From contig NC_083513.1 in NCBI RefSeq assembly GCF_032362555.1, positions 1,054,001 to 1,118,000 of the forward strand: a DNA stretch of 64,000 nt, given 5' to 3'. The notes under the pieces are model-generated. The model was not told where the DNA came from. It ran no database searches and worked only from the letters and a program-made list of their open reading frames with translations. Of the stretch, positions 1 through 64,000 are shown piece after piece. The stretch's first letter is position 1. Each line of letters starts with the position of its first letter. The stretch comes from Amyelois transitella. Taxonomy: Eukaryota > Arthropoda > Insecta > Lepidoptera > Pyralidae. A program made the translations under genes and the position numbers.

Positions 1-455
1 ATAATGGTAATAACGGTTTCCGAGATACTGTTTGCCTAAAAGGAAGATTAATAGACCTACATAATGTACATTGTATATTTTGACATCTATACTAAGTAAT
101 ATTATAAAGCTGAAGAGTTTGTTTGTTTGTTTGAACTCGCTAATCTCAGGAACTACTGGTTCGAATTGAAATTCTATTTGTGTTGAATAGAGCATTTATC
201 GAGGAAGGCTTTAGGCTATATAACATCACGCTGCAACTATTAGGAGCGAAGAAATAATGGAAAATGTGAGAAAAAATACGGGGAAAATTATTCATCCTTG
301 AGGGCCTCAATGATGCCCAAAACAACTATTCCACGCGGACGAAGTCACGGGCACAGCTAGTTAAATATAATGGTAGTAACGGTTTCCAAGATAATGTTTG
401 CCTAAAAGGAAGATTAATAGACCAACATGGCTCCATTTTATTTGCATATTTTGAC
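1..455. repeat. Direct repeat of about 85 bp flanking a Helitron
   Basis: Bases 1-86 and about 365-455 are near-identical (both carry GTTTGCCTAAAAGGAAGATT and end in TTTTGACAT). The Helitron at 86-361 sits between them, at the end of the first copy. Confidence 0.7.
86..361 (+). mobile_element. Non-autonomous Helitron (Lep1-like)
   Basis: It starts CTATACTAA and contains GCTGAAGAGTTTGTTTGTTTG. It ends with the GACGAAGTC hairpin region and GGGCACAGCTAG before TT. It has no terminal inverted repeats or internal coding region. Confidence 0.8.
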
Positions 456-599
456 ATAGGAACATATAAGTATCTCTTGTTTCTTGTTCAGCTTGTTGGT
501 ATATACCTTTTGACTCCTTTCGAGTCAAAAGGTGCTCCCAAGGTCTTCTCTCGAGAGAGAAGAGGATGATACAGGGATTTACGCTAGGGGTCTAACATT

Positions 600-775
600 A
601 AGAGCATATGTGGTCTAATCGGTAAGGTGCCCGGTTAAAATGCGTGATGCGCAGAAAGGCACAGGTTCTAATCCCACCTCAGGCATCTAAGTACTAATGA
701 CTATTTTCTAATATGTACTTTAGTTTGAGTGCTAACCAATGCTCTTACTGTGAGCAACACATCTGAATATGTAAC
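600..775 (+). mobile_element. S3 tRNA-like SINE, partial
   Basis: An A-box-like GGTCTAATCGGTAAGG is followed by a B-box-like GGTTCTAATCC. Downstream comes the family's GTGAGCAACACATC body. Other copies are at about 22100, 22565 and 53486. Confidence 0.6.
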
Positions 776-807
776 CATTATTCAATATGAGTAAGATTCC
801 CCTGAAA

Positions 808-1015
808 GAGAGTGCTCTTATCTGTGACACCGGAGGTCTCAGGTTCGAATCCCAGCCAGGGCATGATGAAAAACGAGCTATTTCTAATTGGGCTGGGTAT
901 TGGATGTTCATATATATAAAAAAATATTATAACATAAATATAGTATTGTTGACTTAGTATCTCGTAACACAAGATTCGAACTAACTTAGACTCTTACTAA
1001 ATCAGTGTAATTTGT
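808..1015 (+). mobile_element. S2 tRNA-derived SINE, 5' truncated
   Basis: A B box (GGTTCGAATCC) is followed by GGGCATGATGA, TTGGATGTTCA and the TAGTATCTCGTAACACAAG tail region shared with copies at 7530, 18008, 20110 and 55021. Confidence 0.7.
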
Positions 1016-1474
1016 GCCATAGGTATAGTTATATGGGTCAAATTACACTGATTAAGTTTATTTATTTAATATACTCTGTCGTGTTTTCACTACAACCCCT
1101 TATCGAGCGAAAGAATACACAACATCCTAAAAAGATTTCTCAATCCAGTAACATAATATCAAACAGTCTCTACCTGGCTATCCATTTTTTTATAAAGTTT
1201 TTTTAGCGCTAACCGCTATTATTTTGTCATAAAATATTTATCAGGGAATTTCTACAGTACCTAATCTCACGATTGGTGATTTTGACCATTGTTTTTGTCT
1301 ACCGTGAAATAATGGCCGCATTGGCTTAGTGGTTAAGTTCTTGCCTCTGGGTCATAAGTTCCTGTTCTAATTATTTTATATCTACTTAAAATTTTTAGCT
1401 CTAGCTTTTTTGTCTGTCTGTCTGTCTGGATTGTCTAATCTTTGACGACTACATAAGTACTTAAAGAAATAATT

Positions 1475-1645
1475 TACATACATATGATCACGTCTAGTAT
1501 ATCCCTTGCGGGGTAGGTAGAGACAACAGCCTTAAAAGACTGATAGGCCACGTTCAGCTGTTTGGCTTAGTGATAGAAACGAGATTCAAATAGTGACGAT
1601 TGCAAGCTCATCGCTTAAAAGGAGAATCCCAAGTTTAAGATTTAT
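1475..1645 (-). mobile_element. S1 short element, partial
   Basis: CATACATATGATCACGTC runs into CCCTTGCGGGGTAG, GGCCACGTTCAGC and GAATCCCAAG. The far end (GTGCCGGGAACCACACGGC) is missing. Confidence 0.7.
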
Positions 1646-1649
1646 TAAG

Positions 1650-4395
1650 AAAGAATTTAAAAATAAAATAAAATTAAAAAAAAAATTCTTCATATTATGT
1701 AGATTTACCACGTCATTATTATTATCCCGTTGGTTTAGTACTTATCTCGTGACACAAGTTTCGAACTTACTTCTAGGCTAACTCAATCTGTGTAAATGAT
1801 CGCTTATATTTTATTTATAATTTTTTTACGGGGTAGACAGAACCAACAGTCCTAATAAGATTCGAAAATACCTACCTAGTGGAAAAACAATACAAAAATG
1901 GAAACATCCATTTCTGATCAACAAAACATACTTATTTTCATTTTTTTTTAAACTTATTTAAAAAATTTAAGTAGGTATGTGAAGGTTACTAGATTGTTTA
2001 GAAGAAGACTTCCAATTTAGACAGACTTTCTCTTGATTACTAGGTAACATTAAAATTGTTAGTACCTTTTGATTGACTATGATAAAATAATAAATATTTA
2101 CAAGAAGGCAAGATCAAGAAATTCACGATTCTCGAATTTAATTTACTTAGAAAATAAAAATTTTGCTCAAATATGTATGTCTTAAATAATTGCACATGGC
2201 CCGACTCGCGCTTGACCATTTTAACTCCTAACAAGGTGCCAGTGACACCTAACGGTTGACGATCAAGACCGCATTATGTTGATCGCTAAATAATGACAGG
2301 AACATTTGTCAACCCTTTGACACCCTTCAACAAGGGTGCCCTGATTTTAACACCTACTGGGTGACAACGGGACTTCGGGAATTACCTAATTCATGTGGTT
2401 ATGATCAGGTGAGGTCTAAAAAAAATCTGAACAACTAGTTAAGAATTCTATGGTTTAAACGGAATTATAACAAAAGAAATACTAAAATGTTCTGGAAAAT
2501 AAATATGCGTGAAATGAAAAATCCTCTCTGAAGTGCATCTCTAGGCTGAATTTTATTTTCTCTTTGCATATAATTATACTTTGTATAACTCGCCCAATAT
2601 AAAGTATAATTATATGACTAGAACTGTCTAAATAACGACACTGGCAAAAATAAGCGCATGAAGAAGTTCGATTGCTAAAACGAAGAAAGAAAATATATAT
2701 ATATATACTAAAAATCTGGTAGCGCCATCTCTTAGATGTTTTAATGATTAAAAAGTACAAAAAGAATATGCTCAACGTTACCCGTTTCAATACGATCGTA
2801 CGTAGTAGTTCCATGTCAGTTTCATAGATGGAGCTGTATTAAAAAATCTATTCGGTAGAGGATAAGGTAATTCGCTTTTTTGTTCGTTACGAATAAACTT
2901 AAGATATTTTGAGCCGATTATGATCATATTTGACGTAAAGACAAACACAATATTTAATAGATTTTTAATTGAAAATACCCACGGAAGCTAAGCCCCCTGC
3001 TACAATCTAATCCCCACTAATAATTTAAATGCGGAAGTAAGTTTATAATGTTTGTTTGCTTGTTTGTTACCTCTTCACGGGTTACCTACTGAAATCATCT
3101 TTAAATATCACGTACTTATATATAAATTAAAAGTCTGATGAAGATCATCAGACTAATAAGTACCTTTCATCCCGGTAAAAACTAAATCCACAATTTTTCA
3201 ATAAAAAAAACCTGTATTCTTTTGTAGGTGGCGCTAAATTCGCCGCTTTTTGAAGATTGCGGTAAATTGCGTCGCTATCTGTAAACCTGGTGTATATATA
3301 AATTCTATAATTTTTCTTAATAAAAATGACTGGTAATAAGCACATAACGGTATTTAAAATTATATTTTATTATTAAACTAGCAGTTCAACGCTAACTGCA
3401 TAACATAAATTATTCATAATATAAAATTAATCACAATACATTCGAGTGTATAAATTATTAGGTCAGTCTTGACTTACTTACAAGGATATTTTGACAGACA
3501 TAGATCTATATAGACACCGCAAATTAATTCGAGGATGATTTGCCAAAATCAGCGCCCAACTAATTTTTTTTTTCAAAAATAAAATATAATAACAGTTATT
3601 TCGCTATCTGCACAATGACCACTGACGACATATTTTTACATATTTTTTATTTAATTTTGTCAAAAACGATGTTATTTCGACCATAAGTTTTTGGTTATTT
3701 TTACAGATAAGTAGAAAAAGAAAAAAAGACACGCTCTGTTTCCGTATTGAGTAAATTGGCAGTATCTTTCTAGATCTATATCTGTGATTCCCGCTAAATT
3801 TGTGATTTAATTTTACGCCATTTATCGCATACGTTACAACGAAAGGGGCATAAATTGGAATAATATAATAAAGTATTCCGCTTTTTATGCATAAGGGCCT
3901 TATGCATAATTAACTTTAAGGCACTTGGGAGTTTCTTATACTTAGTTATTTATCAATTAGAGTACTTACATAACATTAAAAGATTAATTTAAATTAATTA
4001 CAATATATTCGACCAACATTTTGACAGACAATCTGTGCAACCCTTAATTATTTTTTATTTTCAGAGACTAATATAATATTGAAACTGAATTTTAACAGTC
4101 TTCATTTATTAATAATTTACCTAATTATTGTCATGTAAGTTGAAAGCTGTTGATTTTTTTTCTATTTTTCAATTTCATAAATCCTAAATGAACATTGAAC
4201 ATTCTCTTCATTAAGTATATATATATATTTTTATTCAATAATAATAAATTACTTTTAATGCAATTTTTAAACTTAACTTTTCTAAATATCTATCATACAA
4301 AACAACACATTTTTGTACACTCAAGTCTACATCAAATCTTTTAGAATGAGTGTACTATTGAACTAAATAGTAACCTCAAGAACATGAATAAATTT
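1650..4395. other. AT-rich stretch without a recognised gene
   Basis: I see no exon with MFS similarity and no long open frame. It contains a fragment near 2960-3080 resembling the start of a Helitron (AATGCGGAAGTAAG), a GTGGCGCTAAATTCG block near 3227 with relatives near 29420 and 63390, and many poly-A/T runs. It probably consists of old decayed repeats downstream of gene A. Confidence 0.5.
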
Positions 4396-4399
4396 CATA

Positions 4400-4556
4400 C
4401 ATACATACATACATAATCACGTCTATATCCCTTGCGGGGTAGACATAGCCAAACAGTCTTGAAAAACTAAAAGGCCACGTTCAGCTGTTTGGCTTTATGA
4501 TAGAATTGAGATTCAAATAGTGACAGGTTGCTGGCCCGTTGCTTAAATGAAGGTAA
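4400..4556 (-). mobile_element. S1 short element, partial
   Basis: It has the (CATA)n start, TATATCCCTTGCGGGGTAG, and GTGACAGGTTGCTGGCCC, where it ends. It lies just past the gene A stop codon. Confidence 0.75.
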
Positions 4557-4609
4557 ATTAATAAACTTCAAATTGCAATGTTTGGTTCTATACTCTAACA
4601 AATCGCTTG

Positions 4610-7600
4610 TTAATAAGTTAACCCTCTCTGCTCCAACTTGTCTCTGACTTCTTCAGGCTTTGGCCAGAACAGCATCAATATTGTTGAACCTGTAAAATAC
4701 ATGCATACATATATTATGGTCACGTTTATATCCCTTGTGAGGTAGATAGAGCCAACAGTCTTGAAAAGACTGATAGGTCACGCTTAGCTATTTGGTTTAA
4801 TGATATAATTGAGATTCAAATAGTGATAGGTTGCTAGACCATCGCCTAAAAAGAATCCCAAGTTTGTAAGCCTATCCCTTAATCGCCTTTTACGACATCC
4901 ATAGGAAAGAGATGGAGTGGTCCTATTCTTTATATAAAGACATTCATTAGCATACTGTCTTCCACATTCCACCTTTTATATTCAAACTTCTACTCCTCAC
5001 CATGAGCCGATATGGGTTAGGTTCCCTGCAAAGGTTACGGAGGTCAGACGGGAGTCACTTCGTGTAAAATCCCGACTTACCAATCCAGGAATATAGTTAA
5101 AAGGCACCCAGGGTTCCTGATTTCTGCACCCAGGATTCCTGTTCCTTTCTCCAGAGAAGTCAGAATATAACTGGAAAAGGAAGACACCGGAAAAGGAAGA
5201 AACTAATCCGATTATGATAACACACGCAGTTTCTTAAAACATGCAAATTTCCATATCATGTTTTTGCCGGAAGAGCATCGGTTAGCACTCAAACTAATGT
5301 ATCAAATTGTAGCTGCATTCGTACAAAATATGTTTTTTTCATCCTCAAAATTCAAATTCAAAATTTTTATTCATTATTATAGGATACTTCATATCGCTTA
5401 ATAATTGTCAAAACGTATGGTTTAACAACATTGGTTGTGTCAAATAAATTACTTAAAACTAAGTTTACTGCCGCTTCCAAGGCGTCAGTGCAGAAGAAGC
5501 GGTAACAAACTGCACTGCAGCATTTTCTTCCTCATTAATTAATGAGTCATCATTCCTTATTAACCGCCTTCAGAAAATGAGTTAGTTCTCAATCCGTTTG
5601 ACTTCAGAATCTATAAGGCAATTAAGGAAGAGTACTTACCCATAGTAATGGATCCGAATACGATGAAGGCTGCCAAACAGTGGGTGTTCATGGTGGCTCC
5701 GAGGAGGTAGGACCCCACCGCGGCGCCCGTCCGCCCCACCATGTACATCAAACACATCGCCATAGCTCTGGAGACAAACAGATAGATAGATAGAAAAAAG
5801 CTTTATTCACTATCTGTTTCACTCGTTAAAGTTAAGAATCCACTACAAAATTTTCTCCCTAATCGTGTTGTTACAGACTGGAACAAGCATCCTACGAGTG
5901 TCATAACTGCTCCTTCAGTCAATTGTTTTAAGAATCGGCTAGACAAACTTTTCAAAATCTCCAAGCATCAAAATTCACACGCATCAGCTTAATGAGCCGC
6001 TAGTGTGTTTAAAGTATATAATAATAACTATCACAATACATTTGTTGGACACATACATAATTAACGGTAATAAAAAATGTGAATGTGCAATGTGCATGTA
6101 TGTACCACAAACAATGATGGACAGTGAAAAGGTCCTAACTCAGCATAATATCGCAGGTGTAGACACCGCGGCGCTGATGATTCTGCCAGAACCGTAGATG
6201 AGCTCAGCGAAGCCACACGAAGAGGAGATAAATGTACTAGTTATAGGGCGAGTGTCCTATAAAGTTTGTTAATAGCTCAGCAAAAAAGAAACAAATAAGT
6301 GCGAATGTAATAAATATTTTAATTTACTAGAGCAGAAAGAACAGTAAAAATCTAAATAATAATTATATAGAACAGGTATACATAAAGATACGTACTTATG
6401 CTATTAGTGAATTAGTCACCTGCCTTGCTCACCCTGAGGTGTTTACGGGTGGAGGTGGTTGCAAAAAGATTTCTACTTCACCTAAAGAGTTAGACAGGAA
6501 AATACCTTTAACTGTACCTATAAGGATAAATATAATGATATATTAATCCTAGACTAGAACGGGACTTATCGACACTGCAATATCAGCTAAAGAGGACGCA
6601 GCGCATCCTGAACACAGCGCTTAAATGAGATAAATCGTTTTTCTCCTAAATAAATATCTAAGTAAAGATTAAGAAAATCTATCTATATGTATAAACGATT
6701 AAGATGCTAACCTTAGACAAGTTGGAAATACATCGACTGCAATAGCAGCTAAAATAGAAGCAGCGCATCCTGAACACAGCGCTTAAATGAGATAAGTCGA
6801 TCTTCTCCTAAGTAAAGAAAATGAAAAACTATCTTTATGTATAAATGCTAAAGATGATTACCTTAAACAATTTGGAAATACATCGACTGCAATAGCAGCC
6901 AAAATAGAAGCAGCGCATCCTGAACACAGCGCTAAAATGAGATAAGTCGATCTTCTCCTAAGTAAAGATAATGAAAAACTATCTATATGTATAAATGATA
7001 AAGATGCTAACCTTAGGCAAGTAGGAAATACATCGACTGCAATAGCAGCTACAATAGAAGCAGCGCATCCTGAACAGAGCGCTAAAATGAGATAAGTTGT
7101 TCTACCCCTAAATAAATACCTAAGTAAAGATTAAGAAAATCTATCTATATGTATAAATGATAAAGATGATTACCTTAAACAAGTTGGAAATACATCGACT
7201 GCAATAGCAGCTAAAATAGAAGCAGCGCATCCTGAACACAGCGCTATAATGAGATAAGTTGTTCTACCCCTAAATAAATACCTAAGTAAAGATAATGAAA
7301 AACTATCTATATGTATAAATGATATAGATGCTAACCTTAGACAAGTTGGAAATACATCGACTGCAATAGCAGCTAAAATAGAAGCAGCGCATCCTGAACA
7401 CAGCGCTAAAATGAGCAGAGCTGTAGCAGCTCCCCCTTGTGGGACAAACGCGGCACCCATCGTTGCTACACCACATATTATCATTATACCACCTGAAATT
7501 GAAAAAGGTAATCTTATAAGCAATCGACGGACTCTGTGGCGTAGCGGTAGTAGTGTCTGTGACACCAGGGGTCCCGGGTTCGAATCCCGGCCAGGGCATG

Positions 7601-10600
7601 ATGAGAAACGAACTTTCTCCGATTGGCCTGGGTCTTGGATGTTTATCTATATAAGTATTTATTATAAAATATAGTATCGTTGAGTTAGTATCTCGTAACA
7701 CAAGTCTCGAACTTACTTCGAGGCTGACTCAATCAGTGTTATTTGTCCCGTATATATGTATTTATTATTTATGTGTCGATTAAAAATCATGCATCACACG
7801 CTTAATTCTTAGATTTAACTACATATACCTAGGTATTTCTGATACCTTACAATAAGCAGTGGATTTTCAGCTAGTAACTTTCAAGTTGGATGTAAGAGCA
7901 AAAGAAGCAATCATCTAAATACCACAACAGCATACTTACAGTATAATCTCTTCTTTCCAATCTTGTTGATGAACATGCCAATAGCCAGGTAAGTAAGAGC
8001 GAACACCGCTCCCATAGCCATGGAGATGGGGAACACACCAATTGAAACTTCTACTGTACAAGACGAAACTTCAGTCTGGAATTAAACAATTGTTTTTGAA
8101 CGATAAATCATACAGATCACGCAAGACCTTAAGAAAATTTTGGTTTTCAATATTAAACTCAAACTCAAGGACATATGGTACTTTTTTGTCAATAGTTGCT
8201 AGTCTTTAGCTCTCATCTTTGCAAGTTACCGGTTGGACCTTTCATCGCGTGCTTTGGCCTATGGTACGCTGTTTAAAATTCCTCTGCTCACTTTCCCGGT
8301 TTCAAGCATCCTAGATAACTAGTCCTAGTCCTAGATTTACGAGTCAATGGAGTAAAGACTGTCCTCAGTCTTAACTTAATCAGGACTCGTAAATCCCTTT
8401 CCGCGATGTTTATCCAGGATTTCTTCGACTTGCCCCTTCTGCCAAGGTTAGACTAATTTTCCTGTTTTTAACTTTTTTTCTCGTAATTGCGCCTTGTGCG
8501 ATGTCAAACGAGTTAACATTATTCACCTTTTTTAATTTCTCCATAATGATTTCACAAATAGTTATGCTTTTCTCGCTGGTATTCTTCAAAATATTGTTTA
8601 GAAGTTCCGGTACCCACACGTACAATCCGCTAGATCTGAAATATCAACAACAACTTTTTTTAAAAACATTGCAAAGATTTAAGATTAAAAATAATATTGA
8701 TAGGATAATTAATACTATGCAGGATATGGATAATACAATTAAGTCATTTAGTTTTCAATTATTTACGTTTTTAGCTGCAACTTCAGATGGTTTCGTATAA
8801 TTTGCAAAATTAAAATTATGTGTAATTATAATAACAGTGTAATTATGTGTAATTATAGTGACAGGATGCTAACCCATCGCCTAAAAATGAATTCCAAGTT
8901 TGTAAGCCTTTCCCTTTGTCGCCTTTTACGACATCCATAGGAACGAGATGGAGTGGTCCTATTGTTTTTTGTACTGGTGCCGGGAACCACACGGCACTCC
9001 TTGACAAAGTAGTAGTACTTAATGATATATGTATGAATCCTTATGATAATAATGTGATAATTAATGATTGTGATAATAATATGAAATATAAATTACTCAC
9101 AGCATAAACACAGAGAACATGGATATATGAGAGATGAACACACATCTCAGAAGAGGTGGTCTGAACATCAACCCTATGTTCTTGATGGCTCCCGCGAACC
9201 CAGCTGGTTTCTCGCTGTCCATATTGGTTAAGATAATTTTGTCTACCTGAAAGTATTTACATACGTACATATATTTGTGAAAGTATAGTTACATGGATGT
9301 CGTAAAAGGCGACTAAGGGTTACAAACTTGGGATTCTTTAAGGCGATGGGCTAGCAACCTGTCACTACTTAAATCTCAATTCTATTATTAAGCCAAACAG
9401 CTGAACGTGGCCTATCAGTCTTTTCAAGACTGTTGGCTCTGTCTATCCCGCAAGGGATATAGTATGGATGTCGTAAAAGGCGACTAACGGATAGGGTTAC
9501 AAACTTGGAATACTTTAAGGCGATGGGCTAGCAACCTGTCACTATTTCAATCATAATTCTATCATCAAGCCAAACAGCTGAATGTGGCATCTTTGTCTTT
9601 TCAAGACTGCTGTCTACCTCGCAAGGTACATATAATTATGTGACTGTATGTATGTATGAAAGTATTTAACTACTTTGAAAAAAAACGTAATTTATTGACA
9701 AAGTTGTTGCAACAATTGATATATATTCACAACTTTAAAGGCTTTATGACTTGAACTTTGGACATCAGAGTAACATGGCCTACAATATTTAGATTTACAA
9801 AGCTCGAACTAATGCCTGAAGGGTAAAATCAGGAATAACTAAAACAAGGTGTCAAATAGTTATTCAATATTTAGCCATCTAAAGAAAACTCTATAAAAAC
9901 ATTTTTTGCTTTGATGAAAGCAAAAAAATGTCATTGCTCAAATCATGGGAACTTCTATGATATGAACAATGTTAAATCTAATTCTATAGCATGTGATCAC
10001 ACTTTCAATAACACTTAATTTATAAGATCAATGAAACCTCAACTCTCGTCTTTACATGAACAATACAAAACATTGCAGACTTATGTATATGTTCCACTAG
10101 AGGCCGCCCGCGACTTCGTCCGCATGGAAACCCTATCAATACCGCGGGAACTGCGGGATAAAAAGTAGCCTATATGTTATTCTGGGTCTTCACTATGTTT
10201 TTTCTTCAGAACCAAACCGTCATGGAAGCTTCTTGTAGTTTTATGTGCGCCTATCCCTTAGTCGCCTGTTAAGACGTCCATGGAAAAGAGTTGGAGTGAC
10301 CCATTATCTTAATCGGCGGGAACCACACCATCATTAAGCCATTCACAGCTAAACATGGCCTTACGAGACTATTGGCTCTGTCTGCCACGCAAGAGATAAC
10401 AAACATACGTACATACATATGGTCACGTCTATATCCCTTGCGGGGTAGACAGCCAATAGTCATGAAAAGACTGAATGGCCACGTTCAGCTATTTCGGCGC
10501 AAGAGATAAAGAGATATGTTTGTTTATTCAAAATACTATACCAACATAAGAAACTTACAGGAAACTGATCAGCCGAAGCTCTATGGTTCCACGAATACAT

Positions 10601-13600
10601 CTTGGCCAAAACAGGCAGGGCTGCATCAGGCCCTTTCGCTGACAGCAGATACCGAGGACTTTCAGGTAGGAACAGCAGAAGAAGAGCCGCCACCAGTCCA
10701 GGGGCACACCAAGACCAGACGAATGCCCTCCACGGTACCACTGTGAAGCTGAACAGTGCGAAAGACCACTTGCCAGGAATTATCAGCCAGGCGAGACCTG
10801 TAACAAAATAATGGAAATAGATAACCAATATGTTTTACATACATACATAAAATCACGCCTCTTTCCCGGAGGGGTAGGCAGAGACTACCTCTTTCCACTT
10901 GCCACGATCTCTGCATACTACATACATATAATCACGTCTATATCTCTTGCGGGGTAGACAGAGCCAACAGTCTTGAAAAGATTGAGAGGCCACGTTCAGC
11001 TGTTTGGCTTAATGATAGAATTGAGATTCAAATAGTGACAGGTTGCTAGCCTGTCGCCTAAAAGAAGAATCTCAAGTTAATTAGCATATCCCTTAGTCGC
11101 CTTTTACGACATCCATGGGAAAGAGATTGATAGAGAGCAATATGTTCTAGTATTCTTTATACTCTCAGCTCCTGCGCTTTGGACCCTGGGGTCCATTGAA
11201 GTATATTAATTAGGGTAACATTATACAATTTATTTTATTTTGAGTATCATATGCGCGATTCATGATATTTGTGTAATGAACAATTCTCAATGATATGTGT
11301 GTCACCATAAGCTACCACCATAATTGAATCCTGAAATTAACGTAACCATTTTTACGTTAATTTCAGGATTGACACTTCATATCCTGGATTAATATTAATA
11401 TTTGGATTCGTATTAATATTTGGATTTTTTTGTCTAAATCATCTTAATTCTCTCATCTAAACTCGACAGAAGGCGAGCAACGATATTGACCGCCAAGATC
11501 AATTGATTCCGATATAAACATTTCTAGTGGATAATCTGATACTGTGCCGACCCCACGTAGAAAGTGGGAAAAGGTAGGTAACGACGAAGAAGAAGAATCT
11601 GATGATTATACTTATCTAAATCTACGTAATAAATGTATACTAATATTATAAAGCTGAAGAGTTTGTTTGTTTGTTTGAACGCGCTTATCTCAGGAACGAC
11701 TGGTTCGAATTAAAAAAATCTTTTTTCGGTAAACCATTCGGCAGACCATTTATCGAGCAAGGCTTTAGGCTATATAACATCACCCTACAACTATAGGGAG
11801 CAAAGAAATAATGGAAAATGTGAAAAAAAAAACGGGAAAAATTATTCATCCTTGAGGGCTTCATTGATAACCAAAATAATTATTCCACGCGGACAAAGTC
11901 GCACTTATGTTAAAAATCCTATATATTAGTCCTATATTTTCCTGCTCATCTTTATAAATATTTTTTTCTGTTACTATCAGAACTGTACGAATGATCATAA
12001 CATTCTGAAGGTTACCTGGTAATGTGATGAAGGAGAACGAAATGAAGACCGAACCCCAGGCTATGGCGGACGCTCTTCTTGAATTCATGTGCATTTCTCC
12101 TAAATACGCGTATACTGTAGCACTGGAAGCTGACACGCTGAAACCAATTTTTCGGAAAAATATTGTGATCATGTTTGGACGTAGACACAAATTAAAATGC
12201 ACGGCAGATAATATACTCGTAAATAATAAACATGTAGATACATAGACACACAATCACGTTTTTATCCCTGACAGCAAACAGAGCCAACAGTCTTAAAAAG
12301 GCTGAAAGTCCACGAGATTTCAATATTGGGAAAGTATTAACTGTCATGAAGACTAAACGAGTGTTTATATCTTTGAAATAAACATAATAGAACAATTTAT
12401 TTGAGGGCAACATTTTGCAGCTTTCTAAAAACAATGACCAGAATCCAATAATCTTTATTTGATCTGATGTTACTCAAACAATGAATTTAAAGAAAGAAAG
12501 AAGATTTGAAATACTTACAGACATCCAGTCAGCATTCGAAGGAACATTAGCATCCACACATCAACGGCGAAGGAGGATGCCACTGAGAAGACAGCTGATG
12601 CCAACAAAGCTGGCAGCATTACTGCTCTTCTGCCCACCCTGTCTCCGAAGTAACCCCATAGGAACGACGTGCTTATTATACCTGAAAAAGAAGTAGTCTT
12701 CAGTTCTTCATGGTTCTCTTTGCGCAAATCACCTTTCCATTTTAATTTCCTTCCACCCTAAGGTGGACTGAAAGAGATTGCTTTAGCGATAATTCCGCCT
12801 TTGTACCTCATTACCTTTTTTAACCTCATTGCCTTTTTTAGCCTCATTGCCTTTGTACCTTAATTTTATTTTATTTTTTCTTATGGTGCAATTAAGAGTC
12901 TATCTGTTTGTATATCTTGATCATTATTAATACTTTTTACTTTCCGAACGATATGGCTGTATTTTTAAAACCGGCCCGATTCTAACGCTCTTTAAGAATG
13001 CGATTCAATGGAGCAGCTTTAGTCGCCTTTTCTGATAATTGTGCATACATCCTTCCTCCAGTATATGTCTAAATACAACCCAATAAAAGCAGCAGCATTG
13101 AGCAATCTCTTATATTCACTGGTAAGGTTGAGTTCATATTTAGCAGCGGTGATAGCATAGCTCATTCGGACAGACTCCATGGAGAGTTTCAGCAAAATAA
13201 GGTCATTGGTAAGGTAGATAGATAGATAAAACTTTATTTTACCATAAGAGTAAAACATACAAAACAGCACAAAACAGACAGAGATGGTACATAGGCTTGC
13301 AAAACTATGTAGCTTCAAACGCTAGTGGATTAAAATTAAGTGATCCATTGGCTGAAAACGTCTACGCAGTTTAATATGTCTGGTTTACACTTCCATAGAG
13401 CTACAGGTTGTATCATTTGTCATATTTTGCCTTTTTCTTCTTCCTTCTCACTTTAATCCCGTCCTCACTTCTTCGAAGCTGGGATCCGCCGGTGACTACA
13501 CGATCATGAGTTGGGTTGCTCACGTTCTTAAATGAAGCGACTCCCGTCTGACCTTCGCAGCTTTTTCAGGGAAACCTTACCGATATAGGCTCATGATTAC

Positions 13601-16600
13601 GCATCCTGTCACATAAATGTGTAGGTTTTCCCACGAAGTTTTTCCTTGTCTGACAGCATCGGTTGAAAGCAGAAGCAGCTTGAAATACGACAGGCATAAA
13701 CATTAGTTAGGTACTTCCCTGTCTGAAACACCAGACAGAATTGTCCGTCTACTATAAGGTCATCTAAAGAAGTAACTACGAACCAATAAAAGCAGCTGCA
13801 TTGACCAATCCCTTGTGTTCACTGGTGAGGTTGAGTTCACATTCAGCAGCGGTGATAGCGTAGCTCATGCCGACAGACTCCATGGACACGTTCAGCATAA
13901 TGAGGCCGCATGTAAGTAGTACTATGTAGTTGAAACGGCCATGACCTGTAAAGGGAAATACTGAATAAATATTTTTTTTTTGGAATTTGAATTTGGAATT
14001 TGGTAGGCCTTGGTGCCGTGTAGTTCTCGGCACTTAAGAATAGGACCACTATAGGTCTCCCGGGCTGTGAAGAGGAGCGCCAGGCAGACCGTAGCGGCAC
14101 GAGGTCAAACCTCAAGATTGAAATAGAGAAACCATGTTGGTGACATTTCAGGAAACAACGTCAAAGGCTTTTTTAGAAAATTTAAAGCTGACCCACTTGA
14201 CAACCATTTGTCTCAAGGATTACCTACTAAACTGTAAGTAAGTCTGCCTAAAACTTATTCAAATTTTGACATATTAAGTGGACACTTTTATCGCCTCTTA
14301 CGACCATCACTGAAATAAATCATGGTTTAATTCAAGAAAATTGAGCACTCAATTATTTTTTATATTCGAACTCTGAACCAGTGGTCAAGTTGATACAGAT
14401 TAAAAGATTTTAGCAAATCTGACGAAATTTCTTTACTATCCAACAATGATCAACTTCTAAGATGAAGAGTGTAATAAAGACGTCAAAGATATGATATTGT
14501 GATTAAGACAACAAATTATGATGATCCAAACTTGTGATTTGACAAACAATAACTACTATATCATTGATAATTTATGAAATATTAATTCGCTGGCTGATAC
14601 TTTTAAAATAAATTAAGATGTCACAAATATGATGACCCAAACGAATGATTTGACAAATAAAAGCAACTACATACATACATATGGTCACGTCTATATGCCT
14701 TGCGGGGTAGACAGAGCCAACAGTCTTGAAAAGACTGATAGGCCACGTTCAGCTGTTTGGCTTAATGATAGAATTGAGATTCAAATAGTGACAGGTTGCT
14801 AGCCAATCGCCTAAAAAAGAATCCCAAGTTTGTAAGCCTATCCCTTAGTTTCCTTTTACGACATTCATGGGAAAGAGATGGAGTGGTCCTATTCTTTTTT
14901 GTATTGGTGCCGGCAACCACACGGCACATATCAATGATATAGTTTGTGAAATGCCAATTCGCAACGGAATGGCTAATACTTTTAAGATCAATGAAGACGT
15001 CAAAGATATGGTGACCCAAACCAATGATTTCACAAACAATAACTACTATATCATTGATAATTTGTGAAATGCCAATTCTCGTAGAAATGGCTGATAATGC
15101 ACACTTGCTTAGAAAGTAAACATGATAAGAACTGAGTTGACCGACTTTAGCGCCGATCGATAGTGTACGCGGTACTTTCTCTAACACAGACCAAAGTACT
15201 CTAAGTACAGTACACTTTACCAACTGCACTTTCTACGCGGGCTCGGCACAGTATGTTAGTTTTTTCCAATTACTTCTGTCAATTGCCATCTCACTGGTCA
15301 CTCCCTTTCTCCTCATACTATCCTTTACGCCGTCCATCCATCTCTTTTTCGGTCTTCCCCTATTTCTTGAACCTTTCACTACTGTCCTACTTCTCTCTCA
15401 TAGGGACTAAATTCAAATTCAAATTTTTTTTTATTATTATAAGATACTTCATATCGCTTAATAATAATAATTGTCAAAACTTTTAGTTTCACAACATTGG
15501 TTGATGTCAAATGAATTACTTAAAAACTTAGTTTACTGCCGCTTCCAAGGCGTCAGTGCAGAAGAAGCGGTAACAAAATGCACTGCAGCATTTTCTTCAA
15601 AAACGTCAACTTGACAAATATCCAAACTAAAATCTAAGTAGAATGTGACAAGTCCTGTTATTTCAAAACTATTAACACTTTTGTTCATGTATTTTTATTC
15701 GGACAGGTGGCTTACTCGCCCTTGGTGACTGGTTCCAGGGACGATTTGCTACCTATTATAATAATTTGGCGGCCGGGTTCCAAACCATGTTTTACGGTTC
15801 CAGGGAGAATATGCCACGTATTAAAATAATCTTATTTTCACCTGGTTCTTATTAACTATCACGATTTCAACCTCATTTGGGCGTATATACCAGAATGGCC
15901 GAATTGGCTGAAGTGAACCATAATTTTGATTTGTGACATTAAATGCTCCATTAGCGCCGTGTGGTTCCCGGAACTTTAGAATAGGACCACTCCATCTATT
16001 TCCCATGAATGTCGTAAACAGCGACTAAAGGATAGTCTAATAAACTTGGGATTCTTCTTTTAGGCGATGGGCAAGCAACCTGCCACTATCTGAATTACAG
16101 TTGCATCTTTAACAGATGAACGCGGCTTTTCAGTCTTTGTAAGACTGTCAGCTTTGTCTACCCCGTAAGGGATAAAGACGTGATTGTATGTATGAAGTTT
16201 AGATGCATTTTGAAAATTAAAAAAAAATTGCAACTGTGAATAATTCTTCTGCTTGTAAGTAGGTATACTTAGTAATCCTATACCTAAGGTATCTACAATC
16301 TGATAAAACTAAGTGTAATGACTGTTTAAGTCGGTGAAGGCCTACTAAACCTTTAATAACACGCGGTTCGGTACTGTGGTTATGGCCAGACCGGTTGGAA
16401 ACTGCGCGTATGTTATTAAATCTATCAACGTCTTGTTTTGTTTTTTCCTTAACAGTCGCTACTTGATCAACATATACCTGATTTATAAGCTTGGCGACAT
16501 GATCGTTTATGTTTGGATCTAAAACAGAGATAGAATAGAATATAATAGATTTATTTCAAAATTATTTCCGAAACCGCCGAGCTTGCATGAAGAGAGTTAT

Positions 16601-19600
16601 GAATGTGGATGAAGCGAAGGAAGTATGCAGAGATCGTCGCAAGTGGAAAGAGGTAGTCTCTGCCTACCCCTCCGGAAAAGAGGCGTGATTTTATGTATGT
16701 ATGTATGTATGTATTTTCAAAAGTGGACACAACGTTTCACTTATTGACTACGCAACACTGAAATCTAATTACATATATCTACTACCGCTTCCAAAGCGCA
16801 TGTGTAGAAAAAGCGGAGATCCATCTAGTATTCCAATTTTTGACAAGTATTTTTTTGTTATGAAAACTACCCTTATTATGTTTTTGAAGTCAGGCTGAGT
16901 GCCTTTGATTTGGGTGAATCAGGTTTGCTTTGAAGTGAAGATGTAACCGGGAACCATTAAACATACATACAAATAGTCACGTCTATATCCTTTTCGGGGT
17001 AGACAGAGTCAACAGTCTTGAAAAGGAGCCATTATGTAAGGCGAAAAATTGGGAGAAACGGCGTGGTACTATATTTTTCACGTGACCACCAAACCTCGCT
17101 TATTGTATTACTAGCTGTGCCCGCTACTTCGTCCGCGTGGAAGTTATTTTGGGCAACATTGAAGACCTCAAGGATGAATCATTTTCCCCGTTTTTTTTTT
17201 TCACATTTTCCATTATTTCTTTGCTCCTTATAGTTGCAGCGTGATGTTATATAGCCTAAAGCCTTCCTCGATAAATGGTCTACTCAACGCAAAAATATTT
17301 TTGCCGAACCAGTAGTTTCTGAGATAAGCGCGTTCAAACAAACAAACTCTTCAGCCTTATATATTTGTATGTATAGATGAAACTTAAATAATTATTGAAG
17401 TAGTTAGACTATAATATAAAGCGGACAAAGTCGCGGGCGCATTTAGTTTAAAAATAACAGGACAGCTGGTGTCATTGACACACTGGGCTCGGAACGATAA
17501 CAAAAAATGCAGATAATGGTGTTCGTTCATTACGTGCAACTATTTTTAACATTCATTCATAAAATCACGTCTATATCCCTTGTAGGGTAGACAAAGCCAG
17601 CGATTTTGAAAGACGTACATGACATAAGGCCACATTTAGCTGTTAGGATTGATTATAGAATTGCTAGCCCATCGCCTAAAATAAGAATAATGGCACATCA
17701 TGATGTTTTTTTTTTACTTTCATAAATAACATCACTACGAGTTTGTACGTATTGAAGTAAAGTAACTGAAAAATTATTCTGATATTATTAAAAATGAAAG
17801 TTGTTATAAGTGATAATATTAATACTTAGTTAGCAGAAACATCAAAGTGTATATAAAATTTCACCGTGTGATAATTAACAAAAAAATTAAGATTAAGAAG
17901 GTTGTCTGAAAGCGATCCCTTGATGAGATAAGACCGCGTTTGTTGTATTTTGGCTTACTTTACTGTATTTTTGTGTTCATTCGTTGATATCGCAAACAAA
18001 CAAAAAAACGGCCTCTTTGGCGTAGCGGTAGTACGCTTGTCTGTGACACCGGAGGTCCCGGATTCGAATCCTGACCAGGGCATGATGAGAAGAGAACTTT
18101 TTCTGATTGGTCTGGGTCTTGGATGTTCATCTATACGAGTATAAGTATTTATTATAAAATATAGTATCTTTGAGTTAGTATCTCGTATTGGCTTAATTCA
18201 GAAGTAAGCAGGAATAATACCAAATATTTATGTGATTACATTTATTTTCTTATCAGCAGACCGACAGAGATTCTCACGAGTCAAACGTAAGCAGCAGAAT
18301 GATTCCATTGTCAATTCAAAAAGACCGGCTGTCATATACATTATCTATTAATCATCGATATTGGAATACATTCTTATTAAACCTTTTTACTAAATAACAT
18401 AGAAAACTATTAAATAAATTATTGCTAACACTCGTAACACAAGTCTCAAACTTACTTCGAGGCTAACTCAAACTGTGTAAGTCCCGTATATATTTATTTA
18501 TTAAACGAGAATGCTACATTCAAGTGATCGCACCTTTAACATGGCGTCTCAATGCACAAAATTCTCTTTCATTTTATTATATGCACCGGTCGCGTAACAC
18601 GCGGTATAATCTTTATTGTTAAGAATGTCAGGGGCTGTATTGTGAGAAATTTATAAAAAGGTTGTGATGGCAGGGGAATTCGCCACAAAAATATCATGGG
18701 AATCAATTTGACTATCGTTTCCAAAGATATTATAAGGGTCGATAATAGAATTGAGATTCAAATAGTGCCAGGTTGCTAGCCCATCGCCTAAAGACCCCAA
18801 GTTTATTAGCATATCCCCTGGTCACCTTTTACTACATCCGTGGGGAAGAGATGAGATGTTGCTATTCTTTTTTCTATTGGTGCCGGGAACCACACGGATA
18901 ATGGGACTGATGATGAAATAAATAAGGAACATCACTAATCCATGATATCTGCAAAGATTATTAACTCATGACTTTCTTTCACTACATCTGTGTAAATAAT
19001 TTTAGAATCACACCAAGAAAAATTGATAAATGATATTCCTACCTTCATAGCGATTTTTCAATGAACGACAATACAATAATATCTTTAGTGTAAACTAATT
19101 CGGTATTCAGAATAATTTATGGTGTATCAATACCTACAGCTTTGACGTGTTTTTGTTTATCAAACTTGTCTTCCGACATAGGTACATCATTGTACCTAAA
19201 TAACTTATTTCTTCGCGAGCCTTCGTTCACGTGAGAAATTCCAGAAAAACGTCTATGTTATTACCGTAGATCTTTTTTTTAATCTGTATCAAGTTCGTTA
19301 AAATCAGTCCAATATGATATAATATATTCCTTACAAACATACAACATATGTACATATATACATATGGTCACGTCTATATCCCTTGCGGGGTAGACAGAGC
19401 CAACAGTCTTGAAAAGACTTATAGGCCACGCTCAGCTATTTGGCTTAATGATAGAATTGAGATTCAAATAGTGACAGGTTGCTAGCCCATCGCCTAAAAA
19501 AAAGAATCCCAAATTTGTAAGCCTATGCCTTAGTCGCCTTTTACGACATCCATAGTAAAGAGATGGAGTGGTCCTATTCTTTTTTATAGTGGTGCCGGGA

Positions 19601-19776
19601 ACTACACGGCACACAAATATACAAAATTACAAATAATTCCTCTTTATTACAGCGTACCTACTTTCCTAAACCATAACAATTTCTAACTCACCAACAACTT
19701 CAAAGGCATCTTCAAAGAATGCTTCATTTGTCTTCTCACTCCTTCCACTGGCTATTTTATCACTCGAAACCTCCAT
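4610..19776 (-). CDS. Gene A: SV2-like MFS transporter, 11 exons, 508 aa
   Basis: Exons in transcript order: 19692-19776, 13784-13945, 12519-12681, 12016-12137, 10559-10797, 9101-9246, 8527-8635, 7940-8075, 7336-7492, 5640-5767, 4610-4689. They sum to 1527 nt (508 codons plus stop), every junction is GT/AG, and phases agree throughout. The start ATG opens exon 1, which ends in FEDAFEVVG, a motif shared with genes B and C. Residues 92-101 (GYFGDRVGRR) are the MFS loop 2-3 motif. PESPR is at 222-226, before a cytoplasmic central loop. Exons 3-5 carry the N-terminal helices; exon 6 ends in helix 7; exon 7 is a short luminal loop; exons 8-11 hold helices 8-12. By family it is a 12-helix membrane transporter related to SV2/SVOP and organic ion carriers; the substrate is unknown. 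The exon 2 donor is an unusual GTTCGT. Intron 1 is 5.7 kb. Exon 9 is followed by five partial copies of itself. Confidence 0.92.
4700..4945 (-). mobile_element. S1 short element in last intron of gene A
   Basis: Near-complete copy. It begins about 11 bases from the acceptor of exon 11 (the exon's first base is at 4689) and ends at GGAGTGGTCCTATTC. Confidence 0.8.
4985..5170 (+). repeat. S3 body fragment
   Basis: GGGTTAGGTTCCCTGCAAAGG and GGTCAGACGGGAGTC match the body of the S3 copy near 22770-22870. Confidence 0.5.
5340..5540 (+). repeat. Interspersed repeat (GCCGCTTCCAAGGCGTCAGT family)
   Basis: About 190 bp shared with 15405-15600, including GATACTTCATATCGC, GCCGCTTCCAAGGCG and GCACTGCAGCATTTTCTTC. 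No coding content; class unknown. Confidence 0.65.
6549..7492 (-). repeat. Tandem array of the 3' end of gene A exon 9 (6 copies)
   Basis: The complete exon 9 is 7336-7492. Five partial copies follow it in the transcript direction, with exon-like segments ending at about 6549 and at 6712, 6862, 7012 and 7174. Spacing is 162, 162, 150, 150 and about 162 bases. Each of the four nearer copies keeps about 70 nt of open reading frame (start LCSGCAAS, end VFPTCLR or VFPNCLR) and a donor-like site, GTTAGC or GTAATC in alternation. This suggests duplication of a two-unit block. The most distal copy (6549-6640) has decayed and contains a stop. Each copy is preceded by an AG that could serve as an acceptor. 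Confidence 0.9.
7529..7765 (+). mobile_element. S2 tRNA-derived SINE in intron 8 of gene A
   Basis: Near-full copy: TGGCGTAGCGGTAG resembles a Pol III A box and GGTTCGAATCCCGG a B box. It ends in a TATTTATT-type tail. It lies 37 bp upstream of exon 9 in transcript terms and in the opposite orientation to the gene. Confidence 0.8.
8860..8998 (-). mobile_element. S1 short element, truncated
   Basis: Only the half from the GACAGGATGCTAACCC region to ACCACACGGCAC remains. Confidence 0.75.
9290..9660 (+). mobile_element. Two 5'-truncated S1 elements in tandem
   Basis: Both copies begin at ATGGATGTCGTAAAAGG (9293 and 9464). The second ends in GTATGTATG. They lie in intron 5 of gene A, about 45 bp from exon 6. 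Confidence 0.75.
10100..10205 (-). mobile_element. Second Helitron family, 3' end fragment
   Basis: ACTAGAGGCCGCCCGCGAC is the reverse complement of the GGGCGGCCTCTAGT end of the copies at 39388 and 59538. It is truncated after the GGGTCTTCA region. Confidence 0.7.
10240..10505. mobile_element. S1 fragments in mixed orientation
   Basis: A minus fragment (CCTATCCCTTAGTCGCC) is followed by a short plus fragment and then another minus copy starting CATACATATGGTCACG. It ends about 55 bp from exon 5 of gene A. Confidence 0.65.
10838..11155 (-). mobile_element. LINE-a 3' tail followed by S1 element
   Basis: 10838-10916 is the reverse complement of the LINE-a tail (CACGCCTCTTTCCCGGAGG, GGCAGAGACTACCTC). 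10920-11155 is an S1 copy. Both start at (CATA)n. Confidence 0.75.
11160..11635. other. Intron 4 of gene A, unassigned sequence with LINE-b relic
   Basis: 11535-11580 (CTGTGCCGACCCCACG, GAAAGTGGGAAAAGGT) matches the 3' end of the LINE-b fragment at 57363. A short inverted repeat, TGAAATTAACGTAA/TTACGTTAATTTCA, lies at 11332-11367. Nothing else recognised. Confidence 0.45.
11636..11905 (+). mobile_element. Non-autonomous Helitron in intron 4 of gene A
   Basis: Starts TATACTAATATTATAAAGC and runs to ATTCCACGCGGACAAAGTCGC. The last GGGCACAGCTAGT is degraded. Confidence 0.8.
12238..12330 (-). mobile_element. S1 fragment
   Basis: CAATCACGTTTTTATCCC, then GAGCCAACAGTCTTAAAAAGG. Degenerate outer end only. 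Confidence 0.55.
12740..12900 (+). repeat. LINE-c 3' UTR fragment
   Basis: GGTGGACTGAAAGAGATTGC and CCGCCTTTGTACC resemble the LINE-c tails at 42060 and 43840. It is followed by imperfect copies of CCTCATTGCCTTTTTTAG. Confidence 0.5.
13066..13205 (-). pseudogene. Decayed duplicate of gene A exon 2
   Basis: On the minus strand this reads ...LSMESVRMSYAITAA then ELNLTSEYKRLLNAAAFIG, close to exon 2 at 13784-13945 (NVSMESVGMSYAITAA, ELNLTSEHKGLVNAAAFIG). The 5' third and its acceptor are missing, and the donor position has GGTTGT instead of GTTCGT, shifting the splice frame. It lies in intron 2 between exon 2 and exon 3. Most likely a dead partial exon duplication; use as an alternative exon is unlikely. 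Confidence 0.82.
13490..13640 (-). repeat. S3 body fragment
   Basis: GCGACTCCCGTCTGACC and GGGAAACCTTACCGATATAGG are the reverse complement of the S3 body. Confidence 0.5.
14460..15100. repeat. Tandem repeat of about 115-bp units split by S1
   Basis: Units containing ACGTCAAAGATATG, GTGACCCAAAC and AACTACTATATCATTG recur at about 14490, 14610, 14995 and 15040. An S1 element (14665-14928) sits inside the array. Confidence 0.75.
14665..14928 (-). mobile_element. S1 short element, full length
   Basis: (CATA)n, ATGGTCACGTCTATATGCC, GGCCACGTTCAGCTG, GACATTCATGGGAAAGAG and GAACCACACGGCAC are all present. A good reference copy. Confidence 0.88.
15217..15600 (-). repeat. LINE-b 3' end and adjacent GCCGCTTCC repeat
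   Basis: 15217-15410 is the reverse complement of the LINE-b end at 57363-57585 (encoding GRPKKRW and DGVKDSM-like residues). 15405-15600 is the same repeat as at 5340. Intron 1 of gene A. Confidence 0.65.
15955..16195 (+). mobile_element. S1 short element
   Basis: GCCGTGTGGTTCCCGG to GACGTGATTGTATGTATG; diverged copy. Confidence 0.75.
16570..16715 (+). mobile_element. LINE-a 3' tail
   Basis: Encodes part of the C-terminal NVDEAKEVC region of LINE-a, then ends AGGCGTGATTTTATG plus (TATG)n. Confidence 0.75.
17110..17378 (-). mobile_element. Non-autonomous Helitron
   Basis: Reverse complement: ACTAGCTGTGCCCGC to the TTTGTTTGTTTG-rich end. Intron 1 of gene A. Confidence 0.8.
17545..17690 (-). 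mobile_element. S1 fragment
   Basis: AAATCACGTCTATATCCC through GCTAGCCCATCGCC; the distal part is lost. Confidence 0.65.
18006..18505 (+). mobile_element. S2 SINE split by a 243-bp insertion
   Basis: SINE body 18006-18187 (TTGGCGTAGCGGTAG, GATTCGAATCC) resumes at 18431 with CTCGTAACACAAG. The sequence 18188-18430 is foreign to other S2 copies and is flanked on both sides by CTCGTA. Confidence 0.72.
18735..18898 (-). mobile_element. S1 fragment
   Basis: Half-element from GAATTGAGATTC to GGGAACCACACGG. Confidence 0.7.
19342..19614 (-). mobile_element. S1 short element, full length
   Basis: All S1 blocks are present, from ACATATGGTCACG to AACTACACGGCAC. It ends about 80 bp downstream of gene A exon 1, inside intron 1. 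Confidence 0.85.
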
Positions 19777-19799
19777 TATAGAATCACAATTAAAATCAT

Positions 19800-19930
19800 A
19801 CGGTGATGCTCATTTTAACACGTGTTCAATAATATAACTTGAATTTCTTACACGCGCGTCTACCACGGCGGTTCAGAATGCACTGACTAAATATAAACGT
19901 GGTACGGTGTTTACGATTATGACATAATGA
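19800..19930 (-). promoter_or_regulatory. Candidate promoter of gene A
   Basis: This is non-repetitive sequence directly upstream of the gene A start codon (19776). On the minus strand it has a TCAGT arthropod-type initiator at 19882-19886 and a palindromic AACACGTGTT E-box near 19818-19826. No TATA box lies at the expected distance. The assignment rests on position and these short motifs only. Confidence 0.3.
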
Positions 19931-19984
19931 ACAGCTTTACACCATCCAATTTCAGGGAGACGATTTTTGAAGTGAAATTCTAGT

Positions 19985-20075
19985 TCAGCTGTATATGGCC
20001 TATCAGACTTTTCAAAATTGTTGGCTCTTTCTACCCAGCAATGGATAAAGACGTGATTATATGTATGTATTTTTT
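19985..20075 (+). mobile_element. S1 3' end fragment
   Basis: GGCCTATCAG to GACGTGATTATATGTATG. Confidence 0.6.
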
Positions 20076-20104
20076 ATCATTTCAACTGCTTGTTTTAAGG
20101 ACCT

Positions 20105-20335
20105 TTTTGTAGTGCGTTTGTTTGTGTCACCGGAGCTCCTGGCTTCGAATCCCGGCCAGGGCTTGATGAGAAACGAACTTTCTCTGATTGGCCTGGGTCT
20201 TGGATGTTTATCTATCTATGTATTTATAATAAAATATAGTATCGTTGAGTTAGTATCTCGTAACACAAGTCTCGAACTTACTTTGAGGCTAACTCAATCT
20301 GTGTTATTTGTCCCGTATATATTTATTTATTGTAA
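20105..20335 (+). mobile_element. S2 tRNA-derived SINE, 5' end degraded
   Basis: CTTCGAATCCCGGCCAGGGC, then the full S2 body to CCCGTATATATTTATTTATT. Confidence 0.75.
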
Positions 20336-20339
20336 GGCG

Positions 20340-20835
20340 AAATAAAAATTGGATCCTAGATACCATTTTGGCGGGACCAATTACACGTACTTATGACGAA
20401 CTGTTATCAAGAACTAATTTTGGCTATCCGAATTTCAGAATCAAGACTTATTTTTTTAAATCAGGGCAAATAAAAATATCTGTGATCAAATCCTTAACAA
20501 AATCCTAATCCTTTTTCAGATCAGTTTTTTTTAATCACAATTTGTTTTCTAACTCTCTCTCTTAAAATTGGATATTGTAACCAATGCCTAACTGTTGCTT
20601 GACCATCATGTAATGTGAACGGATTTAACGTAATATTATGTTTATCTTATCAAAGAAATACGCGGACAATGTAATATTTTATCATATCTTTCTGACATAT
20701 CGACATTATGAGTAGTAACAAAAAAAACAGTATGCATATGCATATATAATTTATAAAAAAAGTGGGTAGGTACTTAAGTAATATTTAAAAAATATTTTTG
20801 ATCGTTTTTTTTTTCCAATTTGTTTCCAGGCACCA
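20340..20835. other. Unassigned spacer between genes A and B
   Basis: AT-rich, no recognised repeat or reading frame beyond chance. Confidence 0.4.
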
Positions 20836-20837
20836 AT

Positions 20838-21070
20838 AAAAAAAAGAATAGGACATGAAAGTCGTAAAAGGCAAGTAAGGGTTAGGGCTTATAAACTTGG
20901 AATTCTTCTGTAAGGCGATGGGCTAGCAACCTGTCACAAATTAAATCTTAATTCTACCATCAGGACAAAAAGCTCTACGATGCCTATCAGTCTTTTCATC
21001 AGACCGTTAGCTCTGTCTACCCCGCAAGAGATATAGACGTGACTGTGTGTGAATGTATGTTTGTATGTTG
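20838..21070 (+). mobile_element. S1 short element
   Basis: Diverged copy from GGCACCAATAAAAAAAAG to GACGTGACTGTGTGTG. Confidence 0.7.
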
Positions 21071-21079
21071 CTATTATAA

Positions 21080-21356
21080 AATCTATACTTTTATATTGTA
21101 AAGCTAAAGTGTTTGTTTGTTTAAACGCGCTAATCTCAGGTATTAGGTACTGGTTCGAATTAAAAATTTCTTATTGTGTTGAATATACCATTTATCGAGG
21201 AAGACTTTAGGCTATATAACATCACGCTGCAACTATTAAGATCAAAGAAATATTGGAAAATGTGAAAAAAAACGGGGAAAATTATTCACCCTTGAGGGCT
21301 TCAATGATGCCCAAAATAACTATTTGACGCGGACGGAGTCGCAGGCACAGCTAGTT
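21080..21356 (+). mobile_element. Non-autonomous Helitron
   Basis: Starts AATCTATACTTTTATATTG and ends CGCAGGCACAGCTAGTT. Confidence 0.8.
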
Positions 21357-21689
21357 AATTATATAACCACGTTTCTACCACACGTGGCTCTGACCGTGGT
21401 TCGTGAAATCACAGACCTAGATAAAATCTAGATCTAGGTCTATTTACCATTATTTGAAGCAAAGGTCAATAAACATGGCCGATATACGGCCTTGCACCGC
21501 AACTAAGGGTTATCGTCCACTCAAGATAAACACTTTACTCTTAAACTTTAAATAAAAATTGTTGTTTGGTGTTCAACTTAACCGAATTAGTTTCATTAGA
21601 AGATGTTTTTGTAAAAATATTAGTTTAACTGAAAACCGCTGGTTACAAAATTATAAATAACATCGCGGGGAAAAAATATTATTTTAATT

Positions 21690-21990
21690 ATACATACATA
21701 CATATAGTCACGTCTATATCTTACGGGATAGACAGAGCCGATAGTGCCGAAAAGACTGAATAGCCACTTTCAGCTGCTCGGCTTTATGATGGAATTGAGC
21801 CATCCAGCCCATCGCCTAAAAAAGGATCGCAATTTTGTAAGCCTATTTGTATTGTTAACCCTTACACGCCTTTAACGACATTCTATCATCAAGCCAAAAA
21901 GCTGAATGGGGCCCATCAGTCTTATCAGGAGTGTTGGCTCTGTCTACCCCGCAAGGGATATAGATGTGACCATATGTATGTAAGTAACAT
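21690..21990. mobile_element. Two S1 fragments facing each other
   Basis: Minus copy 21690-21880, then plus copy 21885-21985 ending GATGTGACCATATGTATG. Confidence 0.65.
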
Positions 21991-22089
21991 GAACTTACAT
22001 ACATTTATCATGCCTCTTTTCCGGAGGGAAGGTAGTGACTATATCCATATTTATCTTTCTTTTTGTACAGTCGCATCGATTTCTTGACC

Positions 22090-22165
22090 TGACCTTTTTA
22101 CCAGAATGGTGGTTGAATCGGTAAGGTGCCGGTTCGAATCCCACCCCGGCCATGTATTTATTTTG
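22090..22165 (+). mobile_element. S3 SINE head fragment
   Basis: GGTTGAATCGGTAAGG and GGTTCGAATCCCACC; tRNA-like boxes only. Confidence 0.55.
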
Positions 22166-22435
22166 TAGACTGTGAAGATAGTTGAAAGAAATAAGTTTTT
22201 ATTCAAGGATGTCAATGTAACGCTTTGAATTTAGAATACGAGGAACCACGTGGTAATTTTTTTTATAATCTCTTTCACCCTTGGTAAGAAAGTGAAAAGA
22301 AAAAACAAACAAATTAAATCCGTGATAAGCAGGTCAATAGTCAGTCATAGTCCTCGACTATAAGAAAACAATATTTCCCATTTAGATAAAAAAACAGTTA
22401 TTGATTTTTCTAGAGGAAATGAATCATGTGAACAG

Positions 22436-22550
22436 TGGTTATGAATGTGGATGAAGCGAAGGAAGTATGCAGAGATCGTGGCAAGTGGAAAGAGGTAGTC
22501 TCTGCCTACCCCTCCGGGAAAGAGGCGTGATTTTATGTATGTATGTATTT
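22436..22550 (+). mobile_element. LINE-a 3' tail
   Basis: GAATGTGGATGAAGCGAAGG to AGGCGTGATTTTATG plus (TATG)n. Confidence 0.75.
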
Positions 22551-22559
22551 TTCTAGAGA

Positions 22560-22915
22560 GCTAGAGTGACGGTGGACGAATCGTTAAGATGCCCGGTTAA
22601 AACGCTTGTTACACCGGTTCGAATCCCAACTCGGCCTAAACCAATGACTATATAGGAAGTTATTTATATAAGTTTGAATACCCACCAATGCTCTTACGGT
22701 GAGGGAAAACATCGTGAGGAAACCTGCACATTCAGGCAACTGGATGTGTAACGTTTAACATTCTATACGGGTTAGGTTCCCCTGCAAAGGTAGCGGAGGT
22801 CAGACGGGAGTCGCTTCGTGTAAAAAACTGACTCACCCAATCCTCCAGGCTCCTCTCCAGAGCGGTGAGGATGCAACTGGGACTGAAGCCTGGACGAAAA
22901 AGAGGGATATCGATT
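22560..22915 (+). mobile_element. S3 tRNA-like SINE, longest copy
   Basis: A-box-like GGACGAATCGTTAAG and B-box GGTTCGAATCCC are followed by TGCTCTTACGGTGAGG, GAGGAAACCTGCACATTC, GGTCAGACGGGAGTCGC and CTCCAGAGCGGTGAGG. It serves as the reference for the fragments elsewhere. Confidence 0.7.
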
Positions 22916-23154
22916 CTTAAAATAGATAAACCCTAGAATAATTTAGTTACAAACAAAATACTTTGGCCTGTATGTATGTACTATAGGTACATACATATAA
23001 ATATTATTCACATAAGTAAGAGATGATGAATCATTCCGCCTTTTGCTTTCTGAGAAATAAAATGTTAATTGTCCTTATAATTTAAATTCTCACAGTCTCT
23101 TACGCCTAGCCAATAGTAACCAGCTTCCTACAAAGCAAACCAATTTATGATGAA

Positions 23155-23415
23155 CATACATACATACATATGGTCACGTCTATATCCCTTGCGGGGTAGA
23201 CAGAGCCAACAGTCTTGAAAAGACTGAATGGCCACGTTCAGCTATTTGGCTCAATGATAGAATGAGATTGAAATAGTGACAGGTTGCTAACTCATCGCCT
23301 AAAAAGAGTCCCAAGTTTGTAAGCCTATCCCTTAGTCGCCTATTACGACATCCATGGGAAAGAGATGGAGTGGTCCTATTCTTTTTTGTATTGGTGCCGG
23401 AAACCACATGTCACC
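23155..23415 (-). mobile_element. S1 short element, full length
   Basis: (CATA)n start through GTGCCGGAAACCACATG. Confidence 0.85.
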
Positions 23416-23679
23416 AATTTATGATGAACGAACATTAAATTCTTTAATTCGGTAATTTGTTCCCGAATTATTCCTTCCCGTCTCCAATTTGAATACTGAC
23501 GTCCATGCCTCGTAAATTTTGAACATCATCGTGGGTGACTAGACCTCCCACATACCTATAGTATCATCGTATCTGTAAAGGGTAGAAATTTCGTATATTT
23601 AATGTCTATAGGTTTTATAATCACCATAAAATAATGTTAGGTACAGCCTCCATAGCATAACAGGCGCTAAAAAAAGTGT

Positions 23680-23840
23680 CGTGTGGTTCCTGGCACCAAT
23701 AGAACAAAGAATGGGACCACGCGACTAATAGATAGGCTTGTAAACTTGGAATTATTCGTTTAGGCGATGCGCAAGAAACCTGTCACTATTTGAATCTCAA
23801 TTCTATCATTAAGTCAAACGGCTGAACATGGCCCATAGGT
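23680..23840 (+). mobile_element. S1 fragment
   Basis: GTGTCGTGTGGTTCC to GCTGAACATGGCCC, 3' truncated by the next S1 copy. Confidence 0.7.
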
Positions 23841-23849
23841 ACTTGTACT

Positions 23850-24442
23850 TACATACATACATATGGTCACGTCTATATCCCTTGCGGGGTAGACAGAGCC
23901 AACAGTATTGAAAAGTCTGAATGGCCACGTTCAGCTATTTGGCTTAATGATAGAATTGAGATTCAAATAGCGACAGATTGCTAGCCCATCGCCTAAAAAA
24001 GAATCCCAAGTTTGCAAGCCTATCCTTTAGTCGCCTTTTACGACATCCACGGGGAAGAGATGGAGTGGATCTATTCTTTTTTGTGTTGGTGTCGGGAACC
24101 ACACGGCACTATTATGCACGTATTTACTATTAAAAATCTAAGCTAATAATCTAAGCTAGTAATCTAATAATGCTAATGAATTCGTGTGGTTCCCGGCACC
24201 AATACAAAAAAGAATAGGACCACTCCATCTCTTTCCCATGGATGTCGTAAAAGGCGACTAAGGGATAGGCTTATAAACTTGGGATTCTTTTTTTTAGGCG
24301 ATGGGCTAGCAACCTGTCACTATTTGGATCTCAATTCATCATTAAGCCAAATAGCTGAAAGTGGCCGATCAGTCTTTTCAAGACTGTTGGCTCTGTCTAC
24401 CCCGCAAGGGATATAGACGTGACCATATGTATGTATGTATGT
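23850..24442. repeat. Inverted pair of full-length S1 elements
   Basis: A minus copy at 23850-24109 and a plus copy at 24182-24442 are separated by about 70 bp, making a long imperfect hairpin that ends about 210 bp upstream of the gene B start. Confidence 0.85.
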
Positions 24443-24599
24443 AAAAATGTTTTATAGTAAGGTTATTGAACCTAATGTTGGCAGAAAAGGGGGAACCTTG
24501 CGTTGTTATCGTAAGATGAACAATAAAGAAGACGTGCGCCCCTCTTAACAAAAGAGTTTCTGATTTTTAATATATCTATGAAACTCTTCTATTTACTCT

Positions 24600-24650
24600 A
24601 TGATATATAACAGATTCTCCTTTCATCATCGGTAACATCAAAATTCTTGT
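24600..24650 (+). promoter_or_regulatory. Candidate promoter of gene B
   Basis: TATATAA at 24604-24610 lies 41 bases before the ATG of gene B. If used, it would give a 5' UTR of only about 15 nt. The context is low-complexity AT-rich sequence, so chance occurrence is likely and an upstream non-coding exon may exist. Confidence 0.22.
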
Positions 24651-27600
24651 ATGTCAAAATTCGAGGACGCGTTTGAATTAACTGGTAAGTTTAAGCTTTT
24701 ATTTACAAATTCATTCATTCATTCATATAGTCACGTCTATATCCCTTGCGGGGTAGACAGAGCCAAAAGTCTTGAAGAGACTGGTAGGCCACGTTCAGCT
24801 GTTTGGCTTTATGATAGAATTGAGATTCAAATAGTGACAGGTTGCTAGCCCATCGCCTAAAACGAGAATCCCAAGTTTATAAGTCCATTCCTTAGTCGCC
24901 TCGTACGACATCCATGGGTAAGTGATGGAGTAGTCTCAGTAACAGTGCATATAAATATTTTAAGTGTAAGTGCTCTTAAATTATTTATAGTTAGTTATAG
25001 TACTAGTATCTAACAGTGCCGTGTGGTGTCCGAAACTTTTATAGAATTATTCTGTTAAACAGTACATACATATAGAATAATTATAAACAATCTATCCGAC
25101 GGCCTCTGTGGCGCAGCGGTAGTACGCTTGTCTGTTACACCAGAGGTCCGATCGATTTGACGTAACGAATAAACTTAAAAATACGCTAAACCGATTTCGT
25201 TTAAATTTGTTACACAAATAGAATAGACCTTTAGGAATAACATAGTGCTGAATCTAGTCCGGAATAATCTTCCAGGTTATGGATGGTTCAATCACTTAGT
25301 GACCTTTACATCAGGACTGGTACTCCTTTACACCATGGAGGAGTCCCTGGGCATAGGATACATCATGACGGTGGCTGAGTGTGACCTGAACCTTACGGTC
25401 ATGCAGAAAGGGTTGATCAATTCAGCGGCTTTTATCGGTCAGTCAATTATTTAGTTATAAAGGAAACTTCTATAAAGTTCTCGGCACCAATAGAAGAAGA
25501 ATAGGACCACTCGTAATTTAAATTACTCGGCTTGTAAACTTGGGAGCTAAATTCTATTATATAGGATACAAGGATAAAAAATCATTAAGCCAAACAGCTG
25601 AACGTGGCCTATCAGTCTTATCAAGACCGTTGGCACTGTCTTCCCCGCAAGGGATATATATGTGTATGTATGTAAACTACTATTAGGTAGCGAAACCCTA
25701 AATTAAAATTCAAAATCACAATTAAAAATTAAAGGTTCGCGCAGGCGAAAAGCTGTGAATCAAAGCCATACTTATATAATAGAGTGAGCTTCTTCACCTG
25801 AAAATATTTCAAATGTTCTGACATAAATGGCCGTTTGGATACGATACAAGCATCGATTGCTGTATTCTTTTGTGTGTTGTATTATAAAATAGATGAAGAT
25901 CCAAGACCCGAGGTGAAATAGTTCGTTTCTAGTCATGCCCTGGTCTAGATTCGAACCCGTGATCTTGTTTTCAGGTATCCTTTCAACCGGCATATGGTGG
26001 GGCTACCTGAGTGATCAGTACGGTAGAAAGAGGGTCATGTTGCCTGCACTCCTCACATCTTGTGTCATCTCTTTCTCTTCTACATTCTCCACTAACTTCA
26101 TTTCTATGTTCTTGCTTCGGCTTCTCACTGGATGTTTGTAAGTTGTTGAGACAAACGCCTTGTTATTTATTTATAGTTAAACACGTATATCGATTTTTGC
26201 TATTTTATTTTGACAGGCGCTTAAGCCGTAGTGTACCTTCTCGGTTTATTAAATACTTAGAATACGTCCCCGTACTAATAGAATAAAGAACGGGACCACC
26301 CCATCTCTTTCCCAAGGATAACATAAAAGGCAACTAAGGGATATGCTTATAAAACTGGGATTCTTTTAATTCTGTTATAAAGCCATACAACTGAATGTGG
26401 TCTTCAGAGACTGTTGGATTGATATTCAAAAAACGATAGGTTAGTCCATTGCTCACATGAGGAATCCTAAATATATAAGCCAATCCCTTAGTCGCCTTTT
26501 ACGACACCCATGTGAAAGATATGGAGTGGTTCTATTCTAAAGTGCTGAAAACCAAACCAACAACACTTAACAATTTAAAATACTTTTGTCTTTACAATAT
26601 TGTAAACTTAATTTATGACAAAAGTTATAATTTCAGAGTGTCAGCGTCCAGTGCAACAGTATTCGCTTACGTTGGAGAAATGCACGACAACACCAGAAGG
26701 TCTACGGCCATCATGTATTCTTCTACTGCTATTGCTGTCACATTCATCATATTGCCAAGTGGGTTCAACTGGTTTTCCTACTATTAGTAGATGGGCAATG
26801 TGTCTGTGCCGTGTGATTCCAATAATAAAAAAAAAAAGGACCATTCCTTCTTTTTTGCATGGATGTCGTAAAAGGCGACTTAGGGATAGGCTTAATATAT
26901 ATATAGGAAGGAAATCCTAATCCTAGCTATTTAACGTAGGTAGTATAAGAATAATCCTGGTTACAACCTCACCCGTACGGTACAGAGGGGTTAGTGCGAG
27001 TTCTACTCGCTCAAACGCGTCGAGCAAGTAAACGTTTAACGCGAGTTTGTATGGAGTTGCATTAGTGCCATCGCGTTACCACCAGATGGCGCTGATCAAA
27101 TCACATACAAATTCGCGTTTACTTGCTCGACATATACATACATACTTATGGTCACGTCTATATGCCTTGCGGGGTAGACAGAGCCAACAGTCTTGAAAAG
27201 AATGAATGGCCACGTTCAGCTATTTGGCTTAATGATAGAATTGAGATTCAAATAGTGACAGGTCGCTAACCCATCGTCTAAAAAAGAATCCCAAGTTTGT
27301 AAGCCTATTTCTTAGTCGTCTTTTACGACATCCATGGGAAAGAGATGGAGTGGACCTATTCTTTTTTGTATTGGTGCCGGGAACCACACGGCAGCTGACG
27401 TTTGATCTAATAAAACTGGCACCAACCCCCCCCAGGTCTTTGAACCAGAATCCTGGATTAGATAAGTCAAGTTGTCACACGAAGCTACTGTCGTTTGAAC
27501 TCATTTGCAGGGAAAATCATGATCCCTTAATCGCCTCTTACCACATCCACGGGAAAGCGATTGCGTGGAAAACGTGTCTTGTCTATTGTTGAACTCACAA

Positions 27601-30600
27601 ACAGATCTTATTAAAGTACCGTGTGGTTCCCGACACCATTACAAAAAAGAATAGGACCACTCCATCTCTTTCCCACGGATATCGTAAAAGGCGACTAAGG
27701 GATAGGCTTATAAACTTGGGATTCCTCTTTTAGGGCAATTGGCTAGCAACCTGTCACTATTTGAATCTCAATTCTATCTTAAAGCCAAATAGCTGAACGT
27801 GGCCTTTCAGTCTTTACAAGACTGTTGGCTCTGTCTACCCCGCAAGGGATACAGACGTGATTACATGTATGTATGTATGTATCTAATTAAACTCATTTAC
27901 AGTCCTGGGCTGGATAATCCTCAGCGATACCTGGTCATACAACCTTGGCATAATCACGGTCACACCTTGGAGGGTGTTCATGTGGACCTGGTTATTCCCT
28001 GGTCTGCTAGCAGCCCTCATTCTGGTGTTCCTACCTGAGAGTCCAAGGTTCCTCCTGGCCAATAAAGGGCCGGAGGAGGCGAGGGATGTCCTGGCGCAGA
28101 TGTACGCGAAGAATTTGAAGAAGAAGAAAGAGGAATATCCTGTGAGTGTTGGATAATGAAGTTTCTTCTTTTTCTGATAATTTTTATGTGATCTCCTTAA
28201 TGTGCCTTGTGGTTCCCGGCACCAATAAATAAATAGTAATAAATAAAAAAATATTTATAAAGAGTATAATGCAACGTGAAAGTTTTAAATCGTAAATAAG
28301 TAAATTTTAGATTAAAATGTGAATCCGTGGTGATAGTATTGTTCACTCTCTGTTTTAGTTGTCTCCTACGATGTCTGATTGTCCCTAGTCTACTCCTAGA
28401 TCTATACTATCTATACTTATAGGTATTATAAAGCTGAAGAGTTTGTTTGTTTATTAGAAAGCACTAATCTCAGGAACTACTGGTTCGAATTGAAAAATAG
28501 ATACGATATACCATTTATCGAGGAAGGCTTTAGGCTATAAAACATCACGCTGCAACCATAAGAAGCAAAGAAATAATGGAATATGTGAAATCTGTATGAT
28601 GAACTTGAGGGCTTGAATGATGCCCAAAATAACTATCCCACGCGGTCGAAGTCGCGGGCACAGCTACTACTTAATAAATTGTTCCAGGTAAAAACAATAT
28701 CTGACGCTGCAAAAGTTGCCACAAAACACGGGTTCAAAGTCGCGTTCACGAATCTGGCCCACCTGTCCAAACCACCACTACGCCGCTGCGTTCTATTGTC
28801 ACATACCAGCATGTTCATGATTTTCATGTTGTGAGTACCTCCTTTATAATCAAGTGAGTTATGGATCGACGGGTTGTTTATGAGATCTTTTTAATTTTGG
28901 TAGGAGTGGGAAGGCCTAGACGAACGTATCTTGATCATATTAAGGACGTCCTGGCAAAGGGTCAGGTCAAGATTACCCGAAACCGCCGAGCTTGCATGAA
29001 AAGAGTTATGAATGTGGATGAAGCGAAGGAAGTATGCAGTGATCGTGGCAAGTGGAAAGATGTAGTCTCTGCCTACCCCTCCGGGACAGAGGCGTGATTT
29101 TATGTACCTATGTATGTATGTATGTTTTCATTTTCCAAAATTTATACTACCATTTACTTGGCTGATAATCACGATTACCTAAACGATGACCACATCGTAA
29201 AAACCAATATAATCCTAATTCCTAAAAATAACCTTAAAAAAATCTTTTGTTAAAGAAAACCGCGTCCAATCGATATCTTCCTTCTTCGAAGTCGTTAAAT
29301 TATTTAAATTATCAAAACACTTTACTCATCAAAATCGGTTCAACGCAACGCGAGATAATCGCGGACATAAGACTATGGTTCCCGAGGAATTTGCGAAAAA
29401 AACCTGTATTCTTTTGTTGGTGACGCTAAATGAATGCATGTAAGTGGCGCTAAGCTAATACTCAGTTATACATTAGACATACATACATACATATGGTCAC
29501 GTCTATATCCCTTGCGGGGTAGACAGAGCCAACAGTCTTGAAAAGACTGAATGGCCACGTTCAGCTATTTGGCTTAATGATATAATTGAGATTCAAATAG
29601 TGACAGGTTGCTAGCCCATCGCCCAAAAAAGAATCGCAAGTTTGTAAGCCTATCCCTTAGTCGCCTTTTACGACATCCATGGGAAAGAGATGGAGTGGTC
29701 CTATTCTTTTTTTTATTGGTGCCGGGAACCACACGGCACAATTTATTTACACAAATTATACATTAGATAAGATAATAATTGAATTAAAAATTATTTCTAG
29801 AAATAGCGGCCTTTACACGTGGATGCCTGACATTCTTCATGTGGTATTCATGAATTTCGACTCGGAAGTCAGCATGTGTGAGGTCATGATGGATAATTAT
29901 GCCAGTAAAGATGTAAGTAAAGTATCTGCCGTGTGGTTCTCAATGGAGGACATATATTTAGTGACGTCTATATCCCTTGCGGGTTAGACAGAACCAACAG
30001 TCTTGAAAATACTGATAGGCCACGATCAGTTTTTTGGCTTATTGTCAGAATTAAGATTTTAACTGTATCAGATTGCTAGCCCGTCGCCTTAAAGAAGAAT
30101 CCCAAGTTGATAAGCCCTAACCCTTTGTCGCTTTTTACGACATCCATGGAAAAGAGACGTAAGAATTATAACTGTTTCTTTATAAATATGACATGTAAAT
30201 TACAGCTCCTTAGTCATATGTATGTCAGGATATAAAACGCGCACGTAACGTACGAGTACCTTTATTTTATCTCGGACGTTTCGAAGAACGTTACAATTAT
30301 ATTTTTAAATAGCACTGTCACGGAAAACGTTGTTTTGCCATATTAATATTTTTTAAGTATTTTCTAATTTAACAACCCCTATCACTAAGGGGTATGAAAA
30401 ATAAATTGGCAAATTCTCAGACCTACTCAATATGCTCACAAAATTTCATGAGAATCGGTCAAGCCGTTTCGGAGGAGTACGGGAACGAACATTGTGACAC
30501 GAGAATTTTATATTATAATATCTAATCCAACGAGAAAGTTTAGTATCGGTCATATTTCAGAGATGGTCATGTGGAGAGGATGAATGAAAGCAGGTTGACT

Positions 30601-33190
30601 AAGCAGATATACAGGGAGAGTGTGGAGGGAAAGGTCGGGGTGGGAAGACCTAGACGAACGTATCTTGATCAAATTAAGGACGTCCTGGTAAAGGGTCAGG
30701 TCAAAAGTACCCGAAACCGCCGAGCTTGCATGACGAGAGTTATGATTCTGGATGAAGCGAAGGAAGTATGCAGAGATTGTGGCAAATGGAAAGAGGTAGT
30801 CTCTGCCCACCCCTCCGGGAAAGAGGCGTGATTTTATGTATACATGTATGTATATTTCAGAAAACCACCAGCTTGACATTTCCCCTCTCGGAATCCAAGA
30901 GTTGTGATGAGAAGCTGGTCCACTTCATGGTGTACCCCACGTCTATGATCATGGGTATAATGTGCGCCGTTTGCTACGTAGCTATCGGGCAAATTGTGAG
31001 GAAATACAGCAAAATCAAGTTTTATTGTAAGTTATTTTGTTTGTGTGTACCTAGTGCCGTGTGGTTCCCGGGCACCAATACAAAAAAGAATAAAGACATA
31101 CATTCATACATATATATGTCACGTCTATATCCCTTGCGGGGTAGACAGAGCCAACATTCTTGAAAAGACTGAACGGCCACGTTCAGCTATTTGGCTTAAT
31201 GATAGAATTGAGATTCAAAAAGTGACAGGTTGATTACCCATCGCCTACAAGAAGAAGCCCAAGTTTGTAAGCCTATCCCTTAGTCGCCTTTAACGACACC
31301 CATGGGAAAAAGATGGAGTGGTCCAATTCTAAATAGACGGGAATCACACGGTTAGCAAAAGCGATGAATTTCACTAACAATATTATGATTTTGACTAATA
31401 TATCTTGTCCAGGTGTCATGCTAGCGTCTTGCAGCATAATTCTGGCTATATCAGCCGTGATAACCATACCGTGGTTGGCCGTGATGATGTTCATAACAGG
31501 GGTATGCTCAGGCGCCACGGCGTCCTTGCTTTCGGCAATATCTGTGGAGGTGTTCCCTACAAATGTCAGGTAATTGCTTCGATTGTTAGTTGGAACGAAA
31601 CCCCTATATTGCACGTAAATTTGTAATAAAAAATTTGACCTAAACTTATGATGAGTTAAAGAAAAAAAGGCGGACAAGAGCATTTCGCGAGAGAGATTTT
31701 GGTGCGGGGTAGAGTGTTTTTTTTTCTATTCATCCATATAATCACGTCTGTATCCCTTGCGGGATAGACAGAGCCAGCAGTTTTGAAAGGCTACGTTCAG
31801 TTGTTTAACCTAATGATAGAAATAAGATTCAAATTGTGACGGCATGCTAGCCCATCGCCTATATGAAGAATCCCAAGTTTATAAACTTATCCCTTAGTCG
31901 CCTTTTACAACATCCATGGTAAGGAGATGGAGTGGTCCTTTTTTATATTGGTGCCGGGAACCACACGGCATTTTTGTTGCTTTACGTGTATTGAAAAGGT
32001 GTCGTCTCCTGCCTGTCAATTATTTGCCTCAGGGATTTCATTGTAAGTTTTGTTTGTTTGTTTGTAAGTTTTCGTTTTTCAGGGCACTGGCTTTATGCAC
32101 GTTGTATATGTTCGGACGTCTCGGCGCCGCTGTGGGTTCAAATTTGATTGGTGTGGCTGTTCACCAACACTGCCAAGTGTTATTTCTCACTATGACCTTA
32201 GGAACAGCTGGTAAGTTGTCCGAACAATATCTGTATATGCATGTATGTATGTAGGTACATACATACATGCATATAATCACGTCTATGTCTTGTCCCTTGC
32301 GGGGAAGACAAAGGCAACAGTCTTGAAATGACTGATTGAGCCACGTTTAGCTGTTTGGCTTAATGATAGAATTGAGATTCAAATAGTGACAGGTTGCTAG
32401 CCCATTATCTAAAATAAGAATTCCAAGTTAATAAGCCTATCGTATACCGCCGAGCTTGTATGAAGAGAGTTATGAATGTGGATGAAGCGAAGGCAGTATG
32501 CAGAGATCGTGGCAAGTGGTAAGAGGTAGTCTCTGCCTACCCCTCCGGGAAAGAGGTGTGATTTTATGTATGTTTGTATGTAAGCCTATCGTTTAGTCGC
32601 CTTTTACGACATCCATGAGAACGAGATGAGTGAATCTATTCGTCTTAATTTTATTGGTGCCGGGAACCACACGGCAACTGCAATATTTTGTAAAGTGCCT
32701 GTCGAATACCATATAACATGTAGGCAACCATCTTGCTAGACGCCCTTAGCAACGGTTGCTATGGTTTTGTTAGTCAGAGATATGTCAAAAAATAATTTTT
32801 ATTGTAAAAGCTTCTCAATTATTATGTTCATAATATAATTATTTTAAACTGATTATTTTCTCCTCTTTTCTCCTTCTTTCTTCTGTAGGAATAAATAACT
32901 TTTAATATATTATACTTCCTACAAACATAACTAATATTATATTAACTTATAACTTACATTAACTGGTATAATAAATTTCCCCGTTTTTGTCACATCCTAG
33001 ATAAATGGTCTATTCAACACAAAAAGAATTTTTCAATTCGAACCAGTAGTTCCTGAACAAACTAACTCTTCAGCTTTATAATATTATAGTATAGATATTA
33101 ATGATTTCAGCATCAGTTCTGCTGATGTGTCTATGGCCGGATCCAAAGTTGGTGCGATCTGATATGGAACAGCATGGCTTCGGCTACTAA
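24651..33190 (+). CDS. Gene B: SV2-like MFS transporter, 11 exons, 501 aa
   Basis: Exons: 24651-24684, 25276-25437, 25975-26137, 26637-26758, 27903-28141, 28688-28830, 29801-29912, 30861-31026, 31413-31569, 32083-32210, 33111-33190. The total is 1506 nt with all phases consistent. Exons 2, 3, 4, 5, 9, 10 and 11 have exactly the lengths of their gene A counterparts (162, 163, 122, 239, 157, 128, 80), so A and B are close structural paralogues. The N-terminus is short (MSKFEDAFELTG). The MFS motif GYLSDQYGRKR is at residues 75-85 and PESPR at 205-209. The protein is expected in membranes as a 12-helix solute transporter of the SV2-like group; the ligand cannot be read from sequence. The stop codon overlaps an AATAAA at 33189-33194, a possible poly(A) signal leaving almost no 3' UTR. 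The start is chosen by the conserved FEDAFE motif and the phase of intron 1; a further non-coding 5' exon is possible. Confidence 0.92.
24712..24945 (-). mobile_element. S1 short element in intron 1 of gene B
   Basis: TCATATAGTCACGTC to GGGTAAGTGATGGAGTAGTC. Begins about 25 bp after the exon 1 donor. Confidence 0.78.
25100..25150 (+). mobile_element. S2 SINE head fragment
   Basis: GGCCTCTGTGGCGCAGCGG with the A-box region, cut off before the B box. Confidence 0.65.
25468..25680 (+). mobile_element. S1 short element, internally deleted
   Basis: TCTCGGCACCAATAG to GGGATATATATGTGTATG. Starts about 30 bp after the exon 2 donor of gene B. Confidence 0.7.
25868..25960 (-). mobile_element. S2 SINE fragment next to exon 3 of gene B
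   Basis: Reverse complement of the S2 B-box region (CATGCCCTGG, GATTCGAACCC). About 15 bp of other sequence separates it from exon 3 at 25975. Confidence 0.68.
26265..26545. mobile_element. S1 fragments, opposite orientations
   Basis: A plus piece (ACGGGACCACCCCATC) is followed by a minus piece ending GTGAAAGATATGGAGTGG. Confidence 0.6.
26800..26900 (+). mobile_element. S1 5' end fragment
   Basis: GTGCCGTGTGATTCC to GGCGACTTAGGGATAGGC, starting about 45 bp after exon 4 of gene B. Confidence 0.65.
27020..27130. repeat. Short inverted repeat (hairpin) element
   Basis: TCGAGCAAGTAAACG at 27020 is matched by its reverse complement ending at 27130. The arms extend imperfectly through ATACAAA(C/T)TCGCG. 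The loop carries ACCAGATGGCGCT. It may be a tiny MITE. Confidence 0.7.
27131..27393 (-). mobile_element. S1 short element, full length, intron 4 of gene B
   Basis: CATACTTATGGTCACG to GGGAACCACACGGCA. It forms an inverted pair with the copy at 27617. Confidence 0.86.
27617..27882 (+). mobile_element. S1 short element, full length, intron 4 of gene B
   Basis: ACCGTGTGGTTCCCG to (TATG)n. It ends 20 bp before exon 5, so the (TATG)n tail sits by the acceptor. Confidence 0.86.
28411..28668 (+). mobile_element. Non-autonomous Helitron, intron 5 of gene B
   Basis: TTATAAAGCTGAAGAG to GGGCACAGCTACT. Its end is about 19 bp from exon 6 (28688). Confidence 0.82.
28895..29125 (+). mobile_element. LINE-a 3' end
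   Basis: Encodes GRPRRTYLDHIKDVL and the NRRACMKRVMNVDEAKEVC region, typical of the C-terminus of a non-LTR reverse transcriptase polyprotein. Ends CGTGATTTTATG plus (TATG)n. Confidence 0.78.
29475..29742 (-). mobile_element. S1 short element, full length
   Basis: ACATACATACATATGGTC to GAACCACACGGCAC; ends about 60 bp before exon 7 of gene B. Confidence 0.86.
29950..30165 (-). mobile_element. S1 short element, diverged
   Basis: TTTAGTGACGTCTATATCCC to GACATCCATGGAAAAGAG; starts about 40 bp after exon 7 of gene B. Confidence 0.7.
30370..30525 (+). repeat. Interspersed repeat with GAATCGGTCAAGCCGTTTCGG
   Basis: The block AACCCCTATCACTAAGG, TTTCATGAGAATCGG, AGCCGTTTCGGAGG and GTGACACGAGAATTTTATA is one I recognise as widespread in Lepidoptera. 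Class uncertain. Confidence 0.55.
30558..30852 (+). mobile_element. LINE-a 3' end, longest copy
   Basis: About 85 codons of open frame (start DGHVERMNESRL, then GRPRRTYLDQIKDVL, ending VVSAHPSGKEA), then CGTGATTTTATGTATAC. The tail abuts the acceptor of gene B exon 8 (30861). No catalytic RT domain remains. Confidence 0.82.
31050..31350 (-). mobile_element. S1 copies: small plus head and full minus element
   Basis: 31050-31092 is the plus-strand 5' head; 31095-31350 is a minus copy from ACATACATTCATACATA to GAATCACACGG. Confidence 0.78.
31728..31972 (-). mobile_element. S1 short element
   Basis: CATCCATATAATCACG to GGGAACCACACGGCA; intron 9 of gene B. Confidence 0.8.
32252..32682 (-). mobile_element. 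S1 element interrupted by a LINE-a insertion
   Basis: The S1 halves are 32252-32443 and 32581-32682. The insert 32444-32580 is a plus-strand LINE-a tail (137 bp). TAAGCCTATCGT flanks it exactly on both sides (32432-32443 and 32581-32592), a 12-bp target-site duplication. Confidence 0.9.
32975..33094 (-). mobile_element. Helitron end fragment
   Basis: CCCCGTTTTTGTCACATCC to CTTTATAATATTATAGTATAG. Ends about 16 bp before the last exon of gene B. Confidence 0.7.
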
Positions 33191-33275
33191 TAAAGACGAC
33201 TCTAATCGTAATTATACTCTTGAAATGGTATTAAAAGTAAGTTTGCTTGAAATATTTGTTAGTTACTTACCATTA

Positions 33276-33405
33276 ATTTATTTATTTAAAACTTTATTGC
33301 ACAAAAAAATGTACAAAAGGCGGACTTTATGCCGTTTGGCATTCTCTACCAGTCAACCAGCTGACCAAACTTTAAGTTGCTGGTGCGTTAAAGTGCACAT
33401 GCATT
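33276..33405 (-). repeat. LINE 3' UTR fragment
   Basis: TTTATTGCACAAAAAAATG, AAGGCGGACTTTATGCC and CTCTACCAGTCAACCAGC resemble the fragment at 56740-56850. Confidence 0.55.
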
Positions 33406-33477
33406 AAGTTATTAAGTGTCTGAATAAACTCGGCATGGCTATAGCAACTTTTCGAGATTATCAGTTTTGTCTACCCC

Positions 33478-33545
33478 GTGCCCGTCTCTGACGTGTAGTT
33501 TCCGGCACCAATTAAAAATAGAACCACTCCATCTCTTTTCAATGG
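33478..33545 (+). mobile_element. S1 5' fragment ending in a TA tract
   Basis: TTTCCGGCACCAATT to CTCTTTTCAATGGATAT, then the (TA)n tract. Confidence 0.65.
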
Positions 33546-33642
<97 letters not shown>

Positions 33643-33658
33643 TATATATATATATATA
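33546..33658. repeat. (TA)n microsatellite
   Basis: More than 100 bases of nearly pure TA dinucleotide with one GTA and one CACA interruption. Confidence 0.95.
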
Positions 33659-33879
33659 GACAAATTTCAAAAGAAAAAGTTCCTTGTTATCCATGATCGA
33701 TAACAAAATGAATAAAATCATTCTGAGCACATATCATTACCAACGTAATTATGTGAAGAATCACGACGTTGTCCACATTATATCGTAAATTACAAACGGA
33801 AGAATACAAAGTTTACATATACGAGTATAATGAATTCATTGATCAAAGATTTGCTTTGAAATGTATGCACCCAAAGTAC

Positions 33880-34165
33880 ATACATACATATGGTCACGTC
33901 TATATCCTTTGCGGGGTACACAGAGCCAACAGTCCTGAAAAGACTGATTGGCCACGTTCAGCTATCCCTTAGTCGCCTTATACAACATCCATGGGAAAGA
34001 GATGGAGTGGTCCTACATTATAAAATGCCGAGAACCATTCCTATTTGAATTTTGTTATTCTGGGTCTTCAGCTACCTACATACCAAATTTCATCGTAATC
34101 GGTTTAGTAGATAGTTTTTGCGTGAAAGAGTAACAAACATCCATACTGACATCCTGACATTATAA
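33880..34165 (-). mobile_element. S1 copy with internal deletion, then second-family Helitron fragment
   Basis: 33880-34030 keeps both outer parts of S1 but lacks the middle. 34050-34165 carries CATACCAAATTTCATCG and CGTGAAAGAGTAACAAAC of the second Helitron family. Confidence 0.65.
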
Positions 34166-34367
34166 TATTAGTTAGATCAATATTGATATTTCAATTCGTG
34201 CGTGTATTGTAATTTTATTGCATTATCATAAATATAGCTGCTATTATTATAAAAATAACTGCTTTGTTTCAATAAAATCGATTAATTAACCATTAGTTAT
34301 ACCTTATAGTATGTAAGGAAATATAAATATTATATTTATTTGCGTGAGATTGCGGCCTTGAAGTCAG

Positions 34368-34630
34368 TTTGCCGTGTGGTTCCCGGCACCAATACAAAAA
34401 AGAATAGGACCACTCCATCTCCTTCCCATGGATGTCGTAAAAGGCGACTAAGGGATTGGCTTACAAACTGGGGATTATTTTTCTTGGGCTAGCAACCTGT
34501 CGCTATTTGAATCTCAATTCTATCATTAAGACAAATAGCTGAATGTGGCCATTCAATCTTTTCAAGACTGTTGGCTCTATCTTCCCCGCAAGGAATATAG
34601 ACGTGACCATATGTATGTATGTATGTAAGT
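34368..34630 (+). mobile_element. S1 short element, full length
   Basis: TGCCGTGTGGTTCCCGG to CGTGACCATATGTATG plus (TATG)n. Confidence 0.87.
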
Positions 34631-34829
34631 CAGTAGTGGCTCTGACTTCCCCGTAAAAAATGAAGCGATGTTAATGTCTGTGCGTGCGTGCTAACTATTA
34701 GTTCGATGTCCATTAAAGCTATTCCAAAGTCAATTCACAACTTCGAAGTATAACATAATATATATATATATATGTTTGTATATTTTATCGATCGGACCCC
34801 GAGCTCTCAAGGTCACGCACATATAATAC

Positions 34830-35228
34830 ACAAGCTGTGCCCGCGACTTCGTCCGCGTAGAATAGTTATTTTGGGCATCATTGAAGCCCTCAAGGATGAA
34901 TAATTTTCCCCGTTTTTTTTCACATTTTCCATTATTTCTTCGCTCCTTATAGTTGCAGCGTGATCTTATGAGTATATAGCCTTAAACCTTCCTCGATATA
35001 TCGTTTTTTCAACGCAAAAATAATTTTTCAATTCGAACCAGTAGTTAATGAGATTAGTGCGTTCAAACAAACAAACTCTTCAGCTTTATAATATTAGTAT
35101 AAACTAAAGCCTTCCTCGATAAATGGTCTGTTCAACACAAAAAGAATTTTTCAATTCGAATCAGTAATTCATGATATTAGCGCGTTCAAACAAACAAACT
35201 CTTCAGCTTTATAATATTAGTATAGATG
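34830..35228 (-). mobile_element. Helitron plus partial tandem second copy
   Basis: 34830-35100 is complete in reverse (AAGCTGTGCCCGCGAC to AATATTAGTATA). 35105-35226 repeats its outer end, as after head-to-tail insertion. Confidence 0.78.
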
Positions 35229-35244
35229 TAATTACATATTTTTG

Positions 35245-35550
35245 ATAGACAGAGCCAACAGTCTCGATAAGACTGAAAGGCCACGTTCAGCTGTATGGCT
35301 TTATGATAGAATTGAGATTCAAACAGTGACAGGTTGCTAGCCCATCGCCTACAAGAGGAATCCAATGTTTATAAGCCAATCCCTTAGTCGCTTTATACGA
35401 CATCCATGTGAAAGAGATGGAGTAGTCCTATTATTTTTCTTACTTATTTTCAGTGCGTTTTGTACTACTAAAGCACTGATATCATAATTTATTAATTGGC
35501 TCTGTCTACCGCGCAAGGGATATAGACGTGATGACATGTAGGTATGTATG
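35245..35550. mobile_element. S1 fragments
   Basis: A minus copy 35245-35435 lacks its 3'-most block; a plus tail 35497-35550 ends GACGTGATGACATG. Confidence 0.65.
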
Positions 35551-35734
35551 TTGTAATTTTTTTATAAGTAACGCCAACTTCGACTAACGCAAAAATACAA
35601 ATAAGGTTATTTACGTAATGAACACTTCATTCATACTTGCATCTTTTTTAGCAACGGTGCTAATTAAGAATCCTTATTAACACAGTGTCGTACAAAAAAT
35701 TTACGCTTCATACGCACAACGTAGACCGCGCCGC

Positions 35735-35948
35735 GCCTTTTAAAATAGGATCACTACATATCCCATGAATGTCGCAAAAGGCGACTAAGGGAGGGGCTAA
35801 AGCATAGGATTCTTCTTGAAGGCGACGGGTTAGCATCCTATCTGTATCTCAATTACATGATTAAGCTATACAACTGATCGCGGCCAGTCTTTATGACTGT
35901 TGGCTCTGTATACCCCACAAGGGTTATACACGTGATTATATGTATGTA
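35735..35948 (+). mobile_element. S1 short element, diverged
   Basis: AGGATCACTACATATCCC to CACGTGATTATATGTATG. Confidence 0.65.
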
Positions 35949-35979
35949 GTTCTACCATAAAAAAAGTCTCCGTCTCCTT

Positions 35980-36260
35980 GGCCTTACAATTAGCACCCGT
36001 TTGGCATTACGCCAAAATTGCGTAATAATACTGTATTTATAAACTACGCGTCCAACGCTCGCTACTTTGTTATGTGCGTCTTAAAACGTGGGTACGAATG
36101 ATGCAATGTATGCGATCCAAATTATACCGTTCAACGCTGAAAGGGATTTCAGTCGTGTGACGTCATCGAAGACATTCGTTAATATTGTAAAGGTCGACGC
36201 GTAGTGAAACAAAATGGCCGCGCCCAACGGCAATCGACATTGGAGTTTTTTTTTTTTCAG
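35980..36260. other. CpG-containing unassigned block
   Basis: Richer in CpG than its surroundings, with TGACGTCA near 36158 and AAAATGGCCGCG near 36211. No reading frame of note. It could be a regulatory element or part of an unrecognised repeat. Confidence 0.35.
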
Positions 36261-36509
36261 CCAGTGTTTTCAATTATTTTTATAGGTAGGGTAAACCAAA
36301 GAGTAATTGCCCACAGACAGTGATTACTAGTTTTTAGAAAAAAAAACTGAAACAAAGGTTGTGTTCTCAATTGTTTCGAATATAATTTACTAGGTTACTC
36401 TATGGTCAATTTATACCTACATAGTATACTTACTTTTGCCTAGGGCGCTCTCGTGGAAATCCCTAAAAATAGTCTATGTTTGATTAAGGATAATTAATTA
36501 TTATTTTTG

Positions 36510-36745
36510 GTGCCGTGTGGTTCTCGGCACCAATAGAAAAAAATATAGGACCACTCCACCTCTTTCCCATGGATGTCGTAAAAGGCGACTCAGGGATAGG
36601 TTTATATAATTGGGGTTCTTCGTTTAGGTGAAGGGCTAGCAACCTGGCACTATTCGAATTTCTTTTCCATCACATTCACACAGCTGAACGTGGCCGTTCT
36701 GTTTTTTTTTTTCTAGGCTCTGTCTACCTCGTAAGAATAGAAGTT
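36510..36745 (+). mobile_element. S1 short element
   Basis: GTGCCGTGTGGTTCTCGG to TGTCTACCTCGTAAG; tail degraded. Confidence 0.72.
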
Positions 36746-36789
36746 TTTATATATATGTGAGAAAGAATGTGCAAAACTCCATTAGAATT

Positions 36790-36995
36790 GGAGGTCCCGG
36801 GTTCGAATCCCGGCCAGGACATGATGAGGCACTAACTTTTTCTAATTTGTCTGGGTCTTGGATGTTTATCTACATAAATATATTTTTTTAATATATATAG
36901 TATTGTTGAGTTATTATCTCGTAACACAAGTCTCGAACTTACTTCGAAGCGTACCTATACAATCTGAATAATTTTTCTCGTAAAAATATATTTAT
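36790..36995 (+). mobile_element. S2 SINE, 5' truncated
   Basis: GGGTTCGAATCCCGGCC, then the S2 body and tail. Confidence 0.72.
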
Positions 36996-36999
36996 TATT

Positions 37000-37920
37000 A
37001 TTTTAAGGAGATATTTGTTGGAAATTATTTACCTGTCGTCTTCACATCTTCCGTAAAAGAGTCAAGAGATTTTACTATTGAGAGAATGTCATAAAGATTG
37101 ATTAGTACAGTGTTATCCAATTTACAAACAAACGCATGTGATGTGCATACAATATTTCAAGATAAGATAGATGATTAATATCACCCGTTGATTATATAAT
37201 ATGTATATATATTATATGGTTTTTACTACAAGGTTTTTTGTCCATATAGTGCCTTCATTGTAAGAAAAAGAATTTTCTTTTTTCTTTGTACCTATTTCCT
37301 TCAAAAAAAAGAAGTATTTGAAAATTTTGATTCTTCAGCTTTTTGTATAAATAGTCACGTCTTTATCTCTTACGGGGAAGGCAGAGCCCACAATATCAAA
37401 AATACTGGAAGGCCACGTTTAGCTGTATGGCTTGATAATAAAATGAGATCCGAGATGAGTCGCCTTTTACTACATTTCGTGTACTCTTGACCTGAATTTT
37501 TGCCTTAATTATTTTTGTTTACATAATGCATCAGTTCCCTAAATTTTTTTAATTTTTTGATTTAAATGTAGTCTCTGCCTATCCCTTTAGGGAAAAAGCA
37601 TGATCATGTACCTATGTTTAGTGATAAGGTCGCTTGTTGCTGCTATGTTTTTTAATAAATGATTGTAAATTTGCTGTAATTTATTGTGTTGCAATAAATA
37701 GTTATTGTATTGTATCGTATTGCATATTTTTTTATGATGATACAACCATTTTCTCTCACAATCTATTCTATGTGAAACCCTTAGATAATTGTCAATGAAA
37801 ATGACAGAGCTGAGTCTTCTGGTACGGACTTGCACGCTTAAAAGGAGACTCCAATCACATCCTTTTTGTATACTTTGCTTGGAGAAATAAACAATTTTGA
37901 ATTTGAATTAACAAATATAA
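37000..37920. other. Spacer with decayed S1 and LINE-a pieces
   Basis: 37345-37480 is a poor S1 copy (TAGTCACGTCTTTATCTC). 37568-37615 resembles the LINE-a tail. The rest is AT-rich with no gene seen. Confidence 0.45.
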
Positions 37921-37924
37921 AAAA

Positions 37925-38218
37925 GAAAACGACCCTATCCCATGGATGTCGTAAAAGGCGACTAAATAACCAATAGAAAAAGAATTATATCACTCCATCC
38001 CTTTCCCATGGATGTCGTTAAAGGCGACTAAGGGATAGACTTATAAACTTGGGATTCATCTTTTAGGCGATGGGCTAGCAACCTATCACTATTTGAATCT
38101 CAATTCTATCTTAAAAGCCAAATAGCTGAACGTGGCCTATCAGTTATTCCAAGCCTGTTTTCTCTGCCTATCCCGCAAGGGATATACGCGTTACCATATG
38201 TATGTATGTATGTATGAA
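37925..38218 (+). mobile_element. S1 fragment followed by S1 element
   Basis: 37932-37968 is a short ATGGATGTCGTAAAAGG piece; 37970-38218 runs to (TATG)n, just upstream of the gene C promoter region. Confidence 0.75.
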
Positions 38219-38234
38219 AATTGCCATAGTCTAC

Positions 38235-38349
38235 TTATAAAGGACGTTTTACCCTCCCAATGAGCGTCGCGTATTAAATATCTCTGTTATTCACTACACT
38301 ATAGTTTAGTACAATTTAGTCTGTGCTGTGTAGTGCCATAGTGCCCACG
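38235..38349 (+). promoter_or_regulatory. Candidate promoter and 5' UTR of gene C
   Basis: This is unique sequence between an S1 repeat (ending about 38215) and the gene C start. TATTAAAT at 38272-38279 is followed by TTCACTAC and TTTAGT within 20-35 bases, a plausible TATA/initiator pair. The ATG at 38350 sits in CCCACGATGG. Confidence 0.33.
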
Positions 38350-41300
38350 ATGGAGACCACGCCGCTGGATGAGACCAAAGTGACACCGTTCGAGGACGCT
38401 TTGACAAAAACCGGTTCGTTGTTTATACAAATTACTATTGTATTATTGATCGATGTTACAAATTTTGTAATGTGCGTGTAGTGTGTTTTTGTATTGCGCT
38501 GTTGATTTTCCATTCCATATATGAAAAATTAATTTATTTCTATAAAATAAAAGTCGTTACGGCGGCGGTCTGTTTTGCGAAATTTAATTAATACATTTTT
38601 TGTGTAGCGATCTTGATAATGTTATTTACTTTTTTTGGGCATGGAATAGTTAATTTTTTACAACACGAAATCTGGTTCACATTTGATAAAATAATTAAAG
38701 GCAAGTTAATGTTTTATTTTTGAACCAAAACCGAGGTGGTAAATAAATGAACAATATTATTCAACTAATTAATTTACAATACTAGCTCTTGCCCGTGACT
38801 TTATTCACAAGATCAATTTGTAGTGAAATTTTACTCAGATGATATCTCCGAGACTGTTGGCTCTGTCTACCCCGTAATGGATATAGATGTGACTATATGA
38901 ATGAATGAATTAAAAATTTCTCCAAAATCTTTTCATTCGCCGTTACATACTTACTGAAAAAATAACGTTCGCATTGTTAAATATTTGACTGATGCTTCTG
39001 TGAAAATTCCAAAACGGAAAATAACCTGTTTCCTTATTAGTTCTTAAGGTTTTGTATACGTCTATGCTAAAGGTTCAGTAGGTAGTTTATGACTATTCGT
39101 TATAAAAAAAAACACAAATCTTTTCTCTTTAAGTAATAATATTATTATTTTGAATCTGTATTTATTTTTTCCCTTGCGGGTTAGAAGCCTATTTTTAGCC
39201 TTAAACGCCTTTCACAACATGCATGGGAAAGAGATTGTGTAGTCCTATTCTTTGTTAAATTGGTGTCAGGAACCACATGGCACAGTCTGTATCCATCTCA
39301 GTTTTGTCCAAAGGTTCGACTGGCAGAGACTGCCTTGTGGCATTAAGTCCACCTGTTGTACATTTTAAAAGCATAAAGTTTAAATAAATCCTACTAATAT
39401 TATAAATGCGAAAGTTTGTGAGTGTGTCAGGATGTCAGTATGGATGTTTGTTACTCTTTCACGCAAAAACTACTGAACCGATTACAATGAAATTTGGTAT
39501 GAAGGTAGCTGAAGACCCAGAATAACATATAGGCTACTTTTTATCCCGGAGTTCCCACGGGATTAATAGAGTTTCCATGCGGACGAAGTCGGGGGCGGCC
39601 TCTAGTAAATAAATATAGCCAGGAGGTAGAAAAAGAAAGTCGTCTGACCTGAGTAAATAAAACTGAAATATTATAGTTTACCAAATATTTTATTAAGATG
39701 AAAAAGTGGGACGTACAGGTAAATATGAGACCGATATAAATTTTATTGGTCTGAGATATTGTATGTGTAATGAGGACGTCAATCTATAATGAACTGTCTT
39801 TGCGAAAAGTTGAACTTGTCCATTTAAGGTCATTCTCCAAGTAAATCCAGATGCCAATGCCAATTAATTTATATTTCTGTTCCTAATTTCACTTCGCCGA
39901 AATATATTGGCCTAAAATTGCTGTTTGACCTAATTGTCGTTTGTCCTAATTGATTTATTAACATCTTCATAATTAAGCTTTTTATTTACATACATACATA
40001 TGGTCACGTCTATATGCCTTGCGGGGTAGACAGAGCCAACAGTCTTGATAAGACTCAAAGGCCACGTTCAGCTATTTGGCTTAATGTTAGCATTGAGATT
40101 CAAATAGTGACAGGTTGCCAACCTATCGCCTAAAAAAGAATGCCAAGTGTGTAAGCCTATCCCTTAGTCGCCTTTTACGTCATCCATGGGAAAGAGATGG
40201 AGTGGTCCTTTTCTTTTTGTATTGGTGCCGGGAACCACAAGGCAGTGCCAGTAGCTAGTTAGTCATAAACTTGTCAAACCTGCTTAGTGATATAGTTTTC
40301 CTTCTAGTTATTAATTACCGGATTTGACCTCCGTTACCTACTCTAAGGATTGACCGGAACCAATCTTATGAAGGTTTACTATTATTGCGTTTCGAAAGAT
40401 TATATTTATAACCGCCTTCAAAAAAAGGTGGTTCTCAGTTTGAACTGTACTTGTGTATGTTTATTCGCGATTATCTCGCGTGTCGATGAACCGATTTTGA
40501 TGCGGTTTTCCGGAAAGTGTTTGTTACATTAGGTTTTAAAAATTTGCCGACTTCAAAAAACAAGGATTTTGATTGGAGACGGTTCTGTTTTTACAAATGT
40601 TATGGAAGTGTATCATATAAATAATATATATATTTTATTTATTTATTTATACCATTGTATCTCGCACTCCCAGGTCCCAGGTTCCAGGGTATCCTTCCTC
40701 GTGTATAAGGAACGATTTAGCTGCGAAGGTTTCATAAAAATACTGTTTACGAACGCTTTTTTTTACACATACATACATAATCACGTCTATATCCCTTGCG
40801 GGGTAGACAGAGCCAACAGTCTCGCAAAGACTGATTGGCCTACGTTGTACCAGATGTATGGCTGGAAGATGGAATTGTGATTTAAATAGTAATTTACTAC
40901 ACGCAAAAGCTACTGAACCGATTACGATGAAATTTGGTATGTAGGTAGCTGAAGACCCAGACTAACATATAGGCTACTTTTTATCCCTGAGTTCCCGCGG
41001 GATTGATTGTTAAATTATGACAGGATTTCCACGCGGACGAAGTCGCGGGCGGCCTCTAGTACTAAATGAACGACCCAGCGGTTAGATTATTAATTTGCTT
41101 TACCAAAGACCTCCTTACGTACACTGCTCTGTGTTTTAATGTCGGCGTGCGCGTCCACATCTGTGCGACGAGGAAATTTCCATTTATTCACATTAATTGA
41201 CTGCAATGATGTAGATATACTTACTGTAAACGATACAAAATGATGCCGTTTCAATTGATTGATGTATGAACGATTTTAATTAGTTATATTAAGAAGAGTT

Positions 41301-44300
41301 TGGTTTCTTTGCAATTCTACTGTGCCGTGTGGTTCCCGGCGCTAATAAAAAAAAGAATAGGACCACTCCATCTCGTTCTCATGAATGTCGTAAAAAGCGA
41401 CTAAGGGATATACCCCTTGCGGGGTAAACGAAGCCAATAGTCATCAGAAGACTGAAAGGCCACGTTCAGCTGATAGCCGTTGGCTTAATGATAGAATTGG
41501 ATTTTTGTAGACTTAAATATATTCATAAAGTCACGTCTATAACTCTTGCGGGGCAGACAGATCCAACAGTCTTGAAAAGACTGAAAGGCCACTTTCGGCT
41601 ATATGGCTTTATGATACATACATACATAAAATCACGCCTCTTTCCCGGAGGGGTAGGCAGAGACTACCTCTTTCCACTTGCCACGATCTCTGCATATTTC
41701 CTTCGCTTCATCCACATTCATAACTCTCTTCATGCAAGCTCGGCGGTTATGATTGAGATTCAAATAGTGGTATTCTATTCTGTTGCTGTCTCACCGCCTA
41801 CAAGAGGAATCCTAAGTTTATAGCATATCCCTTACTCACCTTTTACGACATCCATGAAAAAGATAATGGAATGGGAACTTAACCTTCTTCTAATTCCTTC
41901 AAAAATAAGCTTAATAAATTCTTTCTCGAGTCTTGAATTGGTTTTGAAGTTAATTTAGAATATATACATGTTTATATATTTACTTTATTTATTTATTTGT
42001 ATTTTACGTATATAATTGTTGTGTCTTAAGGATAATTCTAGTAAAAGAACTGTTGTTCACCCTTGCCTCAATTTTGTTTATGATCCTCTTATTGTCAGGT
42101 TGGCTGGAAGAGATCCCACTTAGGGATAAGCCCGCCTTTGTACTGTACTGTTTTTATTTGTAATGTACTCCTTTAGTAAACAATAAAGCATTTACTTACT
42201 TACTTATTTTTGTTTTCAGGTAATGGCCTCTACAACATCCTCCTGGTGGCGGCCAACTCGCTCATACTCCTGGCCATCATTATGGACCTCTTCGGGTTCA
42301 CTCTCATCGTCAACGTGGCCTGTGACCTGAGACTCACCATAGCTCAGAAGGCCATTCTCTCTTCTTTTCCCTTTATAAGTAAGAACAGTTTTATTTCGCT
42401 TAAAAAAAAGTTAGTTTTATTAGAAGGTGCGCTCTTTGTATTCTTCCTACTTGACCATCAGCATAAATCTGTTTGATTTGGATCTCATGGTGAACGTGGC
42501 TTGTGATCTTAGGCGTAAAAGGCGACTAAGGGATAGGCTTACAAACTTGGGATTCTTATTTTACGCAATGGGCTAGCAACCTGTCACTATTTGAATCTCA
42601 ATTCTATCATTACGCCAAGTAGCTGAACGTGGCCATTCAGTCTTTTCAAGACTGTTGGCTCTGTCTGCCCCGCAAGGGATATAGACGTGACCATATGTAT
42701 GTATAGGTATGTAATAATATACATATTTTTTGTTCTTCCCTGACTTGGCATTTAGTCTAAAACTACAGGTGAAGCAAAGACTTTCTTAATTGTTTAAAAG
42801 TTTCCGTTTCCAAAAAGATATTTACGACACAGCTCTCAGAAGCCTCCAGTCAAAAACAAGAACATAACTGCAGAGCCCATGAATTTATTAAATCTATACT
42901 AATATTATAAAGCTGAAGAGTTTGTTTTGTTTGTTTGCTTTGTTTGTTTGTTTGTTTAAACGCGCTAATCTCAGAAACTACTGAACCGATTTGAATAATT
43001 CTTTCACTGTTAGATAGTCTATTTATCGAGGAAGGCTATAGGCTACATTTTATCCCGGATTTCCTACGGGAAACGTCAACAATGCAGGTGAAAGTTGAAT
43101 GAGTCGGCCATCTGCGAGCTTTCCACGCGAACGCTGCGCAAACCAACAAAGATATAGAAAAACAATGTACTAAAGATGTGAAGTACTCATTTTTTGCCAC
43201 AAAAAAGTCCGCGAGAGCATATATCTATCTCTTAAGGTTTACTTACAATAACCACTTTTATGTTCATTTTTTAAGATTATTTTTTCATTATAAACATAAG
43301 TTATTTTGAAACCAATTTTCTTTAATTCAGTATTAATCCTTATCCAAATAAATATGTTTATTACTTTCGGCTTTTCATGTAGACTAAAATTGCCATTTAC
43401 AGTATATAAATCAGACGAATAGGTTTTGAGATATAGTCGTTATAAGCAATTTGCAGCGAAACATTTAATACGGCGAACCAGCGTTCTTTCTAATACGCGT
43501 GACCGCCTGACCGCCTGAGGAGGATGTTTGCAAAAATAAATAAATATGATGCCCAAAATAACTATTCCACGCGGACGAAGTCGCGGGCACAGCTAGTACT
43601 TTTATACACATCGAGTATTATTACCTACGTCTTTATCTATTTAGACTCGAATAGAAGTTCTAATAGTGAGAGATTGCTTTACATCATCAATCTTGATTTG
43701 ATTTACATCATCAATAATCACTTATAAGAAGAATCGCAAGTTTTAAATCTTCTCCTTGATTAAATTTAACGATATTCGTGGCACCTGGCACATATAATGA
43801 TTTCTCTTCACTACCAGTATCTTGCACTAGATAAACTTGACGACTTGCCTCAATTTTGTAGGCGATCCTCTTATTGTCAGGTTGGCTGGAAGAGATCCCA
43901 CTTAGGGATAAGTCCAGCCCTTTGTACTGTACTGTTTTATATTTGTAATGTATTCCTTTAGTGAACAATAATGCATTTCAAACTCATTTACTGATATTAT
44001 TGCAGGCATCATCGTTGTATCTTTTGCGTGGGGTTACATATCGGACACTAAAGGCCGTAAGTTCACCCTCGTGGTGTCGCTGCCAACAGCGTTCGTCCTC
44101 TCGTGTTTGTGCAGTCTGTCTCCGAACTGGATTGTGCTGGGAGTCCTGAAGTTCCTGTCTGTTTGTTTGTATGTTCATTTGTTACAAATACAAATACGCC
44201 GTGTGGTTCCCGGCACCAATGAAAAAAGAATAGGACCACTCCATCTCTTTCCCATGGATGTCGTAAAAGGCGACTAAGGGATAGGCTTACACAATTGGGA

Positions 44301-47300
44301 TTCTTTTTTTTTTTAGGCGATGGGCTAGCAACCTGTCACTATTTGAATCTCAATTCTATCATAAAGCCAAATAGCTGAACGTGGCCATTCAGTCTTTTCA
44401 AGACTGTTGGCTCTGTCTACCCCGCAAGGGATATAGACGTGACAATATGTATGTATGTATGTATGTACAAATTCTTTATTTGCTATAAATGCGGTACAAT
44501 TATAGGTGTTAAAAAGCATATACATTAAATTAAAATTGAAATTGTTGTTTTTAGCATCAATCCGCTTTTGGTAATTTAAGTAAAGAATCATGTCCGCTTT
44601 TAGGGATTTGAGTAAATAATTCATTAGCTTGCACATTTTTCGAGATTGTATTAACAAGAAGCGTCTTTATTACTTTAAGATTTGTTTTTTTTGGCAATCT
44701 GTTTGTAGATACTACAATAGTCTATTGAAAGTGAAAAACTTCTTCTTCTTCTTGATGATTTCAAGCTTCTTTTTCTTCTTTAACATTTATTGTTGTTTCT
44801 GTTTTCAGTTCATGCGCAGCAAACTCTGTCACGTACACGTTAGTCGGAGAGTCCTGTATTCAGCGCCTGCGCAGCAAGTACATGCTTCTGATGAGCTGCC
44901 TTTTGCTGTTGGGCCCTGCTGCTGGTGCTGGTAAGATCTTGAGACGTTGGTAGAATAGCTATTTTCCTCTCTTTCATTCTTTTATATATACATACCTAGC
45001 TGTGCCCGCGACTTCGTCCGCGCGGAATAGTTATTTGGGCATCATTGAAGCCCTCAAGAATAAATAATTTTCCCCGTTTTTTTCACATATTCCATTATTT
45101 ATTTGCTCCTTATAGTTGCAGCGTGATAAATGGTCTATTCAACGCAAAAAGAATTTATCAATTCGAACCAGTAGTTCCTGAGATTAGCGCGTTCAAACAA
45201 ACAAACAAACTCTTCAGCTTTATAATATTAGTATAGATTTTATCACAAATCCCATGGGATATGACCTTTTTTTTTGGGACGAACGATATTGTTGCTTTTG
45301 TTTGACGAAAGATAAAGTTTGATTTTTGAAATTGAAAAATAAGAGTTTGCCATGTCGTTGAATAAAAGACTTTATTGAAGTACTTACAAGATTTCTTTTT
45401 CTGTTCCAGTTGTTGCATACCTGACCACTCTATTGTCATTCTCACTACCAATACCAGCATTGGGAATCAACTTCACACCTTGGCGGCTTCTCATCATCAT
45501 AATGTCTATACCTATAGGGCTGGGTGGCGTCTTTATCCACTTCTTCCACGAATCTCCCAAGTTCCTCGCCAATTGGGACAGGAATGATGAAGCTCTGAAG
45601 GTTTTGGAGTCGATTTACAGGATCAACCATAAAGGGTCGTTGGACGAATTTCAGGTGAATTAAAAATTTATATATTTAACTGATTCTCATTGATGTCGTA
45701 AAAGGCTATTAAGGGATAAGCTTTTAATTTGGGATTCTTCTTTAAAGCGATAGGCTAGCAACCTGTCACTATTTGTATCTCAAATTTATCAATAAGCCTA
45801 ACAGACTTTCAAGACTGCTGGCTTTGTCTTCTCAGGAAGGGATAAAGACGTGATTATATGAATGAATGATTGAATGAACGTAACTGTTTAGCAAGTTTGT
45901 TGTAATGTTGCCTTTTCTTAGGACTTTTTGTAAGGGCCTAGAATACCGTAAACTTACAGCATAATGATATTAAGTTAAAATTATTGCAGTGGGTGACCAT
46001 ACAAAGAATATGATAAACGATATTCTTCTTATAATATCGAACTAAAAAAGAATTTATCAAGAAGATAATGCATTTAAAATAAAATCATATATATAATCAC
46101 TTGTAGCCAGGAAATCTTTGTCAACTATAAGTAGTTAACACTAGCTGATTATATAATCGTATGAAATTTTTTTATACAATTCATTTATCAGTTGTCCATT
46201 CTATACAATAATGTTCGTGATCAACTATTTAGTGTCCAATTAGGCTTCACAATAGATAACAAACAGATATAATTCACGAAAACTTAGATAGGTACCTACA
46301 TATATGATATTGCTTCATCATTGGTAGAGGCGGATGTAACCAGATTGTCCAAAAATTTCCGTATTTCATATCGAAGTTGCTGGTCATTAATTTGTCTGTT
46401 CAGGATTTCATTCATTCGTTGAGGAATTCAATTGGATGTAGGCCAAATATATGACAAGTTCATTAGCTTTCATTAGGTTTCTCTAGATGTGTCGTGTGTT
46501 TCCCAGCACCAATAGAAAAAGAATAGGACCACTTCTTTCCCACGGATGTCGTAAAAGGCAACTATACGATAGGCTTATTATATACTTGGGATTCTTCTTT
46601 TAGGCGATGGGCTAGCAACCTGTCTCTTATTTGAATCGAAATTCAATCATTAAGCCGAATAGCTGAACGTGGCTTCTCAATCTTTTGAAGACTGTTGACT
46701 ATGTTTACCCCGCAAGGGGCATAGACGTCATTATATGTTATGTTAGGTTTCTCCATTTCATCAATCCTGTCTTTCTTATACATGGAAATCATATGGCCTA
46801 ATTTGTTTGTCATTTCTTTTTTTGGAAACTTACAAGAAGGCGTGTTCTTTTAAGCTAGGTATTTTGATTTACTCGTAAAAGCAGTTTTTTCCCATTATAA
46901 CCCAGCGTATGCAGAGATCGTGGCAAGTGGAAAGAGGTAGTTCCTGCCTGCCCCTCCGGGAAAAAGGCGTGATTTTATGTATGTTTGTTACCCAGCGTAT
47001 CATCATAATTATCGTCCAGCTGACTTATTTAGTGTATCTCCTAGAGAACTGAAGAATCCGCTCTGGACAGAACGACCTCCGCAACCTTTGCAGGAGAAAT
47101 GACATTCGATCACGGGTATTTTACACCCAGCGTACCTATACCTCCAGCAATTCATACATACATATGGTCACGTCTATATCCCTTGCGGGGTAGACAGAGC
47201 CAACAGTCTTGAAAAGACTGAATGGCGACGTTCAGGTATTTTTTTGGCTTAATGATAGAATTGAGATTTAAATAGTGACAGGTCTAGAAAATAATCCCCA

Positions 47301-50144
47301 ATTTGTAAGCCTATCCCTTGGTCGCCTTTTACGACATCCATGGGGAAAAGATGGAGTGGTCCTATTTTTTTAGGAACCACACGGCAATTAATCAATTCCC
47401 ATATTTCAGATAAAGCAAATAAGACTGGAAGATGTACAGAAAAAGAACAAAATGTCGCTGACGCGGGCCATCTATGAGCAAAGCGCGCCCTTGTTCCGCC
47501 GTCCCCTGCTGGGGCAGACTCTCCAGCTGTTCTACATAGTGGCCATCGTCTACATCACGTGAGAAGGTTTTATAGCACAACCGGCTTTCGTCTGTGACTT
47601 TGTCTTTGAGAATGTCGTTTCTGTCAGGATTTGTTCTACTCATTCTTCATTATTTAGTGACATTTCCTATTGCCTCTTATTTTTTGTGTCGACTTTGTAG
47701 TGCCGTGCGGTTTCCGGCACCAATGTTAAAATGAATAGGACCACTCCATCTCGTTCCCATGGATGGCGTAGAATGCGACTAAGGATAGGCTTATTAACTT
47801 GTGATTATTCTTTTAGGCGATGGGCTAGCAACCTGTCACTATTTGAATCTCAATTCTATCACTAAGCCAAACAGCTGAGCGTGGCCTATCAGTCTTTTCA
47901 AGACTGTCTACCCCGCTAGGGATATAGACGTGATCATATGTATGTATATAGGTATGTTACTCCCTTTCGGTATTGGTTTTTAAAGTTGCTAACGATTACA
48001 ATAAAACAATTATTTACCTTCAATACGCTGACTTAGAAGTTAAATTGTGTCTTTTCAGTAATAATACTTGTGTGGTATGGCTTCCTCACATATTGGATCT
48101 GATCAAAGTGGCGTTGGAGAATGAAGTGTCATCAGGGAATGTTTGCGCCATGATCACGACACATAGTACCAGTGCCGTCAATGCGACGGTGGAGCACTCA
48201 GCTGAAGTAAGTTATATAGCCCTCATCCTCAAAGGATTAGTCCTGGTCCTGGTTTTGTCCTGTCTGTGAAAGAGCCAGGGTCTGTACGTCCATGTCTAAG
48301 ATCTTGGGTTGTGCAAGTCAGGATTTGAAGTCAGGATTGCGAAGCGACTCCAGTCAGACCTCTGCGATCTTGCAAAGGAAATGCCTGTGCCAATGCCTCC
48401 TTGCGTATTTTCCGATAAAATATTATCTGTAAAAGTATATCTTCAATACCGTATTGAAATGATTAGTTTTACATTCATTCATTTCGTTTTTTAATGTAGA
48501 CAATGTGCATTCGTCCACGATTTAGATTTAAGAGATCTACATTTGTAAATTGACGCCTGGTAAGATGCTACAGAGTATGTTTGTTCCGCCGCTTCTTCTA
48601 CACATGCGCTTTGGAAGCGGTAGTAGTTATAATTAGATTTAAGTGATGTGACGTCAATAAGTGGTACCTTGTATCCAATTTTGAAAATTAATCTATTCTA
48701 TTGTATACCCTTAAGGGTTCGTTGAAGTACTAATACTTCAACGAATTATTTACCTCGTTTTCCAGGCGCCAGTGATATGTCTCGGCCACGTTGAAGAGAA
48801 GACAGCGCTGACAATTATCATCACGCAAGGCATCTACTCCTTCCTCAACTTCATCATCTCCTGTCTCCCGAAGCACCGGAAGACCATCTTGATCTCCATG
48901 CTTTGCCTGTCCTCTGTCAGTGGCGTCGCTATGAATTTGACTCCTGAGCCAATTTCCAGTGTAGTGTTGTATCTGATCTTTGGATGCACCTGCCTGTGCA
49001 TGGGTATCATGGCTTCGTTGTTTGTGGATCTCTACCCAACATCTTATAGGTATGTTTTTATGTGTTTTTTACAGATTTTTTTTTCTAGATTTCTAGATCT
49101 CTCCCTATCTAAACTTTCTGAAATATGAAAGCGGGCAAAAGCGAATGGGTTCTTAAAAAATGAATTTCGTAAAAGGCGACTAAGAGATTGGCTTATAAAC
49201 TTGGAATTCTTCCTTTAGGCGGTAGACTAGCAACCTGTCACTATTTGCAAGCTAATCGCCTACAAGAGGTATTCCAAGTTTATAAGCCTATACCTTAGTC
49301 GCCTTTTACGAAATCCATGGGATATAGAGTGATCCTATTCTACATAGAGTGCCGTGTCATCCCGGCATATTTTTGTTTTGTAGTAGGTATATTCATTGAA
49401 TTTTTTTTTTCAGGGGCATGGCGTCCTGTCTCAGCATCCTGGTCGGTCGCACGAGCACCTTTGTGGGCATCAATGTGGCTGGAAATCTCATTTTCAACCA
49501 CTGCTACGTCACCTTCTACTTGTGGTCTGTGCTTGTTTTCAGTAAGTACTCATCTATACTAATATTATAAAGCTGAAGAGTTTATTTGTTTGTTTGAACG
49601 CGCTTATCTCAGGAAGTACTGGTTCGAATTGAAAAATTATTTTTGTGTTTAATAGACCATTTATCGAGAAAAGCTTTAGGCTATTTATCATCACGCTGCA
49701 ACTATTAGAAGCGAAGAAATAATGGAAAATATGAAAAAAAAATATGGGGAAATTATTAATCCTTGAGGGCTTCAATGATGCCCAAAATAAATATTCCACG
49801 CGGACGAAGTCGCGGGCACAGCTAGTTTTTTTTTCATAAAAATTTTTCTTCATCCACAAAACATTTCTTATCTTATTAATTGATATCAAAAACAATTCTT
49901 AAATATGTATCTATGACATTAAATTCTAATAAAGTAAATATTACAAAATATATATATATATATGTATATATATAAAGTTCCTACTGCTAACCTAAATATT
50001 GACACCGTGACAGATGATATGAAAATTAAGACTTTGTCAGTACTTCTTTAGATGTTCAAATCTATTTTTTCATTTTCAGCAAGCGTGATAGCAGCGTGGT
50101 ATCTACCTCCAGACAAAACCAAGATAATACCAACCAATGTTTAG
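38350..50144 (+). CDS. Gene C: SV2-like MFS transporter, 10 exons, 508 aa
   Basis: Exons: 38350-38413, 42220-42378, 44006-44168, 44809-44930, 45410-45654, 47410-47558, 48059-48206, 48766-49049, 49414-49541, 50080-50144. The total is 1527 nt with consistent phases. Exon 1 starts METTPLDE and ends FEDALTKTG, matching the FEDA motif of A and B. The MFS motif is GYISDTKGRK at residues 84-93; the usual PESPR is HESPK at 216-220. Exon 8 (284 nt) corresponds to two exons of A and B joined without an intron. The loop encoded by exons 7-8 is longer than in A and B and has several N-x-S/T sites (for example NNT and NAT). The C-terminus ends in PTNV. It is probably a membrane solute carrier of the SV2-like group; substrate unknown. 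Intron 1 (3.8 kb) and the other introns are full of repeats. A decayed second copy of exon 2 lies just after exon 2. Confidence 0.92.
38840..39290. mobile_element. S1 end fragments in intron 1 of gene C
   Basis: A plus tail at 38845-38900 (GACTGTTGGCTCTGTC) and a minus head at 39165-39285 (TGCATGGGAAAGAG, GGAACCACATGGCAC) are separated by unassigned sequence. Confidence 0.55.
39388..39606 (+). mobile_element. Second Helitron family, full-length copy
   Basis: Starts TCCTACTAATATTATAAATG, contains GGATGTTTGTTACTC and ACTTTTTATCCCGG, and ends GGGGGCGGCCTCTAGT. No terminal inverted repeats. Confidence 0.78.
39985..40246 (-). mobile_element. S1 short element, full length
   Basis: TTACATACATACATATGG to GGGAACCACAAGGCA; intron 1 of gene C. 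Confidence 0.86.
40405..40590 (+). repeat. Interspersed repeat (AACCGCCTTCAAAAAAAGG family)
   Basis: Contains GGTGGTTCTCAGTTTG, TGATGAACCGATTTTGATG-like sequence and GCCGACTTCAAAAAAC, blocks common in Lepidoptera. Class uncertain. Confidence 0.5.
40758..41060. mobile_element. S1 fragment then second-family Helitron fragment
   Basis: 40758-40875 is an S1 minus head. 40895-41060 is the inner and 3' part of the second Helitron family, ending GGGCGGCCTCTAGT. Confidence 0.68.
41320..41510. mobile_element. S1 fragments in opposite orientations
   Basis: Plus head 41322-41408 (GTGCCGTGTGGTTCCC) is joined to a minus outer part, 41408-41505. Confidence 0.65.
41520..41890 (-). mobile_element. S1 element interrupted by a minus-strand LINE-a tail
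   Basis: S1 parts are 41520-41615 and about 41747-41890. The insert (41616-41746) is the LINE-a tail in reverse (CACGCCTCTTTCCCGGAGG to GCAAGCTCGGCGG). TTATGAT repeats on both sides (41609-41615 and 41747-41753). Confidence 0.8.
42045..42205 (+). repeat. LINE-c 3' UTR next to exon 2 of gene C
   Basis: CAGGTTGGCTGGAAGAGATC, CACTTAGGGATAAGCCCGCC and AACAATAAAGCATTTAC. Its end is about 20 bp from exon 2 (42220). The same block recurs at 43845. Confidence 0.7.
42433..42514 (+). pseudogene. Decayed duplicate of gene C exon 2
   Basis: About 60 bp after exon 2 of gene C, one frame reads a degraded helix 1 followed by INLFDLDLMVNVACDLR, matching LFGFTLIVNVACDLR in exon 2. The copy stops exactly where an S1 repeat begins (AAAAGGCGACTAAGG), so its 3' part and donor have been lost. 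No acceptor is obvious. It is a relic, probably from a local tandem duplication. Confidence 0.7.
42515..42716 (+). mobile_element. S1 short element, 5' truncated
   Basis: AAAAGGCGACTAAGGG to CGTGACCATATGTATG; truncates the extra exon 2 copy. Confidence 0.8.
42893..43600 (+). mobile_element. Helitron-type element, longer divergent copy
   Basis: The 5' end (ACTAATATTATAAAGCTG) and the 3' end (CGCGGGCACAGCTAGT, 43583-43598) fit one element. The middle differs from the short copies (GGCTACATTTTATCCC, then unique sequence), so it is either a longer Helitron or a composite of two. Confidence 0.55.
43845..43985 (+). repeat. LINE-c 3' UTR next to exon 3 of gene C
   Basis: Near-identical to 42070-42190. 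Ends about 20-25 bp before exon 3 (44006). Confidence 0.7.
44193..44465 (+). mobile_element. S1 short element, full length
   Basis: GCCGTGTGGTTCCCGG to (TATG)n. It begins about 30 bp after the exon 3 donor of gene C. Confidence 0.87.
44996..45238 (-). mobile_element. Non-autonomous Helitron, intron 4 of gene C
   Basis: TAGCTGTGCCCGCGACTTCG to ATAATATTAGTATAG, with a short internal deletion. Confidence 0.8.
45688..45880 (+). mobile_element. S1 short element, 5' truncated
   Basis: TTGATGTCGTAAAAGGC to GACGTGATTATATGAATG; begins about 35 bp after exon 5 of gene C. Confidence 0.68.
45890..46485. other. Intron 5 of gene C, unassigned part
   Basis: AT-rich, no recognised repeat, no alternative exon seen. 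Confidence 0.4.
46490..46745 (+). mobile_element. S1 short element
   Basis: GTGTCGTGTGTTTCCCAGC to ATAGACGTCATTATATG. Confidence 0.78.
46908..46990 (+). mobile_element. LINE-a 3' tail
   Basis: GCAGAGATCGTGGCAAGTGG to AGGCGTGATTTTATG. Confidence 0.72.
47153..47387 (-). mobile_element. S1 short element, partial internal deletion
   Basis: CATACATACATATGGTCACG to AGGAACCACACGGCA. It ends 23 bp before exon 6 of gene C. Confidence 0.8.
47698..47958 (+). mobile_element. S1 short element, near full length
   Basis: AGTGCCGTGCGGTTTCC to CGTGATCATATGTATG. Confidence 0.83.
48575..48715 (+). repeat. Interspersed repeat (GCGCTTTGGAAGCGG family)
   Basis: GCTTCTTCTACACATGCGC, AGCGGTAGTAGTTATAATTAG and TGACGTCAATAAGTG match 58800-58925 almost exactly. 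Confidence 0.65.
49160..49370. mobile_element. S1 fragments head to head
   Basis: Plus piece 49165-49250 and minus piece 49250-49370, inside intron 8 of gene C. Confidence 0.6.
49553..49826 (+). mobile_element. Non-autonomous Helitron, intron 9 of gene C
   Basis: ATCTATACTAATATTATAAAG to CGCGGGCACAGCTAGT, starting about 12 bp after the exon 9 donor. Confidence 0.85.
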
Positions 50145-50985
50145 GTAGCTCTAGCATATGTTAAAAAAAATTTTTACTTAAAATGTTAAAGTGTAATTCA
50201 AATAGTTCAATAAGTGCCATGTGGTTTCCGGCACCATAGAAAAAAAATGAGCCACTCCATCTCGTTCCCATGGATGTCGTAAAAGGCGACTAAGGGGCTT
50301 ATAAAATTGATATACTTTAACTAAAAAAAGAATGCCAAGTCTGTAAGCCTTTCCCTTAGTCGCCTTTAACGACATCCATGGGAAAGGGATGGAGTGGTCC
50401 TATTCTTTTTTGTATTGGTGCCGGGAACCACAAGGCAAAAAACGGCATTTTATTTTCAATTTCATATTTGTATGTCACATTTGCTAATTAATTATGACTG
50501 ATTACTGATAGTGACAGGTTACTACCATAGTAGTAAGCCTATCGCCTAAAATAAAAACGCCAAATTTATAAGCCTTTACCTTGAATGACATTTACAGTGT
50601 GTGACAGTAGACATAATTCTGGCACAGACTTGCAATTTTTTCGCTACGCTGGAAGGATAAAAAGTTATAATCTGGTGTTGCCAACATTTAATCAGCTGAT
50701 ATTTCTTTTTCTGGGTTTCGTGGCAGTTAGCAAAAGAAACAATTGTGTATTTAATAATCCTGTGATTATAGCGTAGGTGAATAGAATAATACTTAAATTT
50801 AATAGGATAATTACAAATAAAAAAATAAAGAGGCAATGATATACCTATTTTTTTATAAAATTTTTCTTCATTCACAAAAATATTTGTTATCTTTAATTGA
50901 TATCAAAAACAGTTCTTAAATATTTATTTGTAACATTTATTCTAATAAACTAAATATTACAAAATATATATAAATCAATATTGTG
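49848..50985. repeat. Duplicated segment of about 120 bp around the gene C 3' end
   Basis: 49848-49955 and 50862-50975 share AAATTTTTCTTCATTCACAA-like sequence, TTGATATCAAAAACA and TAAATATTACAAAATATATA. One copy is in the last intron, the other downstream of the stop. Confidence 0.65.
50215..50440. mobile_element. S1 fragments head to tail in opposite orientation
   Basis: Plus head 50215-50305 and minus inner/3' part 50318-50440, directly after the gene C stop; possibly in its 3' UTR. Confidence 0.68.
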
Positions 50986-50989
50986 ACGG

Positions 50990-51830
50990 AAATTTTTATA
51001 TTCACAAATTAAACTATAATATGAGATCTTATCATGTAAAAGAAAAATTGTAGATTTACAATGTAAAACAGCAGCAGTGTACGATAATTTACATGCTATA
51101 TTTATAGGCCTTGAGCATGAAAGCCAAAAAATGAGAATGCATCCTTCACTTGTTGTTATGGAAAACGTTTTGTTTAACTAATTGGATAAGTAAACCTTTT
51201 TTCAACATATGATAAAAAATATATATAACAGAGCAAAATATTATACACATACTGACTTTACATATTTATATATACGTTTTGTTACCTGTGTTAAATATAA
51301 GAATTTGTAATTTGAATGTAACTTTTACATTCCAAATATCCTCAATGTATTTATACACAAAAAAGTACCTTTATGACAACAATGCAATATATAAATAAAA
51401 TGTTTTCAATTCTTAATATTCTATTATTTCTAACTAACTTAGAAAGTTTTTCACACATTCATTGCTAATATCACGCCCAGCATGTTATATAACTATTTAA
51501 AAAAACTATTTCAGCATTAAAAGTGATCTTTGTATTTTTAATTTCATAAAAACTAATTTAACTTTAAATTATAAAATGTAGGATTCTCCATTTCTTCATC
51601 TCGTCAAAATTAATCTCATAGAAAAAAAATAACATAATATTTGGAGCGAAATTAAATTAATTTTAAATAAACAAAAAGCACTTTTAATCACATTCCGGTA
51701 TACCAATTATTAAAAAAACTATGTGTTTGTTGAAAATCTGTTGTGAATATATATTTTCCAGAATTTAATTGTAAGGCACTATTTTTTTTATTATATACAT
51801 AAATATATACCACAATATTCAAATTGAGAT
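50990..51830. other. AT-rich spacer between genes C and D
   Basis: No recognised gene or repeat; many short A/T runs. Confidence 0.4.
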
Positions 51831-52048
51831 TCAAATAATGACAGGTTGCTGGCCCATCGCCTAAAAGAAGAATCCCAAGTGTATAAGCCAATTCCTTAGA
51901 CAGAGCAAACAGTCATTAAAAGACCGAAAGGCCTCGTTCAGTTGTTTGGCTTAAACTTATCCCTTAGTAGTCTTTTACGACATCCGTGGGAAAGAGATGG
52001 AGTCGTCCTATTCTTTTTTCTATTGGTGCCGGGAATCACACGGCAGAG
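51830..52048 (-). mobile_element. S1 element with shuffled halves
   Basis: The middle part (TTCAAATAATGACAGG) comes before the outer part (GACAGAGCAAACAGTC), then the end (GGGAATCACACGGCA). Internally rearranged. Confidence 0.6.
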
Positions 52049-52180
52049 TAGAAATATTTATATATTTATCCAAAAATCCTTACACAACTGATAACTCTAC
52101 TACACTCCTGCTAATGATTACTAATGATTTTTACTACAGTAACCTACTACCAAACTTAAATTAAGATTAAATATTAAAAC

Positions 52181-52468
52181 TAGTTGTGCCCGCGACTTCG
52201 TCCGCGTGGAATATTTATTTTGGGCATCATTGAAACCCTCAAGGATAAATAATTTTCCCCGTTTTTTTTCACATTTTCCATTATTTCTTTGCTCCTCAAA
52301 GTTGCAGCGTGATGTTATATAGCCTAAAGCCTTCCTCGATAAATTGTCTATACAAAACAAAAAAACGAATGGTTCGAATTGAAAAACATTTTTTCAATTC
52401 GAACCTTTAGTTCCTGAGATAAGCGCGTTTAAACAAACAAACTCATCAGCTTTATAATATTAGTACTA
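52181..52468 (-). mobile_element. Non-autonomous Helitron
   Basis: ACTAGTTGTGCCCGCGAC to TATAATATTAGTACT, with a small duplication of GGTTCGAATTGAAAAA in inverted form near 52370-52405. Confidence 0.8.
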
Positions 52469-53059
52469 AAATGATTTATTTTTTTACCTGTTTGTATACC
52501 AATAACTAAAAAACTATTCTACGCTTGTGCACCAATCATATTTCATTTAAAAATATACAATAAAATGTGATGATTTTTCAAGGAATCCCGGGTTTAAATC
52601 CATTTGTTTATTTTTTTCTGTCATCATTTGTTTTGTTTGTTTTGTTTTTTGTTAAGTCCAAGTCCTGTTTGGTTTCAGGAGGAACAGACGGGAGTCTCTG
52701 CGTTTATTCCCTAGTACGGTGGGCTGAGGATATAGCTATGCCATCTCACTTTAATTGGTGCATTAAAGATGGCCTGGTAAACCCTGAGCCGTGTGTACGC
52801 GCAGTGACTCCCGAATGACCTTCCTGAAACCTCTTAATTATAGAAGAACCGCTGTTATTATAGACACATATTATACAGAGAGAATGGTGCTAGCACACTA
52901 TCGCTGTTTCGCTTATTATTATGAAGTGGAACGGGTCAGCTATAGTTTATCGCGCGATCAAAACGGCATCGCGTGTGGTATTACAGCCCCGACGTGCCTT
53001 TGATGATTCATTTCCTATATCTGGAACTGGTAATGTTGGCGGGATAGTATAAAATACAC

Positions 53060-53270
53060 CATTCTTTCATTTATTCATTCGTATAAAAACGTCTACATCC
53101 CTTGCGGAGAAGGCAGAGCAGCAGTCTTGAAAGACTGATAGGCCATGTTCAAATAGGCTTTATGATAGAATTGAGATTCAAAAAGTAATAGCTGATCGCC
53201 CAAAAGAATCCCCGAGTTTATAAGCCTGTCCTTTAGTCGCCTTTTATGACATCCATGGGAAAGAGATTCA
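53060..53270 (-). mobile_element. S1 short element, partial
   Basis: TTATTCATTCGTATAAAAAC to GACATCCATGGGAAAGAG. It lies about 60 bp downstream of the gene D stop. Confidence 0.68.
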
Positions 53271-53330
53271 TTCGTTCGTAATTAAAGGCACTCAACATAT
53301 AAATTCTTGTAAAACTATAAATTTTTCTAA

Positions 53331-56300
53331 CTACATATGTGTGGATATGTATCTGTCTAGCCCTCTGTTCTTCTCATTATCCTGCTCATTTTCTTCTGGT
53401 TGTGATGATTCTTGCTGTTCCAACTTGATGATCATGATGGCGCCGATTGATACTGAAAGAAAAAAACAGAAGTAACTTGAGAACGTCGGTGGTCTAATCG
53501 GTAAGATGCCCGGTTATAAAGCGGTTGCGCGTAAAGTCACCGGTTCGAATCCCACCGCGGCCATGTACCAATGACTATTTTCGAAGTTACATAGCTATAT
53601 CCCTTGCATGGTAGACAGAGCCACCAGTCTTGAAAAGACTGATAGGCCACGCTCAGCTGCTTGGCTTAATGATAGAATTGAGATTCAAACAGGTTGCTAG
53701 CCCATCGCCTAAAAGAAGAATCCCAAGTATATAAGCCTATCCCTTAGTCGCCGTTTACGACATCCGTGGGAAGGAGATGGAGTGGTCCTATTCTTTTTTC
53801 TAATGGTGCCGGGAACAATGTTGTGAAACCAAAAGATATGACAATTATTGAGTGATATTGTAATGTCCCATAATCCTACTATAGGCTACTTTTTATCCCG
53901 GAGTTCCCGCGGGATTGATTCCACGCGTACGAAGTCGCGGGCCGCTCCCTAGTAATGAATTAAAGTTTTAAATTTGAATTTGCTAGGTACAATTAGTTTA
54001 ATGGTAATTGTTATTAAATAACAAAGTGCGTCATAGTATTCACAATACAAAGTTTAAAAAGATCAAATAGAGGAAAATCGAGACGAGTCAAATGACAATC
54101 ATCCATTTTAGTTGATGAATTGATTATGGTAGTTTTACAATTAAATCATCAACAACATTGTATCATTTCAGTTGGTGAACTGACGTGATGTACTAGATGG
54201 TGATCTAAGATGGCTGCATTTTCGTGGGATCAATCACACAACCCGGCACCAATTTAAAAAAGATAATAGGACCACTCCTTCTCTCTTCCAAGGATGTAGT
54301 AAAAGGCGACTAAGGGATAGACTTTTAAACATGGGGTTCTCCGTTCAGGCGATGGGCTAGCAACTATTTGAATCTCAATTCTATTGTCAAGGCAAAAAGC
54401 TGAACGTGGCCGATCAGTCTTTTCAAGCCTGTCGGCTCTGTCTACCCCGCAAGGGATATAGACGATATGTGTGTATGTATGTGTATCTCTTAAATTTACT
54501 CGACGTAGGTTATTGAACCAATTTAATTCCAGTATGTATGTAATAATGGCACAATTTTGCAACATTAATCATAAACTACTCAAGAAAATTAGTTGATACA
54601 ATATGGGGTGGGTTTGTTCATGAATGGACATGGTCATTGACCTTGTGACTTTGATACAAGCATGAGGATATTACTATGGGGCATGACAGTTTCATTCATT
54701 CATTCATGATCACGTCTATATCCCTTACGGGGTTGACAAAGCGAGCAGTTTAGATAGACAGGCCACGGTCAGCTGATAGGCTTAGTGATAGAATTGAGAT
54801 TCGAATAGTGAAAGGTTGCTAGCGCGAATCCTAAGTTCACAAGCCTTTTACTTAGTTGCCTTTAACGACACCCATGGGAAAGAGATGGAGTGTTCCTATT
54901 CTTTTTCTATTGGTTCCGGGAACCACACAGCACATAAATGTATATAATTATCAAAATCGGTAGGTACTGAAATTATTCAATTTAGCCATTACAAAGAAAA
55001 CTACAAATCTTTTCTTGACTTGAACGGCCTCTGTGGCGCAGTGGTATTACGCTTGTCTGTGACACCGGAGGTCCTAGGTTCGAATCCTGGCCAGGGCACG
55101 ATGAGAAAGAACTTTTTCTGATTGGTCTAGGCCATGGATGTTTATCTATATAAGTATTAATTATATAATATTGTATCGTTGAGTTAGTATCTCGTAACAC
55201 AAGTTTCGAACTAACTTCTAGGCTAACTCGATCTGTGTAATTTGTCTCGTACCTATATATTTATATTTTCTCTATCGATTTTAAACATTTGTGAATAAAC
55301 CAACTTACTGGCTAACAGCGCCGCCACGGAGATGAAAGGCGCTGGACAAGAGAAGTCCAGGAGCACTCCCACAGCTAGGTTCGTGGCGACGCCACCAGCT
55401 CGACCCCACCACGCGCCCCAACAGACGCCCAGGCCGCTGAAAAAAGAAAATATCCACAATTTTTTATATATATTTTGCCGTGTGCTTCCTGGCACTAATG
55501 GAAAAAAGAATAGGACCACTCCATCTCTCTCTCGTGGAAGTCGTAAAAGGCGACTAAAGGTTAGGCTTATAAACTTGGGATTCTTTTTTTTAGGCGATGG
55601 GCTAGCAACCTGTCACTATTTGAATCTCAATTCAATCATTAAGCCACACAGCTGAACGTGGCCTATCAGTCTTTTAATTACTGTTGGCTCTGTCTGTACG
55701 TATGTTAAGTTATATAGGTAGCAACTTGAAGACGACAGACGATGATGGAAAGAAATTAAGGAAAGAAAAATTCAACGTTACCTATAACAGTATAAGGTTT
55801 CTTCTTGTCTATTGAGGCTTTCATGATAAAAAAATGGTGATATCAACGGCAGGGTCAGGTTTTCAGGGAACCACACGGCACGCTACTGCGTTAGTAATAA
55901 ACACTCCAATCCTTACTAACCTCAACTTAGCCGGCAACGCATGCAACAGCAGCCTTATCAACAGAACATTTCCATTCAAAGACGCAGCATTCAGTACCGC
56001 GGCCGCTGCTACCGCAATCTTATTGGACGATGCGCAGGAACACGCGCACGCAGCGAGACATGCGCATGCGCAGGCGCAAGCCAGCGCGCACGCCGCTGCG
56101 GCCCGCCTAACGCCGCGGGCGCCGCCTCGCGCGCATAGAAACGCGCACGCGGCGTTTCCTAGCACGCAACATGCGCCTACTATTAAGCCTGATGTGAATA
56201 CCTGAAAAGTCAATAGGAAATTGATTTATTTATTTATGTACACAAAATTATATACAGGAGCATTTATTACAGTAATTCTAGTACAAAGGTGCTACTTATT

Positions 56301-59300
56301 TCAAAAGAAATCTCTTCCAGTAGACCTATGAGAGGAAAGATGAATCTTGATGTTGTTGTTTTGACACAAAGTTACATTCTTCTTTAGTAGATACTTAGTA
56401 AGTGTCGTTCGTCAAAGCGCCGTTGTTCATTCATTCCTATAATCACGTTAATTCCCTTGCGTGGTAGACAGAGCTAGACGTCTTGAATAGGCCACGTTCT
56501 GCTGATAGTCTTAATGATAGGATTGAAATTTAAATAGTGACAGGTTGCTCGCATAAAAGAAGAATCACAAGTTTATAAGCCTATTCCTAATTTGCCTTTT
56601 ACGACGTGCATGGGAACGAGTTGCGACGGGAATCTGGAGAGTTTAGATCTGAAAAAGACTCTAGAGAAAAAAAGACTCAGAAAAAAAAGACAGTCAGTCA
56701 GTTAGTCTATGTGTGTATTATTTATATATTTATGTAAACTTTATAGTACAAAATACAAATATATAGCACAATTGGCGGACTTAATGCTACTCGTAGAAAT
56801 ATTATCTACCAGTCAACCATTGGGTCTGACCGAGAACTTTAAATGGGGTCAAACTAAATAAATATATTTATTATTATGCCGAAAGTCGCCAAACAATCTT
56901 ATAGAGCAGTTGATTTTAACATACTAGTTTGTTTGTTTGTAAATAGTTTATTGTACATAACAAATTTTTAGTAGTACATAAAAAGACATTAAAAATAAAC
57001 AATGCACAAGGGCTGACTTATCCCTGTGAGTGATTTCTTCCAGTCAACTAGGTAACTCAAAAAAACATATCATGTTAAGGTATAGTAGCTTCAGCTAGGT
57101 ACAATGGCAAAAACACTATAAAAAATCTAGTATCGAAAATCTAAATGCTTCTAATAATGGAAAGTACTAGAAAAACAAGAAAGTATGTACAATAGACGGG
57201 TTTATCGCTAACATCGATCTATTCGAGACTCGAGACTAACAAGGCTTAGTACTGATTAATTCGCTTGATTCTCACTTTCACCATTTAGAAAATCATATAC
57301 GATGTCCATATGAAAAGTATATAACTAATTTACTTAGATAAAAATCAGTAAATATACAAAATTAAGAGAGGAAGGTCACGGTCCTAAAAGAGCCTTAAAT
57401 ATGGAAGTGAAAGGTTCAAGAAATAGGGAAAGACCGAAAAAGAGATGGACGGACGGCGTAAAAGATAGTATGAGGATGAAGGGAGTGACCAGTGAGATGG
57501 CAATTGATAGAAGTAATTGGAAAAAACTAACATTCTGCGCTGAGTCCGCGTAGAAAGTGGGAAAAGGTAACAACAAAGATACAAAATTAATAAGAGTATA
57601 TACTTGCATTAGAAAATATGTATAAAATGATATTAATAAACTTTATTTGTGCCGTGTGTGTTGTGACAACTCGTTTCCATGGATATCGTAAAAGGCGACT
57701 TCGGGATAGGCTTATAAACTTGTGATTCTTTGTATAGGCGACGGGCTAGCAACCTTAAGTATCTCAATGGTAAACAGCTGACCGTGTCCTATCAGTCTTT
57801 TCAAGATTGTTGGCTCTGTCAACCCCGCAAGGGATATACACGTGTTTGTATATGTATGTATGTAACTTACATCGTCATCCATACCATCGCCACAGCCAAA
57901 ACTCCGACTGTCGTGTACATCAAATGTGCTATCATTGTGTCCCGGTACAAATTCCACACCAGATGCTTCGAACAACGTAGTTCCCTTTAGAATTGTGGTG
58001 TTCTGAAGTCTCGCGTTTTGAGGAAGACCTAGGTTCTTGCATGACGTTCCTTGCATTCGCAAAAGTAACTCGGGAATCCAAAGGTTTAGGCCGAATCCCC
58101 TGAAAGACAGTTAATTTGTTAGTACTAGTTACTTGTATGAACACATTATTTTTTTTAGAAAATTCCCGCGGAAATGAAGTAACGGGATTTTCGTTTTATG
58201 CGGCTAGAGCCGAAGGTGTTCTCAAGTTTATTTTAATAACATTCAGGTATTTGATTTCAAGAATTGGCTCAAGGTCAGGTCAAGAGTACCGGAAACCGAC
58301 AAACTTGCATGAAGAGAGTTATAAATGTTGATGAAGCGAAAAAAGTATGGAGGGATCGTGGCAAATGGAAAGATGTAGTCTCTGCCTACCCCTCCTGGAA
58401 AGAGTCGTGATTTATACATTATACGAGTATAAGCAAGATGATTACCGTCTATGCATTTTACACTTTGATACTATTTTAGTAACGTCAATAGTACTGCCAT
58501 GTGATTCCCGGAACCAGTACAAAAAGAATAGGACCACTTCATCTCTTTCCCATGGATGCCGTAAAAGGCGACTAAGGGATAGGCTAACAAACTTGGGATT
58601 CCTTTTTAGGCGATGAGCTAGCAACCTGTCACTTTTAAATCTCAATTCTATCATTCAGCCAAACAGCTGAACGTGGCCATTCAGTCTTTTCAAGACTGTT
58701 CGCTCTGTCTTCCCCGCAAGAGTTATAGACGTGACCATATGTATGTATGCATGTATGTCAGGAGTGTTGCAGTTTTAAGTATTACGCTGCAGTGTAGTTT
58801 GATCCGAAGCTTCTTCTACACATACGCTTTGGAAGCGGTAGTAGTTATAATTAGATTTAAGTGATGTGACGTCAATAAGTGATACTTTGTATCCAATTTT
58901 GAAAATAAACCTATTCTATTCTATTGAATTACAGTCAACTATAACATAGCGGTACTCAATCCTAGTTGACTTATCGTTAAACTAATCTTCTTTAAACATT
59001 CAAGTTGAAAACAGATATAGATCTGTTCTAATGGCCGACTTATATTGAAGTGATAGACTCATGTCTCTTTCTAGAAAACCAGTATCAACAACTTAACTTT
59101 CCTTTTGACACTTTGAAGTTATTCAGTTTTGAATTGTGTACAAAATCAATCAATGTGACACAGTTTTATAATAAATTAGCTATGCCCGCGAATTCGTCCG
59201 CGTGGAATAGTTATTTTGGGCATCATTGAAGCCCTCAAGGATGAATAATTTTCTCCGTTTTTTTTTCACATTTTCCATTATTTCTTTACTCGTTATAGTT

Positions 59301-62300
59301 GCAGCGTGATGTTATATAGCCTAAAGCTTTCCTCGATAAATGGTCTCTATTCAACACAAAAAGAATTTTTCAATTCGAACCAGTAGTTCCTGAGATTAGC
59401 GCGTTCAAACAAACAAATAAACAAACTCTTCAGCTTTATAATATTAGTATAGATACTCGTAACATATGGAACCTACTAACCTACCCAGCGATTTGGGTTA
59501 TACAGTGATAGTTGGTCAGTGACACTTTTATAGACTACTAGAGGCCGCCCGCGACTTCGTCCGCATGGAAACTCTATCAATCCCGCGGGAACTCCGGGAT
59601 AAAAAGTAGCCTATATGTTATTCTGGGTCTTCAGCTACCTACATACCAAATTTCATCGTAATCGGTCCAGTAGTTTTTGCGTGAAAGAGTAACAAACATC
59701 CATACTGACGTCCTATCATACTCACAAACTTTCGCATTTATAATATTAGTAGGAAGATCAATATACTTACGCGGCCATATTTGCGAAGAAAACAAACAAT
59801 ATCAGACTAGACTTGAAGGCATAGGTCCTGGAGACAAACATTTTTAAATCCTTAAGGACTCCAATGAACAAGGCTTTAGTTCTGTTCTGTTCACCGTTTG
59901 AAGTCTTCATTGCCAGCACATTGTCCTGAATAAGTTTCTTTATCTGCAACAAAGTGTGTGAAAAAAAAAACTGTTGAAAATGCGAAAGTATGTATGTATG
60001 TATTACAGTGCCGTGTGGTTCCCGGCACTAATACAAAAAAGACTAGAACCACTTCATCTCTTTCCTGTGGATATCGTAAAAGGCGACTAAGGGATAGGCT
60101 TATAAACTTGGGATTCTTCTTTAAAGCGATGGGCAAGCAACCTGTCACTATTTGAATCTCAATTCTATCATAAAGCCGAACAGCTGAACGTGGCCTATCA
60201 GTCTTTTTAAGACTGTTGGCCCTATCTACCCCGCAAGGAAGATAGACGTGATGTGTGTATTTGCGCATTATTTATTAAGTGATGTTGAAATTTTCCATAT
60301 TAATTAATTAAATATTGAATTTGAATAAGGATACCTTAAATTCAGACCTCTTCCCACGATTAGCTCGATGAATCTCCTGCAACAACTTCAAGGCTTTATC
60401 ACTCCTATTGGTGTCTGACAGCAGACGTGGACTCTCCGGCAAGTTGAGGATCCACACACCGGCTATGAACCCTGGTATGCTGCCCAGGGCCAGGAACAGT
60501 CTCCAAGAGTATATGGGCATGATGGTGACGTGGTTAACGGCTTTGAAAGGTATGACTAGCCACGCGCAAGCTGTTTAAAAATAATTATTACTTTAATAAA
60601 ACATTAAAATACAATATATATATTTACTTTATTGAGGTGCTGAGTTGTATATGTAGATGTGTATGAGTATGTGTATGTGGATGTGTATATGTATATGTAG
60701 CTCTGTCTACCCCGCAAGGAACACAGACGTGACTACATGTTTGTATGTATTAATACAACATGATATCTTTGGGTGTATGATACCATGTGTCGTCACATAA
60801 CGCCATTCTCAGGCCAAAATGGAAAATTCCCTTACCTGAAATGGTCCATTATTGTCCAAAAATAGATAGTCACGTGTGTATTCATCTTCAGAAAAAGATA
60901 ATAAGATAATTATTTCTTTTTCATGCGAAATCTTTGCAAAAACTTGGTTCCGCTGCCAACGGCAAATTACGTCGCTCACTAACAATATGCAATTAATTTA
61001 ACCATTGCTTTATCAAATGACAGCATTTTTTAAGACAAAACTCAACGGCCCACATCATGCATGAAAAGCTTGATTCATATACATACATACATCAGTCACG
61101 TCTATATTCTTAGCGGGGTAGACAGAGCAAATAGTCTTGAAAGACTGGAGAGGCCACGTTCAGCTGTTAGGCTTAATGATAGAATTGAGATTCAAAGGTT
61201 GCTAGACCATCGATTAATCCCAAGTTTATAAGCCTATCTCTTAGTCACCTTTTACGACTTCCATGGTTAAGAGATGGAGTGGTCCTATTATTTTTGTAAT
61301 GGTGCCGGGTACTTACCACGTCACACAGATAATAATGCCTGGTTTTTTAATAAATTTTTATTCAGTCATTCATTCATGTATTTAAATTAAATGTACTGTG
61401 CCGAAATTATTACTTTTAATTTTAGTTCATTGTGCCGATTATCTTACAAACCAGTTATGAAAGTACAATAACATGAACCGTTAAACAAATTAGGATTGAG
61501 ATCCATATCCTTGACATTGCAAAGCTTAGTTTGATTGATTGATGTTGTAAAAAAAAACCGGCCAAGTGCGAGTCGAACTCGCGCAAGAAGGGTTCCGTAC
61601 CGTCATCACGTTTGTTACTTGAATATTTATTTATTATATTCACCCTTTTAACTGTTAATTAAAATCGACCAAAAATCTGATTAAAAATTAAAACTTTGTT
61701 GTATGAGAGGCGCCGCCCCTTAAGAATTACTTTATTGTTATTTAATTATTTATTTTGAAAGGTAATAAACAAGCGATTAAGTCTTTGAAAGTTTTAATGT
61801 TACATTTATTAAATTGAGCATATAAAATACGAATAAAACACGTTTATTGTATGAGGACCTTCGTCAATACTAATTTTTTTTTGGATTTGTTGTTATATTG
61901 TAAAATATCAGTTTTCTAGCTAACACGCTTTCTGAGATACAGCCTGGGTGACAGACAGATAGCGGAGGCTTTGTAATGGAGTCCCGTTTCTGCCTTTTAG
62001 GTACGGAATCCTAGAATGTCTAAGACTACATGCAAACAAGTTTACGTACACCTAAAGAGTAAGGAGAAACTCGACATTTTGGGTCAGATTTAAATCCTAT
62101 AAATAAATTTAGATGCATATTACCATGCCTTGTGGTTCCCGCCACCAATAGAAAAAAGAATAGGACCATTTCATCTCTTTCCCATGGATGTCGTAAAAGG
62201 CGACTTAGGGATTGGCTTATAAACTTGGGATTCTTCCTTTAGGCGATGGACTAGCAACCTGTCACTATTTGAATCTCAATTCTATCTTAAAGCCAAATAG

Positions 62301-63671
62301 CTGAACGTGGCCTATCAGTCTTTTCAAGTCTGTTGGCTCTGTCTACCCCGCAAGGGATATAGACGTGCATGGATATGTAGGTACATTTGCCTTAAAAACA
62401 GAACCTAAAATAAGTCACCTTTAGCAGGTATGGCAAACTTCGTGCGGCATACCTTTTAACCCTCTCACTAAAAAGGCGTATGATGAGGTAAAATATCGTG
62501 AGCAAGCCTGCATATTCAGGAAACTGAATGTGTATACATGATCGATCTAATACGGGTTGCGGAGTCGCTTCATGTAAGAACCTGATTTACCTAATTCAGG
62601 GTCCATGATCAAAGGCATACCCCGGGCTCCTCTCCAGAGTGGTGAGGATGCACCCGGGACTTAAAGCTAGGAGGAAGAAGACTAAAAAAGGCGTACCTGG
62701 TAAAATAAGCCAGGCTGCAACGAAGCTCATTCCGATGATGTTGAGATAGAACTGCCTCTTCTTGGCTCCAACCAGGTCTGATATGTAAGTAAATACTAAC
62801 GTCGATGGACCACCTAAAACATACACACTGTGTTTTAGACTAGAGACGAAACGCCTTTTACGAAATCCATGGGAAAGATATCCATGAAAAGAATAGGACC
62901 ACTCCATCTCTTTCACATGGATGTCGTAAAAGGCGACTAAGGGATAGGCTTACAAACTTGGGATTCTTTTTTAGGCGATGGGTTAGCAACCTGTCACTAT
63001 TTGAATCTCAATTCTATCATTAGGCCAAATAGCTGAACGTGCCATTCAGTCTTTTCAAGACTGGTGGCTCTGTCTACCCCGGTAAGGATATAGACGTGAC
63101 CATATGTATGTATGTAGGATTTAATACAGTAATTCTAGTATAAAGGTGTTACTTATTTCAAAAATCTCTTCCACAAGACCCATGAGAGGAGAGATGAATT
63201 TTGGAGCGGTATAGCATGTGCATAAATATCGGTTCTTAAGTGCTGAGAACCACACGGCACTGTGATAGTAGTTACGTCATTTCGCTTATATACAAGTAAG
63301 ACTCTAAAAATAGGATATAAGATACTTTTCACCCTGGTGAAAATTATAGTTCTCATGCGATTCGCGTAAAACCTTTAAACCTTTTGAAGATGGCGCCAAA
63401 TTCGTTTGCTTTTTGTGGGTAGCGTTAATATATTGATTTTTGTAAATGGTGCTTATATCGTATATCGTTTTATTTAGATGGCATATAAATAATTAAAGCT
63501 TACCAATGAGGAATCCATTGATAGACCTCGCGGCCAACAGCAGTCTGTAGTCCGGTACTATGCTCTGTGCTAGCGTGATGACGGCATCCAGCAACAAAGT
63601 GGTGCTGAGTACGTTGCGTCTACCGAACACGTCGCCCACGATACCCCAGAAAAATGCGCTGGCCACTCCAC
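53331..63671 (-). CDS. Gene D: SV2-like MFS transporter, 3' eight exons, 5' end outside window
   Basis: Exons in transcript order: 63504-63671, 62697-62813, 60335-60570, 59771-59943, 57871-58099, 55921-56201, 55309-55436, 53331-53452. They give 1454 nt, which is 2 nt completing a codon plus 484 codons including the stop, with all GT/AG borders in phase. By comparison with gene C the first one or two exons (N-terminus and helix 1) lie beyond position 64000. The first visible exon holds GIVGDVFGRR (MFS motif) and the third holds LPESPRLL. The 229-nt exon encodes a luminal loop about 76 residues long, the longest of the four, with NTT and NDS glycosylation sequons and an acidic end (GMDDD). The 281-nt exon, equivalent to gene C exon 8, is very rich in Ala and Cys. 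The last exon encodes a hydrophilic tail rich in Gln and Glu. Expected to be a membrane transporter; the unusual helices leave its activity uncertain. Confidence 0.88.
53483..53820. mobile_element. S3 SINE head and S1 element in last intron of gene D
   Basis: 53486-53575 has GGTCTAATCGGTAAG and GGTTCGAATCCCACC (S3). 53597-53820 is S1 in minus orientation. Confidence 0.7.
53878..53953 (+). mobile_element. Second Helitron family, 3' end fragment
   Basis: TAGGCTACTTTTTATCCCGG, then GCGGGCCGCTCCCTAGT. Confidence 0.65.
54238..54482 (+). mobile_element. S1 short element
   Basis: CCCGGCACCAATTTAAAAAAG to GATATAGACGATATGTGTG. Confidence 0.75.
54690..54938 (-). mobile_element. S1 short element
   Basis: (CATT)n instead of (CATA)n at the outer edge, to GGGAACCACACAGCAC. 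Confidence 0.76.
55020..55260 (+). mobile_element. S2 tRNA-derived SINE, full length
   Basis: GGCCTCTGTGGCGCAGTGG (A-box region), GGTTCGAATCCTGG (B box), body, and tail TATATATTTATATT. It ends about 50 bp from the gene D exon at 55309. Confidence 0.83.
55476..55700 (+). mobile_element. S1 short element
   Basis: TGCCGTGTGCTTCCTGG to GACTGTTGGC-like sequence; 3' tail lost. Confidence 0.76.
56225..57060. repeat. S1 plus several LINE 3' UTR fragments
   Basis: 56430-56625 is a minus S1. 56740-56850 and 56940-57055 carry GGCGGACTTAATGC, CTACCAGTCAACC and GGGCTGACTTATCCCTG, in the reverse orientation of LINE 3' UTRs. 56225-56345 resembles 63115-63190. Confidence 0.55.
57363..57600 (+). mobile_element. 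LINE-b 3' end
   Basis: One frame reads NRERPKKRWTDGVKDSM and MAIDRSNWKKL, typical of the C-terminal end of RTE-like non-LTR ORFs in insects. It is followed by GAAAGTGGGAAAAGG. No RT catalytic core. Confidence 0.65.
57648..57868 (+). mobile_element. S1 short element
   Basis: GTGCCGTGTGTGTTGTG to TGTATGTATGTA. The tail abuts the donor side of the gene D exon at 57871. Confidence 0.72.
58265..58420 (+). mobile_element. LINE-a 3' tail, diverged
   Basis: CAAGGTCAGGTCAAGAGTACC to AAAGAGTCGTGATTTATAC. Confidence 0.68.
58492..58765 (+). mobile_element. S1 short element, full length
   Basis: ACTGCCATGTGATTCCCGG to CGTGACCATATGTATG. Confidence 0.83.
58797..58925 (+). repeat. Interspersed repeat (GCGCTTTGGAAGCGG family)
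   Basis: Second good copy of the block at 48575. Contains GTGATGTGACGTCAATAAG. Confidence 0.62.
59174..59455 (-). mobile_element. Non-autonomous Helitron
   Basis: TTAGCTATGCCCGCGAATTC to ATAATATTAGTATAG; between gene D exons at 58099 and 59771. Confidence 0.8.
59538..59754 (-). mobile_element. Second Helitron family, full length
   Basis: ACTAGAGGCCGCCCGCGAC to CGCATTTATAATATTAGTAGG. It ends about 17 bp from the gene D exon at 59771. Confidence 0.8.
60005..60255 (+). mobile_element. S1 short element, full length
   Basis: GTGCCGTGTGGTTCCCGG to GATAGACGTGATGTGTG. Confidence 0.84.
60640..61330. other. Intron of gene D with S1 fragments
   Basis: 60660-60700 is a GTATATGTATGTG-like simple repeat followed by an S1 tail (60700-60750). 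61080-61325 is a minus S1. The sequence between is unassigned. Confidence 0.6.
61545..62020 (+). repeat. Repeat starting ACCGGCCAAGTGCGAGTCG
   Basis: This start, with GAAGGGTTCCGTACCGTC, and the end GAGTCCCGTTTCTGCC / TTTTAGGTACGGAATCC form a block of about 470 bp that I recognise as common in Lepidoptera. The ends are near-complementary (GGTTCCGTACC and GGTACGGAATCC), suggesting a DNA-element origin. Confidence 0.6.
62125..62385 (+). mobile_element. S1 short element, full length
   Basis: TGCCTTGTGGTTCCCGCC to GGGATATAGACGTGCATGG. Confidence 0.84.
62440..62680 (+). repeat. S3 body fragment
   Basis: GTGAGCAAGCCTGCATATTC, CGGGTTGCGGAGTCGC and CTCTCCAGAGTGGTGAGG match the S3 body. Confidence 0.55.
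62845..63118 (+). mobile_element. S1 short element
   Basis: Small minus scrap at 62848-62880, then plus copy 62885-63118 ending CGTGACCATATGTATG. Confidence 0.78.
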
Positions 63672-63747
63672 CTGGTACAATAAAGAAACACCTGGTACAG
63701 TAAATGTTTCTTATTCTTAATTTAATATTGAGAAAAAGAAATCCAAG

Positions 63748-64000
63748 TGTCGTGTGGTTCCCGGCACCAATACAAAAAAGAATGGGACCACTCCATCTCT
63801 TTCCCATGGATGTCGTAAAAGGCGACTAAGGGATAGGCTTACAAATTTGGGATTATTTTTAGGCGATGGGCTAGCATCCTGTCACTATTTAAATCTCAAT
63901 TCTATCATTAAGCCAAATAGCTGAACGTGGCCATTCAGTCTTTTCAAGACTGTTGGCTCTGTCTACCCCGCAAGGGATATAGACGTGACCATATGTATGT
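63748..64000 (+). mobile_element. S1 short element, running to window edge
   Basis: GTGTCGTGTGGTTCCCGG to CGTGACCATATGTATGT at the last base. It lies in the intron upstream of the first visible gene D exon. Confidence 0.86.

Follow-up and report, generated by a model that had tools for sequence, protein, structure and literature searches.

The window analysed here is a stretch of 64,000 nucleotides of Amyelois transitella contig NC_083513.1. Its left part carries, on the minus strand, an SV2-like MFS transporter gene (gene A), whose exons 2-11 (4610..13945) were joined into one open frame of 479 codons that runs to a stop. These exons lie at 13784-13945 (exon 2), 12519-12681 (exon 3), 12016-12137 (exon 4), 10559-10797 (exon 5), 9101-9246 (exon 6), 8527-8635 (exon 7), 7940-8075 (exon 8), 7336-7492 (exon 9), 5640-5767 (exon 10) and 4610-4689 (exon 11). 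The predicted product matched the Pfam families MFS_1 (E 9.8e-36) and Sugar_tr (E 2.1e-19) and, among solved structures, SV2B (1.9e-30) and SV2A (4.5e-28), and it is assigned by these similarities to the SV2-like transporters of the major facilitator superfamily. Two paralogue-like genes that also appear to encode SV2-like MFS proteins were found on the plus strand at about 25276-32210 (gene B) and about 42220-49540 (gene C). When the first six exons read in gene B were compared with those of gene A, four had equal lengths (162, 163, 122 and 239 nt), and the other two measured 143 against 146 and 112 against 109 nt. A further SV2-like MFS gene, or exons of one, was seen at about 60300-63800 on the minus strand in the list of open reading frames alone. 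The SV2-like MFS genes and exons of the window look like a cluster of paralogues. A protein search of viral contigs yielded no relative, and neither viral nor prokaryote contigs contained an exact match to a 26-base word taken from exon 9.

Exon 9 of gene A is 157 nt long, with the acceptor CAATTTCAG and the donor AAG/GTTAGC. Downstream of it, inside intron 9, its last 70-80 nt recur five times as 5'-truncated copies, which follow one another in steps of 162, 162, 150, 150 and 162 nt counted from exon 9. Tandem Repeats Finder reported the array at 6658-7415 (period 162, 4.9 copies, 90% matches) with a score of 1076, which is far beyond chance. The homology begins 10 nt before the 70-nt copies, at CTCATTTTAG, and the first 77-87 nt of exon 9 are missing from the copies. 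Copies 1-4 matched exon 9 by BLAST over 80 nt at 95-98.75% identity, and copy 5 over 56 nt at 89%. The sequence-only reading of this DNA had described five partial copies at a period of 150-162 bp, and the coordinates, count, period and phases were all confirmed. Its statement that four of them keep an open frame and a GT donor is true of copies 1-4; copy 5 is broken.

All units lie on the minus strand and follow exon 9 in this order. Spacer 0 (7244..7335, 92 nt) runs from GTTAGC to ATTATAG and is open in the frame of exon 9. Copy 1 (7174..7243, 70 nt) differs from exon 9 by one synonymous change and has the donor GTAATC, and it is followed by spacer 1 (7082..7173, 92 nt), which has in-frame stops. 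Copy 2 (7012..7081, 70 nt) carries four changes, three of them synonymous and one L to V, and the donor GTTAGC; spacer 2 behind it (6932..7011, 80 nt) has a 12-nt deletion and an open frame. Copy 3 (6862..6931, 70 nt) carries three changes, two synonymous and one T to N, with the donor GTAATC, and spacer 3 (6782..6861, 80 nt) has the same 12-nt deletion as spacer 2 together with in-frame stops. Copy 4 (6712..6781, 70 nt) is identical to exon 9, has the donor GTTAGC and precedes spacer 4 (6620..6711, 92 nt), in which in-frame stops also occur. Copy 5 (6550..6619) is a decayed edge copy with 22 differences from exon 9 over 70 nt in an ungapped comparison, a 2-nt insertion that breaks the frame, and no donor. 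Every spacer (5/5) begins with GT and ends with AG, the duplicated segment supplying both donor and acceptor. The open frames themselves are little proof of coding function, because random single changes in the segment created a stop in only 2.6-4.3% of cases, and by arithmetic from this rate a fraction of about 0.74-0.83 of neutral sets would still be stop-free after seven changes.

The donors alternate along the array, GTTAGC following exon 9 and copies 2 and 4 and GTAATC following copies 1 and 3. From this alternation a duplication step of two units had been proposed. The alternation does suggest such a step, but other shared changes contradict one simple history: the 12-nt deletion is common to spacers 2 and 3, and ATTTTCTTAATC is common to spacers 1 and 4. 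Among the 11 informative columns, 37 of the 55 pairs were incompatible with one tree, a count that is inflated by linked neighbouring columns and part of which could be due to recurrent change. These conflicts suggest exchange between repeat units.

A search for similar events elsewhere compared 26 exons (10 of gene A, 9 of gene B and 7 of gene C, a few with approximate borders) with the window at E 1e-3. No array was found in the window for the other 25 exons of the three genes. However, intron 2 of gene A contains, at 13081-13202 on the minus strand, a 5'-truncated copy of exon 2 that comprises the last 122 of its 162 nt with 87% identity. This copy is followed by a donor-like GT region and sits downstream of its parent exon. 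In genes B and C, none of the 16 exons searched, among them the counterparts of exon 9, had such a copy in the window. The exon 2 copy is probably an earlier, solitary case of the duplication seen at exon 9. Two truncated-copy events in gene A point to recurrent mutation and away from an array by design.

Splice-site strength was scored with a small position matrix trained on sites of genes A, B and C in this window (23 donors and 25 acceptors), a set that includes the acceptors of exons 9 and 10 and excludes the donor of exon 9. The acceptors of exon 9 and of exon 10, the next exon past the array, scored 15.2 and 10.6 (both belong to the training set), and the five junction acceptors of the array 3.6, 5.0, 4.5, 3.2 and 3.1. 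In left-out scoring 4 of the 25 true acceptors fell below 5.0. The junction acceptors are thus weak, yet they still score like the poorer of the true acceptors. The claim that an AG acceptor had been made at the junction could not be upheld, as TTTTAG/CG is exon 9's own coding sequence. Since the AG was already present in exon 9, where it scores -0.1, the junction improved the upstream context only, raising the score to 3.1-5.0. Other AGs inside copies 1-4 (TATTGCAG and similar) scored 5.8-6.3, above the junction acceptors. The donors scored 3.7 (GTTAGC) and 2.6 (GTAATC); in left-out scoring 2 of the 23 true donors fell below 3.7, and ten other GTs in 5700-7520 outscored the best donor of the array. 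Selection of copies by RNA pairing was also considered. Two 18-nt inverted matches join the polypyrimidine tract of exon 9 (7496-7513) to the GTAATC donors (7168-7185 and 6856-6873, 14-15 of 18 positions complementary, copies 1 and 3 being homologous), but they are at chance level: an equal or better match appeared in 39% of 100 shuffles of the stretch from exon 9 to copy 1. The overall fold had a z of -1.76, with 1 of 20 shuffles as good.

The consequences of each splicing choice for the reading frame were then calculated. It had been argued that one copy of about 70 nt in place of exon 9 (157 nt) keeps the frame, and this holds: each of copies 1-4 alone, replacing exon 9, removes 87 nt, or 29 codons, and leaves the product in frame and 29 residues shorter. 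The companion argument, that adding one copy after exon 9 shifts the frame, was borne out for all four single additions. When copies 1-4 were added after exon 9, the normal end was kept in none of the 15 possible sets. In the four single-copy additions the stop falls in the last exon, and in the other 11 sets, with two or more copies, an early stop arises 132-308 nt before the last junction. Stops that far before the last junction commonly trigger decay. Of the 11 sets that lack exon 9 and contain at least two copies, none reached the normal end. Two read-through forms, which the sequence-only reading had not listed, stayed in frame. In one, exon 9 is extended via spacer 0 to the donor of copy 1, which adds 54 residues and ends at the normal stop; in the other, a continuous stretch of copy 2, spacer 2 and copy 3 substitutes for exon 9, which adds 21 residues. 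Longer extensions of exon 9, ending at the donors of copies 2-4, run into a TAA within the GTAATC of copy 1. Translation across all spacers was ruled out by the in-frame stops in spacers 1, 3 and 4.

Variation was compared among exon 9 and copies 1-4, the decayed copy 5 being excluded. Variable columns numbered 7 of 70 in the coding part and 19 of 80 in the gap-free spacer (Fisher P 0.031), or 20 of 92 with all spacer columns (P 0.056); once linked neighbouring columns of the same split were merged, the counts were 6 coding and 12 spacer (P 0.31). Synonymous and non-synonymous changes were also compared, as the sequence-only reading had proposed. Five of the seven coding changes were synonymous, against 28-32% expected (one-sided binomial P 0.022-0.037 at transition weights 1-3), and 4 of 6 without the column common to copies 1 and 3 (P 0.056-0.085); the remaining two of the seven alter the protein. 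We also ran simulations matched on spacer variation, with 42-250 kept runs per setting and with conversion in most settings. At most seven variable coding columns were obtained in 0.4-4% of the kept runs when no selection acted on the copies, in 0-2.7% when it acted on exon 9 only and in 56-94% when it acted on every copy. The three models, in the same order, yielded a copy that matches exon 9 at all 70 nt, as copy 4 does, in 0-2%, 0-4% and 3-22% of runs. Selection on all copies produced 98-100% synonymous change, against the 5/7 observed. These simulations assume independent single-base changes at a uniform rate, an assumption that the linked spacer changes violate; though crude, they hint at a better fit of selection on the copies. 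Selection on exon 9 only, combined with gene conversion, was tried as the cause of the low coding variation but did not reproduce it in this crude model, and the identity of copy 4 to exon 9 is likewise left unexplained by conversion as modelled. Coding constraint on the copies is a hint and not a demonstration, because the numbers are small, the tests post hoc and the changes linked, and no model fitted all features.

The anatomy of the array, the conflicting histories along its unit, the decayed edge copy and the arithmetic of splicing are read directly from the DNA, and the following mechanism is built upon them. We hypothesized that a duplication unit crossed the border between exon 9 and intron 9, taking about 80 nt of the coding end and about 70-82 nt of the intron start, and that this unit expanded to five extra copies, between which unequal exchange or gene conversion caused some shuffling. 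The break would have fallen just upstream of an AG within exon 9, so that each copy boundary would join a GT...AG pair, with a proto-intron of 80-92 nt between proto-exons. The strong acceptor of exon 9 would pair with the exon's own nearest donor, and the copies would leave with intron 9, although single copies or the donor of copy 1 may possibly be used on rare occasions. On the whole, we consider it probable that the array arose by a tandem duplication across the exon border with later shuffling among its units, and that it is carried along in intron 9 and for the most part removed by splicing. Three options had been offered at the outset, namely a splice decoy, a shortened isoform and a neutral duplication. 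Of these, the neutral one agrees best with the evidence taken together, because the acceptors are weak, all 15 additions lose the normal C-terminus, the edge copy has decayed and a second truncated copy occurs in intron 2. The short isoform is possible as far as phase is concerned, and it is slightly favoured by the variation data.

If one copy did replace exon 9, the transporter would lose 29 residues, about one helix, and the coding parts of the copies would be under selection as alternative mini-exons. The matching phases, the open copies 1-4 and the retention of all four donors agree with such a role, as do the 5/7 synonymous changes, the lower variation of copies than of spacers, and the simulations with selection on all copies, which best reproduced both the low coding variation and an exon 9-identical copy. 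Nevertheless, we regard these mini-exons as unlikely, given acceptors of 3.1-5.0 against 15.2, the little diversity that four near-identical copies would add, a product presumably without one helix, a rate difference that was not significant after merging linked changes (P 0.31), and two protein-altering changes among the seven, which is above the strict-selection simulations. The copies might instead compete for the donor of exon 9 or the acceptor of exon 10 and so lower or regulate output, as a decoy or poison array. The weak exon 9 donor (3.7) with four near-equal donors behind it would suit such competition, and so would the early stop in all 11 sets of at least two added copies; but the candidate acceptors are weak and the four single-copy additions, stopping in the last exon, would not trigger decay, which leaves this role comparably doubtful.

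An extended exon 9, running through spacer 0 to the donor of copy 1 and adding 54 in-frame residues with a second copy of the helix, seems very improbable to us. The 162-nt step is a multiple of 3, spacer 0 has no in-frame stop and the reading reaches the normal end; however, the donor of copy 1 (2.6) is weaker than that of exon 9 (3.7), and the stops in spacers 1, 3 and 4 mean that the whole array is not coding. Finally, near-identical tandem repeats are hard to assemble, and the number or order of the repeats could be wrong in the assembly. Such an artefact is given equally little credence, as the units differ by substitutions and a 12-nt indel, so that several of them at least are real. Our preferred reading remains the boundary-spanning duplication that is mostly removed with intron 9.

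The known case closest in form is the RdRp gene of potato, in which a new intron was created by a tandem duplication across the boundary of an intron and an exon, with the acceptor inherited, a cryptic exonic donor recruited and the splicing shown by RNA reads (PMC4974935). Both cases share a border-crossing duplication in which one splice site is inherited from the parent intron and the other is cryptic in the exon. In potato, the 3' end of an intron and the 5' end of an exon were duplicated once and a cryptic donor was used (PMC4974935), whereas here the 3' end of an exon and the 5' start of an intron were taken, with five extra copies and a candidate cryptic acceptor. The exon 9 array would be the mirror image of that intron gain, and repeated. 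Exon tandem duplications producing introns are also described from Drosophila (PMC2891723). These gains and the AGGT model of Rogers, as described in PMC4974935, resemble our array in that a duplicated proto-splice site makes the intervening sequence a possible intron; they duplicate exonic AG/GY motifs in coding sequence (PMC2891723, PMC4974935). The exon 9 unit, unlike them, contains a piece of a genuine intron and is itself located within that intron.

Arrays of mutually exclusive exons consist of whole exons with their own acceptors. The copies of exon 9 differ from these in being 5'-truncated, nearly identical and without acceptors of normal strength, and they are putative exons. As with mutually exclusive exons, any one of copies 1-4 alone keeps the frame; copy 5 is without a donor. 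Homologous exon copies in a row are common to our array and to such systems (PMC9741552); Dscam is one example of them. Intronic VNTRs that are reported to affect splicing, such as that of ABCA7 (PMC5954066), share with the array the position of a tandem repeat in the intron of an expressed gene; here, by contrast, the unit includes the 3' end of the exon together with its donor. Among the titles and abstract openings listed in a literature search, none names an array like that of exon 9, which is no proof that none is in print.

The array offers a natural series of putative proto-introns (80-92 nt) and proto-exons (70 nt), with 4-5 repeats and small differences in one gene. If transcripts show that copies are used, it would capture exon or intron gain at an intermediate stage, with replicates inside the gene itself. 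If they show no use, it would indicate how effectively a normal exon that has a good acceptor keeps out near-identical neighbours sharing its donor. Were the mini-exon reading true, the spliceosome could choose one copy at a time, and tandem duplication would have made out of half an exon a set of alternative exons that is functional and redundant.

Some minor features of the window were also recorded. An Rfam scan at gathering score gave one tRNA match outside the array and no RNA family in it. About 40 nt upstream of the exon 9 acceptor, at about 7530-7790, lies an interspersed repeat with a tRNA-like start, which we take to be SINE-like; ARAGORN called no tRNA there. Similar peptides recur in the window's list of open reading frames, and the sole tRNA call of the window (55027-55099) falls within such a repeat-like stretch. 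Inside intron 9, at 5786-5992 on the plus strand, there is an open reading frame that presumably resembles the end of a LINE protein, and TATC repeats adjoin the acceptor of exon 10. At 34983-35224 a 123-bp tandem duplication is present in two copies with 90% matches.
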